NCBI RefSeq assembly: GCF_021223605.1
Contig: NZ_CP075175.1
Span: 1,530,001 to 1,594,000 of the forward strand
Reading direction: 5' to 3'
Source of the DNA: Paenibacillus sp. 481
GTDB lineage: Bacteria; Bacillota; Bacilli; Paenibacillales; Paenibacillaceae
Length of the DNA: 64,000 bases
Both the position numbers and the translations under genes were made by a program. The notes under the pieces were generated by a model. That model saw nothing but the letters and a program-made list of their open reading frames with translations. It was not told the DNA's origin and did not search any database. Numbering within the stretch: position 1 is the first letter of the stretch; the number at the start of each line of letters is the position of its first letter. Below are positions 1 to 64,000 of this stretch, piece by piece.

Positions 1-100
1 AACCATCAGGAGTGCAAGCACTCCATCAAGTCCGCTCGACTTGCATGTATTAGGCACGCCGCCAGCGTTCGTCCTGAGCCAGGATCAAACTCTCCATAAA
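1..100 (-). rRNA. 16S rRNA, 5' end (partial)
   Basis: The reverse complement contains the universal 16S 5' sequence AGAGTTTGATCCTGGCTCAG followed by the GACGAACGCTGGCGGCGTGC block. The V1 region is of Paenibacillus type. The mature 5' end should lie near position 100 by analogy with Bacillus 16S (TTTAT..GGAGAGTTTG). The gene runs off the left edge of the window, so only about 100 nt are present. Confidence 0.97.
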
Positions 101-273
101 AGTGTTTGACTTGCTCATTTGTAATGCTGACGAAATTCACTAAGTGAATTTCTTATTTCAAACGATTCGCTCGTTGTTCAGTTTTCAAAGAACAATCTTC
201 TTTATGAAATTCAGAAGTTCGACTGCTCGTCTCACTTACTTTATTTCAGCGCCGTGTCAGCGGCGACTTAATT
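101..273 (-). promoter_or_regulatory. rrn leader with boxA-like element
   Basis: This is the transcribed leader between the rrn promoters and 16S. On the minus strand it carries a boxA-like antitermination element (TGTTCTTTGAAAACTGAAC, 176-194) of the kind seen in Firmicute rRNA leaders. A short perfect stem GAAATTCAC/GTGAATTTC lies at about 132-152, probably part of the processing stalk region before 16S. Confidence 0.7.
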
Positions 274-302
274 AATATATCATGTTCGTTCTTTTTCGTC
301 AA
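274..302 (-). promoter_or_regulatory. rrn promoter P2
   Basis: On the minus strand TTGACG (297-302) and TATATT (274-279) are separated by 17 bp, giving a sigma-A promoter about 175 bp upstream of 16S. The sequence around it is AT-rich, as is usual for rrn promoters. Confidence 0.8.
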
Positions 303-424
303 GCACTTTTTTTAACTTTTTTTCAGCACCTTCGAAGTTAACTTTCTAACTCCTTGTCAGTACTGGTTATTTCGTTAAGTTGTGCTGTTCTTTCGAAGAA
401 GTGTTCTTCAGAAGAACGAGTATT

Positions 425-454
425 AATATATCACACCATTTCATTAAGAGTCAA
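425..454 (-). promoter_or_regulatory. rrn promoter P1
   Basis: On the minus strand TTGACT (449-454) and TATATT (425-430) are separated by 18 bp. Together with the promoter at 274-302 this gives the tandem P1/P2 arrangement typical of Bacillus-type rRNA operons. The stretch 303-609 otherwise holds no gene that I can support. Confidence 0.7.
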
Positions 455-609
455 CACTTTTAATACATACAATTTATTACATGTCGCTACCGACTGTTCC
501 ATTGCTTCTATACACTATTTACAACCACAAGCTCAACTATACATAAGAGCCGCACCTATGTCGGAACGACTCTTATTGTTTCATATATAGATTACTTCTT
601 CATGGCCAA

Positions 610-1533
610 TTATGCTTCGTCCTGATCAATCCAAGAGTATACGGGAACGAGCCCGCATTTTAGTCGATCCGCATCAGCCTCCACAAGCCGTTCCTGCAAA
701 TAACCCCTTTTCACAAGCTTATGCAGAAGCACCGGAAGATTATCATGTAGATTCTTATAGTTGAAATGCTGTTGAATGTCTATTAATGAAACGACTAATT
801 GTTCGTTACGCAACCAACTTAACAACGGCTCACAGTATTGCTTAGCTTTGGATGTAAGTGAAAACTCACATGCTAGCAATGCTAACTCTACTCGTTGCGC
901 CAACGTTTCTGTACTACATGATAGTTCTTCATACATTTTGTAGATGCCTAAATGATGTGACTTTACTTGCTGCCATATCGCAAGCTCTGGTTTCTCACCA
1001 TGCTCAAGTACGACGATTCTGGCCCAATAACAAAAAGCCTCTTCTAACTTGTGATAAGCATCCAGTGGCATTCCTTGCTGTAGCAGACGTCTAGACTGCC
1101 GAGTCATTTGTAGCCAACAAGCGAATTCTGACAATAGTTCAAGGGAAGCAGCTTCCTGCTTCGCTTTATGAAAGTGCTGTTGGATAGTTTCGTTTACAGC
1201 ATCTGTGTCTTTCAATATTGTAACTCCATCTACCCTGTCCTTTAGAAGATGAGCATCCGAAGACGAGCACCATTCCATAATACGCTCGGGTCGTATCCGG
1301 TTAAACCGAACTCTGCTTGTCTCCCCATCCATTTGACAAATTGAATCCCAAACTGAACCGCATTGGTCGGGCGAAGATGTCAACTCCCGTTCTACTACTA
1401 ATACGTAGTTGCTCCAATCTGTTTCACATAAATCAGTATGTTTATCTTTTTGCCGATTCCAAACAAGCACCGCGCTCACGTTGCTACATTGCACTACATG
1501 ATAGAACGGACTATCCATCAGATTTTCCACCAT
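610..1533 (-). CDS. ygxA: YgxA-like nucleotidyltransferase-like protein
   Basis: About 307 residues, matching the YgxA family of nucleotidyltransferase-like proteins in Bacillales, whose molecular role is not established. Visible family features are the N-terminal region around FYHVVQCSNVSAVLVW, the middle block LDAYHKLEEAFCYWARIVV, and the Glu/Leu-rich helical part with QVKSHHLGIYKMYEEL. The reading frame is open to a codon at 1569, but the ATG at 1533 (start MVENLMDS) fits the family N-terminus better. In B. subtilis ygxA also lies directly upstream of an rrn operon near ygzB and perR, so synteny supports the call. The N-terminal domain is divergent from what I recall of the family. Function remains unknown. 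Confidence 0.75.
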   Translation of the reverse strand: MVENLMDSPFYHVVQCSNVSAVLVWNRQKDKHTDLCETDWSNYVLVVERELTSSPDQCGSVWDSICQMDGETSRVRFNRIRPERIMEWCSSSDAHLLKDRVDGVTILKDTDAVNETIQQHFHKAKQEAASLELLSEFACWLQMTRQSRRLLQQGMPLDAYHKLEEAFCYWARIVVLEHGEKPELAIWQQVKSHHLGIYKMYEELSCSTETLAQRVELALLACEFSLTSKAKQYCEPLLSWLRNEQLVVSLIDIQQHFNYKNLHDNLPVLLHKLVKRGYLQERLVEADADRLKCGLVPVYSWIDQDEA

Positions 1534-1655
1534 CTTAATCCCACACTTTATTTTGGCTTTCTTTAACAACCGATGATAGTTTATAATTCTACATACTATC
1601 TCTCTTTCCTTCTAAGCATGAAAAAACATTTAAAAGACGAATAGGAGAGTCAAAG

Positions 1656-2060
1656 ATGAATTTGAAACAACGGTTGTTTAAAACGAGTAAAATAAACGAA
1701 TTTCGTTTATGGGGACTTGTATTGACTATGTCCGGAATGGGCTTAATGATTTTGGGCACTGGCGGAATACTGATCTGGGAGGTTGCAGGCAGAGCTGTTG
1801 CAGCTGTGTGCCTAGTAATCGGTATGATAGGCTTGCTTGCTAGTATGGCTGTCTACTTCTGGGCAGGCATGTTGTCTACTAGCGCAGTCGTTCTACAATG
1901 TCCTGAATGCGAACGCCACACGAAAATGCTAGGTAAAACGGATCGTTGCATGTTCTGTCGTACGATTTTGACACTGGATCCAAACAAAGCGACTACACCG
2001 CTCGAAGACGAAAATGAATTAGACACGAACCACAGTAACAAGCAAACAACGTTATCCTAA
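1656..2060 (+). CDS. ygzB: YgzB/DUF2614 membrane zinc-ribbon protein
   Basis: 134 residues with two hydrophobic segments (about residues 19-42 and 49-71), followed by a cytoplasmic zinc-ribbon with CPEC and CMFC pairs (around residues 87-102) and a polar Thr/Glu/Asn tail. This is the DUF2614/YgzB architecture; no function is established. It has a good ribosome binding site (GGAGAG) upstream of the ATG. It is divergent from ygxA, and the perR-ygzB-ygxA-rrn neighbourhood matches B. subtilis, with the difference that a GH18 gene sits between ygzB and perR here. A terminator follows 40 bp downstream. Confidence 0.85.
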   Translation: MNLKQRLFKTSKINEFRLWGLVLTMSGMGLMILGTGGILIWEVAGRAVAAVCLVIGMIGLLASMAVYFWAGMLSTSAVVLQCPECERHTKMLGKTDRCMFCRTILTLDPNKATTPLEDENELDTNHSNKQTTLS

Positions 2061-2098
2061 GATTCAGTTACCTTAAAGAGTATTAATAATGAAAGAAA

Positions 2099-2130
2099 AG
2101 CGGCCAATCCTTTGAATGGGATTGGCCGCT
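2099..2130. terminator. bidirectional terminator, ygzB / GH18
   Basis: A perfect 12-bp stem AGCGGCCAATCC/GGATTGGCCGCT with an 8-nt loop lies between two convergent genes. T-rich sequence is found on the plus side (CGTTGTTT) and on the minus side (CTTTCTTTC), so it can serve both. Confidence 0.85.
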
Positions 2131-2146
2131 CGTTGTTTATGTTCTA

Positions 2147-3850
2147 TTAATAATGAATGATGTCCCAAATCTCTGCATTACCTAATGAACGTGCCCATGC
2201 AGCTACACCAGCTAAATCAAGCCGTTTGGCCAAATCAATTCGCGCTTTAATGGAACGCTCATCTTCAATCCAAATGCGTTGGAGTGTGCCATTTTCCTTA
2301 TACTCCACATAATTTTGACCTTCTTGCTCCGCAAATGTTGGCTTCAGCTGTTGTTTACTAAGCAATTCTTGTATCGTACGCATTCCCACTGCTTTGGAAG
2401 ATACTTTACGTTCTCCATCCTTTTCTGTCTCTGTCCAAATTCGTGTATAAAGCGGCATCCCAAGTACAAGTTTATTTGCAGGCACGCCGTCCTCTTTCAT
2501 AATTCGTGTGACGGCGGTTTCGGTCCAAGGCAACGAGGCTACTGAGCCCGCTTTTGGACTCGTTGCCCAATGTTCGTCGTATGCCATGACCATCATAAAG
2601 TCAACCGATTCTGCGAGCGGTCCTCGGTCCAAAAATTTAGACCAGCGTGAGCTACCAGATTTAGCAGTCACATCAATGGATACGACTAGCCCCGCGCTAT
2701 GAAGTCGAGGTGTCATCTCGCGAACGAATTGCGTTAATACATCGCGGTCTTCTACGTTTACATTTTCATAGTCGATATTAATGCCATCAATACGGTACTG
2801 TTTGGCGTAGTCCAGTAACTGATTAATGGTTGTTTCCCGACGCTCATAGGTCGATAAAGCTTTGGTCGTTAAGTCAGGATCAAAACTGTTACTAAACAAT
2901 GCCCAGACTTGCTTGCCATTGCGATGAGCCCAATCCAATAGTTTGGAGTCGGCTTTACTCTTCACGTTCCCCTGCTCATCAGCCAAACTAAACCACGTTG
3001 GACTAATCACATTCACGCCTGGCATCTTAGGTAAGGTATCCGTGTCTGGGTTACGTGAATAAACAGCTTCCCACGCTAAACTAACAGAATGCCCTTCCTC
3101 GACAAACTTCGGCTTCGGTGGCACAGGCTGTTTCTCAACCGTTTCTGAACCTTTTTGTTCAATAGAGTCGCTAGCGATATAACCTAGTCGGCCACCGTTA
3201 TCTTCTATTAAGAACCATCCCGCTTGTTCTTTCCACATTGTAATGGGTGTTCCTGACGCAAGCTGGCTTACTTCTGGTGAACGTTTATCCGCCTGTTCGT
3301 AAAGTGTGACTGTGTCAGCGGTTGATTGCTGTTCGTTTATAACCCCAAGCTGAATGGTCTGCCCAGGAAAACGAACTTGAACTCCGCCCGTCGATTCGTA
3401 TTGAACTGCCTGTACACCATACAACCGTTCAAGTGCTGTCATCGGAATAAATACTTGTCCATCCACACGCTCAGGCTCTACTCCCCAATCGATGTCCTGA
3501 CCGTTCCATTTCCCTTTGGACTCGCCTACTTCAAGCACAGCCACATTCATTTTAGATGTCAAAATAATACGTCGGGAATCACCTTCCTCAAAAACACGTG
3601 TGGTGATCCCTTTTTTAACGGCCTCAATAGGTACAAGCAGTTGGTCCCCTTTTCCTTTCGAGCCATAACCGCTCCATTGTCCGTTCCACGTCAACGGTTG
3701 ATCTACGCTTCCCATTTCATTCGCTTTATATTGTGGTGCAGGTCCCCACTGCTCCCAAACCTTCCAAGCACCTAATACGAGTACAAGGAGTCCTACTATA
3801 ATAAATAAAAATCCACCACAGCCCTTTTTTTGCGTGTTTCTTTTACTCAA
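2147..3850 (-). CDS. membrane-anchored GH18 hydrolase with SH3 domain
   Basis: About 567 residues. An N-terminal membrane anchor (GFLFIIVGLLVLVLGAW) is followed by a copper-amine-oxidase-N-like region (about 40-170), an SH3-type domain (about 185-240, with WFLIEDNGGRLGYI), and a glycoside hydrolase 18 domain. The GH18 catalytic signature DGINIDYEN is intact, with Glu as proton donor, and the late strand motif VMAYDEHW is present. This is the architecture of spore germination/cortex-lytic YaaH/YdhD-like hydrolases in Paenibacillus; likely substrate is peptidoglycan or a GlcNAc polymer (inference). The ORF is open to an ATG at 3877, but the TTG at 3850 has the GGGAGGAG ribosome binding site at 6-nt spacing and is preferred. 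It separates perR from ygzB, unlike B. subtilis. Confidence 0.85.
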   Translation of the reverse strand: MSKRNTQKKGCGGFLFIIVGLLVLVLGAWKVWEQWGPAPQYKANEMGSVDQPLTWNGQWSGYGSKGKGDQLLVPIEAVKKGITTRVFEEGDSRRIILTSKMNVAVLEVGESKGKWNGQDIDWGVEPERVDGQVFIPMTALERLYGVQAVQYESTGGVQVRFPGQTIQLGVINEQQSTADTVTLYEQADKRSPEVSQLASGTPITMWKEQAGWFLIEDNGGRLGYIASDSIEQKGSETVEKQPVPPKPKFVEEGHSVSLAWEAVYSRNPDTDTLPKMPGVNVISPTWFSLADEQGNVKSKADSKLLDWAHRNGKQVWALFSNSFDPDLTTKALSTYERRETTINQLLDYAKQYRIDGINIDYENVNVEDRDVLTQFVREMTPRLHSAGLVVSIDVTAKSGSSRWSKFLDRGPLAESVDFMMVMAYDEHWATSPKAGSVASLPWTETAVTRIMKEDGVPANKLVLGMPLYTRIWTETEKDGERKVSSKAVGMRTIQELLSKQQLKPTFAEQEGQNYVEYKENGTLQRIWIEDERSIKARIDLAKRLDLAGVAAWARSLGNAEIWDIIHY

Positions 3851-3937
3851 CCTGTTCTCCTCCCAAAATCTTGTCATGAATAAAAGTTAACTATCACGTT
3901 AACAAACCTTAAACATTAGATCAAATGGCAAATAAAA

Positions 3938-3967
3938 AAAGCCCGCAAGCTAACTGCTGCGCGCTTT
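3938..3967 (-). terminator. perR terminator
   Basis: On the minus strand AAAGCGCGC...GCGGGCTTT forms a stem with one mismatch, followed by a run of seven T. It lies about 35 bp downstream of the perR stop codon. Confidence 0.7.
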
Positions 3968-3999
3968 GAACATGTTAACGATAAATGGTACGGGATTGA

Positions 4000-4434
4000 C
4001 TAATGCTTCACCTTAACCGCACACTGTGGACAAACACCATACACTTCCATACGATGACCCGTGATAACGAATCCGGTACTGTGTGCTGCTGTCTTCTCAA
4101 CCTCTATCAAGCCAAGCATCGAGAAATCAACGATTTCTCCGCAATCATTACATATCGCATGATAATGATCGGACACATCTGCATCAAATCGACTGGAACT
4201 GTCCCCATAAGTCAATTCTCTAACAAGACCAGCCTCTATAAACATCTTCAAGTTGTTATAGACAGTTGCCACGCTCATACTCGGAAATTGAGGTTCTAGC
4301 GATCTATATATTTCATCAGCTGTCGGATGGGTCATGGAATCCATCAAAAATGCTAAAATCGCATGACGCTGCGGTGTGATGCGTACGCCGGACGTTTTCA
4401 ATTGTTCTAATGCATGCTGTACCCGTGTGTTCAT
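4000..4434 (-). CDS. perR: peroxide-sensing Fur-family repressor PerR
   Basis: 144 residues, a full-length Fur-family repressor. A winged-helix DNA-binding domain (about 1-80, with RITPQRHAILAFL and SVATVYNNLKMF) is followed by the dimerisation domain. All five regulatory-metal ligands known from B. subtilis PerR (H37, D85, H91, H93, D104) are present, shifted by one: H36, D84, H90, H92, D103. Both structural zinc CxxC pairs (C95/C98, C135/C138) are present. D103 together with H36 and the ygzB/ygxA neighbourhood points to PerR rather than Fur or Zur. In Bacillus the iron-bound form is oxidised by H2O2 and releases catalase, ahpC and heme genes. A PerR-box-like palindrome upstream suggests autoregulation. 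Confidence 0.95.
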   Translation of the reverse strand: MNTRVQHALEQLKTSGVRITPQRHAILAFLMDSMTHPTADEIYRSLEPQFPSMSVATVYNNLKMFIEAGLVRELTYGDSSSRFDADVSDHYHAICNDCGEIVDFSMLGLIEVEKTAAHSTGFVITGHRMEVYGVCPQCAVKVKH

Positions 4435-4485
4435 CTTTCCACCGCCCTTCCGCTCATTATATTTTGATATCGGGTATATCGTACA

Positions 4486-4500
4486 TTATAACGATTATTA
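4486..4500. promoter_or_regulatory. PerR box upstream of perR
   Basis: TTATAACGATTATTA matches the Bacillus Per-box consensus TTATAATNATTATAA at all but two positions. It lies about 52-66 bp upstream of the perR start codon, within the likely promoter region, consistent with the negative autoregulation known for perR. Confidence 0.65.
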
Positions 4501-4576
4501 ACAAATAATACTTATGTCCATTGTACGGGGTAGCTTTTCAATTTGTCAATCCTTATATCGTATAGCGCGCTTTTCA

Positions 4577-5758
4577 CTAGTAGGCTAATATCCGTATGTC
4601 ACCATTCACCTCAATGTGAATCGGGAATTCCCCTGTACCTAGTATAGTACCCTCTTTTTCATTTGTCCTTGTCATTGAAAAATCCGAGGTTATATCTCCA
4701 AATTGATTCGTTGCACTCACGGTAACATTTGCAGCTTCTGGAAACCGAATGACAGCGTCACCTGCCAAACTTTGTGCATTCCATTTGCCTCTCACTTGTT
4801 TGGACTCAATCATGATATCACCGTTTAATGTCTCAGCCCTAACACTGGCATCTGCTTCATTAATCTGAATCTCGCCATTTTGAGTAATAGCCGTCGCATG
4901 CCCACTTACGTTATTCATCGTAATATTGCCACTTTGTGAGTTCGCAACCGCACTGCGTGTTACCTGCTTAATATCAATGTCTCCATTCCGACTTTCTGCA
5001 TTCAACTCCCCACCGATATGCTGCAAGCGCAGGTCACCGTTGTGAGTCTTCACTTGAACGTCACCTCGAACTCGTTGCACTTCTACATCACCGTTACGGT
5101 TCACGACATTTACATGTAAATCGAGATGGTTAGGAATGATAACGGTAACGTCCATACGTGCTTGTTGACGGCCACTCACAGGCATCCCGCTTTTCGTACT
5201 AACCGACAATTGACCTGCCTTGCTCTCTTTCACTTCGATACGAGATTGTTTGGCTACTTGCTGCGCTTCGTCATTTTTCAATCCTGTCACGATCACTGTA
5301 GCGTCAACTTGAAGCTCATCAACGTCGGCTGAACGAACGAACACTTTGCCATTATCATTTGCTATCGTAATTTGTTTACTCTGTGCCGTCAGCTTATAAG
5401 TCTGTGCAGGTTGTTCGAATTTCAATCCAGGACCCTCTGACATGACCTTCATCATGGAGAAATCAAATTGAATTCCCTTTATCCAATCACGAAATAGTTG
5501 TGGTTGAGAAACGGTGATGACGACTAAAGCTGCGGCAAAAGCAAGAACCATCCCGCTCCAATCCAGTTTCCACTCGTGTGTGGAGCGTTTTAAATACCAA
5601 CTTTGCCATAACCATTCAAGCCCCCACATAACAAGCCCGATTGGCCACCATTTTGCAATTAAGGCGAGGCTACGGCTTGCAAACAGTTGGTCTGCTAATA
5701 ACATCCCACCGACCACAATGAGTAAGATCGACGCTGTTATTCTTCCAACCTTAACCAT
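4577..5758 (-). CDS. DUF4097 beta-repeat membrane protein with LiaF-like N-terminus
   Basis: 393 residues. Three N-terminal hydrophobic segments (about 8-27, 33-52, 66-88; LiaI/LiaF-like transmembrane region) are followed by a DUF4097-type beta-strand repeat domain. In that domain an Asn-Gly-Asp/Glu/Asn motif recurs about every 19-20 residues (NGDVEVQ, NGDLRLQ, NGDIDIK, SGNITMN, NGEIQIN, NGDIMIE). The repeat part is probably extracytoplasmic. DUF4097 proteins in Firmicutes often accompany envelope-stress sigma factors or LiaRS-type systems; no enzymatic role is known. It is the last gene of an operon with a small membrane protein and an ECF sigma gene, separated by only 30-odd bp each. Its role could be to sense or regulate the sigma factor (inference). 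Confidence 0.8.
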   Translation of the reverse strand: MVKVGRITASILLIVVGGMLLADQLFASRSLALIAKWWPIGLVMWGLEWLWQSWYLKRSTHEWKLDWSGMVLAFAAALVVITVSQPQLFRDWIKGIQFDFSMMKVMSEGPGLKFEQPAQTYKLTAQSKQITIANDNGKVFVRSADVDELQVDATVIVTGLKNDEAQQVAKQSRIEVKESKAGQLSVSTKSGMPVSGRQQARMDVTVIIPNHLDLHVNVVNRNGDVEVQRVRGDVQVKTHNGDLRLQHIGGELNAESRNGDIDIKQVTRSAVANSQSGNITMNNVSGHATAITQNGEIQINEADASVRAETLNGDIMIESKQVRGKWNAQSLAGDAVIRFPEAANVTVSATNQFGDITSDFSMTRTNEKEGTILGTGEFPIHIEVNGDIRILAY

Positions 5759-5790
5759 AGCAGCTTCTGAGCCCCCTTATTAAATTGACA

Positions 5791-6372
5791 TTAAGACTTG
5801 TTGTTCGTTTCCTTATAGAGCAAATATATGCCTCCACCAATAAGTACAGTTGCTCCAGCATAGGAACCGCCGTATGTGAAGAACCAGCCCAACCAGCTCG
5901 GATCAACCGTAAGCAGCAACATAAGGACACCACAAGATACAAACAGAACACCAAACCACGGCCCTTGTTTAGTAGGTTCGGACGCAATACCATACATCGC
6001 TTGCTCATTCACTTTTTCTGTATTTTGCATGGCATCGAATAAATTAAAGAAGTAAATGACAGGTAGCATGAGCGACAGCAGAACAATGAGCGGGACATTC
6101 GTCGCAACATCTTTCGTCGTAAAGTATACGATGGCAACGATGTCGAGCATTAAAAACATCATAATCAATAATCCGCGCTGCATCAGACGCAAATAAAAAT
6201 GTCCGAGTCCCGGAAAAAAGAGTGAGAGCAGTACAGCTACAAATTTACTCTTGCGTGGAGGCGTAGAAGAATTAAAAGATTGCATCTGGGAAATGGGCTG
6301 CATGCGTTCGATTCGCTCCATTCTTTCACGTATAAATGATTCTTCACTTGTCTTACCTTTTTGATTGCTCAT
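5791..6372 (-). CDS. integral membrane protein of ECF sigma operon
   Basis: 193 residues. A soluble, charged N-terminus of about 45 residues (with RERMERIERMQP) is followed by several hydrophobic segments: KFVAVLLSLFFPGLGHFYLR, LLIMMFLMLDIVAIVYF, VPLIVLLSLMLPVIYFFNLF, WFGVLFVSCGVLMLLL and a final pair. The motif SLFFPGLGHFYL recalls TM2-domain-type small membrane proteins. It sits between the ECF sigma gene and the DUF4097 gene, with about 33-bp gaps, so co-transcription is likely. It may participate in membrane tethering of the sigma factor, but there is no zinc-finger anti-sigma motif, and function is unknown. Confidence 0.75.
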   Translation of the reverse strand: MSNQKGKTSEESFIRERMERIERMQPISQMQSFNSSTPPRKSKFVAVLLSLFFPGLGHFYLRLMQRGLLIMMFLMLDIVAIVYFTTKDVATNVPLIVLLSLMLPVIYFFNLFDAMQNTEKVNEQAMYGIASEPTKQGPWFGVLFVSCGVLMLLLTVDPSWLGWFFTYGGSYAGATVLIGGGIYLLYKETNNKS

Positions 6373-6405
6373 CGTCTAATTCTCCTAGCTAATCATTTAT
6401 TAGAA

Positions 6406-7002
6406 TTAGGTTATTCCAGCTTTTAAGGTCTGAGCTTGTGTCCATGCATTTTTGAAAAGCATCTTAGCGCGATATAGCCGTGTCTCTACCGTTCGAACAG
6501 GCATGTGAAGTTTCTCTGCTATTTCAGCATATGACTGTTGACGCATATGATAAAGCTCCATCACCGACCGATATTTATCAGGAAGCTGCTTGAGCGTACG
6601 TCTAACCTCTTCGCAATGTTCTTGTTTCACCACATACTCTTCTGGCTCATTGCTCCAGCCGTCTGTTAATAATTCGGTATGGTTATACTCAATCTGCTCC
6701 AGACGTCCGCCTCTACGTTGCTTGCGCAATGAATCTATCATTTGATTGCACGTTAAACGATACAACCACGTCGTAAATTTCGCATCCCCACGATACGTAT
6801 GCAAAGCGCGATACGCCTTCACGAAGACTTCCTGTACAATGTCCTCAGCTAAATGACGATCTTTAACCGTCCGACAAATACACGTTAACACAAAGGGGCG
6901 GTGTCTTTCCACCAAAATCCGCATCATTTCTTTCTCGCCTTCCAGCACTCTTTGCACAATCCATTCATCCGACTTTTGAAATAACATTGTATTCACGTCC
7001 AT
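6406..7002 (-). CDS. ECF-type RNA polymerase sigma factor
   Basis: 198 residues with sigma-70 region 2 (about 20-95, including the LAEDIVQEVFVKAYRAL and FTTWLYRLTCNQMIDSLRKQ blocks) and region 4 (about 130-190, with LPDKYRSVMELYHM...SYAEIAEKLHMPVRTVETR). The lack of region 1 and a short region 3 is typical of extracytoplasmic-function sigma factors. It is first in a three-gene operon with two membrane proteins that may act as its anti-sigma or sensor. The start is uncertain: the ATG at 7002 is weakly preceded by GGG, and a second ATG lies at 6987. No convincing ECF promoter was found upstream. Confidence 0.9.
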   Translation of the reverse strand: MDVNTMLFQKSDEWIVQRVLEGEKEMMRILVERHRPFVLTCICRTVKDRHLAEDIVQEVFVKAYRALHTYRGDAKFTTWLYRLTCNQMIDSLRKQRRGGRLEQIEYNHTELLTDGWSNEPEEYVVKQEHCEEVRRTLKQLPDKYRSVMELYHMRQQSYAEIAEKLHMPVRTVETRLYRAKMLFKNAWTQAQTLKAGIT

Positions 7003-7052
7003 CCCGTTTTATTGTTACATTAATTGTAATAGGGATGACGAATACAAAGAAA

Positions 7053-7072
7053 CCTTCCAGAGTCTAGGAAGG
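7053..7072 (-). terminator. terminator of mgtC-like gene
   Basis: On the minus strand CCTTCC...GGAAGG with an 8-nt loop is followed by TTTCTTT, about 60 bp downstream of the MgtC-family gene and upstream of the ECF operon. Confidence 0.6.
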
Positions 7073-7129
7073 CTTCACCGACTTAAGTCTAGGTTAGAAC
7101 TCGACAATTGTCTGTTATTTATTCTGATT

Positions 7130-7873
7130 TCACTCTAATGTAACGGAACGAATCCCTTTAATTTGTTCGATTTCTGCTGCCGCAGGTAAAATAGAGAACG
7201 ACTTCGGCACGCCAATGATAAGCTGCCATTCTGTCTGCCCTGCTTCATAGTTATCGTCATTCGAAAAGGTATGTTTATGCTGTAGGGACATCTTTTTCAC
7301 GGTGATATCGTTGTTTTGTAAGTAGGCATGAAGTTGATTGAGTGAATGGGAAGAACCGTTTGTCACGACGGTTAGGAGCTGGATTTTTTCACCGGTCATA
7401 TAGCGCTGCTCCAGCTTGTTAAACACAAACAGATTGACGATGACGAGCAGTGTCGTAATAATAGCGGCAAAATAAAAGCCTGCGCCGACAGCCAAGCCGA
7501 TCGCAGCCACTACCCATAACGAAGCGGCGGTCGTTAAACCGGCAATGGATTTGCCTGTAAATATAATCGTGCCAGCGCCTAGAAATCCGATCCCCGTTAT
7601 GACGGCTGTAGCAAGGCGGGCTGGGTCAACACGTACATTGCCTTCATATATAAATTGCGAGAAACCATACATAGACAACAGCATAATCAGTGCAGAACCG
7701 AGGCACACCAGAATATGGGTACGTAGTCCAGCAGGATGGTTGTGCTTTTCACGTTCAAATCCGACAAGTCCACCGAGCAGCATCGCCATTAACAGACGCA
7801 CACCCAGATTCATATTGCTAATAAGCCAAGGATTATGTAGTCCTCCTGATGTTGCAACTGCCACTTCGTCCAT
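7130..7873 (-). CDS. MgtC/SapB family membrane protein
   Basis: 247 residues. Five hydrophobic segments lie in the N-terminal 150 residues, with the family signature GGLVGFEREKHNHPAGLRTH and GIGFLGAGTIIFTGKSIAGL, followed by a soluble C-terminal domain of ACT-like size. MgtC/SapB proteins are inner-membrane proteins linked to magnesium homeostasis and virulence in other bacteria; the biochemical activity in Firmicutes is unsettled. The start has an AAGGAGGG ribosome binding site. It is monocistronic, between its terminator and the upstream acetyltransferase gene. Confidence 0.85.
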   Translation of the reverse strand: MDEVAVATSGGLHNPWLISNMNLGVRLLMAMLLGGLVGFEREKHNHPAGLRTHILVCLGSALIMLLSMYGFSQFIYEGNVRVDPARLATAVITGIGFLGAGTIIFTGKSIAGLTTAASLWVVAAIGLAVGAGFYFAAIITTLLVIVNLFVFNKLEQRYMTGEKIQLLTVVTNGSSHSLNQLHAYLQNNDITVKKMSLQHKHTFSNDDNYEAGQTEWQLIIGVPKSFSILPAAAEIEQIKGIRSVTLE

Positions 7874-7907
7874 AGACGATACCCTCCTTACCTACTTGCC
7901 TTATGTA

Positions 7908-8378
7908 CTAAAGCAAATGAGCTTTTGATGTTGTTCGTTCTAAATGCCGCAACCAAACTCCCGGCGCAATTTCTTGATCCTCGACGATACTAAACCCTTT
8001 GCGCTTGTATAGTTCCAAGGCTGGTTCATTACGAACTCCTGTTGCAATATAATGCGTATCGATGTCAGGCAGCTCTAAAACAAAATCGAGTAATGTGGAG
8101 CCTATTTTACGACGGAAATAATCAGGATGCACCATTAACCTGTAAATATCAATGACGCCAGCTTTGACTTCAACGTAGGATACAGCCCCAACAAGTTGAT
8201 TATCTTGCCACCAGCCGTGAAACGTTTCTTGTACACTCGCTAATTGATGTTCCGTCTCCATTAAAGGCGGTATTTTATCAAAGCCAAGCTTATCCGCTTC
8301 TACGCGGTAGGCAGCCTGTTGCAAGGCCCACAACTGCTTTAATGTATTTATATCTTTCAAATTTAAGCGTTTAATCAT
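7908..8378 (-). CDS. GNAT-family N-acetyltransferase
   Basis: 156 residues with a GNAT fold: the acetyl-CoA binding region is visible as LMVHPDYFRRKIGSTLLDFVL (motif A, R/Q-x-x-G-x-G/S variant) and the C-terminal NEPALELYKRKGFSIVED (motif B). The substrate cannot be told from sequence. A GGGGGAG ribosome binding site precedes the ATG. It lies downstream of gatB beyond that operon's terminator, so it has its own promoter or is read with mgtC. Confidence 0.85.
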   Translation of the reverse strand: MIKRLNLKDINTLKQLWALQQAAYRVEADKLGFDKIPPLMETEHQLASVQETFHGWWQDNQLVGAVSYVEVKAGVIDIYRLMVHPDYFRRKIGSTLLDFVLELPDIDTHYIATGVRNEPALELYKRKGFSIVEDQEIAPGVWLRHLERTTSKAHLL

Positions 8379-8410
8379 ACATACTCCCCCCGTTAAAAGT
8401 TGAATATATA

Positions 8411-8479
8411 AAAAAAGAGCGGAACCTCGCTATAACATGTCTGCGTGACATGAATGGTAATAGCTTGCTGTTCCGCTCT
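8411..8479 (-). terminator. gatCAB operon terminator
   Basis: A 10-bp perfect stem AGAGCGGAAC/GTTCCGCTCT (8416-8425 with 8470-8479) encloses an inner hairpin CATGTC/GACATG. On the minus strand it is followed by a run of T, about 40 bp after gatB. Confidence 0.8.
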
Positions 8480-8521
8480 ATTGTGTCGAGCTGCTGTTCA
8501 AATTGTTGTAAAAGGTCTAGG

Positions 8522-9964
8522 TTAAGCTTGCTTCAGGCAATCGATAAGCAGTTGGTTAACGAGTCCCGGGTTGGCTTTACCCTTCGTTTCCTTCATCACT
8601 TGGCCGACAAGGAAGCCAATTGCTTTTTCTTTACCCGCACGGTAGTCTTCTACCGATTGCGGGTTGTTAGCAACAATTTGCTCTACGATCGCTTTGATCG
8701 CGCCCTCGTCGCTAATTTGGACGAGTCCCTTTTCTTCGACGATCGCTTGTGGTGATTTGCCGGATTCAAGCATTTCTTTGAACACGGTTTTGGCGATTTT
8801 GTTGCTGATCGTGCCTTTCTCGATCAGGCCGATCATTTCGCCTAAGCCTTGACCTGTCAGTTTCACGCCATCAACTTCCAAGCCATTGGAGTTGAGGAAT
8901 CCGAGCAGGTCGCCCATGATCCAGTTCACGACCGCTTTCGCGTCGGACGTGTACTGCAAGCTTTGTTCGAACAAGTCCGCCAGCTTCATGGAAGAAGTGA
9001 TCACTTCTGCATCGTAGCTGGACAAGCCGAATTCGGACGTGTAGCGAGCTTTACGTGCGTCAGGAAGCTCTGGAATAGATGCGTGAACGCGCTCCTTCCA
9101 CTCTTCATCGATAAGCATCGTTACGAGATCAGGGTCTGGGAAGTAGCGATAATCATGCGCCTGTTCTTTGCCGCGCATCGAAATCGTACGTCCTTGTGCC
9201 TCGTCCCAACGACGCGTCTCCTGTACAACTTGTCCACCTTCGTCCAAGATGTCCGCTTGACGCTCTTCTTCGTATTCCAAGCCGCGCTGTACACCGCGGA
9301 AGGAGTTCATATTTTTCAATTCCGCACGTGTGCCAAGCTTCTCCTGACCGTGTGGGCGAATACTGATGTTCGCATCACAACGAAGAGAACCTTCCTCCAT
9401 TTTAACGTCGGATACGTCGCAATATTGCATAATCGCTTTCATCTTCTCCAAGTAAGCTTTCGCTTCTTCAGGAGAGGATATTTCCGGCTCAGATACAATT
9501 TCGACGAGCGGCGTGCCTACACGGTTAAAGTCCACCAAGGAACCGTAGCCGCCATCGACGTGCGTCAATTTACCTGCATCTTCTTCCAAGTGCAGACGGT
9601 TGATGCCGATACGCTTCGTCTTGCCGTCCACCTCGATGTCGATCCAGCCGTTTAGTCCGATCGGCTGATCCGCTTGAGAAATTTGATAAGCCTTAGGCGA
9701 ATCGGGATAGAAATAGTTTTTGCGGTCAAATTTGCTGACCGATGAGATCTCACAGTTAAGCGCCATTGCCGCTTTCATTGCGTATTCAACCGCTTGACGG
9801 TTCAGTACCGGCAACACGCCAGGATGTCCTAAACAAATCGGACATGTGTGCGTGTTCGGTGGTGCGCCAAATTGAGTCGAGCAGCCACAAAAGATTTTTG
9901 AGTTCGTATGCAGCTCAACGTGCACCTCTAAACCGATGACCGTTTCATATTTTGCACTCGGCAT
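8522..9964 (-). CDS. gatB: Asp-tRNA(Asn)/Glu-tRNA(Gln) amidotransferase subunit B
   Basis: 480 residues. GatB binds and activates the mischarged tRNA by phosphorylating the Glu or Asp side chain. The N-terminal signature [10 protein letters not shown], the zinc-site cysteines (CGCSTQFG then CPIC), the PGVLPVLN block and the helical/YqeY-like tail domain (LLGFLNSNG... [21 protein letters not shown]) are all visible. The frame is open to 10042, but the ATG at 9964 has a GGAGGAGG ribosome binding site and matches the family N-terminus. It is the last gene of gatC-gatA-gatB, with a 19-bp gap to gatA. Confidence 0.97.
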
Positions 9965-9983
9965 ATGATGAATCCTCCTCCAA

Positions 9984-11441
9984 TTACAGCTGCGGGCGCA
10001 GCTTATGATGCTCCGTATCCTGTTCGAACGCATGCGCTGCACGCAGTACAGTCGCTTCGTCGAACGGCTTACCGATCAATTGCAAGCCGACTGGTAACCC
10101 GTCAGCCAAACCGCACGGTACGCTGATAGCTGGCACGCCCGCCAAGCTCACCGGAATCGTTAAAATATCGTTCAAGTACATCGCAAGCGGATCGTTAATT
10201 TGCTCGCCGATACGGAACGCCGTCGTTGGCGCCGTTGGCCCGAGCAAAATGTCGTAACGTTCAAAAGCTTGATCGAAGTCGCGCTTAATAAGCGTGCGCA
10301 CCTTCTGTGCTTTTAAGTAGTACGCGTCGTAGTAGCCGGAGCTGAGCGCGTATGTTCCAAGCATAATGCGGCGTTTCACTTCTGTGCCAAAGCCTTGGCT
10401 ACGGGATTGATGGTACAAATCAAGCAGGTTGTCCGGATTGTCCGCACGTACGCCGTAGCGCACGCCATCAAAACGCGCCAAGTTCGAAGACGCTTCCGAC
10501 GATGCCAGCAAGTAGTACGTTGCCACCGCATAATCGGTATGCGGCATCGAAATTTCTTCCCATGTTGCGCCGAGTCGCTCAAACACTTGCAACGCCTGCA
10601 TAACGGCCTCTTTGACTTTTGGATCGACACCTTGACCGATATACTCTTTCGGCACGCCAATGCGCAGACCTTTGACATCGCCTGTCAATGCTTCCGCATA
10701 GTTCGGTACGTTAACGTTAGCCGATGTGGAATCCATCTTGTCGTAACCTGCAATAGCTTGCAGCACGTGCGCAGAATCCTCAACGTTCTTCGTAATCGGG
10801 CCGATCTGGTCAAGAGAAGACGCGAATGCGACTAGCCCGAAACGAGATACGAGACCGTAAGTTGGTTTCAAGCCGACCACGCCACAATACGATGCTGGCT
10901 GGCGAATGGAGCCGCCCGTGTCAGAGCCTAAAGAAAAGTAAACTTGTCCTGCCGCTACTGAGGCAGCAGAGCCACCGCTAGAGCCCCCAGGTACACGTTC
11001 CAAGTCCCAAGGGTTACGTGTTACTTGATAAGCCGAGTTCTCATTGGAACCACCCATCGCGAACTCGTCCATATTCAATTTACCGATCGTAACGACATCC
11101 GCTGCTTTCAGCTTGCGGGATACCGTTCCATCGTAAATAGGGTTGTAGTTGTCCAAGAAACGGCTAGCACATGTCGTGCGCAGCCCTTCTGTTACGATGT
11201 TATCTTTAACACCTGCCGGCAAACCTGCCAACATGTTCAATGCCGCACCTTCTGCCAAGCGCCCGTCTAACTGACGCGCCTGCTCACGTGCTGCTTCTTC
11301 GTTCAGCGTCAAAAACGCCTGCACTTGTTCTTCCGTTGCTGTAATGCGTTGATAAGATGCATCGACGAGTTCAGAAACAGACAGCTTACGGTCTGTTAAC
11401 GCTTGTCTTAATTCAGCTAATGTCATATCTAATGGCGTCAC
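9984..11441 (-). CDS. gatA: Asp-tRNA(Asn)/Glu-tRNA(Gln) amidotransferase subunit A
   Basis: 485 residues, full length. GatA is the glutaminase of the GatCAB complex, which makes Gln-tRNA(Gln) and Asn-tRNA(Asn) by transamidation in organisms lacking the corresponding synthetase. The amidase-signature triad is intact: K79 (LPAGVKDN), cis-Ser S154 ([10 protein letters not shown]) and nucleophile S178 ([13 protein letters not shown]). The start is a GTG at 11441 with an AAAGGAGG ribosome binding site. gatC lies 24 bp upstream and gatB 19 bp downstream. Confidence 0.97.
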
Positions 11442-11465
11442 TATCGTAAATCCTCCTTTACTGCA

Positions 11466-11753
11466 TCAATCCAGCACTGCTGGAACTTTAAATTGGCCGT
11501 CTTCCTCTTCTGGTGCATTAGCCATTACACGTTCAATTGGAAGCGATGGACGGACTTCATCCTCACGCATCACGTTCTTAATAGGCAAAACGTGAGTTGT
11601 CGCCTGTACGTCGTCCGTATTTAGTTCATTCAACTTTTCAGCATATTTTAAAATGGCGTTCAACTGCTCTGTAAAACGTTCTTTCTCATCGTCGCTCAAA
11701 TTGAGCCGAGCAAGCTTAGCCACGTGTTCGACATCCTGAATACCAATGCTCAT
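11466..11753 (-). CDS. gatC: Asp-tRNA(Asn)/Glu-tRNA(Gln) amidotransferase subunit C
   Basis: 95 residues, the usual GatC length. The family motif EHVAKLARLNLSDDEKERF at the N-terminus and the RxDEVRPSL and FKVPAVLD blocks at the C-terminus are present. GatC wraps around GatA and stabilises the GatA-GatB complex. It is the first gene of the operon, with a GGAGG ribosome binding site and a clear sigma-A promoter upstream. Confidence 0.96.
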   Translation of the reverse strand: MSIGIQDVEHVAKLARLNLSDDEKERFTEQLNAILKYAEKLNELNTDDVQATTHVLPIKNVMREDEVRPSLPIERVMANAPEEEDGQFKVPAVLD

Positions 11754-11798
11754 CCTAACTGTTCCTCCTTACGCCCAGATGGGCAAATTCATCCTTTT

Positions 11799-11827
11799 AT
11801 TATAGCTTAGAAGCGGATTCAACTCAA
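11799..11827 (-). promoter_or_regulatory. sigma-A promoter of gatCAB
   Basis: On the minus strand TTGAGT (11822-11827) and a perfect TATAAT (11799-11804) are separated by 17 bp, 46 bp upstream of the gatC start. A small GCCC/GGGC leader hairpin lies just before the ribosome binding site. Confidence 0.8.
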
Positions 11828-11924
11828 TGAATCACTTGGAACTATATGACATTTGCAGGTGGCGTATATGTGCATGTCCACCTGTTTGTCCAGCATATTG
11901 GCAACTAGAAAAGGTTTAAAGCAA

Positions 11925-11967
11925 AAACACCGGTGCGCCGCGGGCTTTCCTCGCTGCGCCGGTGTTT
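11925..11967 (-). terminator. terminator of the 12003-12383 gene
   Basis: A 9-bp perfect outer stem AAACACCGG/CCGGTGTTT with GC-rich inner sequence is followed on the minus strand by TTTTTGCTTT. It ends the upstream hypothetical gene and separates it from the gat promoter. Confidence 0.8.
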
Positions 11968-12002
11968 CCGTTACAGTACTTCCGTTACACGATATATGTC
12001 GA

Positions 12003-12383
12003 CTAGATCCATGCCCGCAAGTTAACTTGACGGACGAACTCTTCTTGCGTCAATATGTCTTGCGGATCCATTTCTTCCGTGTCTTCCGCTTCTTCGTCAT
12101 TCATTAGCCGCCGGAATAGCTCTTCATTGCGTGTCGCTAGCGCAAAGTCAATGAGCGCCTCCCGCTCGATGCGTTCGACTTCCTGCTGTAAGAGCAAATC
12201 TTCACGCTCAATATCGGAAGCGGGTACAAAGAAGTTGCGATTCGCATTCGGAACTCGAACGACGTAATCAAAAGCATTATCCGCATTGCGGTCATAAGCG
12301 ATAATATAGCCGTAGTCCCCGATAGGCAAATTCTGCTCGAAACGGTCGGCAACGATAAGCACTTTCTCTCCCAAAGGATGCAT
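12003..12383 (-). CDS. conserved hypothetical protein, acidic helical C-terminus
   Basis: 126 residues, family not recognised. The N-terminal half (about 1-55) looks like a small beta-barrel (KVLIVADRFEQNLPIGDYGY, YDYVVRVP-like strands), as in SH3-like or ribosome-associated domains. The C-terminal half is a strongly acidic helix rich in Glu (IEREDLLLQQEVERIEREAL). The reading frame extends to 12515, but that extension is hydrophobic nonsense. The ATG at 12383 has a GGGGGC-type ribosome binding site and gives a sensible protein. Soluble, probably cytoplasmic. No function can be assigned; its position near gatCAB is not evidence of a shared role because a terminator lies between. Confidence 0.7.
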   Translation of the reverse strand: MHPLGEKVLIVADRFEQNLPIGDYGYIIAYDRNADNAFDYVVRVPNANRNFFVPASDIEREDLLLQQEVERIEREALIDFALATRNEELFRRLMNDEEAEDTEEMDPQDILTQEEFVRQVNLRAWI

Positions 12384-12612
12384 CGTCAATTGCCCCCTAA
12401 CGCAGTTTCTTATAAATAAGCACGATACGATCAAAAAAATGTCGGTACGTGCTGAAGTTTGTACATATTTTATCGTACTAAAAAAAAGGAGGGCTGTAAA
12501 TGTTACGATCAGCAAAAGAGCTACTCATCTTGTGTGGATGAGACAGCTCCGATCAAATGTCCGTCAGTAATGGACGATGCTAGCTTTGGGCGAGAAGTTG
12601 TACAGGTAGAAC

Positions 12613-14004
12613 CTAATCGTGCTCATCTGTAACACTCGTGATCGTGTACAGTCCATCGGGAGCCATTGTCAGTTTCTCGCAGCCGTCGTCTGTAATGACA
12701 TACGTGTCCTCAATTCCGACCACGCCGCGACCTGGAAACGTGAACTTTGGCTCTACAGCGATTACCATGCCTGGCTGTAACGTTTGTGTAAATCCACGCG
12801 CCAGTACAGGCCACTCATCGATTTCCATCCCGATTCCGTGGCCAAGAAACTTCACTTGGTCTGCGCCATAGCCCATAAAATGAGCAGACAGTCCCGCTTC
12901 AGCAGCCATGTTCAATGCGTGCTCGTAAAGGGATTCGCAGCTTGTCCCCGGCTTTAAAGCTGCTTCTGTTGCACGAAGAATCGACGAGGCAACGTCATAG
13001 GCCCGTTGCAAGTCTTCATCTAATTGACCGATAACGAGCGTGCGCGTCTGGTCAATGACATACCCGTCGATGCAGCAGCCAATATCGACCAAAATGGGCT
13101 CGTTCGCCGCAATCGTATGGCAGCTTGCGCCTTGTGGACTCGCAGGCGTCAATCCACGGCCACCTGCTGGGCCGTCGAAATAAGTCGGTTCTGCCGCCGC
13201 AGCTCCGGCAGCTACCATCCCCGTTATAATTTCTTGATTGTATCCGCGCATTCTCATCATGCCAATATGGCCTTGCAATCGTAACGTATGCTCGATATGC
13301 GCTATGAACGCTAACTCGGTCATACCCACTCGAATATGGCGCACCGCTTCTTCAACAGCAAGCTTAGCGGCAGCTGCGGCAGTACGGATACGTTCTATTT
13401 CCGAAGGAGATTTGACCATACGCAGCTCGCGCAGCAGTGTGGAGCCGTCTGTCCATCTGACATGAGGCAGCACTTTCCTTAAACGTTCCCATTGCTGAAC
13501 GGGGAGTACATCGTACTCGGATGCGATTACAGGTTGCTCGGGCTGGCTAGATTCTTCAGATTGGCAGGGCTGGTCGAGATGCTCGGGTTGTGCACACTGT
13601 TCACGCTGCTGCATATCGGGATAATGATAGGCTAATGTGTCCGCAAATTGACGAAACGAGCCTAGTGGCTCTACACGTATAACTGCCTCTTGCTGGGCAC
13701 GCGTGATGCTACGTTTGACGAAGAATATCGGTTCCCCCTCACAAGGTATAAAGGCATAGCCTGTCTGCATGGAACCGGTCAAATAGTATAAATCTACATT
13801 GTGAGTCAATAAAAAACCGTCCAAGCCTTTCGTGCGTAACAGTGTTTGTAAACGCCCTATTCGATCTTGTCGATCTTGGCGCTCTTGGCATTCTCGGTTC
13901 TCTTGGTGTTCTTGGCCTTGGTGCAGGATATCGGCATGCGCGTGAGAAGAAGGGTTGGAATGATTGGATGCGCGATTAGCGAGATGATTGGAATCATGAA
14001 GCAT
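12613..14004 (-). CDS. M24 metallopeptidase (Xaa-Pro aminopeptidase-like) with low-complexity inserts
   Basis: 463 residues. A creatinase/prolidase-type N-terminal domain (RLQTLLRTKGLDGFLLTH, NVDLYYLTGS) precedes the pita-bread catalytic domain. The five metal ligands of M24 enzymes are visible: Asp in LVDIGCCIDGYVIDQTRT (two Asp), His in GHGIGMEIDEW, Glu in VIAVEPKF and Glu in VGIEDTYVI. It probably hydrolyses Xaa-Pro peptides in the cytoplasm. Unusual features are a 45-residue N-terminal tail rich in His, Gln, Glu, Asn and Arg, and a second Gln/Glu/Pro/Cys-rich insert of about 30 residues between the two domains. Both come from repetitive DNA. It lies alone, between terminators. Confidence 0.88.
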   Translation of the reverse strand: MLHDSNHLANRASNHSNPSSHAHADILHQGQEHQENRECQERQDRQDRIGRLQTLLRTKGLDGFLLTHNVDLYYLTGSMQTGYAFIPCEGEPIFFVKRSITRAQQEAVIRVEPLGSFRQFADTLAYHYPDMQQREQCAQPEHLDQPCQSEESSQPEQPVIASEYDVLPVQQWERLRKVLPHVRWTDGSTLLRELRMVKSPSEIERIRTAAAAAKLAVEEAVRHIRVGMTELAFIAHIEHTLRLQGHIGMMRMRGYNQEIITGMVAAGAAAAEPTYFDGPAGGRGLTPASPQGASCHTIAANEPILVDIGCCIDGYVIDQTRTLVIGQLDEDLQRAYDVASSILRATEAALKPGTSCESLYEHALNMAAEAGLSAHFMGYGADQVKFLGHGIGMEIDEWPVLARGFTQTLQPGMVIAVEPKFTFPGRGVVGIEDTYVITDDGCEKLTMAPDGLYTITSVTDEHD

Positions 14005-14063
14005 TAGAACACCGTCCTCTGTGCTTTATGTTCAATGATAGAAGTGTAAGACATATTAAAATA

Positions 14064-14098
14064 CGCTGCACGTTAACGTATCGTTATAACGTGCAGCG
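14064..14098 (-). terminator. terminator of dedA/thioredoxin/MBL operon
   Basis: A 12-bp stem CGCTGCACGTTA/TAACGTGCAGCG is followed on the minus strand by TATTTTAAT, about 70 bp downstream of the metallo-hydrolase gene. Confidence 0.75.
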
Positions 14099-14165
14099 CG
14101 TTTATGAAGGTCATTAAGAGCAGCATACCAACATGCTTATCTCAATGCTTAAATGTGACAATGGG

Positions 14166-14789
14166 TTATACAAATGGGTTATGCGTCTTCTCATAACCGA
14201 TCGTAGTCTTTGGTCCGTGACCTGGGTAGACGGTAACTTCATCGCCTAGCGGGAACAGCTTATTTTTGATGGAACGGATCAACTGATCATGATCCCCACC
14301 TTCCAGATCAGTACGGCCAACAGACCTATGGAACAGTACGTCGCCCGCGAACAAATGGCTGCCATGTACAAAGCTAACACTACCAGGGGAATGTCCCGGT
14401 GTATGCAGCACTTGGAACGTGTGTCCAATCAGCTCCAACGTCTGGCCATGTGTGAGCAAATGCTCTGCTGGCTGCGCTGAAATAGCCGCTGTCATACTAG
14501 GCCACCTCGCGGAGCCGTTCAGCTCGGCGTTTGTCAGCCATTCTTGTTCATTTTTGTGAATATAGACGGGGCAGCCATGGGCTTTTCGTACTTGTTCTAA
14601 CCCGCCAATATGGTCAAAATGAGCGTGCGTGAGCAAAATCGCCTGTACCTTAACGCCTTTAAGCGCTTTTAGCAACTGATCAGGACCAACGCCCGGATCA
14701 ATAACGATCGCTTCGTTAGTCTCCTCATTTTTCAATACGTATGCATTCGTTTCAAACGGTCCTAGAGCAAAGCTTGAAATGTGAAACAT
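14166..14789 (-). CDS. MBL-fold metallo-hydrolase (glyoxalase II-like)
   Basis: 207 residues. The metallo-beta-lactamase motif THAHFDH (H55, H57, D59, H60) is followed by HTPGHSPGS, FAGDVLF and a C-terminal VYPGHGP histidine, so a complete dinuclear metal site is present. Length and motifs match the YqgX-type hydroxyacylglutathione-hydrolase-like subgroup of Firmicutes, which lack glutathione; the true substrate, perhaps a bacillithiol thioester, is inferred only. It follows the thioredoxin-like gene by 19 bp and ends the operon. Confidence 0.88.
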   Translation of the reverse strand: MFHISSFALGPFETNAYVLKNEETNEAIVIDPGVGPDQLLKALKGVKVQAILLTHAHFDHIGGLEQVRKAHGCPVYIHKNEQEWLTNAELNGSARWPSMTAAISAQPAEHLLTHGQTLELIGHTFQVLHTPGHSPGSVSFVHGSHLFAGDVLFHRSVGRTDLEGGDHDQLIRSIKNKLFPLGDEVTVYPGHGPKTTIGYEKTHNPFV

Positions 14790-14808
14790 GTAGATCCCTT
14801 CCTTTCAC

Positions 14809-15375
14809 TTACAAAGCCGACAACACTTCACGCAATTCATTTACGATACGCGCTTGGTACGCAGTGCCCTCACCGTATTGCACCAGCATTTGTTGTTTCA
14901 CGACTTTAAGATTATCTTGATAGTCCGCTGCTTCGCGGTCTGGATTTGCTTGTTTGAAGGCAACCATGTGCGCTTGTACATCAACCGGACGAGGTCCCCA
15001 TTGTGCAAGTACATGTCCGCCTGTATCTGCGAAAATAACGACCGGAATCGAACGTCCACCTAACGTCAGGAAATTGTCCAACGTCTCCGTGAACTGCTCC
15101 ATGATAAGTATTTCCGTAGGGATTTGTGTCGCTTCGAGCGCGCGCAATACGACTGGAACGTTGCGTACGCAATCGCCGCACCACTCCGCCGCAATAATCA
15201 GGCAGCGCAAATCGTCACGGAATTGCAGCGACTCAAAAAATTCGCGCTCCTCATCGCTCGTCCACGCAAACTGATCGGACCACGCTTGAAATTTATCTTT
15301 ATTTTTTTCCATGGTGTCGATATATGATTGCGGAGAAAGACCTTTACCCAAGACGTCTGCTACATTTTTACTCAT
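14809..15375 (-). CDS. thioredoxin-family protein
   Basis: 188 residues with a thioredoxin fold; the active site is WCGDC (C66 and C69), followed by the helix VRNVPVVLRAL and a cis-Pro strand (RSIPVVIFADTGG). The N-terminal extension of about 45 residues is typical of a Firmicute group of thioredoxin-like proteins of unknown partner. There is no signal peptide, so it is cytoplasmic. Its start overlaps the stop of the dedA gene by 4 bp and the hydrolase follows at 19 bp, so the three genes are translationally coupled. Confidence 0.88.
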   Translation of the reverse strand: MSKNVADVLGKGLSPQSYIDTMEKNKDKFQAWSDQFAWTSDEEREFFESLQFRDDLRCLIIAAEWCGDCVRNVPVVLRALEATQIPTEILIMEQFTETLDNFLTLGGRSIPVVIFADTGGHVLAQWGPRPVDVQAHMVAFKQANPDREAADYQDNLKVVKQQMLVQYGEGTAYQARIVNELREVLSAL

Positions 15376-15989
15376 ATTGTATGCTCCTTCCTATGGCGCA
15401 AAATCGTGTATTTAATGACAACATACACGATAAGAAGGGACAATGCAATCAGAATAAACGGTTTGATGTAAGGTGCAGCCGCCTCATCAATTTGTTGCCA
15501 ACGGTCACCAAGCATGTAACCGAGCGTCACAAAAAAGATCGTCCACGGAATGACAGCAAGTGTCGTTAGCAATGTAAAGCGCCATACCGGCATCCGCGAG
15601 ATGCCCGCCGGAATCGAAATGGCATGACGAACGATAGGAACGAAGCGTGCGGTAAAAATGACGCCTGTCCCGTATTTTTCAAACCATTTCTCGGATTGAT
15701 CGATATGCTTTTTTTGAATAAATATGTATTTACCGTACTTCTCCAAAAAAGGCCTACCTCCGTAGCGACCAAGCCAATATATGAACAGCTGCGCGAGTAC
15801 GCCGCCAATAACGCCAAAGCATATCGCTGCTACAACATGAACGGCACCTGTTGAAACGAGATAGCCCCCGTACGCCAACACGATTTCACTCGGAATGACT
15901 TCAAGCATTAAACCAAGCATAATGCCCCACTCGCCTAAACTTTGAATCCAGTCAAATAGCGTGCTAACGATGCGATGTATGAACTCCAT
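15372..15989 (-). CDS. DedA-family membrane protein
   Basis: 205 residues with about five membrane segments. The DedA/SNARE-associated (VTT) motifs are visible: EVIPSEIVLAYGGYLVS near the N-terminus and the arginine block ARFVPIVRHAISIPAGISRM around residues 115-135. DedA proteins act as lipid scramblases/flippases; related Firmicute members recycle undecaprenyl phosphate or affect membrane potential. It is the first gene of the operon with the thioredoxin-like and hydrolase genes. Which DedA subfamily it represents is not certain. Confidence 0.88.
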   Translation of the reverse strand: MEFIHRIVSTLFDWIQSLGEWGIMLGLMLEVIPSEIVLAYGGYLVSTGAVHVVAAICFGVIGGVLAQLFIYWLGRYGGRPFLEKYGKYIFIQKKHIDQSEKWFEKYGTGVIFTARFVPIVRHAISIPAGISRMPVWRFTLLTTLAVIPWTIFFVTLGYMLGDRWQQIDEAAAPYIKPFILIALSLLIVYVVIKYTILRHRKEHTI

Positions 15990-16262
15990 GGCGAACCTCT
16001 TTCCTGTTTTTGTAATTATTTTATTCTAGCACATGGGTGGACATGTCTCCAAAAATTTACCAGACGCATTTAAAGTGCGTGCCTTCAGCAGCTCCGCAGC
16101 CAAGAAGATCGAACAGACGCTACGCGAGGTAGGTGCATATGAGGATTCGTACAGGTATGTAGGACCATGAAAGGACATATACATCACGTATGGACTAGCA
16201 CAACTTGTACAGTGAGAGGTGATCACTTTAGTTGTGAAGGTACGATACGGAGGTGTTGAGAG

Positions 16263-16718
16263 ATGTCTCGTTTTTGGGTCGTGAGTCGCAAACAATGGCG
16301 ACTTGGAACGATTGTATTAGTTGCGATAATGGTGGCAGCTGCCTTTTGGCGGTATGAATCATTGCAGGCGGAGCAAAGGGCAGCACAAGCAGTACCACAG
16401 ACGACTCGAGTTATCCATATGGTAACGGGCGAGTTTAAGACGAAGACGGATAGTGGACAGGAGTTGGAGGTGTACCGATTTGATCCTGGAACTGTGTACG
16501 CGAATGAAGGAGAACGTGTCGAGTTGCGTATTTTAGGTGTAAATGGTCATAAGCATGAGTTCGAGATTGAAGGGCTTAATGTGCGCGGTACGATTGAAAA
16601 AAACAAGGAAACGGTCGTGACGTTCCGCGCTGAGGAAGGCATTTACCGCATCATCTGTCTGAATCATGCTGATGCACGGCATGGCGGACCGATGATCGGC
16701 TATATTGTGATTGACTGA
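16263..16718 (+). CDS. membrane-anchored cupredoxin-like protein
   Basis: 151 residues. An N-terminal membrane anchor (about 13-30) precedes a cupredoxin-type beta-sandwich. Candidate copper ligands form the usual order His (GHKHEFEI), Cys, His (ICLNHADARH) and Met (HGGPM), so it could bind type-1 or a related copper centre outside the membrane. Similar domains occur at the end of nitrous-oxide reductase and cytochrome oxidase subunits. It is not in an operon with an oxidase. The ribosome binding site is GGAGGTG. The 270 bp upstream show no gene. Confidence 0.75.
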   Translation: MSRFWVVSRKQWRLGTIVLVAIMVAAAFWRYESLQAEQRAAQAVPQTTRVIHMVTGEFKTKTDSGQELEVYRFDPGTVYANEGERVELRILGVNGHKHEFEIEGLNVRGTIEKNKETVVTFRAEEGIYRIICLNHADARHGGPMIGYIVID

Positions 16719-16794
16719 TTTATCAGAGCAGCGACGCTCTGGCACGCTTCTGCATATGTTGGGATATAGCCCTGCATAGAAAGGAGCTTCCTCG

Positions 16795-17106
16795 TTGAGA
16801 CCACCCAAAGAGCAGCACGAATCTTCCCTCCCCTCTGCCCGTAAAATTCGCCGTGCTTGCAGCATGGAACTGTATCGCACCGTGAAACGGCTGAATGTAT
16901 GGATACCGGAGGAACTGTTGAAGCAAGGAGAAGAATTGTATTTTAAAAAGGTGATTCACAACTCAGTGTGGATTCATGAAAATCATAAAAATCGCAAAAA
17001 GCTTGCTGATTGGTGGGATGAAGCCGTGAGCGAAGAATTGGCAGCATTGTGGAATGTAGAGCAAGCAAAGCTGTCAGCAAGCTTTCGCCAAGCGTTCGGC
17101 GGGTAA
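16795..17106 (+). CDS. conserved hypothetical protein
   Basis: 103 residues with a TTG start at 16795 behind an AAAGGAG ribosome binding site. It is basic at the N-terminus and has one Trp-rich patch (VWIHENHKNRKKLADWWDEAV). No transmembrane segment or known domain is recognised. Similar short proteins seem to occur in other Paenibacillus genomes, but I cannot name a family. It follows the cupredoxin-like gene by 76 bp and may be co-transcribed with it. A strong hairpin lies 4 bp after the stop. Confidence 0.6.
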   Translation: MRPPKEQHESSLPSARKIRRACSMELYRTVKRLNVWIPEELLKQGEELYFKKVIHNSVWIHENHKNRKKLADWWDEAVSEELAALWNVEQAKLSASFRQAFGG

Positions 17107-17109
17107 TAC

Positions 17110-17143
17110 GAGAAGCCCAACTCATAGTGGAGTTGGGCTTCTC
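17110..17143. terminator. strong hairpin between convergent genes
   Basis: A perfect 14-bp stem GAGAAGCCCAACTC/GAGTTGGGCTTCTC with a 6-nt loop lies between convergent genes. There is no T-run on either side, so it is an atypical terminator or an RNA-stabilising hairpin. Confidence 0.6.
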
Positions 17144-17174
17144 GGCGTGGAATCGCGGAATGATGGGATCGTTG

Positions 17175-17534
17175 TTAACCAATAATGGCAAACGTTTCGA
17201 CACCTGCTGGGATGTGACGCGTTCGGAACAAGAAACCGGCTGCATTAAAGGTACGTATCGTGATCGGAACGTTAGTGAGCGTGTTAATGTTGTTAAAACG
17301 AACGACCCCAAAGTTGTCAAAAAAAGCTGTACTAATTAAGGTGTTACCTACAAAGGCAAGGGCAAAAAATCCGGTTGTGTTGAACGGCACTCCGTTTCTA
17401 TTCACCCAAACGACAGTCAGGCGACTAAAAATGGGCCCAATTGGTGTGATTCTGCTAGGAGCAATGCTCTTGCGAGCAAATGTACTTTTCCCTGCTGGAT
17501 CTTTTCTAGGTGGACGTACTAGCTTCAAGCTCAT
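17175..17534 (-). CDS. hypothetical protein, beta-rich
   Basis: About 119 residues. A basic N-terminal part (KLVRPPRKDPAGK) precedes a run of hydrophobic/Asn/Thr strands (VVWVNRNGVPFNTTGFFALA, RFNNINTLTNVPITIRTFNA), suggesting a small all-beta, possibly surface- or spore-associated protein. The frame is open to 17609; the ATG at 17534 is chosen because GAAGGGG lies at proper spacing. An ORF on the other strand (17260-17583) covers the same DNA but has no ribosome binding site. Family not recognised, and existence of the gene is only probable. Confidence 0.45.
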   Translation of the reverse strand: MSLKLVRPPRKDPAGKSTFARKSIAPSRITPIGPIFSRLTVVWVNRNGVPFNTTGFFALAFVGNTLISTAFFDNFGVVRFNNINTLTNVPITIRTFNAAGFLFRTRHIPAGVETFAIIG

Positions 17535-17614
17535 CTCCATTCCCCTTCCATACGTTGATATAACGTACTTAGTGTATGTATGAGGGGACATGATGGCTTG
17601 AGCAAACAACCTAG

Positions 17615-19813
17615 CTAATCCGATAATAGTAATATCATTTGCACGCTCATCATGGCGCGCTCAGCATCAGCAGTTAGCATAAACTTCTTATCGTTGGCGG
17701 GGTGCGGCATCGCTTCTAGGTGCCGCACCTCAGCTTCGTATTTGGCGAACAATTGCTCAACGCCTTGCGCTAGTATGAGCGCATGACGCTGTTCGCCTCT
17801 TCTTGCTGCGGCCAGTGCCTGCGCAGCGAGCTGCTCGACCGCTTCCGTCTGCAAGGCGCGGTCGTAACGGTCACTTTGGATCGCCGCCTCCCAATAGGCG
17901 ACGGCGTCCTGCGGGCGGCCGCTGGCGCCGAATGCAAGCGCAAGCTCGCGGTAGAGCTGCTTGCCCGAGCGCTCGTACCGCAGCCCCTCCGCTAGGAGGG
18001 TGGCGGCTTCGGGCGCGGGCAGGCGGCTCGCCACGGCAATGCGTAGCGCCGTGTTGGCCGGTGTGAGGCGCAGCGCAGCGGCATGGAGCTGCGCCTTGTT
18101 GCGCACGGCCACGCCCGTATTAGAGGCGTCGCCAACAGCAGAGCTGCCGTTGATGCCATCGCTGGTAGCTGCGGTCAAGAGCTGTGCCACAAGATGGCAT
18201 ACGCCAAGCAACGCTACGACCGCGAGCGGCACGACGAGCATGAGCGCCTTGCCGATTATCATCTTGCCACGCACAGAATGATCGGCTATCCACTCCACAC
18301 GTTCCTCGCTCCTGTTGTACGATATGGCCAGTATGAGAAACGACAGCCACAGCAGTACGATAAAGCCATAGGCCATATCAAAATCGAACACACTGTGCAG
18401 CGTAAGCGTAGTCGCTGCCATTGCCATACCAACGTGGCGCCGCCATGCGGACACAAGCGCCCAACAAGCTAAGCCCAGAGCTGGCAGTGTGCCTACTAGG
18501 CCAATATCAAGCAGCAAATCAAGCACGCTGCTATGAACCTCTTTTCCCACGTAAGGCTCACTTTGTATACTTGCGAATTGCTGCCGCCATGCATCACCGC
18601 CCGAGCCAAACCAAGGTGACACCTGCCACAATTGAAAGGCATCTGCATAAATAAGCGTGCGCGCCCCTGCCGTTTCATAATGCTCAGTAAGTCGGTCTGT
18701 CGCATGCGCTGGTAACAAAGCTAGCCCCACAACGAGCAGCAACCCTATGATTACACCGCGCACGAGAACACCTTTTCGACCAATGTATAAACTCGCCACA
18801 ATAGAACCTACCCACAGCAACAAAAATGGAAGGGCAATTAAACTGCTCTGTTGTAACCATAACGCCGCTGTTCCACTTACCGCTGCAAAGCTGATCACCA
18901 TAAACCAGATAGACCATCCGATATAAGCGATACGCTGTTTTTTCATTGTTAGCGTACCTATTCCCCAGACGACCAGCATGACTAACCAAGCGCCTCGTGA
19001 CTCTGTGAGTCCCAGCACCGTTAAGTGTGGTACTAACGGAATAGTGGCCAATAACCACTTGTAACGATTGTCCGCTTGTACAGCCGCAAATAAATGAAGC
19101 AGCGCGAATGACCCCGCGATTGCCCCTAGAGCATTCGGATATTGCACCCAACCTGCTAGCCGAAAGCCTAGTGCCGAAATTTGCTCATTATCACTTCGCA
19201 TGACTCCTGTATCTGCTGCAAAAATACCATAAAGCATACATAGGGATGCTAGGCTACTGACAAGTCCCACGATCCCAATCCCACCATAGAACAACTTCCA
19301 AGTCGTATGACCTTTGTTACCCGTTAAGAAGCTCCACCATACAATAACCCAAGCGGTATACATGCTCCATCGGATCAATTGCAGCTCTGTCCCATACATG
19401 GAAGCTGGTTCTAGTAGCAGTGCTGCACCGTAGCATACAGCAACGTAAAATGGGAAATACAACATGAGCGGCATTTGAGCCATGTGCACCATTGAATGGG
19501 GGTAGATGAAATGATCCGCTTGTTCAACAGTTGCCATTTGCGCCGTGTATGTGCTTCGATTCAAGCGTATTAGCGGGAACACGACCTTATATAGTAGCAA
19601 ACCTACAGCAAACAATAACAAGATTAGAGCGACGGGCAACATATCTCTGTCAAAAAAAAGGCCATTACTCCACAGCGAGCGCAGCAATATGAATATCAAC
19701 ATACTTACTCCCGCCACAGCAACTGAGCGAGTTTGCAGCTCATCTTTTTCGTATATAGGCACATGCAATATCTTCGAATTAGTGACTGATCGAGACAATT
19801 TAGAATGGTCCAT
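17615..19813 (-). CDS. O-antigen ligase/polymerase-like membrane protein with TPR-type tail
   Basis: 732 residues. Residues 30-520 carry about twelve membrane segments with the Wzy_C/O-antigen-ligase pattern: GFRLAGWVQYPNALGAIAGSF and SRGAWLVMLVVWGIG in the middle, then a large extracytoplasmic loop with WFGSGGDAWRQQFASIQS and AHS-like EVHSSVLDLLLDIGLVG. The last 190 residues form an Ala/Leu-rich helical tail of TPR type (SGRPQDAVAYWEAAIQSD). It probably polymerises or ligates lipid-linked surface polysaccharide. No other glycan gene is adjacent, and no acceptor is known. The DNA of the tail (about 17780-18100) is clearly more GC-rich than its surroundings. The ATG has a GAAGGGGA ribosome binding site at long spacing. 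Confidence 0.8.
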   Translation of the reverse strand: MDHSKLSRSVTNSKILHVPIYEKDELQTRSVAVAGVSMLIFILLRSLWSNGLFFDRDMLPVALILLLFAVGLLLYKVVFPLIRLNRSTYTAQMATVEQADHFIYPHSMVHMAQMPLMLYFPFYVAVCYGAALLLEPASMYGTELQLIRWSMYTAWVIVWWSFLTGNKGHTTWKLFYGGIGIVGLVSSLASLCMLYGIFAADTGVMRSDNEQISALGFRLAGWVQYPNALGAIAGSFALLHLFAAVQADNRYKWLLATIPLVPHLTVLGLTESRGAWLVMLVVWGIGTLTMKKQRIAYIGWSIWFMVISFAAVSGTAALWLQQSSLIALPFLLLWVGSIVASLYIGRKGVLVRGVIIGLLLVVGLALLPAHATDRLTEHYETAGARTLIYADAFQLWQVSPWFGSGGDAWRQQFASIQSEPYVGKEVHSSVLDLLLDIGLVGTLPALGLACWALVSAWRRHVGMAMAATTLTLHSVFDFDMAYGFIVLLWLSFLILAISYNRSEERVEWIADHSVRGKMIIGKALMLVVPLAVVALLGVCHLVAQLLTAATSDGINGSSAVGDASNTGVAVRNKAQLHAAALRLTPANTALRIAVASRLPAPEAATLLAEGLRYERSGKQLYRELALAFGASGRPQDAVAYWEAAIQSDRYDRALQTEAVEQLAAQALAAARRGEQRHALILAQGVEQLFAKYEAEVRHLEAMPHPANDKKFMLTADAERAMMSVQMILLLSD

Positions 19814-19848
19814 AATTAGAGCGTTCCCCTTCTCTTTCTTTGCAAAAA

Positions 19849-19873
19849 AGAGGCCAACCTTAGGTTGACCTCT
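19849..19873 (-). terminator. terminator of secreted Ig-like gene
   Basis: On the minus strand AGAGGTCAACCT...AGGTTGGCCTCT forms a 12-bp stem with one G-T pair, followed by six T. It lies 35 bp after the stop of the gene at 19907. Confidence 0.85.
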
Positions 19874-19906
19874 AGATGCAACATCCCGTTAAACCATCGC
19901 AGCGTT

Positions 19907-21331
19907 CTACTCTCCGCTAACGAGCAATGCAAACTTGGCTCGTATGTAATCGTTATTCCCTTGTTTCAGCAGCCAAATACGTGCATCTGTGATGTCCGCT
20001 TTGGATTTGCCTCTTCGTTTAGCCTCTTCTAAGATTTCGGCCTTGAGCTGTTCCTTGCTTTGCAATTCCAGCACTCGCTCAAGTGTGACCGTCGATCCAT
20101 CGGAGTGATATACCCCATAAAGGCCTGCGGCAAGCTCATTCGTGAACGACTGACTCTTATCGATCGGAAGTTGTACGGAATCCCCTGCCGCACCTGCTGT
20201 TGCCTTGCGTGCTACTCCTGTTGCTGCAAGACGTTCCAAGGCAGCCACATCCGGTAAACGCTCGCTAAAACGCAATAAATAATACGTTCCGCTGCGTGCA
20301 CTTTGCATCTCGACAACGTTGTTCACTTCGCTGTAAGTTCCTGCGATGCCAGCAACGCTCGGCATCCATGCATGAATTTCCATCGTACCAGTTACATCAT
20401 CGCCACCGCGTCCATCACGTGCTGTTATCTCGAGTTGGACTGTGCCTGTTGAAATACTTTTTACAGTAAGTATTTCGCCTTGAAGCTCGGTTTGAACAAT
20501 GCCACTTGGTGATGCGGTTACGGTAAAGTTCAATTTATCCCCGTCTGGATCGGTAAACATTCCGCTGCTCTGCAAAGAAATGTTTACGTTGCCGTCCCTA
20601 CTTACGTTCAGACGCTCCACTTTCGTGGAATCGTGGATAGGACTCGTATTAACGGAATAATCCTTATAATAAGTGGCCGTTACTCGCTGTGTACCGACAC
20701 TCGTTGTTACTTTGAACACGGCTCGATCGTCCTCAGCAACCTTAGCAGTAGATACATAAGGTTTAGTCGGATTGGTTTGATCAAGCCTAGGCCTACTAAA
20801 TACCCGATCGCCTTTTTCAAAATACATCTGTGTCTGTGTAACATTATTACTCCAATTGGCATTAAACATATCTGCTAATGCGTTAATCTCAACGGCGTCC
20901 AGTTGAACGTACTCATCCCTGTCCGCTACCTTTATCGTTGGGATATTACTCACACGAGGATCCGTCACCGTAATCGTAAACTTATGGCGCTCTCTATCTC
21001 CCGTTGCATGAATCCACTCATATTCAACTGTCGTCATCCCTAGTCTACGCGGTTCGACCACATACTGGGGAGACGGTGTCTCCTGCACCGTAACGGTAGC
21101 TATACTATCGTCAATATTAATAACTTGACTGTATGTAGCTCCGGTAACAGACAGCGGGACAGGGAACAACTGCTTGCTCCCGATGTTTAGGGTGTAGTCG
21201 GTATATGTTTTGTCTGGAAATATGGTTCCAGCCGCTTCTACATTCGCTGGTGCAAACGCAAAAGACAGCAGTAAAATAGCTGCTATTATCCAACTTTTAA
21301 ACACGATACAAAGCTGCCTTGCAACACTCAA
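19907..21331 (-). CDS. secreted protein with Ig/cadherin-like domains
   Basis: 474 residues with a signal peptide (SWIIAAILLLSFAFAPANVEA, cleavage after AxA near residue 34). The body is beta-rich: a region with Ig-like strands (about 40-130), a second domain (about 200-330) containing FTDPDGDKLNFTVTASPSG and ITARDGRGGDDVTGT, the calcium-binding-like motifs of dystroglycan/cadherin-type domains, and an alpha/beta C-terminus ending in a helical segment. It is probably a wall or matrix protein, without an LPXTG signal or SLH domains. The start is TTG with a GGAGAGAG ribosome binding site. It is a single-gene unit. Exact function unknown. Confidence 0.7.
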   Translation of the reverse strand: MSVARQLCIVFKSWIIAAILLLSFAFAPANVEAAGTIFPDKTYTDYTLNIGSKQLFPVPLSVTGATYSQVINIDDSIATVTVQETPSPQYVVEPRRLGMTTVEYEWIHATGDRERHKFTITVTDPRVSNIPTIKVADRDEYVQLDAVEINALADMFNANWSNNVTQTQMYFEKGDRVFSRPRLDQTNPTKPYVSTAKVAEDDRAVFKVTTSVGTQRVTATYYKDYSVNTSPIHDSTKVERLNVSRDGNVNISLQSSGMFTDPDGDKLNFTVTASPSGIVQTELQGEILTVKSISTGTVQLEITARDGRGGDDVTGTMEIHAWMPSVAGIAGTYSEVNNVVEMQSARSGTYYLLRFSERLPDVAALERLAATGVARKATAGAAGDSVQLPIDKSQSFTNELAAGLYGVYHSDGSTVTLERVLELQSKEQLKAEILEEAKRRGKSKADITDARIWLLKQGNNDYIRAKFALLVSGE

Positions 21332-21465
21332 GCTGACTCTCTCCTCTCCGATTATACGTTACTCAGCACGCTTCATTGCGCATATATGTTCATATTATAA
21401 TATAAACACCTTTATAGAATAACGCTGCAAACAGGTTCAGACAACTATTTGTCGCAATTTGTGCC

Positions 21466-22176
21466 TTAGGCGTTTCCGTTGCCAGTAGTATCCACGGGCG
21501 CACCAGTCAACCCCCGCTTTGATTTGCGATTTACGTGATATTCAATTTGTTCACGCAAGATATAAGCGCGTAAGGCGCGAGCCCCTTCTTCTTTTGCATT
21601 TTCTAAGACTGCACCATAAAATGTTTCTTTCTCTTTCATCATTTGCCGCTTAATTTGAAGACGGCATGGCAAGGAAAAACCGAGCTGCAATTCGGCAACT
21701 ACCCATTCGTTGCCTCCGAGCTGAACATCTTTTAAAGTGGTAAATCCGAGTCCGCCCAAGCTAATGTCATTTATTTGTATCGCAATGGGCGAAGATACCG
21801 CCGTTGATGAGCCGCTTGTTGACTCACGGGCAAGAATAAAGCCATGTTTGCGGATTTCGACCCGCGGATGATCCCGTTTATCTATGAACTTACGCTGTTG
21901 ATGCGGCGGGTGAATAAGAAGAAGCGAGCCCTTATCACGAGCAATCACTCTTGTCGTAAACGTATGCATCCCGACTGGTGAATACAAGGTGACCTTTACT
22001 TGCTCTCCCAGTTGGAATCGATCAAACTCGGGCAATTCAACATCCATCAAGTCTCCCTCAACGTATGACAACACTCCAGATGCTACGCATCGTTCTCCTT
22101 CTAACACCGTTCGACTGTGCAATAATGCACGGAGAGGCTGCGGCTTCACGTCTTGTGTGAGTAGTTCTTTCATCAA
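21466..22176 (-). CDS. PilZ-domain c-di-GMP effector (YcgR-like)
   Basis: 236 residues. An N-terminal YcgR-type beta-barrel (about 10-95) precedes a PilZ domain with both c-di-GMP binding motifs: RDHPRVEIR (RxxxR) and DISLGGLGF (D/NxSxxG). In Bacillus a similar protein, YpfA/DgrA, binds c-di-GMP and slows motility. The gene lies 65 bp downstream of a diguanylate cyclase gene on the same strand, so maker and reader of the messenger are probably co-expressed. The C-terminus is a short basic tail. Confidence 0.88.
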   Translation of the reverse strand: MMKELLTQDVKPQPLRALLHSRTVLEGERCVASGVLSYVEGDLMDVELPEFDRFQLGEQVKVTLYSPVGMHTFTTRVIARDKGSLLLIHPPHQQRKFIDKRDHPRVEIRKHGFILARESTSGSSTAVSSPIAIQINDISLGGLGFTTLKDVQLGGNEWVVAELQLGFSLPCRLQIKRQMMKEKETFYGAVLENAKEEGARALRAYILREQIEYHVNRKSKRGLTGAPVDTTGNGNA

Positions 22177-22241
22177 ATAACCTCCTACTGACTTCCATCA
22201 AGCACACCTCATCATACGGAACACCTTTGAACACTGTATCT

Positions 22242-23951
22242 TCACGTATCGCTCTGTGTCGGTGCCACCTCATCATAATGACTGTTCGCAGCTACGATAC
22301 AATTGCGTCCGCGCTGTTTGGCTTGATACAACGCCCGGTCTGCTTGTTCAATCAAACGGAGAACCCAAGCTTGCGGGTCATGCATCTCCGTCTCTTCACC
22401 TTCATAGCTGATCCAGCCCATGCTTACGGTTACGATAATTGGATCGCCATCATCGGTTACAATCGATTGGTGTTCAATCGCTTCCACGATGCGTCTGGCT
22501 ACAAGCTGTGCTTGGCCACCATGAGCATATGGCAAGTACACAATAAATTCTTCCCCACCGTAACGCGCTAATAAATCGGTGCCGCGAAGGACGGAACGAA
22601 CCACCTCAGCTATTAAACGAAGCACACGATCCCCGATCAGATGCCCGTACGTATCATTGATGCGCTTAAAATGGTCGATATCAAACAAAATTAAACTAAA
22701 TGGCGTCCGTGAATGCGTATGGATAACGACATCGGTCTCTAAACGCTGCATTAAGTAACGACGGTTATAACATGCTGTCAGAACATCCGTTACAGCCATA
22801 TGTTCTAGCTTGCGATTTGCTGTACGTAATTCCTGCTGAATGTGTACAAGTTCTTGATTCCGTTCAAATAGTATCCTATTTTTATGATTCATTTCGTCTA
22901 GTAGATGCCGAAGCTCAGTCACATCATGAAAGGTGAGCAAACGACCTACCCATGTTTTTTTATCGTCTAAAATAGGGAAAATGTGAAGAGATACATATCT
23001 GGATTGCGATGTTTCGATACAAATTTCGGTCTCGATCGCCTCATAGCGATTGTAATAGTAAGCTGTCCAGACACGATCAGCCTCAACGGGGTCTGGAATT
23101 TGACGAACGACAATCTTCATGTTCAACTGTTCTCCTCGATGAACGGACAAAAAAGAGTCCATGCCTCGGTTCACATCAAGCACAATATCATCGTCGTCAA
23201 CTACAATGATTCCTTCCTTCATCGTATCGACAACTTCACGCCGAGCAATAGAAACAATCTCCAACACCCGGTAACGTTGAATAACGAACACGAAGCAGAT
23301 ATCGGACAGTAAGATGCCAAGCGAAGTTAAGCCGAACAATTCACGCCCTTGTCCCGGAAAATATGTGATGACATTGTTAACTAGATCAGCAAGTGTAAAT
23401 ACGATGAAAATAAGCATGCCCAGCATTAAAAGGGACAATTGCTTGCGTTGAGTTGCAGATGGGGAGGTACGTATGGTGCGCAGCATCAGCACGGCTGCCA
23501 ACACGAAATAAACGGCACACACCATCACATATAGCACAAAAAAAGGGCCATAGCGGTAATACTGCCCTTGTGAGCCAAGTATAGTTAACCAGAGCTCTGG
23601 ATAGATGGACATCAGAAAAGTTATAACAACGACGGGTGCGATGGCCTTGTATATCGTTGAATGCGGTAACGAATACGACTGCTGCGTTAACAAGCGTGTG
23701 AAGAGCAGCCAGCCAGGCCCAAGAGCTAGTAAAGACATTAAGCCAATGAGGAGTGAGAGGTCTCGGAGTGCGATCTCATCTGCTGCATGGTGGAATACGA
23801 TCTGACTAAGTGGCCACAACATCATTAAAAAATGGAACGCCAAATAAGTCTTATGAAGTGTCGTAATTTGATTTACAGCAAACACGTAAATAAAAATGGA
23901 GAAAAGAATGATAAAAAGGAAGGAGTCGATCCAATATGGTCCCAATAGCAT
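22242..23951 (-). CDS. membrane diguanylate cyclase (7TM-PAS-GGDEF)
   Basis: 569 residues. Seven or eight membrane segments in the first 230 residues (HisKA_7TM-like sensory region) are followed by a PAS-type domain (about 240-350, with VVDDDDIVLDVNRGMD), a short coiled coil and a GGDEF domain. The catalytic motif is RYGGEEF and the helix FDIDHFKRINDTYGH is intact, so it should make c-di-GMP. An inhibitory-site RxxD (RGTD) lies exactly five residues before GGEEF, indicating product inhibition. The frame is open to 23969, but the ATG at 23951 has an AAAGGGTGAG ribosome binding site. It is followed by a PilZ effector gene. Confidence 0.9.
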   Translation of the reverse strand: MLLGPYWIDSFLFIILFSIFIYVFAVNQITTLHKTYLAFHFLMMLWPLSQIVFHHAADEIALRDLSLLIGLMSLLALGPGWLLFTRLLTQQSYSLPHSTIYKAIAPVVVITFLMSIYPELWLTILGSQGQYYRYGPFFVLYVMVCAVYFVLAAVLMLRTIRTSPSATQRKQLSLLMLGMLIFIVFTLADLVNNVITYFPGQGRELFGLTSLGILLSDICFVFVIQRYRVLEIVSIARREVVDTMKEGIIVVDDDDIVLDVNRGMDSFLSVHRGEQLNMKIVVRQIPDPVEADRVWTAYYYNRYEAIETEICIETSQSRYVSLHIFPILDDKKTWVGRLLTFHDVTELRHLLDEMNHKNRILFERNQELVHIQQELRTANRKLEHMAVTDVLTACYNRRYLMQRLETDVVIHTHSRTPFSLILFDIDHFKRINDTYGHLIGDRVLRLIAEVVRSVLRGTDLLARYGGEEFIVYLPYAHGGQAQLVARRIVEAIEHQSIVTDDGDPIIVTVSMGWISYEGEETEMHDPQAWVLRLIEQADRALYQAKQRGRNCIVAANSHYDEVAPTQSDT

Positions 23952-24121
23952 GTTCTCACCCTTTATCAAATTCCTGAACGGGACGCTCGTATATAGGCCT
24001 ATTATTGAGGATTTAGAACTATACAGGTCCCAAATTATTCTACCCCATTTTATAGTGGGTTACAATTAAGATTCCTGTAAATACTGGGTTAAATTCATAT
24101 AAATTGCGGTATAAAATACAT

Positions 24122-24150
24122 AAAAGGCAGTCGCATATGGACTGCCTTTT
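24122..24150 (-). terminator. terminator of methyltransferase gene
   Basis: An 11-bp perfect stem AAAAGGCAGTC/GACTGCCTTTT with a 7-nt loop is followed on the minus strand by ATGTATTTTAT. It ends the unit of the methyltransferase gene at 24264. Confidence 0.8.
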
Positions 24151-24250
24151 ACACTGCTTTATGCTTAGGACCCATTGCCTATTCATTACCACATCAAAGG
24201 ACGCATCGTGGTTAGATTCGGCTGTTAGGGTTGGCAATTGGGATTAGCGG

Positions 24251-24276
24251 TTAGCGCTTAGGATTAGCGCTTAGGA
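24251..24276 (-). repeat. 13-bp tandem duplication at gene end
   Basis: TTAGCGCTTAGGA occurs twice head to tail (24251-24263 and 24264-24276). The second copy contains the stop codon and the last four codons of the methyltransferase gene, so the first copy is a duplicated gene end in the 3' untranslated region. Confidence 0.9.
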
Positions 24277-25442
24277 GCACTATCTCCAGGCAATAGATCA
24301 GCAAGCGCGCGCTCCAAGTACGGCTGAATGGACAGAAAATCACGGAAGGCCGTGTATTGCTGCCATGATTGTTCCACGTTTCCTTCAGTACGCACCGCAC
24401 GAATCAATAAATTTTTGGGCGTATGCTCCATGTCGATAAACTCTAGTAGTTGTGTCCGATAACCTACACAATCGAGCAATTTGGCGCGAACCGCATCTGT
24501 CGACAATGAGGCGAAGCGCTCCCGCAAAATGCCATGCTCCAAAATCGGACCGAGTACTTCCTGCTCCACTTGACGATACAGTTCGTGCTGGCAGCATGGC
24601 ACAGACAAGATGACACTAGCTCCCCAACGGACGGCTTTGTTTAGCGCTGCGTCTGTAGCAATGTCACAGGCATGAAGCGTCACGACCATATCAACCGTGT
24701 CGACCCCACCATATTCGGCAATATCGCCGACTAAAAATGACAGGCCATCGTACTGAAGACGACGCGCCAGCGACTCGCAGTGCTCGATAACGTCTTTTTT
24801 CAAATCTAAGCCGATAATGTGAACATCTTTGCCGGATTGCACTTTCAAGAAATGGTATAGGGCAAACGTTAAATACGATTTGCCGCAGCCAAAATCTAAA
24901 ATGCGCACCGTCCGCCCCTGCGGCAAGTAAGGCAGCACATCCGCGACCATCTCCAAAAAGCGATTAATTTGCTTGAATTTATCGTACTTGGCAGCGAGCA
25001 CTTTACCTTGCTCATTCATAATGCCCAGCTCAATAAGAAACGGAACAGGGTCGCCTTCGTTAAGCACGTACTGTTTCTTACGATTGTGCGAGACGTCTAC
25101 CTTTTTAACGACAGCTGCTTGTTGGCGAATCGATACTTTAAACTTTTTACTAATTAAAACTTGATAGTCTGCCTCTGTCGTCCGCAGTAACCCTTGACGG
25201 AACGTTGTTTCAAATAGTTCCAACAAACGCTCGCTCGCTTGAGCCCAAGGTACATTTTCATGTGTAACCTTGTTCGCAAAGTGATACTCGAACTGCAAAT
25301 GCAGCTCGTCTCGTACGAGGACGGGCTTGACGATGAGTTTCGTGTAGCCTTCCTCTGTCTTCTTACGAAGTTGACTAAGCACCGCGGAATCAAGCAAAGA
25401 TTGCTCGATGACTCGGTTAATAAGTTGTGCTAATTGTTCCAT
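24264..25442 (-). CDS. class I SAM-dependent methyltransferase (Methyltransf_32-like)
   Basis: 392 residues. An N-terminal helical/beta domain (about 1-165) precedes a Rossmann methyltransferase domain with ILDFGCGKSYLTFALYHFL (motif I), HIIGLDLKKDVIEHCE (motif II), SFLVGDIAEYG (motif III) and DMVVTLHACDIATDAAL (motif IV). VPCCQHEL near residue 285 matches the PF13679-type family. These are probably RNA or small-molecule methyltransferases; the substrate is unknown. Soluble. It ends at a terminator, with the next upstream gene 60 bp away on the same strand. Confidence 0.82.
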   Translation of the reverse strand: MEQLAQLINRVIEQSLLDSAVLSQLRKKTEEGYTKLIVKPVLVRDELHLQFEYHFANKVTHENVPWAQASERLLELFETTFRQGLLRTTEADYQVLISKKFKVSIRQQAAVVKKVDVSHNRKKQYVLNEGDPVPFLIELGIMNEQGKVLAAKYDKFKQINRFLEMVADVLPYLPQGRTVRILDFGCGKSYLTFALYHFLKVQSGKDVHIIGLDLKKDVIEHCESLARRLQYDGLSFLVGDIAEYGGVDTVDMVVTLHACDIATDAALNKAVRWGASVILSVPCCQHELYRQVEQEVLGPILEHGILRERFASLSTDAVRAKLLDCVGYRTQLLEFIDMEHTPKNLLIRAVRTEGNVEQSWQQYTAFRDFLSIQPYLERALADLLPGDSAPKR

Positions 25443-25504
25443 GTTGTTGTACTCCTATTTAAATACTTCAATTCGTGTTATATGGTCAGTTGTACAGCTA
25501 TCCA

Positions 25505-26359
25505 CTAGCTTCTTATTGCTGTATGACGGAAATGAACAACATCCGCTAAGCCTTCTTGCAGCTCGTCACGCGGCAGACCGCCTTGCTCCAATTGAGCATC
25601 GTCGAAGGCCGACAAGCGGTCATAAAACGCTTCTGCTGCCCGAATCCGCTCACTTAAAGTAAGGTATGTGCCATCCGCCGATTCACGGCCATCTACAGGT
25701 AAATACTCACGGCCTTCCATTTCGTCAGCCGCTTCGTGATCCTGCGTTCCGTGGCTCTGCGTTTCGTGGCTCTGCAACCAGCGAAATAAAGCGTCCTCCG
25801 CCTCTGCATACCGTCGGTCGGTCTCATGCCAGCGCCATAAACGATGCAGCGTACGGTCATCGAGACGAACCATTTTTAACAATTCCAACGCTTCAAGTGC
25901 ACGCTGTTGTGCAGGGACTAGCCTTCGATCACTGCCTTGCAACATGGCCTCCAGCAGCAACGTGAGCGCTTTGCTCAGACGCTGAATGTAACTAGCTTCA
26001 ACTTCCGCTAATTGAGGATGCGGATGAAGATACACTCCATCAGCTGGCCGCGCGGAAGACGGATCTGATTGCAAGCGCAGGTCGCTCTCATACTCCAGCT
26101 TCGCACGCTCAAGCAATAGGTAAGCAAAAGCTTGCAGCTCATCGGCATGAATGGCCCCGTTACGGGTAAATAGACGCTGAAGGTCATCCGCTGTTAATCG
26201 ATCTGCTAAGCCACCATTTATCCGAAAGCGCTTCTGCATCAGCTCATCTAGTTCGTGCAGCACGTCGATTCGTTCGCTCTGCTCACGAAGTCCGACTGCT
26301 TTGCCAAGAATGGCGGCCATTTCTTCAATCATGCGCACTAAATAATCACGCTGATACAT
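25505..26359 (-). CDS. DUF6483-like helical protein
   Basis: 284 residues, almost entirely alpha-helical. The N-terminus (YQRDYLVRMIEEMAAILGKAVG) looks like the DUF6483 family of Firmicutes, for which no function is known. The region around 205-230 is a low-complexity stretch rich in His, Glu, Gln and Ser (SHETQSHGTQDHEAADE), encoded by repetitive DNA. No membrane segment. It lies between the sdpRI-like pair and the methyltransferase, all on the minus strand with 12 and 62 bp gaps, so joint transcription is possible. Confidence 0.6.
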   Translation of the reverse strand: MYQRDYLVRMIEEMAAILGKAVGLREQSERIDVLHELDELMQKRFRINGGLADRLTADDLQRLFTRNGAIHADELQAFAYLLLERAKLEYESDLRLQSDPSSARPADGVYLHPHPQLAEVEASYIQRLSKALTLLLEAMLQGSDRRLVPAQQRALEALELLKMVRLDDRTLHRLWRWHETDRRYAEAEDALFRWLQSHETQSHGTQDHEAADEMEGREYLPVDGRESADGTYLTLSERIRAAEAFYDRLSAFDDAQLEQGGLPRDELQEGLADVVHFRHTAIRS

Positions 26360-26371
26360 CGTATCACCTCA

Positions 26372-27046
26372 TTAAATTTGTTTCTGACGACGATACAAAA
26401 GAAAAGAGTAGATGACAGGGAGAAAAGCGCTAACTAACGCAACAAGAAGAATAATCGTCGCGGTGCTGTACGGCTCAGTTGCCCAAGCCAATACAACAAA
26501 AATGAAACCCGAAATGACCCATACTCGAGCAGCGAAGCGGTGTGTCAGCCTCCACACATTCTCATTATCTAGTGTCCAAGGTGTGCGAATGCCCATAAAA
26601 TAATTAGGACGGAGTCTGCCCATCGAATTGCCGATAAGAATCCACAGCAGTCCCATTCCAATTAAAATAATGTCCGTGATCGGCACATTCCAGCCCAATT
26701 GATAAGCCAATGCTGAACCGAATACGACGTGTAAAAAAATCGAGAGCAGCCAAAAAAATGCATCATAGGTGGGCCCGAACTTTTCGTAGTTTTGTGCTTT
26801 TGGATCCAATAATGGTGAAAAGATGTGTAGCCCACTTGGCAGCAGGACACTGAATACAGTAAACATCCCTAAAAAAGCTGCCTTTGACATGGTCCCATCC
26901 GGTTCCCCTTTGAAGTTAAAGTGCGAGATGACTTGCTCAGGAAGTTGCGAATACAAAGACCAGGCTAAAGCACAGACGATGATGTTAAACGCGAGTAGCA
27001 GTACGGCGTTGCGGCGAAAAATGACCTTGCGACCATCTGTCTTCAT
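26372..27046 (-). CDS. sdpI: SdpI-family immunity-like membrane protein
   Basis: 224 residues with six membrane segments. The DUF1648-type N-terminus (YSQLPEQVISHFNFKGEPDGTMSK region) and the SdpI block (MGRLRPNYFMGIRTPWTL) are clear. In B. subtilis SdpI protects against the SdpC cannibalism toxin and also sequesters the repressor SdpR at the membrane. Here the start overlaps the stop of the ArsR-type repressor gene (ATGA), as in the sdpRI operon. No sdpABC toxin genes are in the window, so it may be a free-standing immunity or cell-envelope protein. Confidence 0.85.
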   Translation of the reverse strand: MKTDGRKVIFRRNAVLLLAFNIIVCALAWSLYSQLPEQVISHFNFKGEPDGTMSKAAFLGMFTVFSVLLPSGLHIFSPLLDPKAQNYEKFGPTYDAFFWLLSIFLHVVFGSALAYQLGWNVPITDIILIGMGLLWILIGNSMGRLRPNYFMGIRTPWTLDNENVWRLTHRFAARVWVISGFIFVVLAWATEPYSTATIILLVALVSAFLPVIYSFLLYRRQKQI

Positions 27047-27327
27047 CAGTTGTCCCCCTTATTCTCCTGTTTGTATTGTACGACGTCTAACATCCAGCTA
27101 AGCGTATCTTGAAGCACTGTCGTATTTAATGAATACCAAATATGCTGACCACGGCGTTCATCAATAATGAGCTTAGCTTGCTTTAAGGCGTTTAAATGGT
27201 GAGATATGCTAGGCTTTGTCATATTAAAATTGTCTGCTATCTCACCTGCTGTCAAATCCTTCTCTTTAAGCAACGAGATGATCTGACGACGGGTCGGATC
27301 TGCCAATGCTTTAAACGCTTCGTTCAT
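27046..27327 (-). CDS. sdpR: SdpR-like ArsR-family repressor
   Basis: 93 residues, one winged-helix domain: LADPTRRQIISLLKEKDLTAGEIADNF then TKPSISHHLNALKQAKLI (recognition helix) and the wing DERRGQHIWYSLN. No metal-binding cysteines are present, so it is not a metal sensor. Sequence and coupling to SdpI match SdpR, the autorepressor of sdpRI in Bacillus. Genes are coupled by a 1-4 bp overlap. The 120 bp upstream are AT-rich and should contain the regulated promoter. Confidence 0.85.
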   Translation of the reverse strand: MNEAFKALADPTRRQIISLLKEKDLTAGEIADNFNMTKPSISHHLNALKQAKLIIDERRGQHIWYSLNTTVLQDTLSWMLDVVQYKQENKGDN

Positions 27328-27445
27328 GTTAAACTCCTCACGCTTTATTTAGACAATGTTCTAAATATAAGTATAACGATCAAAAGTGCCGCCCGCAAGA
27401 GACGACACCCTAAGATCCAGATCTTTTTTATTCAGTCGATATATA

Positions 27446-28234
27446 CTAACTGCGTAGCGAGCTTATAAATGGAGTAACAATGTCGACGAGCCCATCTGGG
27501 TCTTCAAACATTCCCATATGCCCGACCCCTTTCATCGCCGCTTGCGTAATATGCGTCCCATCTACGATGAACAATTTCTCAGCAGGAACAATCTGATCTT
27601 GTTCGCCTGCTACGAGCAATACAGGAAGTGAAGTCGTGTGCAGCACAGATGTCCGATCCAAACGCTCACGCATGGCCAGCGCCGCTCCCACCGCACCCTG
27701 TGGAGGAGTATGGTAGCCGATTTCACGTGCTAGCTGAGCAGCAGCGGATTGCGCATGATCCGGCGCAAATAGCTTGGGCACAAGGTTGTCTACAAATGAA
27801 GCTATGCCTTGCGCTTGAATGGTTTCCACAGCCTTTAAGCGATTCTGCTTACCCTCTTCGGTATCGGGATAAGCTGTCGAATGGATCAGGCCAAAGCCAA
27901 GCAGCCGCTCACTGTACCGTTCGGCAACTGACAAGGCAATGTAGCCTCCTAAGGAATGGCCAAGCAGCACAAATTGATCTAAACCGAGCTTGTCCGCCAA
28001 TCCAAGGACATCATCTGCCATTTGCTCGATCGTGTATGCCCCGTTAGGCGCATCCGACTTGCCATGCCCTCGCAAATCAGGCGTAATGACGCGGTAATGC
28101 GCAGACAATGACGGAGCTACCTTGCTCCAGTATTGCGAGCTGCCGCAGTAACCGTGCAGCAAGATGACAGGCACGCCTTCCCCTTGATCCACGGCATATA
28201 CATGTACATTTTCATTTACGCTGTAATGTGTCAA
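27446..28234 (-). CDS. alpha/beta-hydrolase
   Basis: 262 residues. Features of the alpha/beta hydrolase fold: oxyanion-hole motif LLHGYCGSSQYW, nucleophile elbow GHSLGG, acid in AGEQDQIVP and catalytic His in GVGHMGMFEDP. No signal peptide. It may be an esterase or an epoxide-hydrolase-like enzyme; the substrate is unknown. The frame is open to 28255, but the TTG at 28234 has GAGGG at proper spacing and fits the family N-terminus. It is monocistronic. Confidence 0.82.
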   Translation of the reverse strand: MTHYSVNENVHVYAVDQGEGVPVILLHGYCGSSQYWSKVAPSLSAHYRVITPDLRGHGKSDAPNGAYTIEQMADDVLGLADKLGLDQFVLLGHSLGGYIALSVAERYSERLLGFGLIHSTAYPDTEEGKQNRLKAVETIQAQGIASFVDNLVPKLFAPDHAQSAAAQLAREIGYHTPPQGAVGAALAMRERLDRTSVLHTTSLPVLLVAGEQDQIVPAEKLFIVDGTHITQAAMKGVGHMGMFEDPDGLVDIVTPFISSLRS

Positions 28235-28479
28235 CGTGCATCCCTCTTCTCTCAAATAAACAGTATATGTTCATGTTAGACCCAATATGCGACCCATAGC
28301 GTGATGCCAAATTTTTTATTGATTTCACATTAAAATTATTCTAGTAATCGACATACGTCCATAGATATACAATATATTACACTAACACCAGTGGCATGAA
28401 ACGCAGTATTGGCTATAGCTATGCAACCTCATCAGGAACAGGCAGCTTCATTTTCCTCATGAAAGGAGGTGAAGAAGTC

Positions 28480-28575
28480 ATGGAACTGTTTGAAGTGTTT
28501 TTCGGTTCGTCGATGCTGATTATCGGTCTTGTGCAAGTGTTTCTAAACATTACAGACCGGCAGAACAAAAAATGA
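28480..28575 (+). CDS. putative holin-like toxin, 31 residues
   Basis: A 31-codon gene behind a very strong ribosome binding site (AAAGGAGGTGAAGAAGTC, ATG at 28480). The peptide has one membrane helix of about 18 residues (FFGSSMLIIGLVQVFLNI) preceded by an acidic MELFE start and followed by a polar basic tail ending in Asn-Lys-Lys. Length, topology and tail match the putative holin-like toxin family of Bacillales, related to the TxpA/BsrG type I toxins. A hairpin (28577-28600) and a strong terminator (28646-28675) follow. A type I antitoxin RNA would be expected on the minus strand over the 3' end, but I cannot show one. Confidence 0.7.
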   Translation: MELFEVFFGSSMLIIGLVQVFLNITDRQNKK

Positions 28576-28645
28576 ACCGCTCCTTCGGGCAAAGGAACGG
28601 ATCGGCAGCAATTCATGTCTTTATGGGCTATGTTCTTTTTTATAC

Positions 28646-28675
28646 GGAGTCAGCACATGCTGGCTCCTTTTTTTT
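28646..28675 (+). terminator. terminator of holin-like toxin gene
   Basis: GGAGTCAGCA/TGCTGGCTCC forms a 10-bp stem (one G-T pair) with a 2-nt nominal loop, followed by eight T on the plus strand. It lies 70 bp after the toxin stop codon and before the convergent yyaC gene. Confidence 0.85.
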
Positions 28676-28793
28676 GTGGTGCAACACCAACTCCATGTTT
28701 TACCGCTTGTGCTCATGAGCCGCCTAAGAGTTGGCTTGCGTATGGTATAGACTTTTTGGCTCACGAAATCATCGTATGGGTATTTATGAACAT

Positions 28794-29351
28794 TTATGCT
28801 TCCTTTTTTGTGCAAAAAGCATTTGTAATTGCAGCAGCTAGTTCGTCTGCCATCTGCATCACGTGCCAGAGCGAGGTCGTTTGCAGCGTCCAATATGGCT
28901 TAGGACCATGCTCATTTACAACCGCGGCAATGCTGTAATCCCCGATTGCAGGGAATGACTTCCCTACTGATTCAGCAGGCGTTAGCGGTTGATTACCTAC
29001 CATAAAACACCCTACTGTAGACGGATGTCCGAGGCACGCATCTATGGCAATCGTAATGGAATGTTGTGGAATGGATGCTAGGCGAGCTTCTAAGTTGGAG
29101 GCATCACAAGGAGCAGCCATGCTGCCTATTACGTTGGTAAATCCGTGTGCAATTAGCTTAGTGCCTACTAAAGGGCCGAGTGCATCTCCGGTCGAGCGGT
29201 CGGTTCCGATACAAATAAAGTGAACTTCGGCGGCAGTATAGTGTGCTGCTATTTGAGCAAAAAAAGAATGCAGCTGTGTTCCCGAACATTTCTGCCTTCG
29301 TTCCGGCACAATTACAGCTTTATGAGATGGATGAATGTGACCCTGCATCAA
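28794..29351 (-). CDS. yyaC: spore-associated protein YyaC (DUF1256)
   Basis: 185 residues. The family signature CIGTDRSTGDALGPLVGTKL, the strand IAIDACLGHPSTVGCF and the C-terminal block GDYSIAAVVNEHG are all present. YyaC is annotated as a putative spore protease in B. subtilis and belongs to a fold related to germination protease; its activity is not well established. Either TTG 29351 or ATG 29348 could start, behind AAAGGAG. It is convergent with the holin-like toxin gene. Confidence 0.88.
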   Translation of the reverse strand: MMQGHIHPSHKAVIVPERRQKCSGTQLHSFFAQIAAHYTAAEVHFICIGTDRSTGDALGPLVGTKLIAHGFTNVIGSMAAPCDASNLEARLASIPQHSITIAIDACLGHPSTVGCFMVGNQPLTPAESVGKSFPAIGDYSIAAVVNEHGPKPYWTLQTTSLWHVMQMADELAAAITNAFCTKKEA

Positions 29352-29557
29352 GAAAGTACTCCTTTGAACGGCATATCATATATGCTGCCTATTGTACTGT
29401 AGTTATCCGCTTGATGCCAAGTTTAACATGCGATCTGCACAACATTACATGTTATGCGGTTATGTCTGGTCATATACAACTTCATTTTTTTTATTTCCGG
29501 TTCGTGTTACAATACGAGCAGCAAAAAGGACAATGCGCGTCCAAGGAGGATATTAAG

Positions 29558-29779
29558 ATGAATTTAAATGAACAAACTCAGCAAAACGTAGAATTCATGA
29601 TCGAGGCAATTAAAGATCGCTTGAAAATGGCTACTGCAGCAGCGATGCAAGCTTCTGCTTTTTCAGTAGATCAATACGAAGATATTAAGGACATTTACGA
29701 TGTGGTCATGAACAAACCGGCGTTCAGCATTAGCGAGATGGAAGCACTCGTATCTGAATTAGGCAAGCTACGTCGATAA
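29558..29779 (+). CDS. YfkK-like DUF1128 protein
   Basis: 73 residues, all-helical, with N-terminal NLNEQTQQNVEFMIEAIKDRL and the block SVDQYEDIKDIYDVVMNK that typify DUF1128 (YfkK). No function is known. The frame is open further upstream, but the ATG at 29558 has a perfect AAGGAGGATATT ribosome binding site and the family start. It is a single gene followed by a bidirectional terminator. Confidence 0.88.
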   Translation: MNLNEQTQQNVEFMIEAIKDRLKMATAAAMQASAFSVDQYEDIKDIYDVVMNKPAFSISEMEALVSELGKLRR

Positions 29780-29792
29780 ACGCAACGATACA

Positions 29793-29831
29793 AAAATGGG
29801 CACAAGGATGTACAATCCTTGCGCCCATTTT
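29793..29831. terminator. bidirectional terminator, DUF1128 / cutC
   Basis: AAAATGGGC-A-CAAGGAT and ATCCTTG-C-GCCCATTTT form a long stem with one mismatch and a 5-nt loop. T-rich tails exist on both strands. It separates the convergent DUF1128 gene and cutC. Confidence 0.85.
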
Positions 29832-29840
29832 CATACCCAT

Positions 29841-30551
29841 TTATGCCCATGCTTGGCGTACGACTTCATTAAGCTTCTGCATGCGCGCAGCATCAATCGG
29901 AGCCAAAGGGTTACCGTTCACACGCACGGCTGAACCGACGTGCACTTGCTGTACACTCGTTGCCGCGATGAACGTGCTCATCGACTCCAAAGATAGACCA
30001 CTACCAGCCAACACCGCTAGTTGTGTCTGTTCAGTGCGACGCACCATGGTAGCTATGTCAGTCTCCCCCTCTAACGCACTCGGTTTACCACCTGACGTTA
30101 GTACGGTCGTAATTTGCGGATAGTGCAGTAGCGTCTCAATCGCTTCATGTACGCTGCGAGCCTCATCAATCGCTCGATGAAACGTCATCGGCAGCCCCTC
30201 CGCCGCTTCTAACACGCGTTCGAGTGAAGCTGTATCAACGAGGCGCTGCGGCGTTAGCGCGCCAAATACGAGCGCATTCGCACCTGTATCGCGAATATAG
30301 CGTACATCTGCTAGCATCGTTCGCAAATCTTCAGCGTTATAGATAAACGTCCGGCTATGCGGACGCAGCATCACGTTAACGGGGATGCTCACGGCCCGTA
30401 CAACTTCTTCAATCAATCCGAGGCTTGGTGTTAAGCCACCTTCACCGATAGCTGTTATAAGTTCAATACGGTCTGCGCCATGCTGAGCAGCAATTACTGC
30501 ATCGTTGACAGTTGTCGCGATGACTTCAAACACGTGATCTAATTTCTTCAT
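29841..30551 (-). CDS. cutC: CutC-family TIM-barrel protein
   Basis: 236 residues. CutC signature blocks are visible: FEVIATTVNDAVIAAQHGADRIEL at the N-terminus, GLTPSLGLIEEV, VMLRPHSRTFIYN, ALVFGAL, MTFHRAIDEA and TSGGKPSALEG. It was first named for copper homeostasis in E. coli, but a role in copper handling is doubtful and the TIM-barrel may be an enzyme of unknown reaction. It follows the asparaginase gene by 23 bp and is the last gene of that operon. Confidence 0.92.
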   Translation of the reverse strand: MKKLDHVFEVIATTVNDAVIAAQHGADRIELITAIGEGGLTPSLGLIEEVVRAVSIPVNVMLRPHSRTFIYNAEDLRTMLADVRYIRDTGANALVFGALTPQRLVDTASLERVLEAAEGLPMTFHRAIDEARSVHEAIETLLHYPQITTVLTSGGKPSALEGETDIATMVRRTEQTQLAVLAGSGLSLESMSTFIAATSVQQVHVGSAVRVNGNPLAPIDAARMQKLNEVVRQAWA

Positions 30552-30574
30552 CTCATCATTCCTTTATGTTGACA

Positions 30575-31582
30575 TCAATCTTCATGCTGTAATGTAAATA
30601 CGGCCCGACTACGGCCAACCTCTATGCGGTTGTCATTATAAATCGTTTCCGGGAACGCTGCTTTAATACGTTCAATCGTTGCTGTTCGCTCATAGCCGAT
30701 CTGCTCCAAAATCGAAGCGACAATAAGTGCCCATTCTTCATCTGAACCGTCCGCAACTTTAAACGCAAAGCCAAGCTGTTCTTTGCGAAGCGCAAACGCA
30801 AATATACCCTTGAAGCCGCCTTTGGCAACGATGTTATCGTCTTCCATTAACACGGAATCAATGCGTCCGGTTCCGCCTACGAGCAGTGGATGTGCTTGCA
30901 TGGCTGCGGCAATGCGCGTTACTGCGCTGCGCATGGATTCATCAGCAATTAGCTCTGGGCATGCCAGCTTTAAATAAGCGGTTGCCAATCCACGCAGAGG
31001 TAGCGCAAACACTGGAAAACCACAACCGTCCGTTCCAGGCTGCATGTGTTCGATCGGCGTCTCAGACATATCAGCTAACGTCTGGACGATTTGCTGTTGT
31101 GCTGGATGAGAAAGCTCCGTGTAGGAATCCAACTCGTAGCCAGCCAGCTTACTCCAACCTAGGACACCAAAGTGCTTGCCTGCGCAATTGTGAAAGGCCC
31201 GTCGTTCGAAGCCTCCCTCACGAATCCATTGTACTTTTGCTATATCATTTAACGGGTAAGTTGGAAGACAGATGAGATGATGTTCGTCTAATTCCATTTG
31301 CGCCATGATACGGTTCATCGTTTCCATATGAATGGACTCTCCCCGATGGGAAGCCGTCATTAGCGCGAGTGCTTGATCATTTAGTTCATAACGTTCCAAT
31401 GCTCCGCTCTGTACGACTGGAATAGCTTGCAGCGGCTTGCCCGCCGAGCGCAAGAACATCGGCCGTTCAATATCTCCGAGCGCATAAGGAATTGTACTGT
31501 CTGGACCGACACCACAAATAGCTCCATAATGTTCACATTCCAACCAGCCATTGCGGGTTTCTTCGACCAACAATTGTTTCAT
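30575..31582 (-). CDS. asparaginase (type II, PF06089 family)
   Basis: 335 residues. This family (Rhizobium AnsA-type asparaginase) is unrelated to the classical L-asparaginases. Conserved blocks: FLRSAGKPLQAIPVVQSGA, TASHRGE, CAGKHFG, PGTDGCGFPVFALPL, VGGTGRIDS, AKGGFKGIFAFAL. The cysteines in NCAGKH and GTDGCG are typical. It probably hydrolyses L-Asn to Asp and ammonia in the cytoplasm. It forms a two-gene operon with cutC. The 295 bp upstream to the divergent PAP2 gene hold the promoters of both, but no gene. Confidence 0.88.
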   Translation of the reverse strand: MKQLLVEETRNGWLECEHYGAICGVGPDSTIPYALGDIERPMFLRSAGKPLQAIPVVQSGALERYELNDQALALMTASHRGESIHMETMNRIMAQMELDEHHLICLPTYPLNDIAKVQWIREGGFERRAFHNCAGKHFGVLGWSKLAGYELDSYTELSHPAQQQIVQTLADMSETPIEHMQPGTDGCGFPVFALPLRGLATAYLKLACPELIADESMRSAVTRIAAAMQAHPLLVGGTGRIDSVLMEDDNIVAKGGFKGIFAFALRKEQLGFAFKVADGSDEEWALIVASILEQIGYERTATIERIKAAFPETIYNDNRIEVGRSRAVFTLQHED

Positions 31583-31878
31583 GATCCCATACTTCCTTTC
31601 CCCTGCTCATGCTTGTATATTCGTACTCCCTTGATTATAAACAAAATACAAGAAATGTGCATAGTTCGCGGACATAAGAAAACAAGATCATGCTCTCATT
31701 GAAGGGAATCTGATGTAAGAGGGAGCGCGAATATCGTCTAACGTTTGCGCAAATACCTCAAATTATGTTATGCATATAGGAGCACACTCGCGCAATCATT
31801 TTGCATTCGCTATTAATTAGGAAAGATGATGCATGTTGTTTTTTAGCTTATTTTACGCTTAAAGGAGAATGAACGATC

Positions 31879-32580
31879 GTGAATAAACAACCGTCTACGA
31901 ATTCAGCGCTAACAGGAACGGCCAAGCTAACGATAAGTTTAGTTTGGGCGACAGTAGTCGTACCCGTGCTTGTCGTGTTGCTATTTGTAATAACGAGGGG
32001 CGTCTTAAAAAATAGCTTTAGTGAATTTGATATTGCAGTTACTGATACACTGCGCTCTTTTGCTTCACCACAATTAACAGAAATCGTAACGTTTATTACT
32101 CATTTTGCTTCAAGCCATATCATCGCGCCTATCGCGATAATCGTGGCTGCTACGCTTGCATTTGGCTTTAAAAAACAATGGGATGCCCTTTGTGTCGCGG
32201 TCGTCATTGGCGGTAGCGCACTGCTAAACGAAGGCTTGAAGTTAATTTTCCAGCGCGCTCGACCGGAATGGGAGCACTGGGTACACGCAACGGGCTATAG
32301 TTATCCGAGTGGTCATTCCATGACGGGACTAGCGTTCTATGGCATGGTCGGATTTCTAATCTGGCTGCATTTAAAAGAGCGTGGAAAAGTTAGATTTTAC
32401 GTCCCAATATTGACCCTGCTCCTGATTGGCGGCATCGGAGTAAGCCGCATTTATTTAGGGGTTCATTACGTAACCGACGTCATTGCCGGATTTGCGGCGG
32501 GGATGGTGTGGCTCATTGCATGTATATACGGCATGCAGTGGTTAAAAGGAAGAAAGCACACGCTGAATGTGAGCAAATAG
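31879..32580 (+). CDS. PAP2-family membrane phosphatase
   Basis: 233 residues with six membrane segments. The three phosphatase motifs are intact: KLIFQRARP (KxxxxxxRP), YPSGHSM (PSGH) and SRIYLGVHYVTD (SRxxxxxHxxxD), so it should hydrolyse a phospholipid or isoprenyl pyrophosphate on the outer face, such as undecaprenyl pyrophosphate or phosphatidylglycerophosphate. The ribosome binding site is AAAGGAGAATG. It is a single gene, followed by a bidirectional terminator. Confidence 0.9.
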   Translation: MNKQPSTNSALTGTAKLTISLVWATVVVPVLVVLLFVITRGVLKNSFSEFDIAVTDTLRSFASPQLTEIVTFITHFASSHIIAPIAIIVAATLAFGFKKQWDALCVAVVIGGSALLNEGLKLIFQRARPEWEHWVHATGYSYPSGHSMTGLAFYGMVGFLIWLHLKERGKVRFYVPILTLLLIGGIGVSRIYLGVHYVTDVIAGFAAGMVWLIACIYGMQWLKGRKHTLNVSK

Positions 32581-32602
32581 CATGTAAAGCGCATGCACCA
32601 CG

Positions 32603-32702
32603 AAAAAGATACGAAGTGAAGAACTCGTTACTCGTACACCGCGTACTTAATTGTACGCTGTTGCACTCGCTAGTAACTGCGCTCTATCCTTCGTATCTTT
32701 TT
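32603..32702. terminator. long bidirectional terminator, PAP2 / sigB
   Basis: AAAAAGATACGAAG (32603-32616) pairs perfectly with CTTCGTATCTTTTT (32689-32702). The enclosed sequence forms inner stems (GTTACTCG with CGCTAGTAAC, and GCGTAC with GTACGC). Both strands have T-rich flanks, so it can end PAP2 (+) and the sigB operon (-). Confidence 0.8.
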
Positions 32703-32803
32703 TGTATCTGGATTCGTATGTTCGTATGTTCGTTCGTAACACGATACGTGCAATAAGATCAACTTTGCCATAGACAGCTCGGAATGTATCGCTTTTCATC
32801 ATG

Positions 32804-33574
32804 TCATTCCGATTCTGGCACTTGCATCGATAATATGTGCTTCAACTTATCCGTAGCTCGCCGCTGGATACGCGATACACTCATCTGAGACACGCCCATC
32901 CGCTCAGCCGCTGCCCGCTGCGACAATCCTTCGTCATAGACGAGCGTAAGCACTTCGCGTTCTTCCACTTGCAGCTCCTGCATCGCTTCAAGCAAATCCA
33001 TTTTACGCTCAACGGCATCATAATCGTCCGCTTCGGTACTAATCAACTCTCCTAAAGTTGCGGCGCTCTCCTCTTGGGAAAGGGGTGTATCGAGTGAAAC
33101 GTAATGGTAGCATTCGCGACCAGCGAGCACCTCGACCGTTTCCTCGACCGACAATTCTAAGCGTGCAGCAATTTCATCCACATTTGGCGAGCGTTCTAGT
33201 TCCATCGTCAACTCGTCAATCGTTTGCTGGATAAGTGCGCCTTTTTCTTTAATTCGCCGCGGAACTTGGATGTACCACGATTTATCACGCAAAAAGTTTT
33301 TCATATGCCCAATAATGCTCTTCATTGCATACGCTTCAAACGGGATACCAAGTGAGCCGTCAAACTGCTGTAACAGTCGGATAAGGGCCATATTACCGAC
33401 CTGCTGCAAATCTTCGAACAGATCCGGGCGGTTACGAGAAATTTTTCCGGCAGCCATTTTGACCATCGGTTCATACTTTTGGATGAGGATTGTGGCAATT
33501 TCATTATCGCCTGTTTCTTGATACTGGAAAATTAGTACATTCGGATCATCAGCATTCATTGAACCTACATTCAT
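32804..33574 (-). CDS. sigB: general stress sigma factor SigB
   Basis: 256 residues with sigma regions 2 to 4: FEDLQQVGNMALIRLLQQFD (2.2), YAMKSIIGHMKNFLRDKSW (2.4), SWYIQVPRRIKE and LELSVEETVEVLAG (3), and REVLTLVYDEGLSQRAAAERMGVSQMSVSRIQ (4). This is the SigB/SigF/SigG group; rsbV and rsbW directly upstream and the stress-signalling genes decide for SigB. Its start overlaps the rsbW stop (ATGA). It directs transcription of the general stress regulon from GTTTAA..GGGTAT-type promoters, including one before rsbV. Confidence 0.93.
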   Translation of the reverse strand: MNVGSMNADDPNVLIFQYQETGDNEIATILIQKYEPMVKMAAGKISRNRPDLFEDLQQVGNMALIRLLQQFDGSLGIPFEAYAMKSIIGHMKNFLRDKSWYIQVPRRIKEKGALIQQTIDELTMELERSPNVDEIAARLELSVEETVEVLAGRECYHYVSLDTPLSQEESAATLGELISTEADDYDAVERKMDLLEAMQELQVEEREVLTLVYDEGLSQRAAAERMGVSQMSVSRIQRRATDKLKHILSMQVPESE

Positions 33575-34029
33575 AGAAGCTCCCCGCTAAATAGTTTACG
33601 CTTCTTCATTTTGACAACAGTCCCTTGACCCGCTGTACTACTAATTTCCACCTCATCCATTAACGCTTGCATTAAATAAAATCCTAATCCCCCAGCTTGT
33701 ACCTCATCCAATTGTTTATGATGCCAGCCTTGAACACCATTCGGCTTGTTGTTCGCATCGAAGCTCTCACCCTCATCAATAACAGTCAAACTAAGCTCGT
33801 GCTCGCCTATATCAAATACGATTTCGACCATGCCGTCATGACGATTATAGGCATACAAAACGCTATTGTTACACGCTTCCGACACCGCAACCTTCATATC
33901 TTCTATCTCTTCATACGTAAAGCCAATTCGACTAGCAATACCATATAACGTCAATCGTACCAAGTCGACATATTCGGCTTGTGCTGGCAAGGTCAACTTC
34001 ACTTGCTCAATTTGCTTCCCATCGTTCAT
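33571..34029 (-). CDS. rsbW: anti-sigma-B kinase RsbW
   Basis: 152 residues with a GHKL-type ATP-binding domain: MKVAVSEACNNSVLYAY (N-box), VIDEGESFDANN (G1), GGLGFYLMQALMDEVEI (G2). RsbW binds SigB and alternatively phosphorylates RsbV. The frame is open to 34059, but the ATG at 34029 has an AAGGGATAGG ribosome binding site. It lies 46 bp after rsbV and overlaps the sigB start. SpoIIAB has the same fold; the neighbourhood identifies it as RsbW. Confidence 0.93.
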   Translation of the reverse strand: MNDGKQIEQVKLTLPAQAEYVDLVRLTLYGIASRIGFTYEEIEDMKVAVSEACNNSVLYAYNRHDGMVEIVFDIGEHELSLTVIDEGESFDANNKPNGVQGWHHKQLDEVQAGGLGFYLMQALMDEVEISSTAGQGTVVKMKKRKLFSGELL

Positions 34030-34075
34030 ATTCCTATCCCTTTCGTATCTCATTTTCAAAAGTATGTTATAGCGG

Positions 34076-34393
34076 TTACGCCGTAGGTGTTAAAAACTTC
34101 GAAATCCCTGTCATTTTAAAAAGTTTCTGTACGTATTGCGGCACATTTATAATGTGAAAAGGTGATTGCATGCCATGTCTTACTTTTAATATCGAAATAA
34201 GAATTCCTATGCCCGTGCTGTCTATATACGTCAATCGCTCTAAATCTAACGTTAACTCAATGGTCGAATCATTTACAATCGGCTCCATATGTGCTCTAAA
34301 TTCACCTGCCGCAGCCAAGTCCAAGTCTCCTTGCAAGCCTATAACTACATGATTCTCTGTCTTGTGCATGGTCACTGAAAATCTATTGCTCAT
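34076..34393 (-). CDS. rsbV: anti-anti-sigma factor RsbV
   Basis: 105 residues, one STAS domain. The phosphorylation site is in TYIDSTGIGILIS (S59 of the chosen start); the N-terminal VIGLQGDLDLAAA strand-loop is typical. Unphosphorylated RsbV frees SigB from RsbW. The ATG at 34393 with GGGAGAGG is the right start; the frame is open to 34441 only by chance. A consensus-like SigB promoter lies 55-80 bp upstream of this start, so the rsbV-rsbW-sigB block is autoregulated. Confidence 0.93.
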   Translation of the reverse strand: MSNRFSVTMHKTENHVVIGLQGDLDLAAAGEFRAHMEPIVNDSTIELTLDLERLTYIDSTGIGILISILKVRHGMQSPFHIINVPQYVQKLFKMTGISKFLTPTA

Positions 34394-34447
34394 AACGACC
34401 TCTCCCATTTTTCGTCTTAAAAAAGGTAAACCCATCCTCACTTTTTC

Positions 34448-34473
34448 TTACCCTGAATCGTTCAACGTTAAAC
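34448..34473 (-). promoter_or_regulatory. SigB-dependent promoter of rsbV-rsbW-sigB
   Basis: On the minus strand GTTTAA (34468-34473) and GGGTAA (34448-34453) are separated by 14 bp, very close to the SigB consensus GTTTAA-N12-15-GGGTAT. The -35 element is formed by the last codon (GTT) and stop codon (TAA) of the preceding receiver-kinase gene. Confidence 0.85.
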
Positions 34474-35712
34474 AATATTTTTCAATTCGTCTTCATAATG
34501 TCTTAGTTGGACCCAAAAGCGAAAATGAGCGCCTTGCTCACTAGGAATCGCTTCAATATCTCCACTCATCATTTGGACGATCGATTTGCATATCGCTAGT
34601 CCTAGTCCAGTTCCACCGTAGCGTCGATTCATAGAGGAATCCAATTGTGAAAATGGCATAAACAGACCTTCCATCTTCTCTACAGGTACGCCAATTCCCG
34701 TATCCTCTACTTCAAATTGCACCCGATAAGGTTGTGATTCAGCATGCTTGTCCATTTCCGAATGATCATGGCCAGCTAGCAGTGAGACGTGTACACGCAC
34801 ATTGCCCGTATCCGTAAACTTAACGGCGTTACCGACTAAATTAATAAGAACTTGCCGCAAACGAATCATATCTCCGTACAAATAAGTCGGTAGCTCTGTA
34901 TCGACCTCGTACGATAAGGTCAAATCCCGCTTGCTCGCTTCTGCTGTAAACAACTCAAACACTTCATTGATAAGCGCTTGCGGCTCGAACGGATACTCTT
35001 CCATTTCGACCTTGCCTGATTCCATTTTTGTAAAATCAAGAATGTTATTAATCGTCTTAATAAGTGCATCCGCGCTCTTGCGAATCATTTCGGCATAGCT
35101 TTGCTGCTCCGGCTCCAGCTCCGTATCGCACAGTAAATCTACCATCCCGAGCACACCGTTCATCGGCGTGCGAATTTCGTGACTCATCATCGCGAGAAAC
35201 TGTGTCCGTGCCATCGCAGCCCGCTCTGCTGTTTCTTTAGCGGAAGCCAGCTCACGATTCATTCGCTCCAGTTCCTGCGTTTTTTGATGGAGCAGCATTT
35301 TTTGGGCTTGCAGCCGCTTTTGCGCCAGAAACATGCCGACGTAGCTTTGAATTTTCGACTTCAAAATGTGCGGCACGAACGGCTTAACCATGTAATCGAC
35401 GCCGCCAGCTGAATAGCCCGCAAACAGATGCTCGGTCTCTTTATAGTTCGCCGACACAAAAATAATCGGAATGTTCTTTGTTTTTTCACGTGCTTTAACC
35501 CACTTGGCGGTTTCGATACCGTCCATTCCCGGCATTTGCACGTCCAGCACGATGACCGCGAACTCCTCCCTCATTAAGTGCCGCAGCGCTTCTTCTCCTG
35601 ATGTCGCCTTTACGAGACGATAATGCTCATCAGATAGAACCGCTTCAAGCGCCAACAAGTTTTCCGGTCTATCATCAACGAGCAGGATGTTTATCGGTTC
35701 CAAAGTAGGCAT
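34468..35712 (-). CDS. soluble receiver-histidine kinase (REC-HisKA-HATPase)
   Basis: 414 residues without membrane segments. An N-terminal receiver (phospho-acceptor D57 in [12 protein letters not shown], Lys in MVKPF) is joined by a coiled coil (about 125-170) to a HisKA domain with H178 ([15 protein letters not shown]) and a HATPase_c domain ([24 protein letters not shown]). The reversed order, receiver first, suggests that it is activated by another kinase. It lies between the CheR-type methyltransferase and rsbV in the SigB operon, with short gaps. I do not know a direct counterpart in the B. cereus locus. Its stop codon is part of the SigB promoter. Confidence 0.9.
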
Positions 35713-35726
35713 CGGCGCCCCTCCCC

Positions 35727-36584
35727 TTAGCGAATTTTTCGATACATTTTTTCGTTACGATCCATTTCTTCATACTGCGCTTTTCGTGGTGTAAAATGCA
35801 TGGATTCCTTGGACCCTAGTACAAGTATCCCTAATGGTGCCAAGCTTTCGTAGAACAGGTCATGAACACGATTGCGTAACGGCTCGTTAAAGTAAATCAT
35901 GACGTTGCGACATAAAATGACGTTGAATTCATTAAATGAGTGATCAGCCGCTAAGTTATGTTCAGCAAAAATAACGTTCTTACGTAAATCGGGATGAAAT
36001 TGCACCCCGTCTTGCGTAGCAACATAATATTCCGAGAAGGAACGCGTGCCGCCGGCTGCTAAGTAATTTGTCGTAAACAGCTTCATTTTCTCGAGTGAAT
36101 AAATGCCGTCCTTCGCTTGTTTGAGCACGCGGTCATTGATGTCCGTCGCATACAATCGCGTTTTCTCATATAGTCCTTCTTCTTGCAGCATGATCGCCAT
36201 CGAGTACACTTCTTCACCTGTGGAGCATCCTGCATGCCAAATACGAATGTATGGATAAGTTCGCAGTAGCGGAATCACTTCACTGCGAAACATCTTGAAC
36301 ATAGTCGGATCACGAAACATTTCCGTAACCGGAATCGAAAACGCATTAATAAGCCGTTGAAAACAGGCTCTATCATACAACACTTTGCCTTGTAGTTCGG
36401 ATATTGTAACTAGCTGCTCAGCATATACTTGATGCCACACTCTTCGCTTAAGCGAAGAGTAGGCATAGTCACGAAAATCGTATCCATATATACGATATAC
36501 CCCTTCTAGCAACAGTTCAATCTCGATCCGTTCACGATCGGTTTCTTGATATATTCGCTCATTGCTACTCATCGATACAACCAC
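35727..36584 (-). CDS. CheR-type methyltransferase (RsbM-like)
   Basis: 285 residues. A CheR N-terminal helical domain (about 20-85) precedes the SAM-binding domain with [15 protein letters not shown] (residues 116-130), [14 protein letters not shown] and [13 protein letters not shown]. It methylates Glu residues of a signalling protein. No chemoreceptor or CheB is nearby; instead it overlaps the large hybrid kinase by 16 bp. In B. cereus RsbM is a CheR-type enzyme that methylates hybrid kinase RsbK and tunes the SigB response, and the same role is inferred here. The frame opens with GTG; an ATG at 36572 may be the true start. Confidence 0.88.
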
Positions 36585-39500
36585 ACTCTCATCAAGGACA
36601 GCAGTTGCTCGGTTTCAAACGGCTTGCTTACATAGTCCGATGCGCCAGCTTCAATGCACTTATCACGGTCTTCCTTCATTGCCTTGGCGGTTAAAGCGAT
36701 AATCGGGAGCGTGGCCATGTTCGGGGCGCTGCTACTGCGAATACGGCGCATGGCCTCATAGCCATCCATCTCTGGCATCATCATATCCATCAGGATGAGA
36801 TCATAGTGCTGCTCCTGCTCCAGCAATTGTAGCGCCTCCGCCCCATTTTCTGCGTAAGTGACATTCATATCATATTGTTCTAACACGCTGGAAAGCGTGT
36901 ATACGTTACGAACATCATCATCGACGAGTAAAATACGTTTGCCTGACAGGTGATCATCTTTGACGGCGATGTGGGGCTGCTCCTCTGCTGCACGTTCGGC
37001 TTTCATTTTGCTTAAAAGAAGCATCGTTTCTTGCAACAACCGCTCTGGCGACTTCACATCCTTAATGATGATACTTTGCACACGTTGGCGTAGCTCGGTC
37101 TCTTGTTTCGCATTTAGTACTCTACCTGTGTAAATAATGATCGGCATGGTCTGGTGCTGCTTGAGCTTGCTTATGTGCTCAAGCAGCTCGAATCCGCTCA
37201 TATCCGGCAAAGTCAGGTCAAGAACCATCCCGTCAAAGCACTGCTGTTCCAACTGAGCGAGTGCTTCGGTTCCAGTTGTAACAGCTGATACTTTCACGTT
37301 CACACCTTCGATGAGCGCCATTAACGATTTCAGCTGCGGCCCGTCGTCTTCCACGATTAGCAACTGCTTCCGTTCAAATGGCCAATGGCGTTGATACAGT
37401 TGTGATTGTGCGGCAGCTACTTCACGCTGCTGCGTTAGCTGTTGAGCCAGCTGTTCCATTTGCTGATTGCTTGATGCTGGCTTTTCCTTATGGTCATGCG
37501 TGTATGTTTGTCCGTACCCTAGCCCTTCTATTTGCACTTGCGCCTGTGGCTGCTCCTGTCCGAACGTGTAATTTTGCCCGAACCCTTGCTCCTGCACCTG
37601 CTCCGATCCATGTTCCAGAAAAGCAATTTTCGCAGATGCAGCAGATACTAAGGCTGCTGTCTCTGAAGCAGTTAATCCCGAAGCTATGGTGTCCATCACT
37701 GTTGCATCTAAAGCTGTCGAATGTATGGCACCAGACATCGCTTCTTTGCTAGGCGTTTCGGTATGCTGCGGAATGATAAACGTGAACGTACTGCCCACGT
37801 TTTCTTCGCTGCGCACGAGTAGGGCACCACCCAAGATGCGAGCTAGCTCACGGCTAATGGATAAGCCTAGGCCTGCTCCACCGTATTTGCGGCTTGTGGT
37901 GCCGTCCAACTGCTGAAACGCCTCAAAGATTAACTCCTGTTTATCGTCAGGGATGCCGATTCCTGTATCCGCAACGCGCAGGGCAATGTAGTTTCGTCCT
38001 GTGCTAAGCATAAATAAAGGTAGCTCATCCGTTTGCGCCGTTTCTACACGCAGCTCAACGTGCCCGCTGCTTGTGAATTTGAACGCGTTGGATAGCAAGT
38101 TGCGGACGACTTGTTTGACACGGTAGCCATCTATATACATATACGATGGCAAACCGTCTTCAATATGGACGTCAAACGACAATCCTTTTTGCGACGCGAT
38201 CTGGGCGAAGCTATCCCTCATAAAAGAAGTGAACTCGCTCAGATGAAGCTGTTCCTCGTTTAAGCGCATTTTGCCTGCATCCATCTGGGACAAGTCCAAC
38301 ACTTCATCAATCATTTTCAGCAAATCGGTGCCCGACATGTGAATCGTACGCGCGTATTCCATTTGCTTCGGCAGCAAGTTGTCTTCCTTGTTCTCGGCAA
38401 GGAGCTGTGACAAGACGAGCAAGCTGTTCAACGGAGTACGTAGCTCATGAGACATATTCGCCAAAAACTCCGACTTATACTTAGAGGCAAGTGCCAATTG
38501 CAACGCTTGGCGCTCCAACTCCGTACGCGTACGCTCTAGCTCATCGTTTTTATCATTTGACGCCGACATTTGCTCTTCCAACGCCCGTGTTTTGGCGATA
38601 AGTTCGGTATTGTAATGCTCTAGCTCTTCCTGCTGACGCTGCAACGTTTCTTCGGAATGCTTGAGTCTATCGGTTTGCAATTCTAAATGCTCGTTTGAGC
38701 GGCGCAGTTCTTCTTGCTGCGACAATAATTCTTCAGACTGACATTGCAGCTCTTCTGTTAGTGCCTGTGAATCTCTTAGCAAATCTTCGATACGCAAACG
38801 TTCTGAAATCGTATGCACGATCACACCCAAACTTAACATAAGCTGCTCCAGCAGACGCATTGGGACTTCGCCAAGCGGCTTGATGCTCGCCAATTCAAGC
38901 ACACCGATTACCCGCTTCTCAAATGTAACGGGGTACAATACAAGCTGAACGGGTTGTGAATGACACAACCCGGAATCAATTCGAAGCGAGCTATCGTTCA
39001 GCTCATCGATAATGATCGGACGTGCGTCGGCCGCACATTGACCGACTAGCCCTTCTCCGACGGCAAAAGAACGCTCGGCTGCCAAGAGATCCGTACCTGC
39101 GTATGTTCCGAACAAATGAAACAGGTTCGGATTTTTCAAATCATCGCGTAAATAGAGGGCTCCATATTGAGCGCCTAAGATCGGCACAAATTCGCTCACA
39201 AACATTTGACCGACTTGCTGCAAGTTCGTAATGTCCGTAAGCAGCTCTGTCATTTTAGCTGTGCTGCTGTTAATCCAAGCTTGCTCTTTCTGCGTGCGGG
39301 CGTATTGCTGTTCCGCCCTTTTGCGCTGCTCAATATCTTCAGCCATCGTCTTAAACACTTCGATAACTTCGCCAATTTCATCACGTGCATATGGCTGAAT
39401 GCTGCGGACTCTGCGCAGGCGGCCACGCGCCAAGCTCTGAATCATGAGTGACATTTTGTTCAGGTTCCGTGTCACACTCGGGATCACCCAGAGCATAACG

Positions 39501-40096
39501 CCAATCGCCACAACGAAACCAGCAATCATAACCGTAATCGTCATTGTAACGGCTTCTGCGTATGCCTTATTCGACTGTTGGAGCTGGTTGTCCATAATGA
39601 GCTCATGGTGGGAAGCAAGGCTCCGTGTGCTTTCGAGTACTTCTTTTTGCCTGTCCAGACCGATTGAATTGCGCAGTTTGTTCGCTTGTTCGGTCTGGCT
39701 CTGCTTCGCAAGTCGTATCGCTTCTTGTATAAACTGATCGTATGTCGTCCAAGCACGTTGCACCCGTTCTACAAGCTGTCTTTCTTGTGGCGTTTGGATA
39801 CCACTTTCCAGCAAATCGAGTGAACTAACAATCCGTTCTTTGTATACGCGAATCGTTTCAACCGTACTGTCCTGCACATGCGTCTCATTCAGCAGCTCAT
39901 TGACGAGCTCTCGTGCGATACTATTCGCATCGTCTCGTGCTATCAGCGCATATTTGACCATATTGTAGCGTTCATAATAGAACGTATCTAATTCACTTTT
40001 CAAATTGCTAATTCGAGAATACGACATCCAGCCAAGTGATGATAAAATGACAAGAAAGCTCGTAAAGCCGATCACAAGCTTCGTACGCAAATTCAA
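36569..40096 (-). CDS. membrane hybrid histidine kinase (RsbK-like)
   Basis: 1175 residues. Order: TM1 (7-24), extracytoplasmic four-helix/CHASE3-like domain (25-180), TM2 (183-206), HAMP (207-258), GAF (about 285-430), long coiled coil (435-540), HisKA with H550 (FLANMSHELRTPLNS), HATPase (LLSNAFKF, DTGIGIP at 710-716, GGAGLGL at 739-745), a Gln/Ala-rich linker (780-890), receiver 1 (D960 in DGMVLDL) and receiver 2 (D1104 in LILMDMMMPEMDG). This is the architecture of RsbK-type multisensor kinases that switch on SigB through a REC-PP2C phosphatase. The coiled coil with many Glu/Gln residues is a plausible methylation site for the CheR-type protein encoded next to it. Confidence 0.88.
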   Translation of the reverse strand: MNLRTKLVIGFTSFLVILSSLGWMSYSRISNLKSELDTFYYERYNMVKYALIARDDANSIARELVNELLNETHVQDSTVETIRVYKERIVSSLDLLESGIQTPQERQLVERVQRAWTTYDQFIQEAIRLAKQSQTEQANKLRNSIGLDRQKEVLESTRSLASHHELIMDNQLQQSNKAYAEAVTMTITVMIAGFVVAIGVMLWVIPSVTRNLNKMSLMIQSLARGRLRRVRSIQPYARDEIGEVIEVFKTMAEDIEQRKRAEQQYARTQKEQAWINSSTAKMTELLTDITNLQQVGQMFVSEFVPILGAQYGALYLRDDLKNPNLFHLFGTYAGTDLLAAERSFAVGEGLVGQCAADARPIIIDELNDSSLRIDSGLCHSQPVQLVLYPVTFEKRVIGVLELASIKPLGEVPMRLLEQLMLSLGVIVHTISERLRIEDLLRDSQALTEELQCQSEELLSQQEELRRSNEHLELQTDRLKHSEETLQRQQEELEHYNTELIAKTRALEEQMSASNDKNDELERTRTELERQALQLALASKYKSEFLANMSHELRTPLNSLLVLSQLLAENKEDNLLPKQMEYARTIHMSGTDLLKMIDEVLDLSQMDAGKMRLNEEQLHLSEFTSFMRDSFAQIASQKGLSFDVHIEDGLPSYMYIDGYRVKQVVRNLLSNAFKFTSSGHVELRVETAQTDELPLFMLSTGRNYIALRVADTGIGIPDDKQELIFEAFQQLDGTTSRKYGGAGLGLSISRELARILGGALLVRSEENVGSTFTFIIPQHTETPSKEAMSGAIHSTALDATVMDTIASGLTASETAALVSAASAKIAFLEHGSEQVQEQGFGQNYTFGQEQPQAQVQIEGLGYGQTYTHDHKEKPASSNQQMEQLAQQLTQQREVAAAQSQLYQRHWPFERKQLLIVEDDGPQLKSLMALIEGVNVKVSAVTTGTEALAQLEQQCFDGMVLDLTLPDMSGFELLEHISKLKQHQTMPIIIYTGRVLNAKQETELRQRVQSIIIKDVKSPERLLQETMLLLSKMKAERAAEEQPHIAVKDDHLSGKRILLVDDDVRNVYTLSSVLEQYDMNVTYAENGAEALQLLEQEQHYDLILMDMMMPEMDGYEAMRRIRSSSAPNMATLPIIALTAKAMKEDRDKCIEAGASDYVSKPFETEQLLSLMRVWLYR

Positions 40097-40126
40097 GGCT
40101 TGTCCCCCCCTTCCTTTGTTCCAAGT

Positions 40127-41293
40127 CTACTCACCATTTGAATCCGCTGTGCTATTCATATCAATCCAGATGATACATTTATCATCTTCACGCGTTTCTT
40201 CGTCTGCTATTTTAAATAGCTCTTTCCAAGCAGGTGCAGCTAGCGATTGCTCGGATTGAAGCAAATGGACGATATAATCTTTTGCTTCGTCAATATCTTC
40301 ACTGCATGATTCCAGTAAACCATCTGTAAACAGCACCATTTTCGCATTTGGCGTCATTGAAATTATCCGCGCCTCAATGTCTAGTTCTGAAAACATGCCG
40401 ACCGGATACCCCGTCGAATCCAACGTCACGATGCTGCCATCTTCCATATGGACGATGCCTGGTGGATGGCCCGCATTGGCATAATGGATCGTATGAGCGC
40501 GGGTATCTACAATCGCGTAAAGAGCTGTCATGTAATACAGCATCAAATTCCCGTTCATATGCAGCTGATTGAACTTCGTGTTTAACAGGCGCAGCAGTTC
40601 ATCAGGCTCTTTTTTCTGCACAACGGTATCGCGCAGCACGGAAGCGATAAACATGCATAGCAGCGCAGAGGAAACGCCATGTCCCATCATATCGATAATG
40701 ATGATACCGTATCGCCCCTCCCCTAACGGAAACCATGCGTATAAATCCCCCGCCAATTCATCCGACGGTTGATACAAGGCATGAATGTTAATCCGCTCGT
40801 CCTGATACGGTTCCGTCAGTACGGAGGACTGTACTTTTCCAGCCAATCTTAACTCTTCACGAATAAGCCGATCACGTTCTTTGTGCCAATCTTTCTCCTG
40901 CTTCAAGCGCAGCGCCACCCGAATCCGCGCCATTAACTCAATTTTATTGATTGGCTTCGTCACATAGTCAACAGCACCCGCATCCAGCGCCTGCGCTAAC
41001 AGATGGGAATCTCCCACCGCGGTTACCATAATGATCGGGATATCTTTTAACTCCGCATATTGCTGCACGGTGCGACACGCCTCAAGACCATCGATTTCGG
41101 GCATCATCATATCTAACAAAATAATGTCTATTTCAGGAACGGCCAATGGGCCAGTCGGTTCTTCCATACCTAATATGCGATACATTTCGCGAGCAGACGA
41201 AGCTGTTGAAATGCCTGTGTATCCAGCCTTGCGTAAAATTTCACGAACGAGCATGACGTTGGTTGGGTTATCATCGACAATAAGTACGTTCAT
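40127..41293 (-). CDS. REC-PP2C serine phosphatase (RsbY-like)
   Basis: 388 residues. An N-terminal receiver (D61 in IILLDMMMPEIDG, Lys in YVTKPI) is joined through a short helix to a SpoIIE/RsbU-type PP2C phosphatase domain with metal-binding Asp residues in DELAGDLYAWF, IIIDMMGHGVSSAL and FTDGLLES. It should dephosphorylate RsbV when its receiver is phosphorylated, releasing SigB. It is the first gene of the operon, 30 bp before the hybrid kinase, which is the likely phosphodonor. This matches B. cereus RsbY with RsbK. The ribosome binding site is GAGGAGGAG. Confidence 0.9.
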   Translation of the reverse strand: MNVLIVDDNPTNVMLVREILRKAGYTGISTASSAREMYRILGMEEPTGPLAVPEIDIILLDMMMPEIDGLEACRTVQQYAELKDIPIIMVTAVGDSHLLAQALDAGAVDYVTKPINKIELMARIRVALRLKQEKDWHKERDRLIREELRLAGKVQSSVLTEPYQDERINIHALYQPSDELAGDLYAWFPLGEGRYGIIIIDMMGHGVSSALLCMFIASVLRDTVVQKKEPDELLRLLNTKFNQLHMNGNLMLYYMTALYAIVDTRAHTIHYANAGHPPGIVHMEDGSIVTLDSTGYPVGMFSELDIEARIISMTPNAKMVLFTDGLLESCSEDIDEAKDYIVHLLQSEQSLAAPAWKELFKIADEETREDDKCIIWIDMNSTADSNGE

Positions 41294-41693
41294 CAGCTGC
41301 TCCTCCTCTTATGTACGACACAAGCCAAACTATACCGCTACTCTAACTATACCGAAAATGAACATGCTTCGACATATTTTTTTGTAAAAACATTCCTTTA
41401 AAGCCCTATCATTCATTCGTTCGCTTCTGGACTAAAAAGTGTTGTAGTATACAAGCAGAAAACGGCTACGCCATCCATTGCTTATGGACAGCAGCCGTTT
41501 TGGGTGCGCAACATGATTTATAATATTCTCTTTTAGCGTTAGTTGGTTGTTGCCTCGTAGAAATGGTTGCCCATTTCGCGTAGTTACAGTTATTGTTGCA
41601 ATCATTATGATTTACCCTAAATGATTGCGGTTGAAACGTCAACGTCATGCTGGTTCGTGTGGATGTGAATGGAGCTTACTTTCTCACCCAGTT
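41294..41693. other. intergenic stretch upstream of the SigB operon
   Basis: About 400 bp between the RsbY-like gene and the SUKH-type gene. A hairpin AAAACGGCT (41459-41467) / AGCCGTTTT (41493-41501) looks like a terminator for the SUKH gene on the minus strand. A 60-codon ORF rich in Asn and Cys (41466-41648) overlaps it and is not convincing. No clear SigB-type promoter was found in front of the RsbY-like gene. Confidence 0.5.
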
Positions 41694-42215
41694 TCATAAT
41701 CCGGTTTCATAGTCTTCGATTAGATGTGACCAATATCCTTCAACGTCTTTCATCGCTTCGGGATCAATTTGTTCAAATAACCCACGTAGCTCAATCGCAT
41801 ATTTATATGAATTAAATTCACCTTCTTTTCTCATTTTCGTGGCCACTTCATTTTTAATTAAATCGAACAAAAAAAATGTTCTCAAGTTTTTATTAAACAT
41901 ATAAATTTGGGGGGCATGAAGGGAAGAAGTAGTGAAAAAACCATCGCTACCTTCTTTTAAGTACAAATCTTTTGATTTACGCCCACCGTAATCTGCATAA
42001 TGACCGATAATAATAAATCGTTCACCTTCAATAAATGTTTTTTGAAAAGCATTTTCGTCATAGAATACAAAATTATCATATTTCTCTGGCACTCCAATAC
42101 TAACCATAAAATCAGCATTTTCATGACTAATACCAAGTTCAATCAATTCAAAGTAATTATAGTCTCGTAATTTAGTATCATAATAACCGAGGATCTCATG
42201 GATATCAAATTCCAT
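41694..42215 (-). CDS. SUKH-type immunity protein
   Basis: 173 residues, AT-rich coding DNA. It has the SUKH layout: an early ISHENADFMVSIGVPEKYDNF block (the G(I/V)P motif), a central FIIIGHYADYGGRK turn and a C-terminal FEQIDPEAM..GYWSHLIED helix. SUKH-4 is the best guess. SUKH proteins neutralise nuclease and deaminase toxins of polymorphic toxin systems. No intact toxin lies directly upstream, only a broken remnant (42229-42370), so this is an orphan immunity gene. The start has a GGAGTGAGAG ribosome binding site. Confidence 0.7.
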   Translation of the reverse strand: MEFDIHEILGYYDTKLRDYNYFELIELGISHENADFMVSIGVPEKYDNFVFYDENAFQKTFIEGERFIIIGHYADYGGRKSKDLYLKEGSDGFFTTSSLHAPQIYMFNKNLRTFFLFDLIKNEVATKMRKEGEFNSYKYAIELRGLFEQIDPEAMKDVEGYWSHLIEDYETGL

Positions 42216-42228
42216 ACTCTCACTCCTT

Positions 42229-42370
42229 TAATATTTCAGCTCTTTAGCTAATTCAGCATTTCCTCGATCTCTTGAAATCTTACCTCTTTGTACTCTCAAA
42301 AACCTTCAGAGCACGAGCGTCATCTATTTCAATCTCTGCCACTACAAGATTTTTTAAGCCTTATGTAGTG
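42229..42370 (-). pseudogene. remnant of a toxin C-terminus
   Basis: Two overlapping frames on the minus strand give fragments: one ending ARALKVFESTKR-stop and, one frame away, LRVQRGKISRDRGNAELAK.. to a stop at 42229, directly before the ribosome binding site of the SUKH gene. Together they read as one short tail broken by a frameshift in GGTTTTTGAG. Position before an immunity gene suggests a degraded toxin end. The family is not recognised. Confidence 0.45.
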
Positions 42371-42392
42371 TAGTACTTATGAAAAACAAATA

Positions 42393-42455
42393 AGCCCATA
42401 ACCGTATTTGGAAGCAAATTATTTGTCCAATTTATAAGGGAATGGGCTCTTTTTG
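42393..42455. terminator. terminator-like hairpin
   Basis: AGCCCAT (42393-42399) pairs with ATGGGCT (42442-42448), followed by CTTTTT on the plus strand and preceded by T-rich sequence in the minus direction. It lies between two broken gene remnants. Confidence 0.5.
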
Positions 42456-42487
42456 ATCCTAAATAAGGCAGTGTAGGTTCTTATCAT

Positions 42488-42821
42488 TTATAGAACATCA
42501 TCGTCTGCTAATTTATCAGCCTGAAGTTCGAAATCTTCTAAATTAGCCGGGATCTTTAATCTTACTTTATCGCTTTCTAAAGTCACTCCCATTTTACTAG
42601 CATGTTTGCCCTTGAGTTAAGTGTGGAATATTAAATGCCGAAGTATTCGGTAACAGTTCTGCTAAAGCCGTGGCGGCTTTTGTAGCAGCTGATTTTGCTC
42701 CAATCGCTATTAGAGTTCGCCTAAGTTTATCCTGAGTTTCCTTTTCCATTTCTTGTGCGGCAAGATATTTCAGTGCCAACTTAAGTCCTAGTTGGCGTCT
42801 ATCGTACCCGTTAAATCCCAT
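42488..42821 (-). pseudogene. broken hypothetical gene with one frameshift
   Basis: The minus strand encodes 74 residues from an ATG at 42821 (MGFNGYDRRQLGLKL...) to a stop at 42597. A second frame then continues as KHASKMGVTLESDK... to a stop at 42488. Read through, it would be about 110 residues, helical then beta. The start LGMG resembles the EGMG junction of the toxin tips in this region, but the match is short. No family recognised. It could be part of a decayed toxin cassette. Confidence 0.4.
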
Positions 42822-42850
42822 TCCGAGTAATGATGATTATTATGGCCCTG

Positions 42851-43306
42851 TTAGAGCCTCGTGAACGTGATGTAATCGACTTGGGCAGGCTCTGCCGATT
42901 CGATCCGAAGTGCTCGGTTGATCTGTCCCCGGTGATATTGCCCATGTAAGAGGACCTGCAACAGGATGTCCCGGACGGACGTTCGGAATGGAACCCCGCT
43001 CTGGCTCGCATAATCGATCATTTCGTCCAACTCGGATTCCTCTAGCCCTTCAATATAGACGCGATATTGCTCAGCGTTTTCTTCGAACATGGTCCGAATC
43101 GCCGTCAGGTCTTCCGCTTCCTCCCACAACGAATATTGCGCGCTGCCCTTGCCCTGCAATCGGGACAGCCAGACTCGTTCCGCGACCGCGACGTGCCGAA
43201 CCAGCTTCAAAAGCTCCTTGTTCTTCGTCTCACTCTCCTCGAGCGCGTCCAAAATGCGTCCGTCCGCCCAGTACAGGTGGCCCATCATGCACTTTATCGT
43301 CTTCAT
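42851..43306 (-). CDS. DinB-family protein
   Basis: 151 residues, a four-helix-bundle DinB-like protein. Metal-binding histidines are visible in MMGHLYWAD (first helix), VRHVAVAERVWL and LLHGQYHRGQINRAL. The DinB family contains thiol-dependent S-transferases (e.g. bacillithiol transferases) and proteins of unknown role; the substrate here cannot be named. The coding DNA is distinctly more GC-rich than both neighbours, hinting at a different origin. The stop is followed within 30 bp by a decayed gene. Confidence 0.8.
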   Translation of the reverse strand: MKTIKCMMGHLYWADGRILDALEESETKNKELLKLVRHVAVAERVWLSRLQGKGSAQYSLWEEAEDLTAIRTMFEENAEQYRVYIEGLEESELDEMIDYASQSGVPFRTSVRDILLQVLLHGQYHRGQINRALRIESAEPAQVDYITFTRL

Positions 43307-43362
43307 TACGGTTTCCCCCTCTTCGTCTCATCGATTACTTGAACCTACTGTTATCCGTTAGC

Positions 43363-43735
43363 TTAATCATTTGAATGAACTAAAACAACCATTTTCGGGT
43401 AAATTCCTTGTTGCTGTAACACTTCCGAGGAGAAACGTGCATTTTCAAAGGTATTAGTTGCTTTCTCTTCTTTAAGTAATGATTCTGAAGGTACTCCTAA
43501 CGCTACCCGACATTTTTAAGAAACTCCCATTCGGTTCTTTCTACATGAGGGATCGTACCACCAGAAGGTAGAATAAATTGAGTGATGCCGTTATGGTACA
43601 ATGTTGCGGCTCTTTCCATATATTCGAGGAGGACTTGCTTCTGGAGTTAATATAATGTCTGACTGCTTGATTAACCCTCTACTTCTCCGTATGTCATGAG
43701 CTATATTAATGACTAGGAAGCCTTTATATTCTCAA
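43363..43735 (-). pseudogene. ydcF-like (DUF218) pseudogene
   Basis: Three frames on the minus strand each hold parts of a YdcF/SanA-type DUF218 protein: INIAHDIRRSRGLIKQSDII..PEASPPRIY, then RAATLYHNGITQFILPSGG..PHVERTEWEFLKNVG, then VALGVPSESLLKEEKATNTF.ENARFSSEVL to a stop at 43363. The characteristic LPSGG..HVERTE and ATNTFENA blocks are clear. At least two frameshifts and a missing C-terminal third make it non-functional. Confidence 0.75.
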
Positions 43736-44160
43736 AAATTCCTCCTCGTCTTACTTTTGAGTTGCGGAATTATCCCTTCACTTTTCCTATTGAGGCGTCC
43801 CATTCTTCGATTGAGGAAGATTTTGAAAAATCCGTGAAAAAACGAATATAACAGAAACAGGGCAATCATGGTGGTATCTAACTATAATCGACCTGTTTCT
43901 TTTGTATTATTATGTTAAATAGTGTATAAAATTCAAGCTTCATGTGCGTACAACCAAAATGACGAAATCTTTATACGGATATTACTTGGGTTAAGTATGT
44001 CGTTTCTGGAATGATGAGTTCGTTCGGCACTGGGTCGGGTCTGCTTCATCAACTCCCGTCATCTATATCAGAGAAAAAAGGCCACAACACGGGCGGTTAG
44101 CTCGCATTGTGGCGTGGTTAATAAGATTATTGATAGGACTCAAGAAATTTGGAAAAACCT
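43736..44160. other. intergenic stretch with terminators
   Basis: No gene is supported in these 425 bp. GAAACAGG/CCTGTTTC near 43855-43910 forms a terminator-like hairpin for the plus strand. GCCACAA (44081-44087) pairs with TTGTGGC (44107-44113) and is followed by CTTTTTTCT on the minus strand, terminating the toxin/immunity pair at 44161-45394. Confidence 0.6.
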
Positions 44161-44694
44161 TCACTTTTCTTCTTCACTATCTTTTAAAAAATCCTCCTCT
44201 TCATATGGATAATTCAATAGTGCTAGATTTTCTTTTGCCAGATACCATGCCCGATAATCTAAATTACTATTAATAATTAAACGCCCTTTAATTCTTTTCA
44301 ATAGTGGATACGAGGTATGATCTTCAATAACCAAATCCAAATTGTTCATTCGCAATATTTTACCAATTAACTCCAACATTTTTAACCAACCAATATCAAA
44401 AGTGCTTGTTATAAATTGAATACTAATAAGAACATTTGTAGTCACACCATACGCTTCAAAATTCATTTCTCGAAAACGCTCCAAATATTCATCCTCACCA
44501 TCTAAATCAATACTCATTGAAAAATAAGTGCAACCAATACTCACTTCTCGATTATCAGACCTATCTCGCACTTCTGCCTCATCATCAATTAATTCTACAA
44601 ATAATACTTCACATATCATATCATAAAGCAACTTTCTCAAGGATTCTCTAGGTAAATCAAAACCAATAGATAGCCTAAAATCCATATTACTCAT
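44161..44694 (-). CDS. probable immunity protein of the CdiA-type tRNase tip
   Basis: 177 residues, acidic, soluble, AT-rich DNA. No confident family match; the layout of alternating strands and helices with a MDFRLSIGFDLPRE start is like small immunity proteins. Its ATG at 44694 overlaps the end of the tRNase-tip gene by 8 bp, and its ribosome binding site (GGAGGT) lies inside that gene. Such coupling is standard for toxin/immunity pairs, and this is the basis for the call. A terminator follows. Confidence 0.6.
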   Translation of the reverse strand: MSNMDFRLSIGFDLPRESLRKLLYDMICEVLFVELIDDEAEVRDRSDNREVSIGCTYFSMSIDLDGEDEYLERFREMNFEAYGVTTNVLISIQFITSTFDIGWLKMLELIGKILRMNNLDLVIEDHTSYPLLKRIKGRLIINSNLDYRAWYLAKENLALLNYPYEEEDFLKDSEEEK

Positions 44695-45394
44695 ACCTCC
44701 AGTACGCTCTAGTTACTTGACGACCTTCAATGACTAATAGTTCATTTAAATGTTTTAAATCCTTGTGTGTCTGACTTATTAAATGATCAATAAGCTCCGT
44801 CCTTTTCTCAACAGGATAGTCATTTAAATTTAACACTATTCTTCTAGCTTGCTTTGTAGTTTTTTCTCTAAGCATGTCAAGAGTATTTTTTAGAATAATT
44901 GAATCAGGAGCATAACAATCAAATACTTGTCCCTCTATAATAAAATCTGGGCTTTTTTTAGGATCAATACCATAGCCATTTCCACCAAAACCATTTCCGT
45001 TTGGAAGTTCATCAAGCATTATAGTACGATACCCTTGTTCTGCAAGTACAATAGCAGATTCATTTTGTCTTTCTAATCCTCTATCACCTTTCGGTGGGAT
45101 CTTGGCATAATCCCCTTCCGCTTCCCCCCCCTTAGATAACGATGGTTTAGTAATTTTAGAATTTGGTCTAATTTTAGGTGTATAAGGAATATGCTTATCA
45201 CCATATAGCTTGTATTCAGAGCTCGTTTTCCAGTCCACATTGTCATCACCATATTTTGAACGGAAATACTCATCCCATTCTGATCCTGATCTAGGTATCT
45301 TTGAAGAATTACCCATCCCCTCTATAGAAAACGGAAATTTGTTAAAATAGATCTGTTGCTTATTTGAAACTCGGAGGAATTGAAATGAAAACAA
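44687..45394 (-). CDS. orphan CdiA-CT-type tRNase toxin tip
   Basis: Up to 235 residues. The last 130 residues match the CdiA_C tRNA-nuclease domain (LERQNESAIVLAEQGYRTIM, SPDFIIEGQVFDCYAPDS, QARRIVLNLND). Before it is a pre-toxin linker (SGSEWDEYFRSKYGDDNVDW) common in polymorphic toxins. No secretion or carrier domain is attached. The first 26 codons before EGMG look like non-native sequence; real similarity to a toxin tip begins at Met27-Gly28 (45316), where 14 bp are identical to the tip junction in the VgrG-deaminase gene. It is therefore best seen as a silent tip cassette. It is divergent from the endonuclease V gene and coupled to an immunity gene. Confidence 0.7.
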   Translation of the reverse strand: MFSFQFLRVSNKQQIYFNKFPFSIEGMGNSSKIPRSGSEWDEYFRSKYGDDNVDWKTSSEYKLYGDKHIPYTPKIRPNSKITKPSLSKGGEAEGDYAKIPPKGDRGLERQNESAIVLAEQGYRTIMLDELPNGNGFGGNGYGIDPKKSPDFIIEGQVFDCYAPDSIILKNTLDMLREKTTKQARRIVLNLNDYPVEKRTELIDHLISQTHKDLKHLNELLVIEGRQVTRAYWRYE

Positions 45395-46054
45395 ATGTGC
45401 ATAAATGGAATTTGTGTGAAATGGAAGCCATTAAAATACAGCAGGAATTATCCAAAAAATTATAAAAAAGATTTTTCGGATCAAATTCGCTATGTTGCCG
45501 GAGTAGATGTTGCTTATAGCAAAAGTAATAATAAATTAATAGCAGCAATTGTTATTTTAGAATCAGATTCATTGGAATTAGTAGAGTCAATTGTTATTAA
45601 AGATACAGTTCAATTCCCCTATATCCCAGGATTGTTCTCATTTAGAGAACTTCCTCCAATTATTAAGGCATTTGAAAAAATAAAGACTACTCCTCAGCTA
45701 GTCGTTTGCGATGGACATGGGCTTGCCCACCCTAGACGGTTTGGATTAGCCTATCATTTAGGGGTCCTTTTTGATATTCCTACAATTGGGTGTGAAAAAA
45801 TGAAGCTGTTGGGTAATTTTACTGAACCTGATCAAAATAGAGGAGATCTGTCACCATTAGTTGATAACAACGAAATCATTGGAAATGTATTACGAACGCA
45901 GAAGAACATTAAACCCATCTTTGTTTCAATCGGTCATCGAGTTTCTCTAAAAACTGCCTGCGAGTGGATACTCCGATTGTCACCGAAATATCGGTTACCT
46001 GAAACGACTCCACAGGCAGATCAGATCGTGAAAAAAAACTTGTCACTCAGCTAG
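45384..46054 (+). pseudogene. nfi: endonuclease V with N-terminal frameshift
   Basis: Endonuclease V nicks DNA 3' to deaminated bases, mainly inosine. The main frame carries all catalytic parts: YVAGVDVAYSK (Asp), FRELPPI (Glu), VCDGHGLAHPRRFGLA (Asp) and GCEKMKLLG. The native N-terminus, MKTNVHKWNLCEMEAIK.., starts at ATG 45384 behind GGAGG but runs into a stop after SKKL. Deleting one A from the AAAAAA run near 45453-45458 would restore one frame. It is either a real mutation or a sequencing indel. The annotated open frame alone has no good start. Confidence 0.75.
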
Positions 46055-46073
46055 AAGTTTCTTAGCTAATTAT

Positions 46074-46100
46074 AAAGATGGGCGAAGGGCGCCCATCTTT
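46074..46100. terminator. bidirectional terminator, nfi / ywqK-like gene
   Basis: AAAGATGGGC (46074-46083) pairs with GCCCATCTTT (46091-46100), loop 7 nt. It is close to the end of the endonuclease V gene and 100 bp after the ywqK-like stop. Confidence 0.75.
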
Positions 46101-46198
46101 ATATAGTACCCCATCTAGAAATTTAATCCGATTTTCGAGCCTCATTCAAGTTAATATTCACTGATCCTTTCAAAAAGCATTGTTAACCCCTAGTATTA

Positions 46199-46672
46199 TT
46201 ATTTTCCCTCTGACTTTTCAGCCCGTTTATTATACTTTTCGATCATTTTTTTATCAAATTCACTAGGTTCTGTTTTTTCGATGACTAATTCTCCTGCTTC
46301 ACTCCACTGTCTGTGTGTTATGCAAAATCCATACTTATATTCTTCTTTTGATTTTATGTTACCATTTTCAAACCAAGTGATTTTTTTTCCTGATATGACC
46401 CCATTGCTCATTTGTTGAGAACTCGCAACTTTACCACTTTCATAATAATTCACATTTTCTCCATCAGACATACCATTTTTGTAATGCGCATAATATGCCA
46501 AATTACCACTTTTATACCTTTCATAGAGTATACCTGATATAGGTATTCCCCCTTCTTCTAAAGGTTTATTAAAAACTTCTTGCCCATAAACCCCAGAATA
46601 ACAAACGTCCCCAGTGAACTCTATGCCATTAGATAGTACAAATTCTATAGGTAAAATATCAACATTACCCAT
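46199..46672 (-). CDS. ywqK: YwqK-family antitoxin (MORN-like repeats)
   Basis: 157 residues with MORN_2-type repeats: GILYERYKSGNLAYYAHYKNG, DGENVNYYESGKV, GKKITWFENGNIKSKEEYKYG. The YwqK family protects against YwqJ-type deaminase toxins in Bacillus. Here it lies 25 bp after the VgrG-like protein that ends in a YwqJ deaminase, the exact pairing expected for toxin and immunity. AT-rich DNA like the toxin tip. The ribosome binding site is GAGAGGCGG. It ends the operon. Confidence 0.82.
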   Translation of the reverse strand: MGNVDILPIEFVLSNGIEFTGDVCYSGVYGQEVFNKPLEEGGIPISGILYERYKSGNLAYYAHYKNGMSDGENVNYYESGKVASSQQMSNGVISGKKITWFENGNIKSKEEYKYGFCITHRQWSEAGELVIEKTEPSEFDKKMIEKYNKRAEKSEGK

Positions 46673-46697
46673 TTTGATAACCGCCTCTCAATATTAC

Positions 46698-49331
46698 CTA
46701 CTTTTTCAAATCAGATAGTATAGGAAAGCCTTTTAAAATATAATTACAGTGCGGACACGTATGAAACGGAATATCGGTTACAGGCTTTGTTGTGCCTCCT
46801 GGCTTAATAACGTATATTAGTATATCATCAAGAGTCGCATTTTGATTATCCAATAATGCTTTATTAGCCGCATATACTTCAGCGTGAGACCCTGCGCCAT
46901 GAGTATACAGACTATATGAATCATAAACATCATCCGGCATGTCAATAATTCGTTTTTCAATATGAGGGTGTAATTCTTTTGGTAATTTGCCTTCAACATC
47001 ATTAATCGCCGTGTAAATCTTACCAGTAGTTCTATCGTATGCTCCTGCAACTGCCGGACCAAGTTGCTTATTAGTAAGACCAATATCTTTCAACATCTGT
47101 GCCTCTTCAATAACATGGTTTTTAAGTTTCTGAATTTCCTCTGATGTAAAATTATCTAGATTACTTTTACCCATCCCCTCAGCAACATCATCTACTTTCG
47201 AAGGATTACTCCCACCACTGCCTCGACCACCAGTAGGAACAGGTATTTCATCATCCATCTTGGAGAAATTAACGTACCCCTGTCCACCGCCAGCATGCGC
47301 AGGAACAAGCCGTCCTCCATTTTGGTTGAGATTAAGCTGCTTCTTAACATTCTTCACGCCATTTTCCAACCATGGCGACACCTTATCAATCGTCTTGCCC
47401 AGCACTGGGTCAACGAGACCTCCGGTCAACATACCGATTCCAGTATCAATGAGTACTGTCTTGAAGCTGAATCCATTCCCTTCTAACGTCTGGCGGATCA
47501 CGCTTTCCACGCCATTCGTTAGACCGCCAAGCCCCATCTTGCCTCCGACAGTCGCCATCGAACCGAGCGGCCCAAATATCGCGCCCGACACCGCGCCTAT
47601 CACCGATTCTCGCGCCGCCGCTCCCGCATAGGCGCCGAAATCGCTCACCTCGCCGCGCATCACATCCGAGACAGCGACACTCGCAACAGCCGCCGTTCCG
47701 CCGATAGCAGCCCCTGCAACGACCGCTCCAATCACAACCGCCCCAGCGCCCAACGTCGCTACCGTCAAGGCCGCCGCTGCCACCACAACAGCGACTACAG
47801 CAAGGCCGCCCAACACGTTCATCGCCAGCTTCCCCCAACTAAATGGCGGCTCCGGATCCGGCGGCGGTGGCGGCTCACCCTTCTTCGGCTCATCGTTGTA
47901 CGGTGGGAATGTCGTGCGATCCTGACCTTCCAGCAACACATTTTCCCCGAGGAAATGGAACTCACTTTCAATCGCAAACCCGCTAGGCACATTGCGCTTC
48001 TTCACAAAAATCTGGCTCTGCGCACTCACCACTACCCGTTTAGGCGTATACAGCGAGATCTCACCATCCGCATTGAGCGTCAGCTTCTTGTGGCTGGTAA
48101 GTGTCACCCCAACCTTGTCATCAAAGCTAACGCTTAACGGCTCCTTACTCCCGCTCACCACGTTGATCGCGGTGGGCGACAGCTCCAGCTCGCTACCATG
48201 CTCCGTGCCAAAATAACGAATATTCGGATCACTCGTCTTCGCACAGCTTCCGCCATTTTTGCGCACGCAGCCTATCACAATTGCCCGCTTCCCCGTTGCA
48301 TCCGGCACATACAAGCTCGCATTCGTTCCTACCTGCGGCATACTGTACATCACATTTCCCGTCGGCGGCGCAAACGGGAACCAATACGCAGTCGACTTGG
48401 ACTGCTCCTGATCAAACTCCAAGTGGAGCTTGACCTGCTGCCCCTTCACATCCAGCACTTCGCCCTCAAGCGACACTCCAGCCAGCTTATCGTTATGTAT
48501 AATCGCTTGACGCACACCTTCCCGACGTGACAGCAAGTACGTATAAATAAACTGCCCACGATCCATCCGTGCCCTTACTTCGCTAACAACCATCCTCAGC
48601 CCACGAAACTGAATCTCATCACCGATCAGGTACCGTTCTCCACTTTCAATTTCGTAAGTAAAAAAATCAGTATCATGCAGCCCTGCTGCGCTCCCGCCCG
48701 CCTGTTGAAAGGCAAGCAAATTCTTGGCTGCCACATACGGCGTCTCATCAGACAGCGTATAGCTCTTTCCTTGCGGCAAACCAAAATAAAAACGCGGCTT
48801 TGCTTCTAATATATCACACACCACAACGCTGCTAAAATGGCTCGCCAATCGCTTCACAAACGCCCAATCCGTCTCGCTATATTGGAACAGCGGCGCTCCA
48901 AGCTTAACCCCATCACCGACACTTTCGATCACATCATAACCTGGGTACGTCTTAATGATCTCGCGAATCAGTGCAGAATAAGTCATATTCGTATCCTGAA
49001 ATGAGCGCTTCTTCCTTTTCACATCCAATTGAAAACTCGCCGATGCAGCCTCCACCTCAATCGTATACACACCGTTCAGATGGCTCATTTCGACCGACGT
49101 CACAATTCCTTCGAATAGAGTCTTTTCAGACTCCCTACCACTCTCATATACCCGAATAACATCGTCCGCTGTAGCTTGCAGCGCAGCATTCACCTTTGCT
49201 GTATCTTCTACGATTCCTCGTAAATAGAGCCGCCCATGTTCGTTAGCCCGCCATTCCATTCGTATATCTTCGATGCGTTTAATTCCGTACGGCGAAGCAG
49301 CTCTTAAATAATCAAATCCGATTATCCCCAT
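46698..49331 (-). CDS. VgrG-like spike protein fused to YwqJ deaminase toxin
   Basis: 877 residues. Residues 1-290 resemble the gp27/Phage_GPD part of VgrG (FLDVKRKKRSFQD-type block, FQYSETDWAFVKRLASHFSS), about 285-370 an OB-fold (LEGEVLDVKGQQVKLHLEF, YWFPFAPPTGNVMY), and 370-470 a beta-helix stem (SELELSPTAINVVSG, KKLTLNADGEISLY). A proline linker (487-497) leads to a Gly/Ala-rich hydrophobic region (503-640). The C-terminus from EGMG (718-721) is a YwqJ-type deaminase with HAE (816-818) and CPHC (859-862), a cytidine-deaminase-like zinc site. The tip DNA is AT-rich, while the backbone is GC-rich. The YwqK antitoxin gene follows. Confidence 0.82.
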   Translation of the reverse strand: MGIIGFDYLRAASPYGIKRIEDIRMEWRANEHGRLYLRGIVEDTAKVNAALQATADDVIRVYESGRESEKTLFEGIVTSVEMSHLNGVYTIEVEAASASFQLDVKRKKRSFQDTNMTYSALIREIIKTYPGYDVIESVGDGVKLGAPLFQYSETDWAFVKRLASHFSSVVVCDILEAKPRFYFGLPQGKSYTLSDETPYVAAKNLLAFQQAGGSAAGLHDTDFFTYEIESGERYLIGDEIQFRGLRMVVSEVRARMDRGQFIYTYLLSRREGVRQAIIHNDKLAGVSLEGEVLDVKGQQVKLHLEFDQEQSKSTAYWFPFAPPTGNVMYSMPQVGTNASLYVPDATGKRAIVIGCVRKNGGSCAKTSDPNIRYFGTEHGSELELSPTAINVVSGSKEPLSVSFDDKVGVTLTSHKKLTLNADGEISLYTPKRVVVSAQSQIFVKKRNVPSGFAIESEFHFLGENVLLEGQDRTTFPPYNDEPKKGEPPPPPDPEPPFSWGKLAMNVLGGLAVVAVVVAAAALTVATLGAGAVVIGAVVAGAAIGGTAAVASVAVSDVMRGEVSDFGAYAGAAARESVIGAVSGAIFGPLGSMATVGGKMGLGGLTNGVESVIRQTLEGNGFSFKTVLIDTGIGMLTGGLVDPVLGKTIDKVSPWLENGVKNVKKQLNLNQNGGRLVPAHAGGGQGYVNFSKMDDEIPVPTGGRGSGGSNPSKVDDVAEGMGKSNLDNFTSEEIQKLKNHVIEEAQMLKDIGLTNKQLGPAVAGAYDRTTGKIYTAINDVEGKLPKELHPHIEKRIIDMPDDVYDSYSLYTHGAGSHAEVYAANKALLDNQNATLDDILIYVIKPGGTTKPVTDIPFHTCPHCNYILKGFPILSDLKK

Positions 49332-49352
49332 CCATGTCCGCCTCCGCTTCGA

Positions 49353-49751
49353 TTACTTGCCATCCTGCCCATTGCTTAGGAAAGTGATCAACCCACCTAG
49401 CTCACACAGCAGCTCTGATTGCGTCGTCAGCGCCGCCTTTTGTTCGACCTTGGCATTTTCCTTCACTTTCATCCAATTGCTCAAAATCGCAGGGAGGCAT
49501 GGCTTACCGGATATCGTTGCCCCAGTTTCCTCCGCAATTAAGTAAATTACAGCTCCGCTTTGATTTTTTGCACCCGTACAAATCCCAAAGTGAGAGATGT
49601 TGTCCACTGGCTTGCAATCACTTTCATTCATCATCGGTTGCCCATTCACATAGGAACCGTGGCTAGTTGGCAAGTTAATTTTTCTTCGGTGACTGCCGCA
49701 ATCACATTTCATGGACGCTCCTCTGACCACGTATTGATGTACATCCGACAT
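49353..49751 (-). CDS. PAAR-like DUF4280 protein
   Basis: 132 residues. The DUF4280 features are clear: YVVRGASMKCDCGSH at the N-terminus, SHGSYVNGQPMMNESDC.P, NISHFGICTGAKN, KPCLPAILSNW and a last ALTTQSELLCELGG, giving six regularly placed cysteines. DUF4280 proteins are PAAR-like tip proteins of polymorphic toxin and contractile injection loci. It lies 21 bp before the VgrG-deaminase gene and would sit on the point of the spike (inference). The ribosome binding site is AGGAGGGGAG. Confidence 0.85.
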   Translation of the reverse strand: MSDVHQYVVRGASMKCDCGSHRRKINLPTSHGSYVNGQPMMNESDCKPVDNISHFGICTGAKNQSGAVIYLIAEETGATISGKPCLPAILSNWMKVKENAKVEQKAALTTQSELLCELGGLITFLSNGQDGK

Positions 49752-49779
49752 CTCCCCTCCTCCTTTCTAACCACGATTT

Positions 49780-50328
49780 TTAAAAATAAGAACTCCGCAT
49801 TTGTTCAATCGCTACCTTCTCAAGCTGAATGCCTACCAAACTCCGCCGCAAAATGCTCTCTGCAACGTCTAGCCGAACGACTACGAGCCGCTGTGAACTT
49901 CCCTTGATCGATACAATCTTCTTACCTTGCAAGGCATCTCCAAGCAAAATAAGCTTTTTAATTACGCTTTTATCCGTATTAAATTCACAACTTGGGCTTA
50001 GCGCATCTACTTCTTCAAAGATAGGGAGAACATAATTGTGCTGCTTATGATGGACGTGATCGACAAGGGGAGTAAGTTTAAATATCGTATCTGGTGCATA
50101 CAATTCAACAACTCGTTTCAGTTGATCAGACATTAGAAAGAGTTGTTGATCGAACAAGTCTAAATAGCTGCTGTCTGCTTCTGCTTTAACATAGAACATC
50201 AACGTATCCGCGATGCTGTGGGCATTCAAACGGTTAATATGGCGTGAATCGAGCTTCTGTCTTACTTCTTGCAACACGGGAACATTCGTATATCGTCGGT
50301 CTTGTTTAAGTAAAAAGTAATCCATCAT
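49780..50328 (-). CDS. unrecognised protein of spike operon
   Basis: 182 residues, soluble, mixed alpha/beta. The start YFLLKQDRRYTNVPVL and the end LVVVRLDVAESILRRSLVGIQLEKVAIE faintly recall the Imm11/DUF1629 group, but not enough to assign it. It lies between another unknown gene (33 bp) and the PAAR-like gene (28 bp), on the same strand. Possible roles are an adaptor between spike and tip or an immunity-like protein. No signal peptide. Confidence 0.6.
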   Translation of the reverse strand: MMDYFLLKQDRRYTNVPVLQEVRQKLDSRHINRLNAHSIADTLMFYVKAEADSSYLDLFDQQLFLMSDQLKRVVELYAPDTIFKLTPLVDHVHHKQHNYVLPIFEEVDALSPSCEFNTDKSVIKKLILLGDALQGKKIVSIKGSSQRLVVVRLDVAESILRRSLVGIQLEKVAIEQMRSSYF

Positions 50329-50361
50329 CCGTGATCCGCTCCATCAGCTCTGTTATGACGT

Positions 50362-50991
50362 TCATTCATAACCATGGTCAGCACCTTCGAGACTTTCGTT
50401 GTATTCATGCAACAGCTCGCACTGATCTCGGTATTCACCAACAAATAACTTCAGCTGAGTAGACTTCGCCATCTGTTGAAATCCTTTACAATTCAGCAAT
50501 GCAGGAACCATGCTTTTCATAAATTCAACCACTAACACGTGATACTTGAGCGCTTCAAGCTGTACCATATGCTCAATATCCATCGACGTGACTTTGCGGG
50601 CATAGTCACCTTTTTTTCGTTCCAAATGATCGATTGTGCGAAAAAGAGGATCAAATATAAAATCAGCCTGCCACATCTTCGAGCACTCAGTTCGGTCTAA
50701 AAACCATTGTTCATCATAAGCATCAAATCGATAAGTAGACGACTGCTGCATCATGCTGGTCCGCAAAAAGGAAATATACATATAGTGAATATCCCCTTTG
50801 ATTCCTTGCTCCTGCTGCTCGTAAGCTTGCATACATAAGTCATGAAAGGCCGATATTAATCCGTGTTCAATGCTCTCCCGCTGCTCGCTGTAGCGCTCAT
50901 TAATGACCACAAAATCATACTGCCATTGGTCACGTACATAGGTTTCATAAAAATGCTGTAACGCCTCTTGCTTGCTTATAAGCTGACTCAT
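50362..50991 (-). CDS. unrecognised helical protein of spike operon
   Basis: 209 residues, strongly helical, rich in Gln, Tyr and Met, without membrane segments or known motifs. The start codon overlaps the stop of the VgrG-like gene upstream by 4 bp, so it is translationally coupled to it. The order VgrG-unknown-unknown-PAAR suggests a chaperone or loading factor (inference only). Confidence 0.65.
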   Translation of the reverse strand: MSQLISKQEALQHFYETYVRDQWQYDFVVINERYSEQRESIEHGLISAFHDLCMQAYEQQEQGIKGDIHYMYISFLRTSMMQQSSTYRFDAYDEQWFLDRTECSKMWQADFIFDPLFRTIDHLERKKGDYARKVTSMDIEHMVQLEALKYHVLVVEFMKSMVPALLNCKGFQQMAKSTQLKLFVGEYRDQCELLHEYNESLEGADHGYE

Positions 50992-52400
50992 TCAATATTG
51001 ACCTTGGCGCCACTAAGTTGGACCTGCTCCAAAATGTTAAGGCTCGCATTGGCTTGTTTGAGATCAACGCCCTCTTCGCCTTGAATTAACACTTTGGCCC
51101 CGCCATTGATTTCAATGTCTTCTACTGCCGATAACACAATCTTTTTGTCGCTATTAATTTCGATACCACCTTCATCGGTAAGGCGCATCAACAGTTTGCC
51201 GCTCCCGATAATTTCAATGGCCCCTGGCTTAAACACAATTTGCTTGCCGTATTTGGTGCTTATACTTTTGACAGATGGGTCGCTGCGTCGTTCAGGATCA
51301 GGCGCGTCCGTATCTACGGAACTGGCTGCAAATGCATTCTCTTCTCGTTCATCTGGGAAATAAACGCGAATTTCATCACCCGTCTCCGGCATACAATACC
51401 AACCGGTTCCATCTGGAGAAGAAAACACCGTGGAGTATGGGAACCAAATTGCCTTAGACTTAGACTGCTGCCCGTCTATATGCAGCTGTACCTTAACTCT
51501 ATCTTTTGACACGTCTAATATTTTGCCAAAGAGCGAAATGCCCGACAGACCGTTGTTATATAACTTCTGGGAACTCAATCCCTTTTTATCACGCAACGTG
51601 TACTTGTTAATAAGCACACCGTTGGCGATGCTCGTCTCAACACGATATACGTACAACGTCCGCTGCTGGAAGATAACTGGACTGCACAGCTGGACAATTT
51701 TGTTGCTCGTCACCTCATAACTAATCATGTTCTGCTCGTAAATGTCCTGCATATCGCTGCTAGACTTCAGCCTATACTCATTTAAATCTTTTTTGATCGT
51801 ATAATTAAACTCTTCCAGCCGCTGAGGCTCACTCGACTCCGGAACTCCTACGACATACTTAACCCCGCGCAGTGTCGTGTTCGGCACGAGCGGAGCGTTA
51901 AAATGCGACGCCAATCGCTTGGCGAATTGCCAATCCGTTTCCTTATATTGAACAAGGAGTCCACCAATACTCTTGCCTTGCGAGGCCTCATCAATAACAT
52001 CGTATTGCGGATACGATTGTCCAATTGTAGAAAATAACTCCGTATAAGCTAACTGTTTATTTTGAAAAGTACGACTCTCTCGCTTAATATCCATCAAATA
52101 GCTGGAACTGCGAGCTTCAATCGTTATGCTTCTCACGTTCCGTACAGCTTGTACCGCTATGCTGGTAACGATGCCTTGAAATAATACAATCTTGTTATCT
52201 TCGTCTTGCACAAATAGTTCGATATGCTCCTGTTCATTCGCTCGCACTACATACTGATCCAGCTTAGACTCAGGTACAATTCCGCTAATCGTCAGCTTCG
52301 CATGCTCGTTCGTTTGTTTCGTTAATTTCAAATCCGTAATCGTCTCAAATTGGTATGGAGCCACAAACACGTTCGTATACGTATAAACCGCTTGGCTCAT
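50988..52400 (-). CDS. VgrG-like spike protein without toxin tip
   Basis: 470 residues. Paralogue of the N-terminal half of the protein at 46698-49331; the shared blocks are DIKRESRTFQNKQLAYTEL, YPQYDVIDEASQGKSIGG and YKETDWQFAKRLASHFN. A gp27-like domain (1-280), an OB-fold (SLFGKILDVSKDRVKVQLHI, 290-360) and a C-terminal beta-helix (INSDKKIVLSAVEDIEINGG) end without an extension. It may form the trimeric spike that carries effectors, or a mixed spike with the toxin-bearing paralogue. It follows the DcrB/Eag-like gene by 2 bp. Confidence 0.8.
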   Translation of the reverse strand: MSQAVYTYTNVFVAPYQFETITDLKLTKQTNEHAKLTISGIVPESKLDQYVVRANEQEHIELFVQDEDNKIVLFQGIVTSIAVQAVRNVRSITIEARSSSYLMDIKRESRTFQNKQLAYTELFSTIGQSYPQYDVIDEASQGKSIGGLLVQYKETDWQFAKRLASHFNAPLVPNTTLRGVKYVVGVPESSEPQRLEEFNYTIKKDLNEYRLKSSSDMQDIYEQNMISYEVTSNKIVQLCSPVIFQQRTLYVYRVETSIANGVLINKYTLRDKKGLSSQKLYNNGLSGISLFGKILDVSKDRVKVQLHIDGQQSKSKAIWFPYSTVFSSPDGTGWYCMPETGDEIRVYFPDEREENAFAASSVDTDAPDPERRSDPSVKSISTKYGKQIVFKPGAIEIIGSGKLLMRLTDEGGIEINSDKKIVLSAVEDIEINGGAKVLIQGEEGVDLKQANASLNILEQVQLSGAKVNIE

Positions 52401-52402
52401 CC

Positions 52403-52996
52403 TTACACCCCCTTCTCATCCTCTTGTACAACCTTAATCGTACGCATCACTTGAAACGCGAAATCCCGCCACTGCTTATGGTCAATGTAAAGGCAGTTAA
52501 AGGTGCCCATAATCGTCTTGCCTTCCAACTCAAAAAAGTACATCACATGATAAATAAATCCGTCTAAAGCTGGGCTCTTAAAATCGAAAAATCCGATTTG
52601 CTTGTTATCCACAACCTCGATACCTTCTGAGAAAAAGACATTAGATGGGTTAGCCTTTTGAATAATCGATTTCATCCCATCCGTCATTTGTTTGACCCAC
52701 TGCTCCTGCAAATCTTGATCAATCCAATTAAATGTAAAATTGATACTTCCAGACCCGTCGCTCTTAATGATCTGCGGGCGCTGCTCATAGGGATATTTAA
52801 GCTTTCTTAAATGTTCGGGCATATCTTCAAACTCAGTTGGGATATAGACCGATAATGTATCCTTGAAAAAGAGTTGCGGCGCAAACTCGATGTATTGATT
52901 CCCCACTCTAACGGGGCCAGCTAAAATGTCTTTCGGATACTGTGATTGTTCCGCTACATGAAGTGCGGCCTGTATGTTCTCATCTGCGTGCTTCAT
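52403..52996 (-). CDS. DcrB/Eag-like chaperone candidate
   Basis: 197 residues. The arrangement of strands and helices (FKDTLSVYIPTEFEDMP start, SINFTFNWIDQDLQEQW, GFFDFKSPALDGFIYHVMYF, MGTFNCLYIDHKQWRDFAFQ end) resembles the DcrB/PsbP fold of DUF1795 proteins. In Proteobacteria members of that fold (Eag) are chaperones for PAAR-type T6SS effectors. The similarity is a layout impression, not a search result. The frame is open to 53044, but the ATG at 52996 has AAGGAGATG. It is the first gene of the spike operon. Confidence 0.55.
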   Translation of the reverse strand: MKHADENIQAALHVAEQSQYPKDILAGPVRVGNQYIEFAPQLFFKDTLSVYIPTEFEDMPEHLRKLKYPYEQRPQIIKSDGSGSINFTFNWIDQDLQEQWVKQMTDGMKSIIQKANPSNVFFSEGIEVVDNKQIGFFDFKSPALDGFIYHVMYFFELEGKTIMGTFNCLYIDHKQWRDFAFQVMRTIKVVQEDEKGV

Positions 52997-53146
52997 TTGA
53001 CATCTCCTTGTATGAGAGAGTTTCTTACCTTGAGGTATGAGCATGGCTTCGGCCTTCGAAGTTTATATATTGTATATCGGTAAATCAAACCATTTTATAT
53101 ACAGGATTTTGAATATTTTTTTCTAAATATTGGCTTCAAAATGAAA

Positions 53147-53201
53147 CAAAAAAAGGACGACTGCTAGGCTATGTCATACATAACCGTAACAGTGTCCTTT
53201 T
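53147..53201 (-). terminator. tcyP terminator
   Basis: AAAAGGAC (53151-53158) pairs with GTCCTTTT (53194-53201), with an eight-T run following on the minus strand. It lies 30 bp downstream of tcyP and separates it from the spike operon promoter region. Confidence 0.75.
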
Positions 53202-53230
53202 CCTCTTAAAATCATTCTATTCGCTTAAGC

Positions 53231-54622
53231 TTATGCTTCTGTTGCTGATTGTTCGTTGCGCAAAAATTTCTTCTTATCCCACTGGCCTAACCAACGGGAA
53301 GAAAGCACGCCAGCTGTCATTGATCCGTTCACATTTAAAGCTGTACGTCCCATATCGATCAACGGTTCGACAGAAATAAGCAAGCCCGCTAATGCGACAG
53401 GCATATTCATCGAAGACAGTACGATCAACGCCGCAAATGTTGCTCCGCCGCCGACACCAGCTACACCAAATGAACTGATAGCCACGATCGCGATAAGCTG
53501 CAAAATAAAGCCGATATCAAACGGGTTAATGCCGACCGTCGGTGCGATCATGACCGCCAGCATTGCCGGATAAATGCCCGCACAACCGTTCTGTCCCATT
53601 GAAGCACCAAACGTCGCGCTAAAGTTAGCAAAGCTCTCTGGCACGCCTAGACGCGCTACCTGAGTCTCTACATTTATCGGGATAGACCCTGCACTTGTGC
53701 GAGACGTAAATGCAAACACGAGTGCAGGCATCGAGCGCTGTAAATATTTCAGCGGAGATATTCCGGATATCGCCAGCATAACCAGATGCACAATAAACAT
53801 CAAGATCAAGGCCACGTAGGAAGCGAGCACGAATTTGCCGAGCTTCCAAATTTCAGCGGGCGCTGTCGTAGAGACGACACGCGTCATGATGGCGAGTACG
53901 CCGTAAGGCGTCAAGCGCAGTACGATCGTAACCATGCGCATAACGACAGCATGCAAGCTATCGATGATCGATTTGAACATTTCGCCATGTTGCGGCTTTT
54001 TACGCGCTACACCGAGCGCGGCTACGCCGACAAACGCGGCAAAGATAACGACAGCAATCGTCGATGTCCGACGTTCACCCGTCATATCCGCGAACGGATT
54101 GCTCGGAATAAATTCAAGTATTTGCTGCGGCAATGTAAAGTCGCGCACTTCGCCTACTTTGTTATCCAAATAGGCGCCTCGCTCTACTTCACGCTGGCCC
54201 GCCTCAATATCAACCGCTGATAAATCAAATGCCAGCGATGTAAAAATGCCGATTGCGGCGGCAATAGCGGTTGTGCCAATGAGGACACCGATTATGGATG
54301 CACTCATTTTGCCGACACCCGCTTTAGATTTCACATGAATGATTGCTGAAATAATCGAGACGATGATGAGCGGCATCACAATCATTTGCAGCAGCTTTAC
54401 ATAACCGCTGCCCGCAATATTAAACCAGTCATTCAACACGGTAACGACGTTAGAATCTACTCCGTGCAGCCATTGCAGCAGCGCACCGAACGCAATCCCC
54501 AATCCTAGGCCTGTAAACACGCGCTTCGTAAAGCTAATATGCTTACGCTGCATTATGTAAAGCACGACTAGCAGTGCTGCCATAATGACAAAATGTATTC
54601 CTATCCACCATGGTTGTGACAC
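53231..54622 (-). CDS. tcyP: L-cystine symporter TcyP
   Basis: 463 residues, about nine membrane segments, sodium:dicarboxylate symporter family. LLQMIVMPLIIVSIISAI, the long extracytoplasmic loop with YLDNKVGEVRDF, FTSRTSAGSIPINVE and SFGVAGVGGGATFAAL are typical of the TcyP cystine subgroup (S-I-P-I-N replacing the usual motifs). It imports L-cystine as a sulfur source. It is a single-gene unit. No S-box or T-box leader is seen in the about 230 bp upstream. Confidence 0.9.
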   Translation of the reverse strand: MSQPWWIGIHFVIMAALLVVLYIMQRKHISFTKRVFTGLGLGIAFGALLQWLHGVDSNVVTVLNDWFNIAGSGYVKLLQMIVMPLIIVSIISAIIHVKSKAGVGKMSASIIGVLIGTTAIAAAIGIFTSLAFDLSAVDIEAGQREVERGAYLDNKVGEVRDFTLPQQILEFIPSNPFADMTGERRTSTIAVVIFAAFVGVAALGVARKKPQHGEMFKSIIDSLHAVVMRMVTIVLRLTPYGVLAIMTRVVSTTAPAEIWKLGKFVLASYVALILMFIVHLVMLAISGISPLKYLQRSMPALVFAFTSRTSAGSIPINVETQVARLGVPESFANFSATFGASMGQNGCAGIYPAMLAVMIAPTVGINPFDIGFILQLIAIVAISSFGVAGVGGGATFAALIVLSSMNMPVALAGLLISVEPLIDMGRTALNVNGSMTAGVLSSRWLGQWDKKKFLRNEQSATEA

Positions 54623-54892
54623 GGCACATCAACTCCCCTTCTGGATGCGTGGCCCTTGCTGCGAGGGGCTGTTAATATTACTGCCCATCTGTGGACATTT
54701 CATCCAAGCTCTTCACATACTCATGTTATATGTAACGCTGAACATTTTATAACATATTGTGTAGATTAGCTACATTAGAGTCTATGCTTCCAAATTTTAT
54801 GACTACATTTTTAAGCTTCGTTGTTTCAAACTGTTTAAGCAGCGGTTACATAGCATTAAATGAAATTTGCAAATCGAGAGGAGATCAGTACG

Positions 54893-55435
54893 ATGAAAAA
54901 AATGTTATCAGCAACAGCATTACTGCTTGCGTTAAGTACATTTGCAACGGTGGTCGTTTCTGCCCAGTCGGCTTCTACTACCAACACAAATCAGGGAAAC
55001 CATACAACGACGACAAATACTATCATTCAGACGAGCAATACGGTTAGCGCTATAAAGAGTCCACTTGCCTTAAATGAGCAAACTTATTTCCACGAGGCTC
55101 CTGGCGGCAAATTGCTCGGTTGGCTACAACCGCAAGACGTTCCCGTACATACAGCAACAACAGACAGTTCTAATGCTACTTGGTATCGCGTACATACATG
55201 GATTGGCGAAGCGTGGATTAAAGACCCGAACGCCCATATTAAAACGGCTGTTGTAGCAAGTAACACCTACTACTTTGCAGCTCCCAACGGTAAAGCGCTT
55301 GGTTCGTTAAGCAAACAGAGCGTAAAAGTGTTGAGCGAAAGCACGGATAACAAAGGTGCGATCTGGTACAAAATCAACACTTCACACGGCAAAGCGTGGA
55401 TTAAATCCCCTGTTCAGCCCAATCTAACGAAGTAA
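54893..55435 (+). CDS. secreted protein with two SH3/GW-like repeats
   Basis: 180 residues. A signal peptide (KKMLSATALLLALSTFATVVVSA, cleaved near residue 24) and a Thr/Asn/Ser-rich linker (25-55) precede two repeats of about 60 residues. Each begins NEQTYFHEAPGGKLLGWL or SNTYYFAAPNGKALGSL and ends in a WYRV or WYKI ... EAWIKD or KAWIKS strand. These resemble GW/SH3_8 modules that bind wall polymers. The start is the ATG at 54893 with GAGAGGAG. It is divergent from tcyP. The target is unknown. Confidence 0.75.
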   Translation: MKKMLSATALLLALSTFATVVVSAQSASTTNTNQGNHTTTTNTIIQTSNTVSAIKSPLALNEQTYFHEAPGGKLLGWLQPQDVPVHTATTDSSNATWYRVHTWIGEAWIKDPNAHIKTAVVASNTYYFAAPNGKALGSLSKQSVKVLSESTDNKGAIWYKINTSHGKAWIKSPVQPNLTK

Positions 55436-55527
55436 CAGCCAAAGACAAAGCTGCATCATATAACGTTTCGTGCAGAAACCTTATGTGTGATCTTTAGCCA
55501 AACCTGATAGCTAAACCAAATAACCAC

Positions 55528-55585
55528 AACAAAAAGCTTCGCATCTCCCGTTTCCATCTCGTAACGGAGAGCGAAGCTTTTTGTT
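55528..55585. terminator. bidirectional terminator, SH3 gene / thpR
   Basis: A 15-bp perfect stem AACAAAAAGCTTCGC/GCGAAGCTTTTTGTT with inner pairing CTCCCGTT/AACGGAG. The T-run on either side serves both convergent genes. Confidence 0.9.
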
Positions 55586-55588
55586 CAA

Positions 55589-56221
55589 TCAGCCGCTCAC
55601 AAAACAGGCTGTATGCACCGCCTCATACATGGGGCGGCGATCTAAATGGGTCCGGTACAGCGCAACACCATTGACCGTCCACGATAAGGATGGCATATGG
55701 GCCGCTAACTCTCTCCATAGGCTAGCAGGGACACCTAACTGCTTGCCTTCATGCTGCCCTGTATATTGCCGTGCTAGCGTAATATGCGGTCGATAGGGCC
55801 TCTCTTCTGGCGCAAAGCCAAGCAAGCTCGTGGCGGCTACGATTCGCTGCTGTAATTGATGTAGCTGCTCCGTTTGACCTTCTACACCCGCCCATAATAT
55901 GCGCGGCGCCGCTGGGCTGCCAAAGCTGCCCATCCCCTGCACCTGAAGCTCAAACGGCTTGCATCCGGTCACCGCTTCGTCTAATGAAGCTTGCAGCTCC
56001 GCTGCGCGCGCTGGAAACACATCACCAAGAAACTGAACCGTAATATGATAATCTTGTGGATGCACATCTCGACGAAACGCTGCTAATAACGGCAGCGAAG
56101 ATACGTCTTCGTTATTTGTACTGCATGTACGGATAGTACGTTCAAGCAGCCAATCATTTAGCTGTTGGCTGACTTGTGGTGCCAACGGAATCGCTAGGAA
56201 CAGCCGCCACATCGTTGTCAT
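55589..56221 (-). CDS. thpR: RNA 2',3'-cyclic phosphodiesterase ThpR
   Basis: 210 residues of the 2H phosphoesterase superfamily. Both HxT motifs are present: YHITVQFLGD and PHITLARQY. N-terminal RLFLAIPL and SFGSPAAPRILWAGVEG are typical. The protein hydrolyses 2',3'-cyclic phosphates or ligates 2'-5' RNA ends in vitro. The start may be the ATG at 56221 or, three residues on, 56212. It is a single gene before a bidirectional terminator. Confidence 0.88.
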   Translation of the reverse strand: MTTMWRLFLAIPLAPQVSQQLNDWLLERTIRTCSTNNEDVSSLPLLAAFRRDVHPQDYHITVQFLGDVFPARAAELQASLDEAVTGCKPFELQVQGMGSFGSPAAPRILWAGVEGQTEQLHQLQQRIVAATSLLGFAPEERPYRPHITLARQYTGQHEGKQLGVPASLWRELAAHMPSLSWTVNGVALYRTHLDRRPMYEAVHTACFVSG

Positions 56222-56355
56222 TTCCTTTATTACTCCTCTTTTCCATTTATCGCAGCATACGATTCGACATTATTTCCCGGAAAATGATTCGCATAAAGTC
56301 GAGCCGAATTGCACCTATTCATACCCCTTAATCGGGATCTTCCTATCGCTGCGCT

Positions 56356-56706
56356 CTAGTTTACAGGTTGACCGCACTCCGGACAAAACTTAGCATCCAC
56401 AGAAATCGTTTTGCCGCACACACAATCTTTTTCCTTTTTCAACTGCCTGACTTGCTCTTCTAACGATTTCATCTCAGCTTCTATGCCTACTAACTGCTCA
56501 CACTTCGAAATAATCACTTGATCCTGAATGATAATACTGCCTTTTTTGAAAGCTTCAAGCACATATTGTCCAATCTGTGCGCACTGTTCTTCCTTCTCAC
56601 GCTTTTTGGACGATACTTTCGTATGCAACCGCGTTACCTCTACTGTTACCTGTGCTTTCTCTGCTGCTATTGAAGCCCCATCTTTAATCTTTTGCAAAAA
56701 ACTCAT
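56356..56706 (-). CDS. coiled-coil zinc-ribbon protein
   Basis: 116 residues. A helical/coiled-coil body (about 1-88) ends in a zinc ribbon with CVCGK and FCPECGQP (four cysteines). The N-terminus, SFLQKIKDGASIAAEKAQVT, is common in Firmicute zinc-ribbon proteins of unknown function. The ATG at 56706 has a GGAGAGGG ribosome binding site. It follows the glycosyltransferase gene by 45 bp on the same strand, so it may be the last gene of that operon. Confidence 0.75.
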   Translation of the reverse strand: MSFLQKIKDGASIAAEKAQVTVEVTRLHTKVSSKKREKEEQCAQIGQYVLEAFKKGSIIIQDQVIISKCEQLVGIEAEMKSLEEQVRQLKKEKDCVCGKTISVDAKFCPECGQPVN

Positions 56707-56750
56707 CGTATCCCTCTCCAATCCTGAACGTGTTATTCCTACTTACCCCA

Positions 56751-58184
56751 TTACTTTTTTCTCCAACCAAACGAATGCTTAACTTGTACCATTTGGGCCA
56801 CTATCCAAATCAGTGCACCAATGATCATAATATCAAAGCTTACACTAAACAAAAATAAATGTTTACCTAAATCCGCTTCTCCATCACCAGCTAATGGCAC
56901 GACAACAGAAAACATCCCGATCAAACTAATAAGCAGCATCACATCTAGCAAATGTTTGGCATAGCGCTTACGGAAATATTCCCCTACAATAACCCCGATA
57001 TAAATAGCAAAGCACGCGACGTAGAATATTAAGTTTGGCGGAAAATCATTTCTTTTCAGTTCACTCCACCAACTGTGCGTATACGACAATTCACCTCGTG
57101 CTTTACCTAAACTCTGCTCGTAATTACCCAAGTAATAAGGGCGCAACATCATCGCTTGCGTCGCCGCAGCCTCCAATTTGTCAATAAAACGCTCGGGATG
57201 GCGCAAATAATACTTTAGCACATCAACATGCCCTAACCGATTATATACATGCTCTCTCAGTTCAGGGGCATTTTGCTTAATGGCAACATCGGTTTGAAAA
57301 TAGTTCGTCCCCGCTAACACCGCATACTTTTCGGGAATACCAAGCTCTTGCAGATCTTGTTTCACGTGCGGTGAATCTTTTAATATGCCAAAAAAGATCG
57401 TCTGGTATAAATTGATATGCTTTAACTCTTTTGGAGCAAGCATATACATAAAAGCTGTCGTAGCAAGCATTATCACAGAACCTGCGATAATGATGCGCTT
57501 CCAGCTCACATCCTCACGCTTCGTATATAAGCGGAAGGCAAACAGTGCAAAAGCAAAGCCCACAGGCGCATTTTGAATTTTCGAGGTCGCCAAGATGAAA
57601 GCAGCAACAAACAACAGCCACAGCCATCGATTCGATGGCTGCTGTTGAATAGCGAGCACGATTGCAGCAGCAGTAGATAACAACAAGCAAATCATCGACA
57701 GCGGTTCGCCGAAAAAGGACTGGAAATAGGCGATATAACCGACATCAAAAAACACGATAAAGAGGCATAGCGCAGCCGTGATTTGCAACCAACGCTTACC
57801 ACCACACACATGCTTTAAGATGATGTACAAGGTGAACAACATCAGTGTAGCATAAATGAAGCCTAGCACTTCCATGTGAAAGACCGAGCTGTCCCAAATG
57901 CGACCTAACAATCCGGCAATAAAAACGACTATGACTTGGGACGACGCATAACCGATCCCAAAAGGACCATATGGATACTCCGAATGGCTATAGTAAAAAT
58001 ATTGATCCGTGTACGACAACGAGGCATCCTTCATCACGCCGGCACTCTTCATAATTCGGCTAAAATCACCATTGTCCGCCACTCCAATGTATGGTCGAAC
58101 CCACAACAATCCAACGATAAGGAGGGCCCCTATCACAAGTGCGCCCCACGTTATCCAATCTGCTTTGCTCCAAACTTTGCGCAT
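56751..58184 (-). CDS. GT-C-type membrane glycosyltransferase (WsfD-like)
   Basis: 477 residues with about eleven membrane segments. RPYIGVADNGDFSRIMKSAGV in the first outside loop (Asp residues of GT-C enzymes), FFGEPLSMI and a large loop near 290-385 containing YYLRHPERFIDKLEAAATQ are visible. It resembles the hexose transferase WsfD described from S-layer glycan clusters. It would transfer a sugar from a polyprenyl-phosphate carrier onto a wall or lipid acceptor. It forms an operon with a GtrA-like protein and a GT2 enzyme upstream. Confidence 0.78.
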   Translation of the reverse strand: MRKVWSKADWITWGALVIGALLIVGLLWVRPYIGVADNGDFSRIMKSAGVMKDASLSYTDQYFYYSHSEYPYGPFGIGYASSQVIVVFIAGLLGRIWDSSVFHMEVLGFIYATLMLFTLYIILKHVCGGKRWLQITAALCLFIVFFDVGYIAYFQSFFGEPLSMICLLLSTAAAIVLAIQQQPSNRWLWLLFVAAFILATSKIQNAPVGFAFALFAFRLYTKREDVSWKRIIIAGSVIMLATTAFMYMLAPKELKHINLYQTIFFGILKDSPHVKQDLQELGIPEKYAVLAGTNYFQTDVAIKQNAPELREHVYNRLGHVDVLKYYLRHPERFIDKLEAAATQAMMLRPYYLGNYEQSLGKARGELSYTHSWWSELKRNDFPPNLIFYVACFAIYIGVIVGEYFRKRYAKHLLDVMLLISLIGMFSVVVPLAGDGEADLGKHLFLFSVSFDIMIIGALIWIVAQMVQVKHSFGWRKK

Positions 58185-58203
58185 CGAATCTCTCCTACAT
58201 CAT

Positions 58204-58653
58204 TTATCCTTTCTTGATCTTGAACGTATACGCTCGATGAATCAAAAAAGAAATGATCGTGTATATGCCTGCCTCGACAAGGACCACTAAACTCGTTTGC
58301 CAGCTCGCAGCCCAAGTTGGGAGTATGCTCAGCACAACTGCAATTGCTGCCGTAATGCCGCTATGCAACAACACATAAGCCACGACATAACACCCTAGGC
58401 TTACACCGATAAAACGCAACAAACTTCTCAAGGACGGGCCTTGCCCTTGAAAAGTGTACCGTCGATTCAACACATAACTGCAACCGATACCTACCGCATT
58501 ACCTGTAAAGGTGGATGCAAGATGCGACCACCCGAACACGTACAAAAATATGTATATCGTTCCGAGACCTACTATTGTATTTACGATACCTATAAGCGCG
58601 TAGCGACTGAATAGCGTCGCCATGTTAGGGTGTGGCTTCATCAATCGCCTCAT
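58204..58653 (-). CDS. GtrA-family membrane protein
   Basis: 149 residues with four membrane segments: FSRYALIGIVNTIVGLGTIYIF, STFTGNAVGIGCSYVLNRRYTF (the conserved NRxxTF motif), LRFIGVSLGCYVVAYVLL, LVVLVEAGIYTIISFLIHRAYTF. GtrA proteins probably flip polyprenyl-phosphate sugars or assist the partner synthase. It lies between the GT2 enzyme (3 bp) and the GT-C enzyme (19 bp). Confidence 0.88.
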   Translation of the reverse strand: MRRLMKPHPNMATLFSRYALIGIVNTIVGLGTIYIFLYVFGWSHLASTFTGNAVGIGCSYVLNRRYTFQGQGPSLRSLLRFIGVSLGCYVVAYVLLHSGITAAIAVVLSILPTWAASWQTSLVVLVEAGIYTIISFLIHRAYTFKIKKG

Positions 58654-58656
58654 CCT

Positions 58657-59679
58657 TTAATGTTTCATGGAATCGACTACTGCCGCTTCTTCTTTCTGCT
58701 GCGTAGATACGAGCGTACGATAAGGCTCGTCTACAAGCGCTTCCTCGACAATAAACGGCGGGCGTCGTTTGACTTCGCTATATATTTTGCCGATATACTC
58801 CCCAATCACGCCTAGCGCCAGCAGTTGTATACTGCCGATAAACCAGACCGACAGGATCATCGAAGTCCAGCCGGACACCGTTTCACCGAGAATCTTAGAC
58901 CATAACGCGTACGCGCCTACGGCTATACTTACCCCTAAACTCAAAAAGCCTAGCGTCGTCACGACGCGCATCGGCTTGACACTAAAAGAGGTGACGCCAT
59001 CCCAGGCGAACGACAACATTTTACGCAGCGGATATTTCGACTCTCCAGCAATACGTTCCTTCCGGTCATATTCGACCGTCGTGGAACGAAAGCCTATCGT
59101 CGGTACAATGCCGCGCAGAAACAAATTCACTTCTTCGTAGCGAGACAATTGCTCCAACGCTCGCTTGCTCATTAATCGATAATCCGCATGGTTGTACACG
59201 AGCGGAATTCCCATACCCTGCATCAGTTTATAAAAGGATTCAGCTGACCAGCGCTTAAACCAAGTGTCGGTCGTGCGACTGCGTCTTACCCCATAAACAA
59301 CTTCGAAGCCTTCATTATATTTCAGGACGAACTCACGTACTGCCCAAATATCATCCTGTAAATCGGCATCCATAGAAACGACACAATCCGCATATTTTCG
59401 TGCGTGCATCAGCCCTGCAAGCAGAGCTTTTTGATGTCCGGCATTGCGCGCCAATTTTAAACCAAGCACCCAACGGTTAGTTACTTGCGCTGCAACGATA
59501 AGCGACCAAGTCGCATCTTTACTTCCATCGTCGACGAACAATAAACGGCTCTCCTTCGAAATGAGCCGCTCTTGTGCAAGCTGTTCAAACACTTCGGTTA
59601 ATTGTTTAATTGTGACAGGCAACGCTTCCGCTTCGTTATAGCAAGGTATTGCAGCATATACAATCGGAGGAGGAAGCAT
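58657..59679 (-). CDS. GT2 polyprenyl-phosphate glycosyltransferase (GtrB/DPM-like)
   Basis: 340 residues. GT-A domain: PCYNEAEALPVTIKQL, LLFVDDGSKDATW, VSMDADLQDD (DxD-type motif), then two C-terminal membrane helices (VVTTLGFLSLGVSIAVGAYAL, MILSVWFIGSIQLLALGVIG) ending in EYIGKIYSEVKRRPPF, the typical GtrB/ArnC-like end. It attaches a sugar from a nucleotide donor to undecaprenyl phosphate. First gene of the glycosylation operon. The 260 bp upstream to terC hold no other gene. Confidence 0.9.
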   Translation of the reverse strand: MLPPPIVYAAIPCYNEAEALPVTIKQLTEVFEQLAQERLISKESRLLFVDDGSKDATWSLIVAAQVTNRWVLGLKLARNAGHQKALLAGLMHARKYADCVVSMDADLQDDIWAVREFVLKYNEGFEVVYGVRRSRTTDTWFKRWSAESFYKLMQGMGIPLVYNHADYRLMSKRALEQLSRYEEVNLFLRGIVPTIGFRSTTVEYDRKERIAGESKYPLRKMLSFAWDGVTSFSVKPMRVVTTLGFLSLGVSIAVGAYALWSKILGETVSGWTSMILSVWFIGSIQLLALGVIGEYIGKIYSEVKRRPPFIVEEALVDEPYRTLVSTQQKEEAAVVDSMKH

Positions 59680-59941
59680 ACCAATCTCCTTTCCATTATT
59701 ACGTGTCTTTTACATCGCCCAATATTATACACAGTATTTCCACAATATTCTACATTAACTACTTCAGGAAATACATACACTAACCCCAGTTAATCGTGAT
59801 ATACTTTATATTCTTAGCCATAATGACACCGTTCAACAAAAGTTAACAAAAATATTTAAAAAATATTGAACCTTTTTGAAACTTGTACGTATTATTATCC
59901 AGTCTAACTGTTTAATACAAACAACATAAGGGGGAGACCTA

Positions 59942-60739
59942 ATGGATTTTTCACTATTTTTAGAGTATGCATGGGTACTGGTCGTTCTGATTGGACTAGA
60001 AGGTCTCTTGGCTGCCGATAACGCACTCGTTATTGCAACAATGGTCAAGCACTTGGACGAAGAAAAGCGTAAGAAGGCGCTATTCTATGGTTTGGCGGGG
60101 GCATTCTTATTCCGCTTCGGTTCCTTGTTCATCATTGCGCAGCTCGTAAACATTTGGCAAGTACAAGCTATCGGTGCGGTTTATTTGATCTTCATCTCCG
60201 TGTACCACTTGCTGAAGAAGTTCGTGCTTAAACCTGATGAGGGAGAAGGCTCTGAGAAGAAGCGTAAAGGCTCAGGCCTTTGGTTCACGATTCTTAAAGT
60301 CGAACTCGCAGATTTAGCATTTGCGGTCGACAGTATTTTGGCAGCAGTTGCATTGGCTGTAACACTTCCAGCGACTGGCCTAGGCACAATCGGTGGTATG
60401 GACGCAGGACAATTCATCGTTATCTTCATTGGTGGATTTATCGGTGTTGTTATTATGCGTTACGCTGCTCAAATGTTCGTTAAATTGCTTAACCGTAAGC
60501 CTGGCTTGGAAACAGCAGCATTCATGATCGTAGGATGGGTTGGTATTAAGTTGGCTGTATTTACATTGTCTCACCCAGAGCTTGCTGTTCTTCCAGAAGG
60601 CTTCTCCAAGAGTCCAATTTGGAAAGGTACGTTCTTCGCTGTACTTATCCTAATCGCTGTTGTAGGTTGGTTCATGTCTAAAGACGTAGAACCAGAAGCT
60701 GAGCAAGCTGAAAAAGAATTGGAAAGAAAAAATGCTTAA
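59942..60739 (+). CDS. TerC-family metal exporter
   Basis: 265 residues with seven or more membrane segments. The two acidic TerC motifs are present: GLLAADNALVIATM and VELADLAFAVDSILA, as well as GGMDAGQFIVI. TerC proteins of Bacillus (YceF/YkoY, renamed MeeF/MeeY) export manganese and help load secreted metalloproteins. The C-terminus is charged (Glu/Lys). The ribosome binding site is GGGGGAG. No yybP-ykoY Mn riboswitch is recognisable upstream. Confidence 0.88.
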   Translation: MDFSLFLEYAWVLVVLIGLEGLLAADNALVIATMVKHLDEEKRKKALFYGLAGAFLFRFGSLFIIAQLVNIWQVQAIGAVYLIFISVYHLLKKFVLKPDEGEGSEKKRKGSGLWFTILKVELADLAFAVDSILAAVALAVTLPATGLGTIGGMDAGQFIVIFIGGFIGVVIMRYAAQMFVKLLNRKPGLETAAFMIVGWVGIKLAVFTLSHPELAVLPEGFSKSPIWKGTFFAVLILIAVVGWFMSKDVEPEAEQAEKELERKNA

Positions 60740-60762
60740 TTTTTAAAATAAGGTAACAGATG

Positions 60763-60790
60763 AAGCCAGGTTCCTAGGAACCTGGCTTTT
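60763..60790 (+). terminator. terC terminator
   Basis: AAGCCAGGTTCCT/AGGAACCTGGCTT is a perfect 26-bp palindrome (effective loop about 4 nt), followed by TTTTTTT on the plus strand, 23 bp after terC. Confidence 0.92.
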
Positions 60791-60823
60791 TTTATACGAT
60801 AATAGGGGGAGGAGGGGAATCGA

Positions 60824-61645
60824 ATGAAACGGTATTTTTCGATTGGAGAAATGTCCAACCTATTTAATTTGCCTGTGCAAACACTCCGCTACTATGACCA
60901 AATTGAACTGCTTAAAGCAGCTCGCGTCGATGAAGATAGCGGTTATCGCTATTACACCGCCGATCAGTTCGTTGCTCTCGACTTTATTAAAGTACTTAAG
61001 ACGCTGAACACACCACTAAAAGAAATGAAACAATTTTTGTCAGGGCCATTGAAGCTGGAGCATGTCAAAGATTTATTGTGTAAACATGAACATACGATCG
61101 AGGAACAAATTCGTCAATTGTCCACGTTAAAAGGACAAATCAGCAAAAAAAGATCTGAAATAAACTGCCTGCAGCAATGCGGCAACGGAATCATTACCCC
61201 CATCGAGCTACCCGAGCGACGCATTGCAGTTAAACGTATCGAAGCCTCTTCCCAAGCAGAGCTAGAAGTGATGTGCTATGAGGCATTTGGAAAGCTTGAG
61301 CGAGAAACGTCCTATTTAACGTTTCAGCCCGGCTCAATCGTATCTCGTCATAAGTTGATGGTCGATCACATCATCCAAGCTACTCATGTATTTATTATGA
61401 ATCCAGAGCGTCTGTTCAGCGGATATGAGTACGAGGTGCTGCCCGCTGGAACCTATTTATCCCTCGTCATTGAGGATACTTACATGACAAGCTACGAACG
61501 GCACTATAACGAGTTTAAGCAGTATATCGTGGACGAAGGTATTTCCACCGTTGGTGATTTTATAGAATGCTGTATTATGTCTTTACCAACTTCAGACGGA
61601 AGCGATACGACACTTTGGGAACTGCAAATTAAAATCACCCCTTGA
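60824..61645 (+). CDS. MerR-family regulator with effector domain
   Basis: 273 residues. MerR DNA-binding domain (FSIGEMSNLFNLPVQTLRYYDQIELL and the wing YRYYTADQF), a coiled coil (about 80-115), then a C-terminal effector-binding domain (GyrI-like layout) rather than a short metal loop. It resembles BmrR/multidrug-type MerR regulators. The ribosome binding site is GGGGGAGGGG. The target promoter lies directly behind the gene with the characteristic 19-bp spacer, upstream of the oxidoreductase gene. Confidence 0.88.
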   Translation: MKRYFSIGEMSNLFNLPVQTLRYYDQIELLKAARVDEDSGYRYYTADQFVALDFIKVLKTLNTPLKEMKQFLSGPLKLEHVKDLLCKHEHTIEEQIRQLSTLKGQISKKRSEINCLQQCGNGIITPIELPERRIAVKRIEASSQAELEVMCYEAFGKLERETSYLTFQPGSIVSRHKLMVDHIIQATHVFIMNPERLFSGYEYEVLPAGTYLSLVIEDTYMTSYERHYNEFKQYIVDEGISTVGDFIECCIMSLPTSDGSDTTLWELQIKITP

Positions 61646-61672
61646 CTCTATAGTAACTATAGACATTAAGAT
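61642..61672 (+). promoter_or_regulatory. MerR-regulated promoter of the oxidoreductase gene
   Basis: TTGACT (61642-61647) and TAAGAT (61667-61672) are separated by 19 bp, the long spacer typical of MerR-controlled promoters. The spacer holds a perfect 15-bp dyad CTATAGTAACTATAG (61648-61662), the likely operator. The -35 box overlaps the TGA stop of the MerR gene. Confidence 0.85.
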
Positions 61673-61716
61673 GGAACTCGTAAGCCACAATCATATTGGT
61701 TAAGGAGTGAATCCAA

Positions 61717-62373
61717 ATGAAAGTTCTCACTGTTGTAAGCCATCCCCGCGAAAACTCGCTGACGTTCGCCGTTACACAGCGCTTTATTAAAGGTTTGACA
61801 GATGCAGGTCATGAAGCTGAATTGGTTGATTTGTATCGAACAGCATTTGACCCCATGCTACGGGAAGTAGATGAGCCGGATTGGTCGAATCCGAATAAAC
61901 CATTTGCGAGTGATGTGCAAACTGAGATTGAGCGGATCAAACGAAACGACGCATTGGCTTTCATTTTTCCAGTGTGGTGGTACAGCGTGCCCGCGATATT
62001 GAAAGGCTACATCGATCGCGTCTGGACGTACGGCTTTGCGTACGGCGGCAGCAGCAAACTTCCGCATAAACGTGTATTGTGGCTAGGCTTAGCTTCTGAA
62101 TCGGAGCAGCAATTTAAGAAGCGTCAATATGATGCCATGATGCGTCACTTCTTTAATATCGGAGTTTCTAACTTCACGGGTATCAAGGAGTCCAAGGTCG
62201 CTTTTCTTTATGAATCACTGGGTAGTAAAGTGTTGGAGGATGGCAGTTACGGAGCAAAGTATGAAAATGCAACCGCGCATTTTGATAAGTTGTTAGAAGA
62301 GGCATACCAATACGGATTGAACTACGCTACTTTTAGTCCAGATCCTATACCTGATTTCACCGTTCGTGTATAA
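61717..62373 (+). CDS. flavodoxin-fold NAD(P)H:quinone oxidoreductase
   Basis: 218 residues. FMN-binding flavodoxin-like fold of the NQO/KefF/MdaB group: VVSHPRENSLTFAVTQRFIKGL at the N-terminus, FIFPVWWYSVPAILKGYIDRVW (ligand motif), GFAYGG and GLASESEQQF. It probably reduces quinones or electrophiles with NAD(P)H. Driven by the MerR-type promoter just upstream, so expression is probably induced by an electrophile or drug sensed by the regulator. GGAG ribosome binding site in TTAAGGAGTG. Confidence 0.88.
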   Translation: MKVLTVVSHPRENSLTFAVTQRFIKGLTDAGHEAELVDLYRTAFDPMLREVDEPDWSNPNKPFASDVQTEIERIKRNDALAFIFPVWWYSVPAILKGYIDRVWTYGFAYGGSSKLPHKRVLWLGLASESEQQFKKRQYDAMMRHFFNIGVSNFTGIKESKVAFLYESLGSKVLEDGSYGAKYENATAHFDKLLEEAYQYGLNYATFSPDPIPDFTVRV

Positions 62374-62407
62374 GGTGTAAAGATGTAGGGATGTAGGGAT
62401 GTATATA

Positions 62408-62472
62408 TGGATTCCATATCTGCTGCTCTATACCGTTGTTCCTGCTTAGAGCAAGGCTAGATATGGAATCCA
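62408..62472. terminator. bidirectional terminator, oxidoreductase / metC-like
   Basis: TGGATTCCATATCT (62408-62421) pairs perfectly with AGATATGGAATCCA (62459-62472); inside is a second stem TGCTCT/AGAGCA. It is flanked by AT-rich sequence on the plus side (GCTATTTTAAAA). Two adjacent 8-bp direct repeats GATGTAGG lie just before it. Confidence 0.75.
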
Positions 62473-62499
62473 GCTATTTTAAAATGTGAATCTTCACGC

Positions 62500-63699
62500 T
62501 TACTTCTCGCTGCAATTCAACCCTATCCGCGCAAATGAACGCTTCATATCTTCAATTAGCAAATTCGGGTCTTCCAAGCCAATATAAAGCCGCACAAGGC
62601 GTAGCGTCTTACCGTCTTCCTCACACGTATTTCGCCATACTTGCACAAGGCTTTCATAGCCGCCCCAGCTCAAGCCGATGCGGAACATATCAAGCCCGTC
62701 CGCCCATTGCTGTATTTGTTCGGCAGAAAGCGCAGCCTCAAATGAGAACAAGCTGCCATAACCACTCTGCTGCCGCTCAGCCAACTCGTGCTGTGGATGG
62801 CTAGTCAGGCCTGGGTGGTTAACACGCTCCACGAACGGGAGCCCTTCCAAGAAGCTCGCCACCTGCAAGCCGTTCTGCTGGAGCTTCTCCATCCGCAGCG
62901 GCAACGTGCGCAATCCGCGCATCGCAAGTGACGCCACTTGCGGCGTCATAATGCCGCCGAGCAGCCAGAATTCTTCCTTGCCGATGCGGTCAAGCCGCTC
63001 TTTCGAGCCGATGATAACACCGCCGATGATGTCGCTATGACCGCCGACATACTTGGTTAGCGAGTGCACGACAAGGTCGATGCCTAGCTGTAGCGGATTT
63101 TGATAAATCGGTGAAGCCCACGTATTATCAATGATCGTCGTTGCACCGATGCGCTTAGCCAGTTCTGCGCAGGCTTGTAAGTCTTGCAGCCTGAACGTCA
63201 TGCTCGTCGGGCTTTCCAAAAAAATAAGCGTCGTATTAGGTTTCACCGCTGCTTCAATCGCTGCCATGTTCTCTCCGTGCACGAAAGTCGTTTCGACCCC
63301 GAAACGGCGCAAATAATTTTCTAAAAAATCACGTATCGGCCAGTAAATATACTCCACGCAAATGACGTGGTCGCCAGCTTTAACAGCTGACAAAATCGAA
63401 GCCGAAATCGCGGCCATGCCTGATGCAAAGCACCGTGCTGACTCACCGCCTTCAAGCAGCGCTAAGCGGCATTCCAACTCGTTCACTGTAGGATTGTTAC
63501 CACGGGTGTACAAATGATGCTGAAGCGGTGCATCAAGCGCCTCATAAAACGCTTCATGCGTAGGAAAAGTGAACAGGCTGTTCTGATACATAGGCATTGT
63601 AACAGCGCCATGATGCCGCTCATCGTGACAGTCATGTGCGACTAGCGTCTGTTTGTCCCACTGTGTACACTTCTCTGGATTGTCTTTGCTTGTTGTCAT
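62500..63699 (-). CDS. metC: cystathionine beta-lyase / Cys-Met PLP enzyme
   Basis: 399 residues of the Cys/Met-metabolism PLP family (fold type I). PLP-binding lysine in VVHSLTKYVGGHSD; also ARCFASGMAAISASI, NTTLIFLESPTSMTF, TIIDNTWASP and YTRGNNPTV are typical. The SMTFR-type block and lack of cobalamin-type features favour cystathionine beta-lyase over gamma-synthase, but the exact reaction is uncertain. The frame is open to 63744; the ATG at 63699 with AAAGGGAAG is preferred. No S-box upstream. Confidence 0.85.
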   Translation of the reverse strand: MTTSKDNPEKCTQWDKQTLVAHDCHDERHHGAVTMPMYQNSLFTFPTHEAFYEALDAPLQHHLYTRGNNPTVNELECRLALLEGGESARCFASGMAAISASILSAVKAGDHVICVEYIYWPIRDFLENYLRRFGVETTFVHGENMAAIEAAVKPNTTLIFLESPTSMTFRLQDLQACAELAKRIGATTIIDNTWASPIYQNPLQLGIDLVVHSLTKYVGGHSDIIGGVIIGSKERLDRIGKEEFWLLGGIMTPQVASLAMRGLRTLPLRMEKLQQNGLQVASFLEGLPFVERVNHPGLTSHPQHELAERQQSGYGSLFSFEAALSAEQIQQWADGLDMFRIGLSWGGYESLVQVWRNTCEEDGKTLRLVRLYIGLEDPNLLIEDMKRSFARIGLNCSEK

Positions 63700-64000
63700 G
63701 TACCATTCTTCCCTTTCATTTTTAAACTTTCTGGACCGCTCCACTAATCTCCACAGTCATACTCTCTATAATACTCATGTTTTCGGTAGCCCTTTAGCGC
63801 TTCCACATGCATTACATTTCTTCATGTGTTCGTTCGACTTCATTCTATGTAGCTGCAATTTGAAGCTAGTGAACTAATGGTTCTCACATCATAACAATCG
63901 CCTTGTGCTTGTTCAACTCATTATTGCCTTAATCGTCGAACTTAAGGAAAAATTTACTTTACATACGAACATATGTTGCTATATTATTAGTGATATACCT
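63700..64000. other. intergenic region at right edge, with possible LexA box
   Basis: No gene is supported here. At 63966-63979 CGAACATATGTTGC fits the Firmicute LexA consensus CGAACN4GTTCG in eight of ten defined positions. It lies between a TTTACA and a TATATT/TATTAT element, suggesting a promoter for a gene on the plus strand beyond the edge. Confidence 0.35.

Follow-up and report, generated by a model that had tools for sequence, protein, structure and literature searches.

To our knowledge, contact weapons of the T6SS type are regarded as a Gram-negative device. The T6SS has a phosphorylation control that consists of PpkA, Fha and PppA. On the toxin side, ywqJ-ywqK of Bacillus subtilis represents an LXG-type polymorphic toxin with a YwqJ deaminase, presumably also neighbored by an endonuclease V gene. 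In Firmicutes, PAAR_H2 (DUF4280) proteins paired with Phage_GPD-type VgrG have been described, and the passages on this pair cover 20 genes on each side and name no machine (mSystems 2021, PMC8651086). Here we analyzed a VgrG/DUF4280 operon of Paenibacillus sp. 481 that carries a YwqJ deaminase.

Gene content of the spike-effector module

The operon runs from 53044 to 46199 on the minus strand of the window, the whole stretch of 64,000 nucleotides that was analyzed, and comprises seven genes (Table 1), neighbors among which overlap by up to 4 bases or are separated by up to 33. ORF analysis of the window confirmed the open frames and the gene order. Together with the Pfam matches, this bears out the preliminary description of an operon of spike-effector parts with two VgrG-like paralogs and a DUF4280 PAAR-like protein.

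Table 1. Genes of the module and the adjacent endonuclease V gene, with positions in the window
Feature	Position	Strand	Length (aa)	Remarks
First protein of module	52403..53044	-	213	Frame length; likely start 52996 (197-213 aa); conserved family
Plain VgrG, gp27 + gp5 type spike	50988..52400	-	470	Phage_GPD, Phage_base_V
209-aa conserved protein	50362..50991	-	209	Conserved; longer orthologs exist
Imm11-family-like protein	49780..50328	-	182	Below Pfam cut-off for Imm11
DUF4280 PAAR-like tip protein	49353..49751	-	132	PF14107, E 3.6e-29
VgrG-YwqJ deaminase fusion	46698..49331	-	877	Pfam match and motifs
YwqK-like MORN_2 protein	46199..46672	-	157	PF07661, 3.1e-8
Endonuclease V	45395..46054	+		PF04493, 9.7e-74; convergent with YwqK-like gene

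The end previously given for the first gene corresponds to an internal ATG. The family of its product has 19 members among 22 loci, and one paralog (L006:6743-7474) is 26% identical. Its earlier label as DcrB/Eag-like was not confirmed: none of the seven family members scanned against Pfam (E up to 1, 0.1 or 10) matched DcrB/DUF1795, the homology expected of Eag chaperones. For the 209-aa protein, both longer orthologs scanned (385 and 396 aa) have C-terminal pentapeptide repeats, and a role as loading adaptor is possible. Relatives of the 182-aa protein in loci L048 and L168 exceed the Pfam cut-off for Imm11 (1.3e-5 and 3.1e-9), and a relative adjoins the candidate sheath gene described below in L167 and L168. 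A second copy of the module, with an Rhs toxin, is located at 4.94 Mb of the same chromosome.

The plain VgrG matches Phage_GPD over the Pfam cut-off (1.7e-7) and Phage_base_V just under it (1.1e-4), and the fusion VgrG matches Phage_GPD under the cut-off (3.2e-6). Profile-profile comparison with hhalign gave 98.1% for the VgrG family against T6SS VgrG and 98.6% against the gp5-like protein of extracellular contractile injection systems (eCIS). These two matches support, at the sequence level, a gp27/gp5-type spike in the module, in line with the earlier proposal of a spike-effector unit. The VgrG-like proteins are not tail proteins of an adjacent complete prophage, a source rejected on the gene content of the window, in which no tail operon was seen.

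The fusion protein consists of VgrG (about residues 1-450), a hydrophobic region (506-551) and a YwqJ deaminase domain (750-868; PF14431, 5e-16) that bears the deaminase motifs HAE (816) and CPHC (859, CxxC). The presumed antitoxin is indeed a MORN_2/YwqK-like protein, and its role in immunity to the deaminase remains presumptive. A homolog sits beside a YwqJ fragment in L047, where the arrangement with endonuclease V next to the YwqK-like gene is repeated; endonuclease V possibly serves in self-protection from deaminated bases. The YwqJ domain, the YwqK-like partner and the endonuclease V neighbor are common to YwqJ polymorphic toxins and the module, whereas the carrier of YwqJ is VgrG in the module and LXG in the B. 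subtilis type.

A 13-gene cluster with a candidate tube and sheath

The statement that no sheath, tube, baseplate or ATPase gene is present holds for the window, whereas the genome carries three phage-tail-like systems. At 3.678-3.695 Mb of the same chromosome (G000:C1:3677747-3694697), 2.1 Mb from the module, a cluster of 13 genes encodes a kinase, a vWA protein, a 722-aa candidate sheath, a TssD/Hcp-like tube, DnaJ, two FHA proteins, a PP2C, a PP2C-related protein, an Hsp70-like protein and three uncharacterized proteins. Among 201 relatives 80 loci were kept, 79 of them with enough sequence to be informative; in all 79, the 722-aa gene is followed downstream, on its own strand, by the genes for tube, DnaJ, both FHA proteins and PP2C. 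The relatives search found the 722-aa gene in species of Paenibacillus, Brevibacillus, Aneurinibacillus, Cohnella, Lysinibacillus, Sporosarcina, Solibacillus and Clostridium; carriers of the cluster include P. terrae and B. formosus.

A TssD match was found in 13 of the 14 members of the tube family, the best at 3.2e-5. The broader tube profile, searched against the PDB with E up to 10, gave Hcp1 (6bdc, 0.017) as its sole match, and the narrower one a chance match only. In a six-frame TssD search, the tube gene ranked first in all 11 cluster genomes; all genome-wide TssD matches are below the Pfam cut-off, and comparable E-values occur in unrelated frames of three genomes without the 722-aa gene (G009, G012 and G017). 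Comparison with PHROGs yielded nothing useful, and hhalign found no match to proteobacterial Hcp, including a direct comparison with one Hcp. Altogether, the protein is weakly but repeatedly indicated to be a TssD/Hcp homolog, and on this similarity an Hcp-type tube would be among the T6SS parts present.

The 722-aa family has no sheath match in Pfam or the PDB, where its best matches are to a short stretch of viral NS1 that we take as chance. Against TssB, the hhalign probability is 1.7-5.3%. The N-terminus beats all 100 column shuffles. For the full-length protein, one run had one of 80 shuffles equal the actual score, and all shuffles were likewise beaten by the C-terminal part, a region in which TssB would not be expected. 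Against TssC, hhalign gave nothing, including a direct comparison with one TssC; the positive control of TssC against the eCIS sheath fails too (0.7%), and the sheath comparison therefore has little power. The tube gene directly follows the 722-aa gene in 79/79 informative loci. This position and the weakly TssB-like N-terminus are weak evidence that the 722-aa protein may be a contractile sheath. According to a second reading, which we consider doubtful, cluster and module would still form one system, but the 722-aa protein would have a role other than that of a sheath, and the system would be a tube device that does not contract, or a regulated spike that is intracellular or released by lysis. 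The missing family match and a TssB signal that is weak and common to the C-terminal part suit this reading. Against it stand the invariant order of the 722-aa and tube genes and the locus L173, where no further cluster genes come after this pair, as expected of a sheath and its tube.

As for a baseplate, the cluster proteins P425, P231 and P258 have no baseplate family match, and hhalign of these three against TssE, TssF, TssG and TssK revealed no signal, with column shuffles run for the pairs P425-TssF, P425-TssG, P231-TssG and P258-TssK. For the kinase family, comparison with all 24 entries of the hhalign reference set yielded no result.

Co-occurrence of spike and cluster

A survey of the family covered 245 genomes. 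The 722-aa gene is present in 49, every one of which has a module-type VgrG as well; three have the VgrG without that gene, and 193 have neither. The VgrG is thus accompanied by the 722-aa/tube cluster in 49 of the 52 genomes that bear it. In 40 of the 49, the two genes share a strand and VgrG is found 10.5-14.6 kb downstream of the 722-aa gene. Within the genus, module-type VgrG occurs in 12 of 19 genomes, and the 722-aa gene in 11 of these 12 and in 0 of the other 7 (Fisher 1.6e-4, calculated over related species that are not independent). The exception, G009, which is one of the three family genomes with VgrG only, lacks the genes from sheath to FHA, and retains the kinase, vWA and PP2C genes and those up to P258; about 110 bases separate the aligned vWA and PP2C parts, between which five genes are expected.

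Physical linkage is also seen. In two distant Bacillota, VgrG is situated inside the run of candidate sheath and tube genes. A single run in L168 encodes the DUF4280 protein, Imm11, candidate sheath, tube, VgrG, P425, P231, the Hsp70-like protein and P258, and that of L167 encodes Imm11, candidate sheath, tube, VgrG, P425 and P231; in L171 the module adjoins the candidate sheath and tube. In one set of 12 loci, nine showed no VgrG within the stretch examined.

No machine gene adjoins the module in the window or its copy at 4.94 Mb, and G623 and G618 (the latter with a weak VgrG match) have VgrG without the 722-aa gene, as would fit a free-standing spike that leaves the cell by a new route with no tube machine. 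The co-occurrence and linkage, and the cluster remnants in G009, make this scarcely credible, and the family counts reject machine-free export as the rule. Of the two options first offered, a machine elsewhere in the genome, itself of an unusual kind, is therefore favored. As the general case, neither a new export route nor a free-standing unit is supported, for VgrG occurs almost only with the cluster.

The same chromosome offers two other conceivable launchers. One is an eCIS-like cluster with its own DUF4280 (gene names other than sheath and DUF4280 were read by eye). However, it comes with a split hub and a tip of its own, and its long sheath, like close relatives of its ATPase, occurs in only one of the 19 genus genomes, Paenibacillus sp. 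481 itself, against 12 with the module-type VgrG. A sheath of more than 600 aa (Phage_sheath_1) and an AAA+ ATPase that do not track the module exclude the eCIS as a general launcher, and we hold it very unlikely to launch the module here. The other is a PBSX-type phage-tail element, with PBSX-like tail genes at 3.76 Mb (names read by eye) and phage-type sheaths common in the genus. Since a Phage_sheath_1 gene is present in 19 of 19 genus genomes, with or without the module, such a sheath does not track the module; the element was rejected as launcher on this ground, and its involvement is highly improbable.

Proposed machine and comparison with known systems

We propose, with a probability of about three in four, that the operon supplies payload and tip to a phage-tail-like injection machine, apparently little known and carried by many soil bacilli, for which the separate 13-gene cluster codes. 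The proposal is supported by gene content, by homology (of VgrG, DUF4280, the deaminase and, in weak but repeated matches, the tube), and by co-occurrence and linkage. The TssD/Hcp-like tube would assemble on the VgrG-DUF4280 spike, loaded perhaps by the first protein together with both small conserved proteins, and the 722-aa partner of the tube would act as the contractile sheath. The deaminase, attached to the C-terminus of one VgrG, would travel with the spike, and the hydrophobic segment would perhaps help it to cross the target membrane, and the YwqK-like protein would protect the producer. By analogy with the T6SS, the kinase, FHA and PP2C proteins could switch the machine by Ser/Thr phosphorylation, and proteins with hydrophobic stretches could anchor it in the single membrane. 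The Hsp70-like protein and DnaJ might take the place of ClpV in assembling or recycling the machine.

By a narrow measure, we also favor a broader claim, that Bacillota possess a T6SS-like contractile weapon of a separate class. It would jointly comprise a TssD-type tube inside a one-chain sheath of 722 aa, which fires across one membrane and is controlled by Ser/Thr kinase, FHA and PP2C; Hsp70 and DnaJ as a dedicated pair replacing ClpV; and exchangeable modules of VgrG, DUF4280 and toxin at scattered sites in the genome. If true, this class would be present in species of the eight genera bearing the 722-aa gene, from Paenibacillus to Clostridium. Should the cluster work as proposed, many spore formers would carry a weapon analogous to the T6SS, the Firmicutes VgrG/DUF4280 pairs noted in 2021 without an adjoining machine would be explained, and the question of their launcher would become directly testable. 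Among the open-access PMC matches listed, no paper deals with the cluster machine, which may be in print.

Compared to eCIS, one of which is carried by the same genome, the proposed machine shares tube, spike and DUF4280 tip, whereas a reading of the 13-gene cluster showed no gene for DUF4157, LysM, gp25, baseplate-J or the eCIS AAA+ ATPase. It differs from the T6SS in its host, a one-membrane spore former, in the Hsp70-like protein and DnaJ of the cluster and the two small conserved proteins of the module, and in a cluster sheath and baseplate that are not recognizable by sequence. TssC has no family match in the genome, TssM (IcmF-related, PF06761) no match there with E up to 10, and no ClpV was seen in the cluster as read. 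The parts shared with the T6SS are the VgrG spike (gp27 + gp5), the PAAR-like tip (DUF4280), a tube of weak TssD-family similarity, a VgrG-fused effector with its presumed immunity gene, and the kinase/FHA/PP2C genes. The gene pair in the passages of PMC8651086 cited above is the same and from the same phylum, there with DUF4280 of subtype H2; compared to the 20-gene neighborhoods of those passages, a genome-wide partner cluster is proposed here for the module.

The module of the window and its relatives

The seven frames of the preliminary description are present in the same order, all on the minus strand, and neighbouring frames overlap or are closely spaced. Its DUF4280 protein and YwqJ deaminase were borne out by Pfam matches (3.6e-29 and 5e-16, respectively), and both of its VgrG-like proteins match Phage_GPD, with the cut-off passed in the plain VgrG only. 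The plain VgrG also lies just under the Pfam cut-off for Phage_base_V. The last protein matches MORN_2, and the 182-aa protein has only weak immunity-type Pfam matches. In the VgrG-YwqJ fusion, the HAE and CPHC motifs of the deaminase are retained, and the segment that links it to the VgrG part contains two hydrophobic stretches (506-524 and 533-551). None of the seven family members scanned supports the DcrB/Eag name given to the first gene. The objection that the module might belong to an adjacent prophage was also checked, and no phage tail operon was found next to it.

The complete 5.69-Mb genome has three copies of DUF4280. A second module at 4.94 Mb (L006) runs in the order of the window: first gene, VgrG, 209-aa-like, 182-aa-like, DUF4280, VgrG fusion and a small protein. 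Its fusion carries Rhs repeats, and the four protein pairs measured between the two modules are 26-39% identical. Survey of 22 loci (the window, L006 and 20 from 11 other genomes) revealed at least 19 first-gene, 52 VgrG (including fragments), 25 209-aa and 19 182-aa family members and at least 17 DUF4280 proteins; these counts are minima because open-frame picking omits genes beneath longer antisense frames, as happened to DUF4280 in L042 and L043. Both scanned longer orthologues of the 209-aa protein end C-terminally in pentapeptide repeats, and for the 182-aa protein one orthologue scores above the cut-off of Imm11. The toxin ends differ between loci, being YwqJ, Rhs, or Rhs plus Ntox21. 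In addition, L049:7400-9037 encodes one fused protein with a lipase-type domain (Lipase_3 4e-6, Mbeg1-like 1.4e-7) followed by DUF4280; judging from this fused sequence, cargo may also be carried on the tip protein.

As in the window, a YwqK-like gene and a convergent endonuclease V are found in the relative L047, where YwqJ and VgrG are fragments; L140, L141 and L158 have endonuclease V without a YwqK match. The YwqJ/YwqK/endonuclease V trio presumably also occurs in B. subtilis. Endonuclease V cleaves at deaminated purines, which hints that the toxin targets DNA or nucleotides.

Adjoining the endonuclease V gene, window 44161-45394 (minus strand) holds a frame with a TTG start that encodes an orphan toxin of CdiA_C type (E 1.3e-18), followed by a 177-aa frame. 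A tblastn search of 178 loci (L001-L178) at 1e-5 gave no homologue of either, and the pair looks like a displaced toxin-immunity cassette. A SUKH-4-like protein at 41694-42215 (minus strand; E 3.8e-4, under the cut-off) is possibly a further orphan immunity gene of the region. The start of a 16S rRNA gene lies at the window edge (1-100, minus strand).

Phage-tail-like systems of the genome

The preliminary description had considered that the machine might lie elsewhere in the genome, and three phage-tail-like systems are present there. The first is an eCIS-like cluster with its own DUF4280 at ~5.416-5.447 Mb (L007 5887 to L008 17243); apart from DUF4280 and the sheath, its parts were named by eye and include a DUF4157-like protein. 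Of 19 genus genomes, this is the one with the long sheath and with close relatives of the eCIS-like ATPase; in the others the ATPase has only partial matches (≤38% identity) to other AAA-type proteins. The module-type VgrG is found in 12 of the 19. The second is a PBSX-type element at 3.76 Mb, and Phage_sheath_1 genes occur in all 19 genomes. The third is a 13-gene cluster, which was met upstream of the module in relatives and then located in this genome.

Genes of the 13-gene cluster and the basis of their names
Feature	Product	Coordinates	Basis
Cluster, whole		G000:C1:3677747-3694697	
Gene 1	Ser/Thr kinase		Pfam, on orthologues
Gene 2	vWA protein, opposite strand		Pfam, on orthologues
Gene 3	722-aa protein		
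Gene 4	141-aa tube		
Gene 5	DnaJ		named by eye
Gene 6	FHA protein, two hydrophobic stretches		Pfam, on orthologues
Gene 7	second FHA protein		Pfam, on orthologues
Gene 8	PP2C, one hydrophobic stretch		Pfam, on orthologues
Gene 9	745-aa protein, one hydrophobic stretch		in-house profile overlap with PP2C, weak TPR matches
Gene 10	425 aa (P425)		
Gene 11	231 aa (P231)		
Gene 12	887-aa Hsp70-like		orthologues: HSP70 4.4e-4 (under cut-off), SrfB 4.1e-7
Gene 13	258 aa (P258)		

A pattern scan of GTDB genomes gave 201 relatives of the 722-aa protein, of which 80 were kept. In each of the 79 loci with enough sequence, the genes for the tube, DnaJ, the two FHA proteins and PP2C lie downstream of the 722-aa gene and on its strand, and the same holds for the 745-aa gene (78 of 78 loci). 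P425 and P231 are each present in 75 of 76 loci, the Hsp70-like gene in 62 of 75 (the fetched stretch often stops there), the kinase in 71 of 79 and the vWA gene in 55 of 74; the order deviates in L170 and L174. The hosts include Paenibacillus, Brevibacillus, Aneurinibacillus, Cohnella, Lysinibacillus, Sporosarcina, Solibacillus and Clostridium, and 13 of 398 genomes in a Bacillota sample match, this one included. In the divergent cluster of L168, the Hsp70-like protein (16011-18827) matches SrfB (PF07520, 4.1e-7), and the same run encodes a second Hsp70-like protein of 994 aa (4595-7579; HSP70 0.0046, under the cut-off).

Spike, tube and candidate sheath

By hhalign, the VgrG family matches T6SS VgrG and the gp5-like protein of the eCIS at 98% probability, which supports a spike. 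Against the PDB, the VgrG of L168 matches VgrG proteins and the chain deposited as 'SerB' in 7aef (best 7.7e-5), which we take to be a contractile injection system spike.

Thirteen of 14 tube members match TssD (best 3.2e-5). Searched against the PDB with E-values up to 10 allowed, the broader tube profile finds a single entry, an Hcp1 (6bdc, 0.017); a narrower profile gave nothing beyond one chance match, and hhalign gave no signal between the tube and proteobacterial Hcp. In a six-frame TssD search of 19 whole genomes, the tube gene ranks best in all 11 cluster genomes, at E-values of 0.017-0.26 that are all under the Pfam cut-off, and unrelated frames match at similar E-values in three of the eight genomes without the cluster. 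A 241-aa tube-family protein (L169:18433-19158) has a glycine-rich, hydrophobic C-terminal extension and resembles an 'evolved Hcp'.

The 722-aa protein is the candidate sheath, as its gene lies beside the tube gene in every informative locus (79). In L173 no further cluster gene follows this pair; L172 is similar, but its contig stops after the pair. Residues 1-200 of the 722-aa protein align with TssB around GD and F-x-P motifs, scoring above 100 of 100 shuffles, yet with an hhalign probability of 1.7-5.3%. The C-terminal part likewise scores above all its shuffles, whereas in a first run the full-length score was equalled by one of 80. In the comparison with TssB, residues 1-200 also score higher than 15 other families of the cluster and module. 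Against TssC there was no signal, but TssC likewise failed to match the eCIS sheath, which served as positive control, so this comparison has little power either for or against a sheath.

Co-occurrence of module and cluster, and comparison with the T6SS

Within the genus, the 722-aa gene is present in 11 of 12 genomes with the module-type VgrG and in none of the seven without. The exception, G009, keeps the kinase, vWA, PP2C, 745-aa, P425, P231, Hsp70-like and P258 genes, with the module adjoining. Only ~110 bases separate the aligned parts of its vWA and PP2C genes, an interval that in other genomes contains the genes for the 722-aa protein, the tube, DnaJ and the two FHA proteins; this looks like a deletion from a formerly complete cluster. 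The reduced cluster lies on contig C2 (L044/L085), and VgrG modules persist, with 14 VgrG matches in the genome.

Among 245 genomes of the family, the module-type VgrG is present in 52. The 722-aa gene is present in 49, each of them also one of the 52; the three with VgrG alone are G009, G618 (a weak VgrG match) and G623. Fisher's test gives 2e-48, which is no measure of independent events because the species are related. In 40 of the 49, VgrG lies 10.5-14.6 kb downstream of the 722-aa gene on the same strand. As for the other nine, it is far off in the present genome and 28 kb away in G577, and seven have no downstream VgrG on the same contig and strand among the matches listed.

The linkage extends to two distant Bacillota. 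A single run in L168 encodes a DUF4280 protein that has a region resembling an AHH nuclease (just under the cut-off), Imm11, 722-aa-like, tube, VgrG, P425, P231, Hsp70-like and P258 proteins, and L167 has Imm11, 722-aa-like, tube, VgrG, P425 and P231 genes consecutively. Among a set of 12 cluster loci, VgrG lies inside the fetched stretch in three (L167, L168 and L171) and not in nine, in three of which (L176-L178) the VgrG of the genome lies just past it.

No account of the cluster was found in the open-access literature searched. VgrG-fused toxins are described under the T6SS in PMC3482391. TssC and TssM have no match in the present genome and no baseplate family was recognised among the cluster proteins; we do not class the cluster and module as a T6SS, although on present evidence they would work like one.
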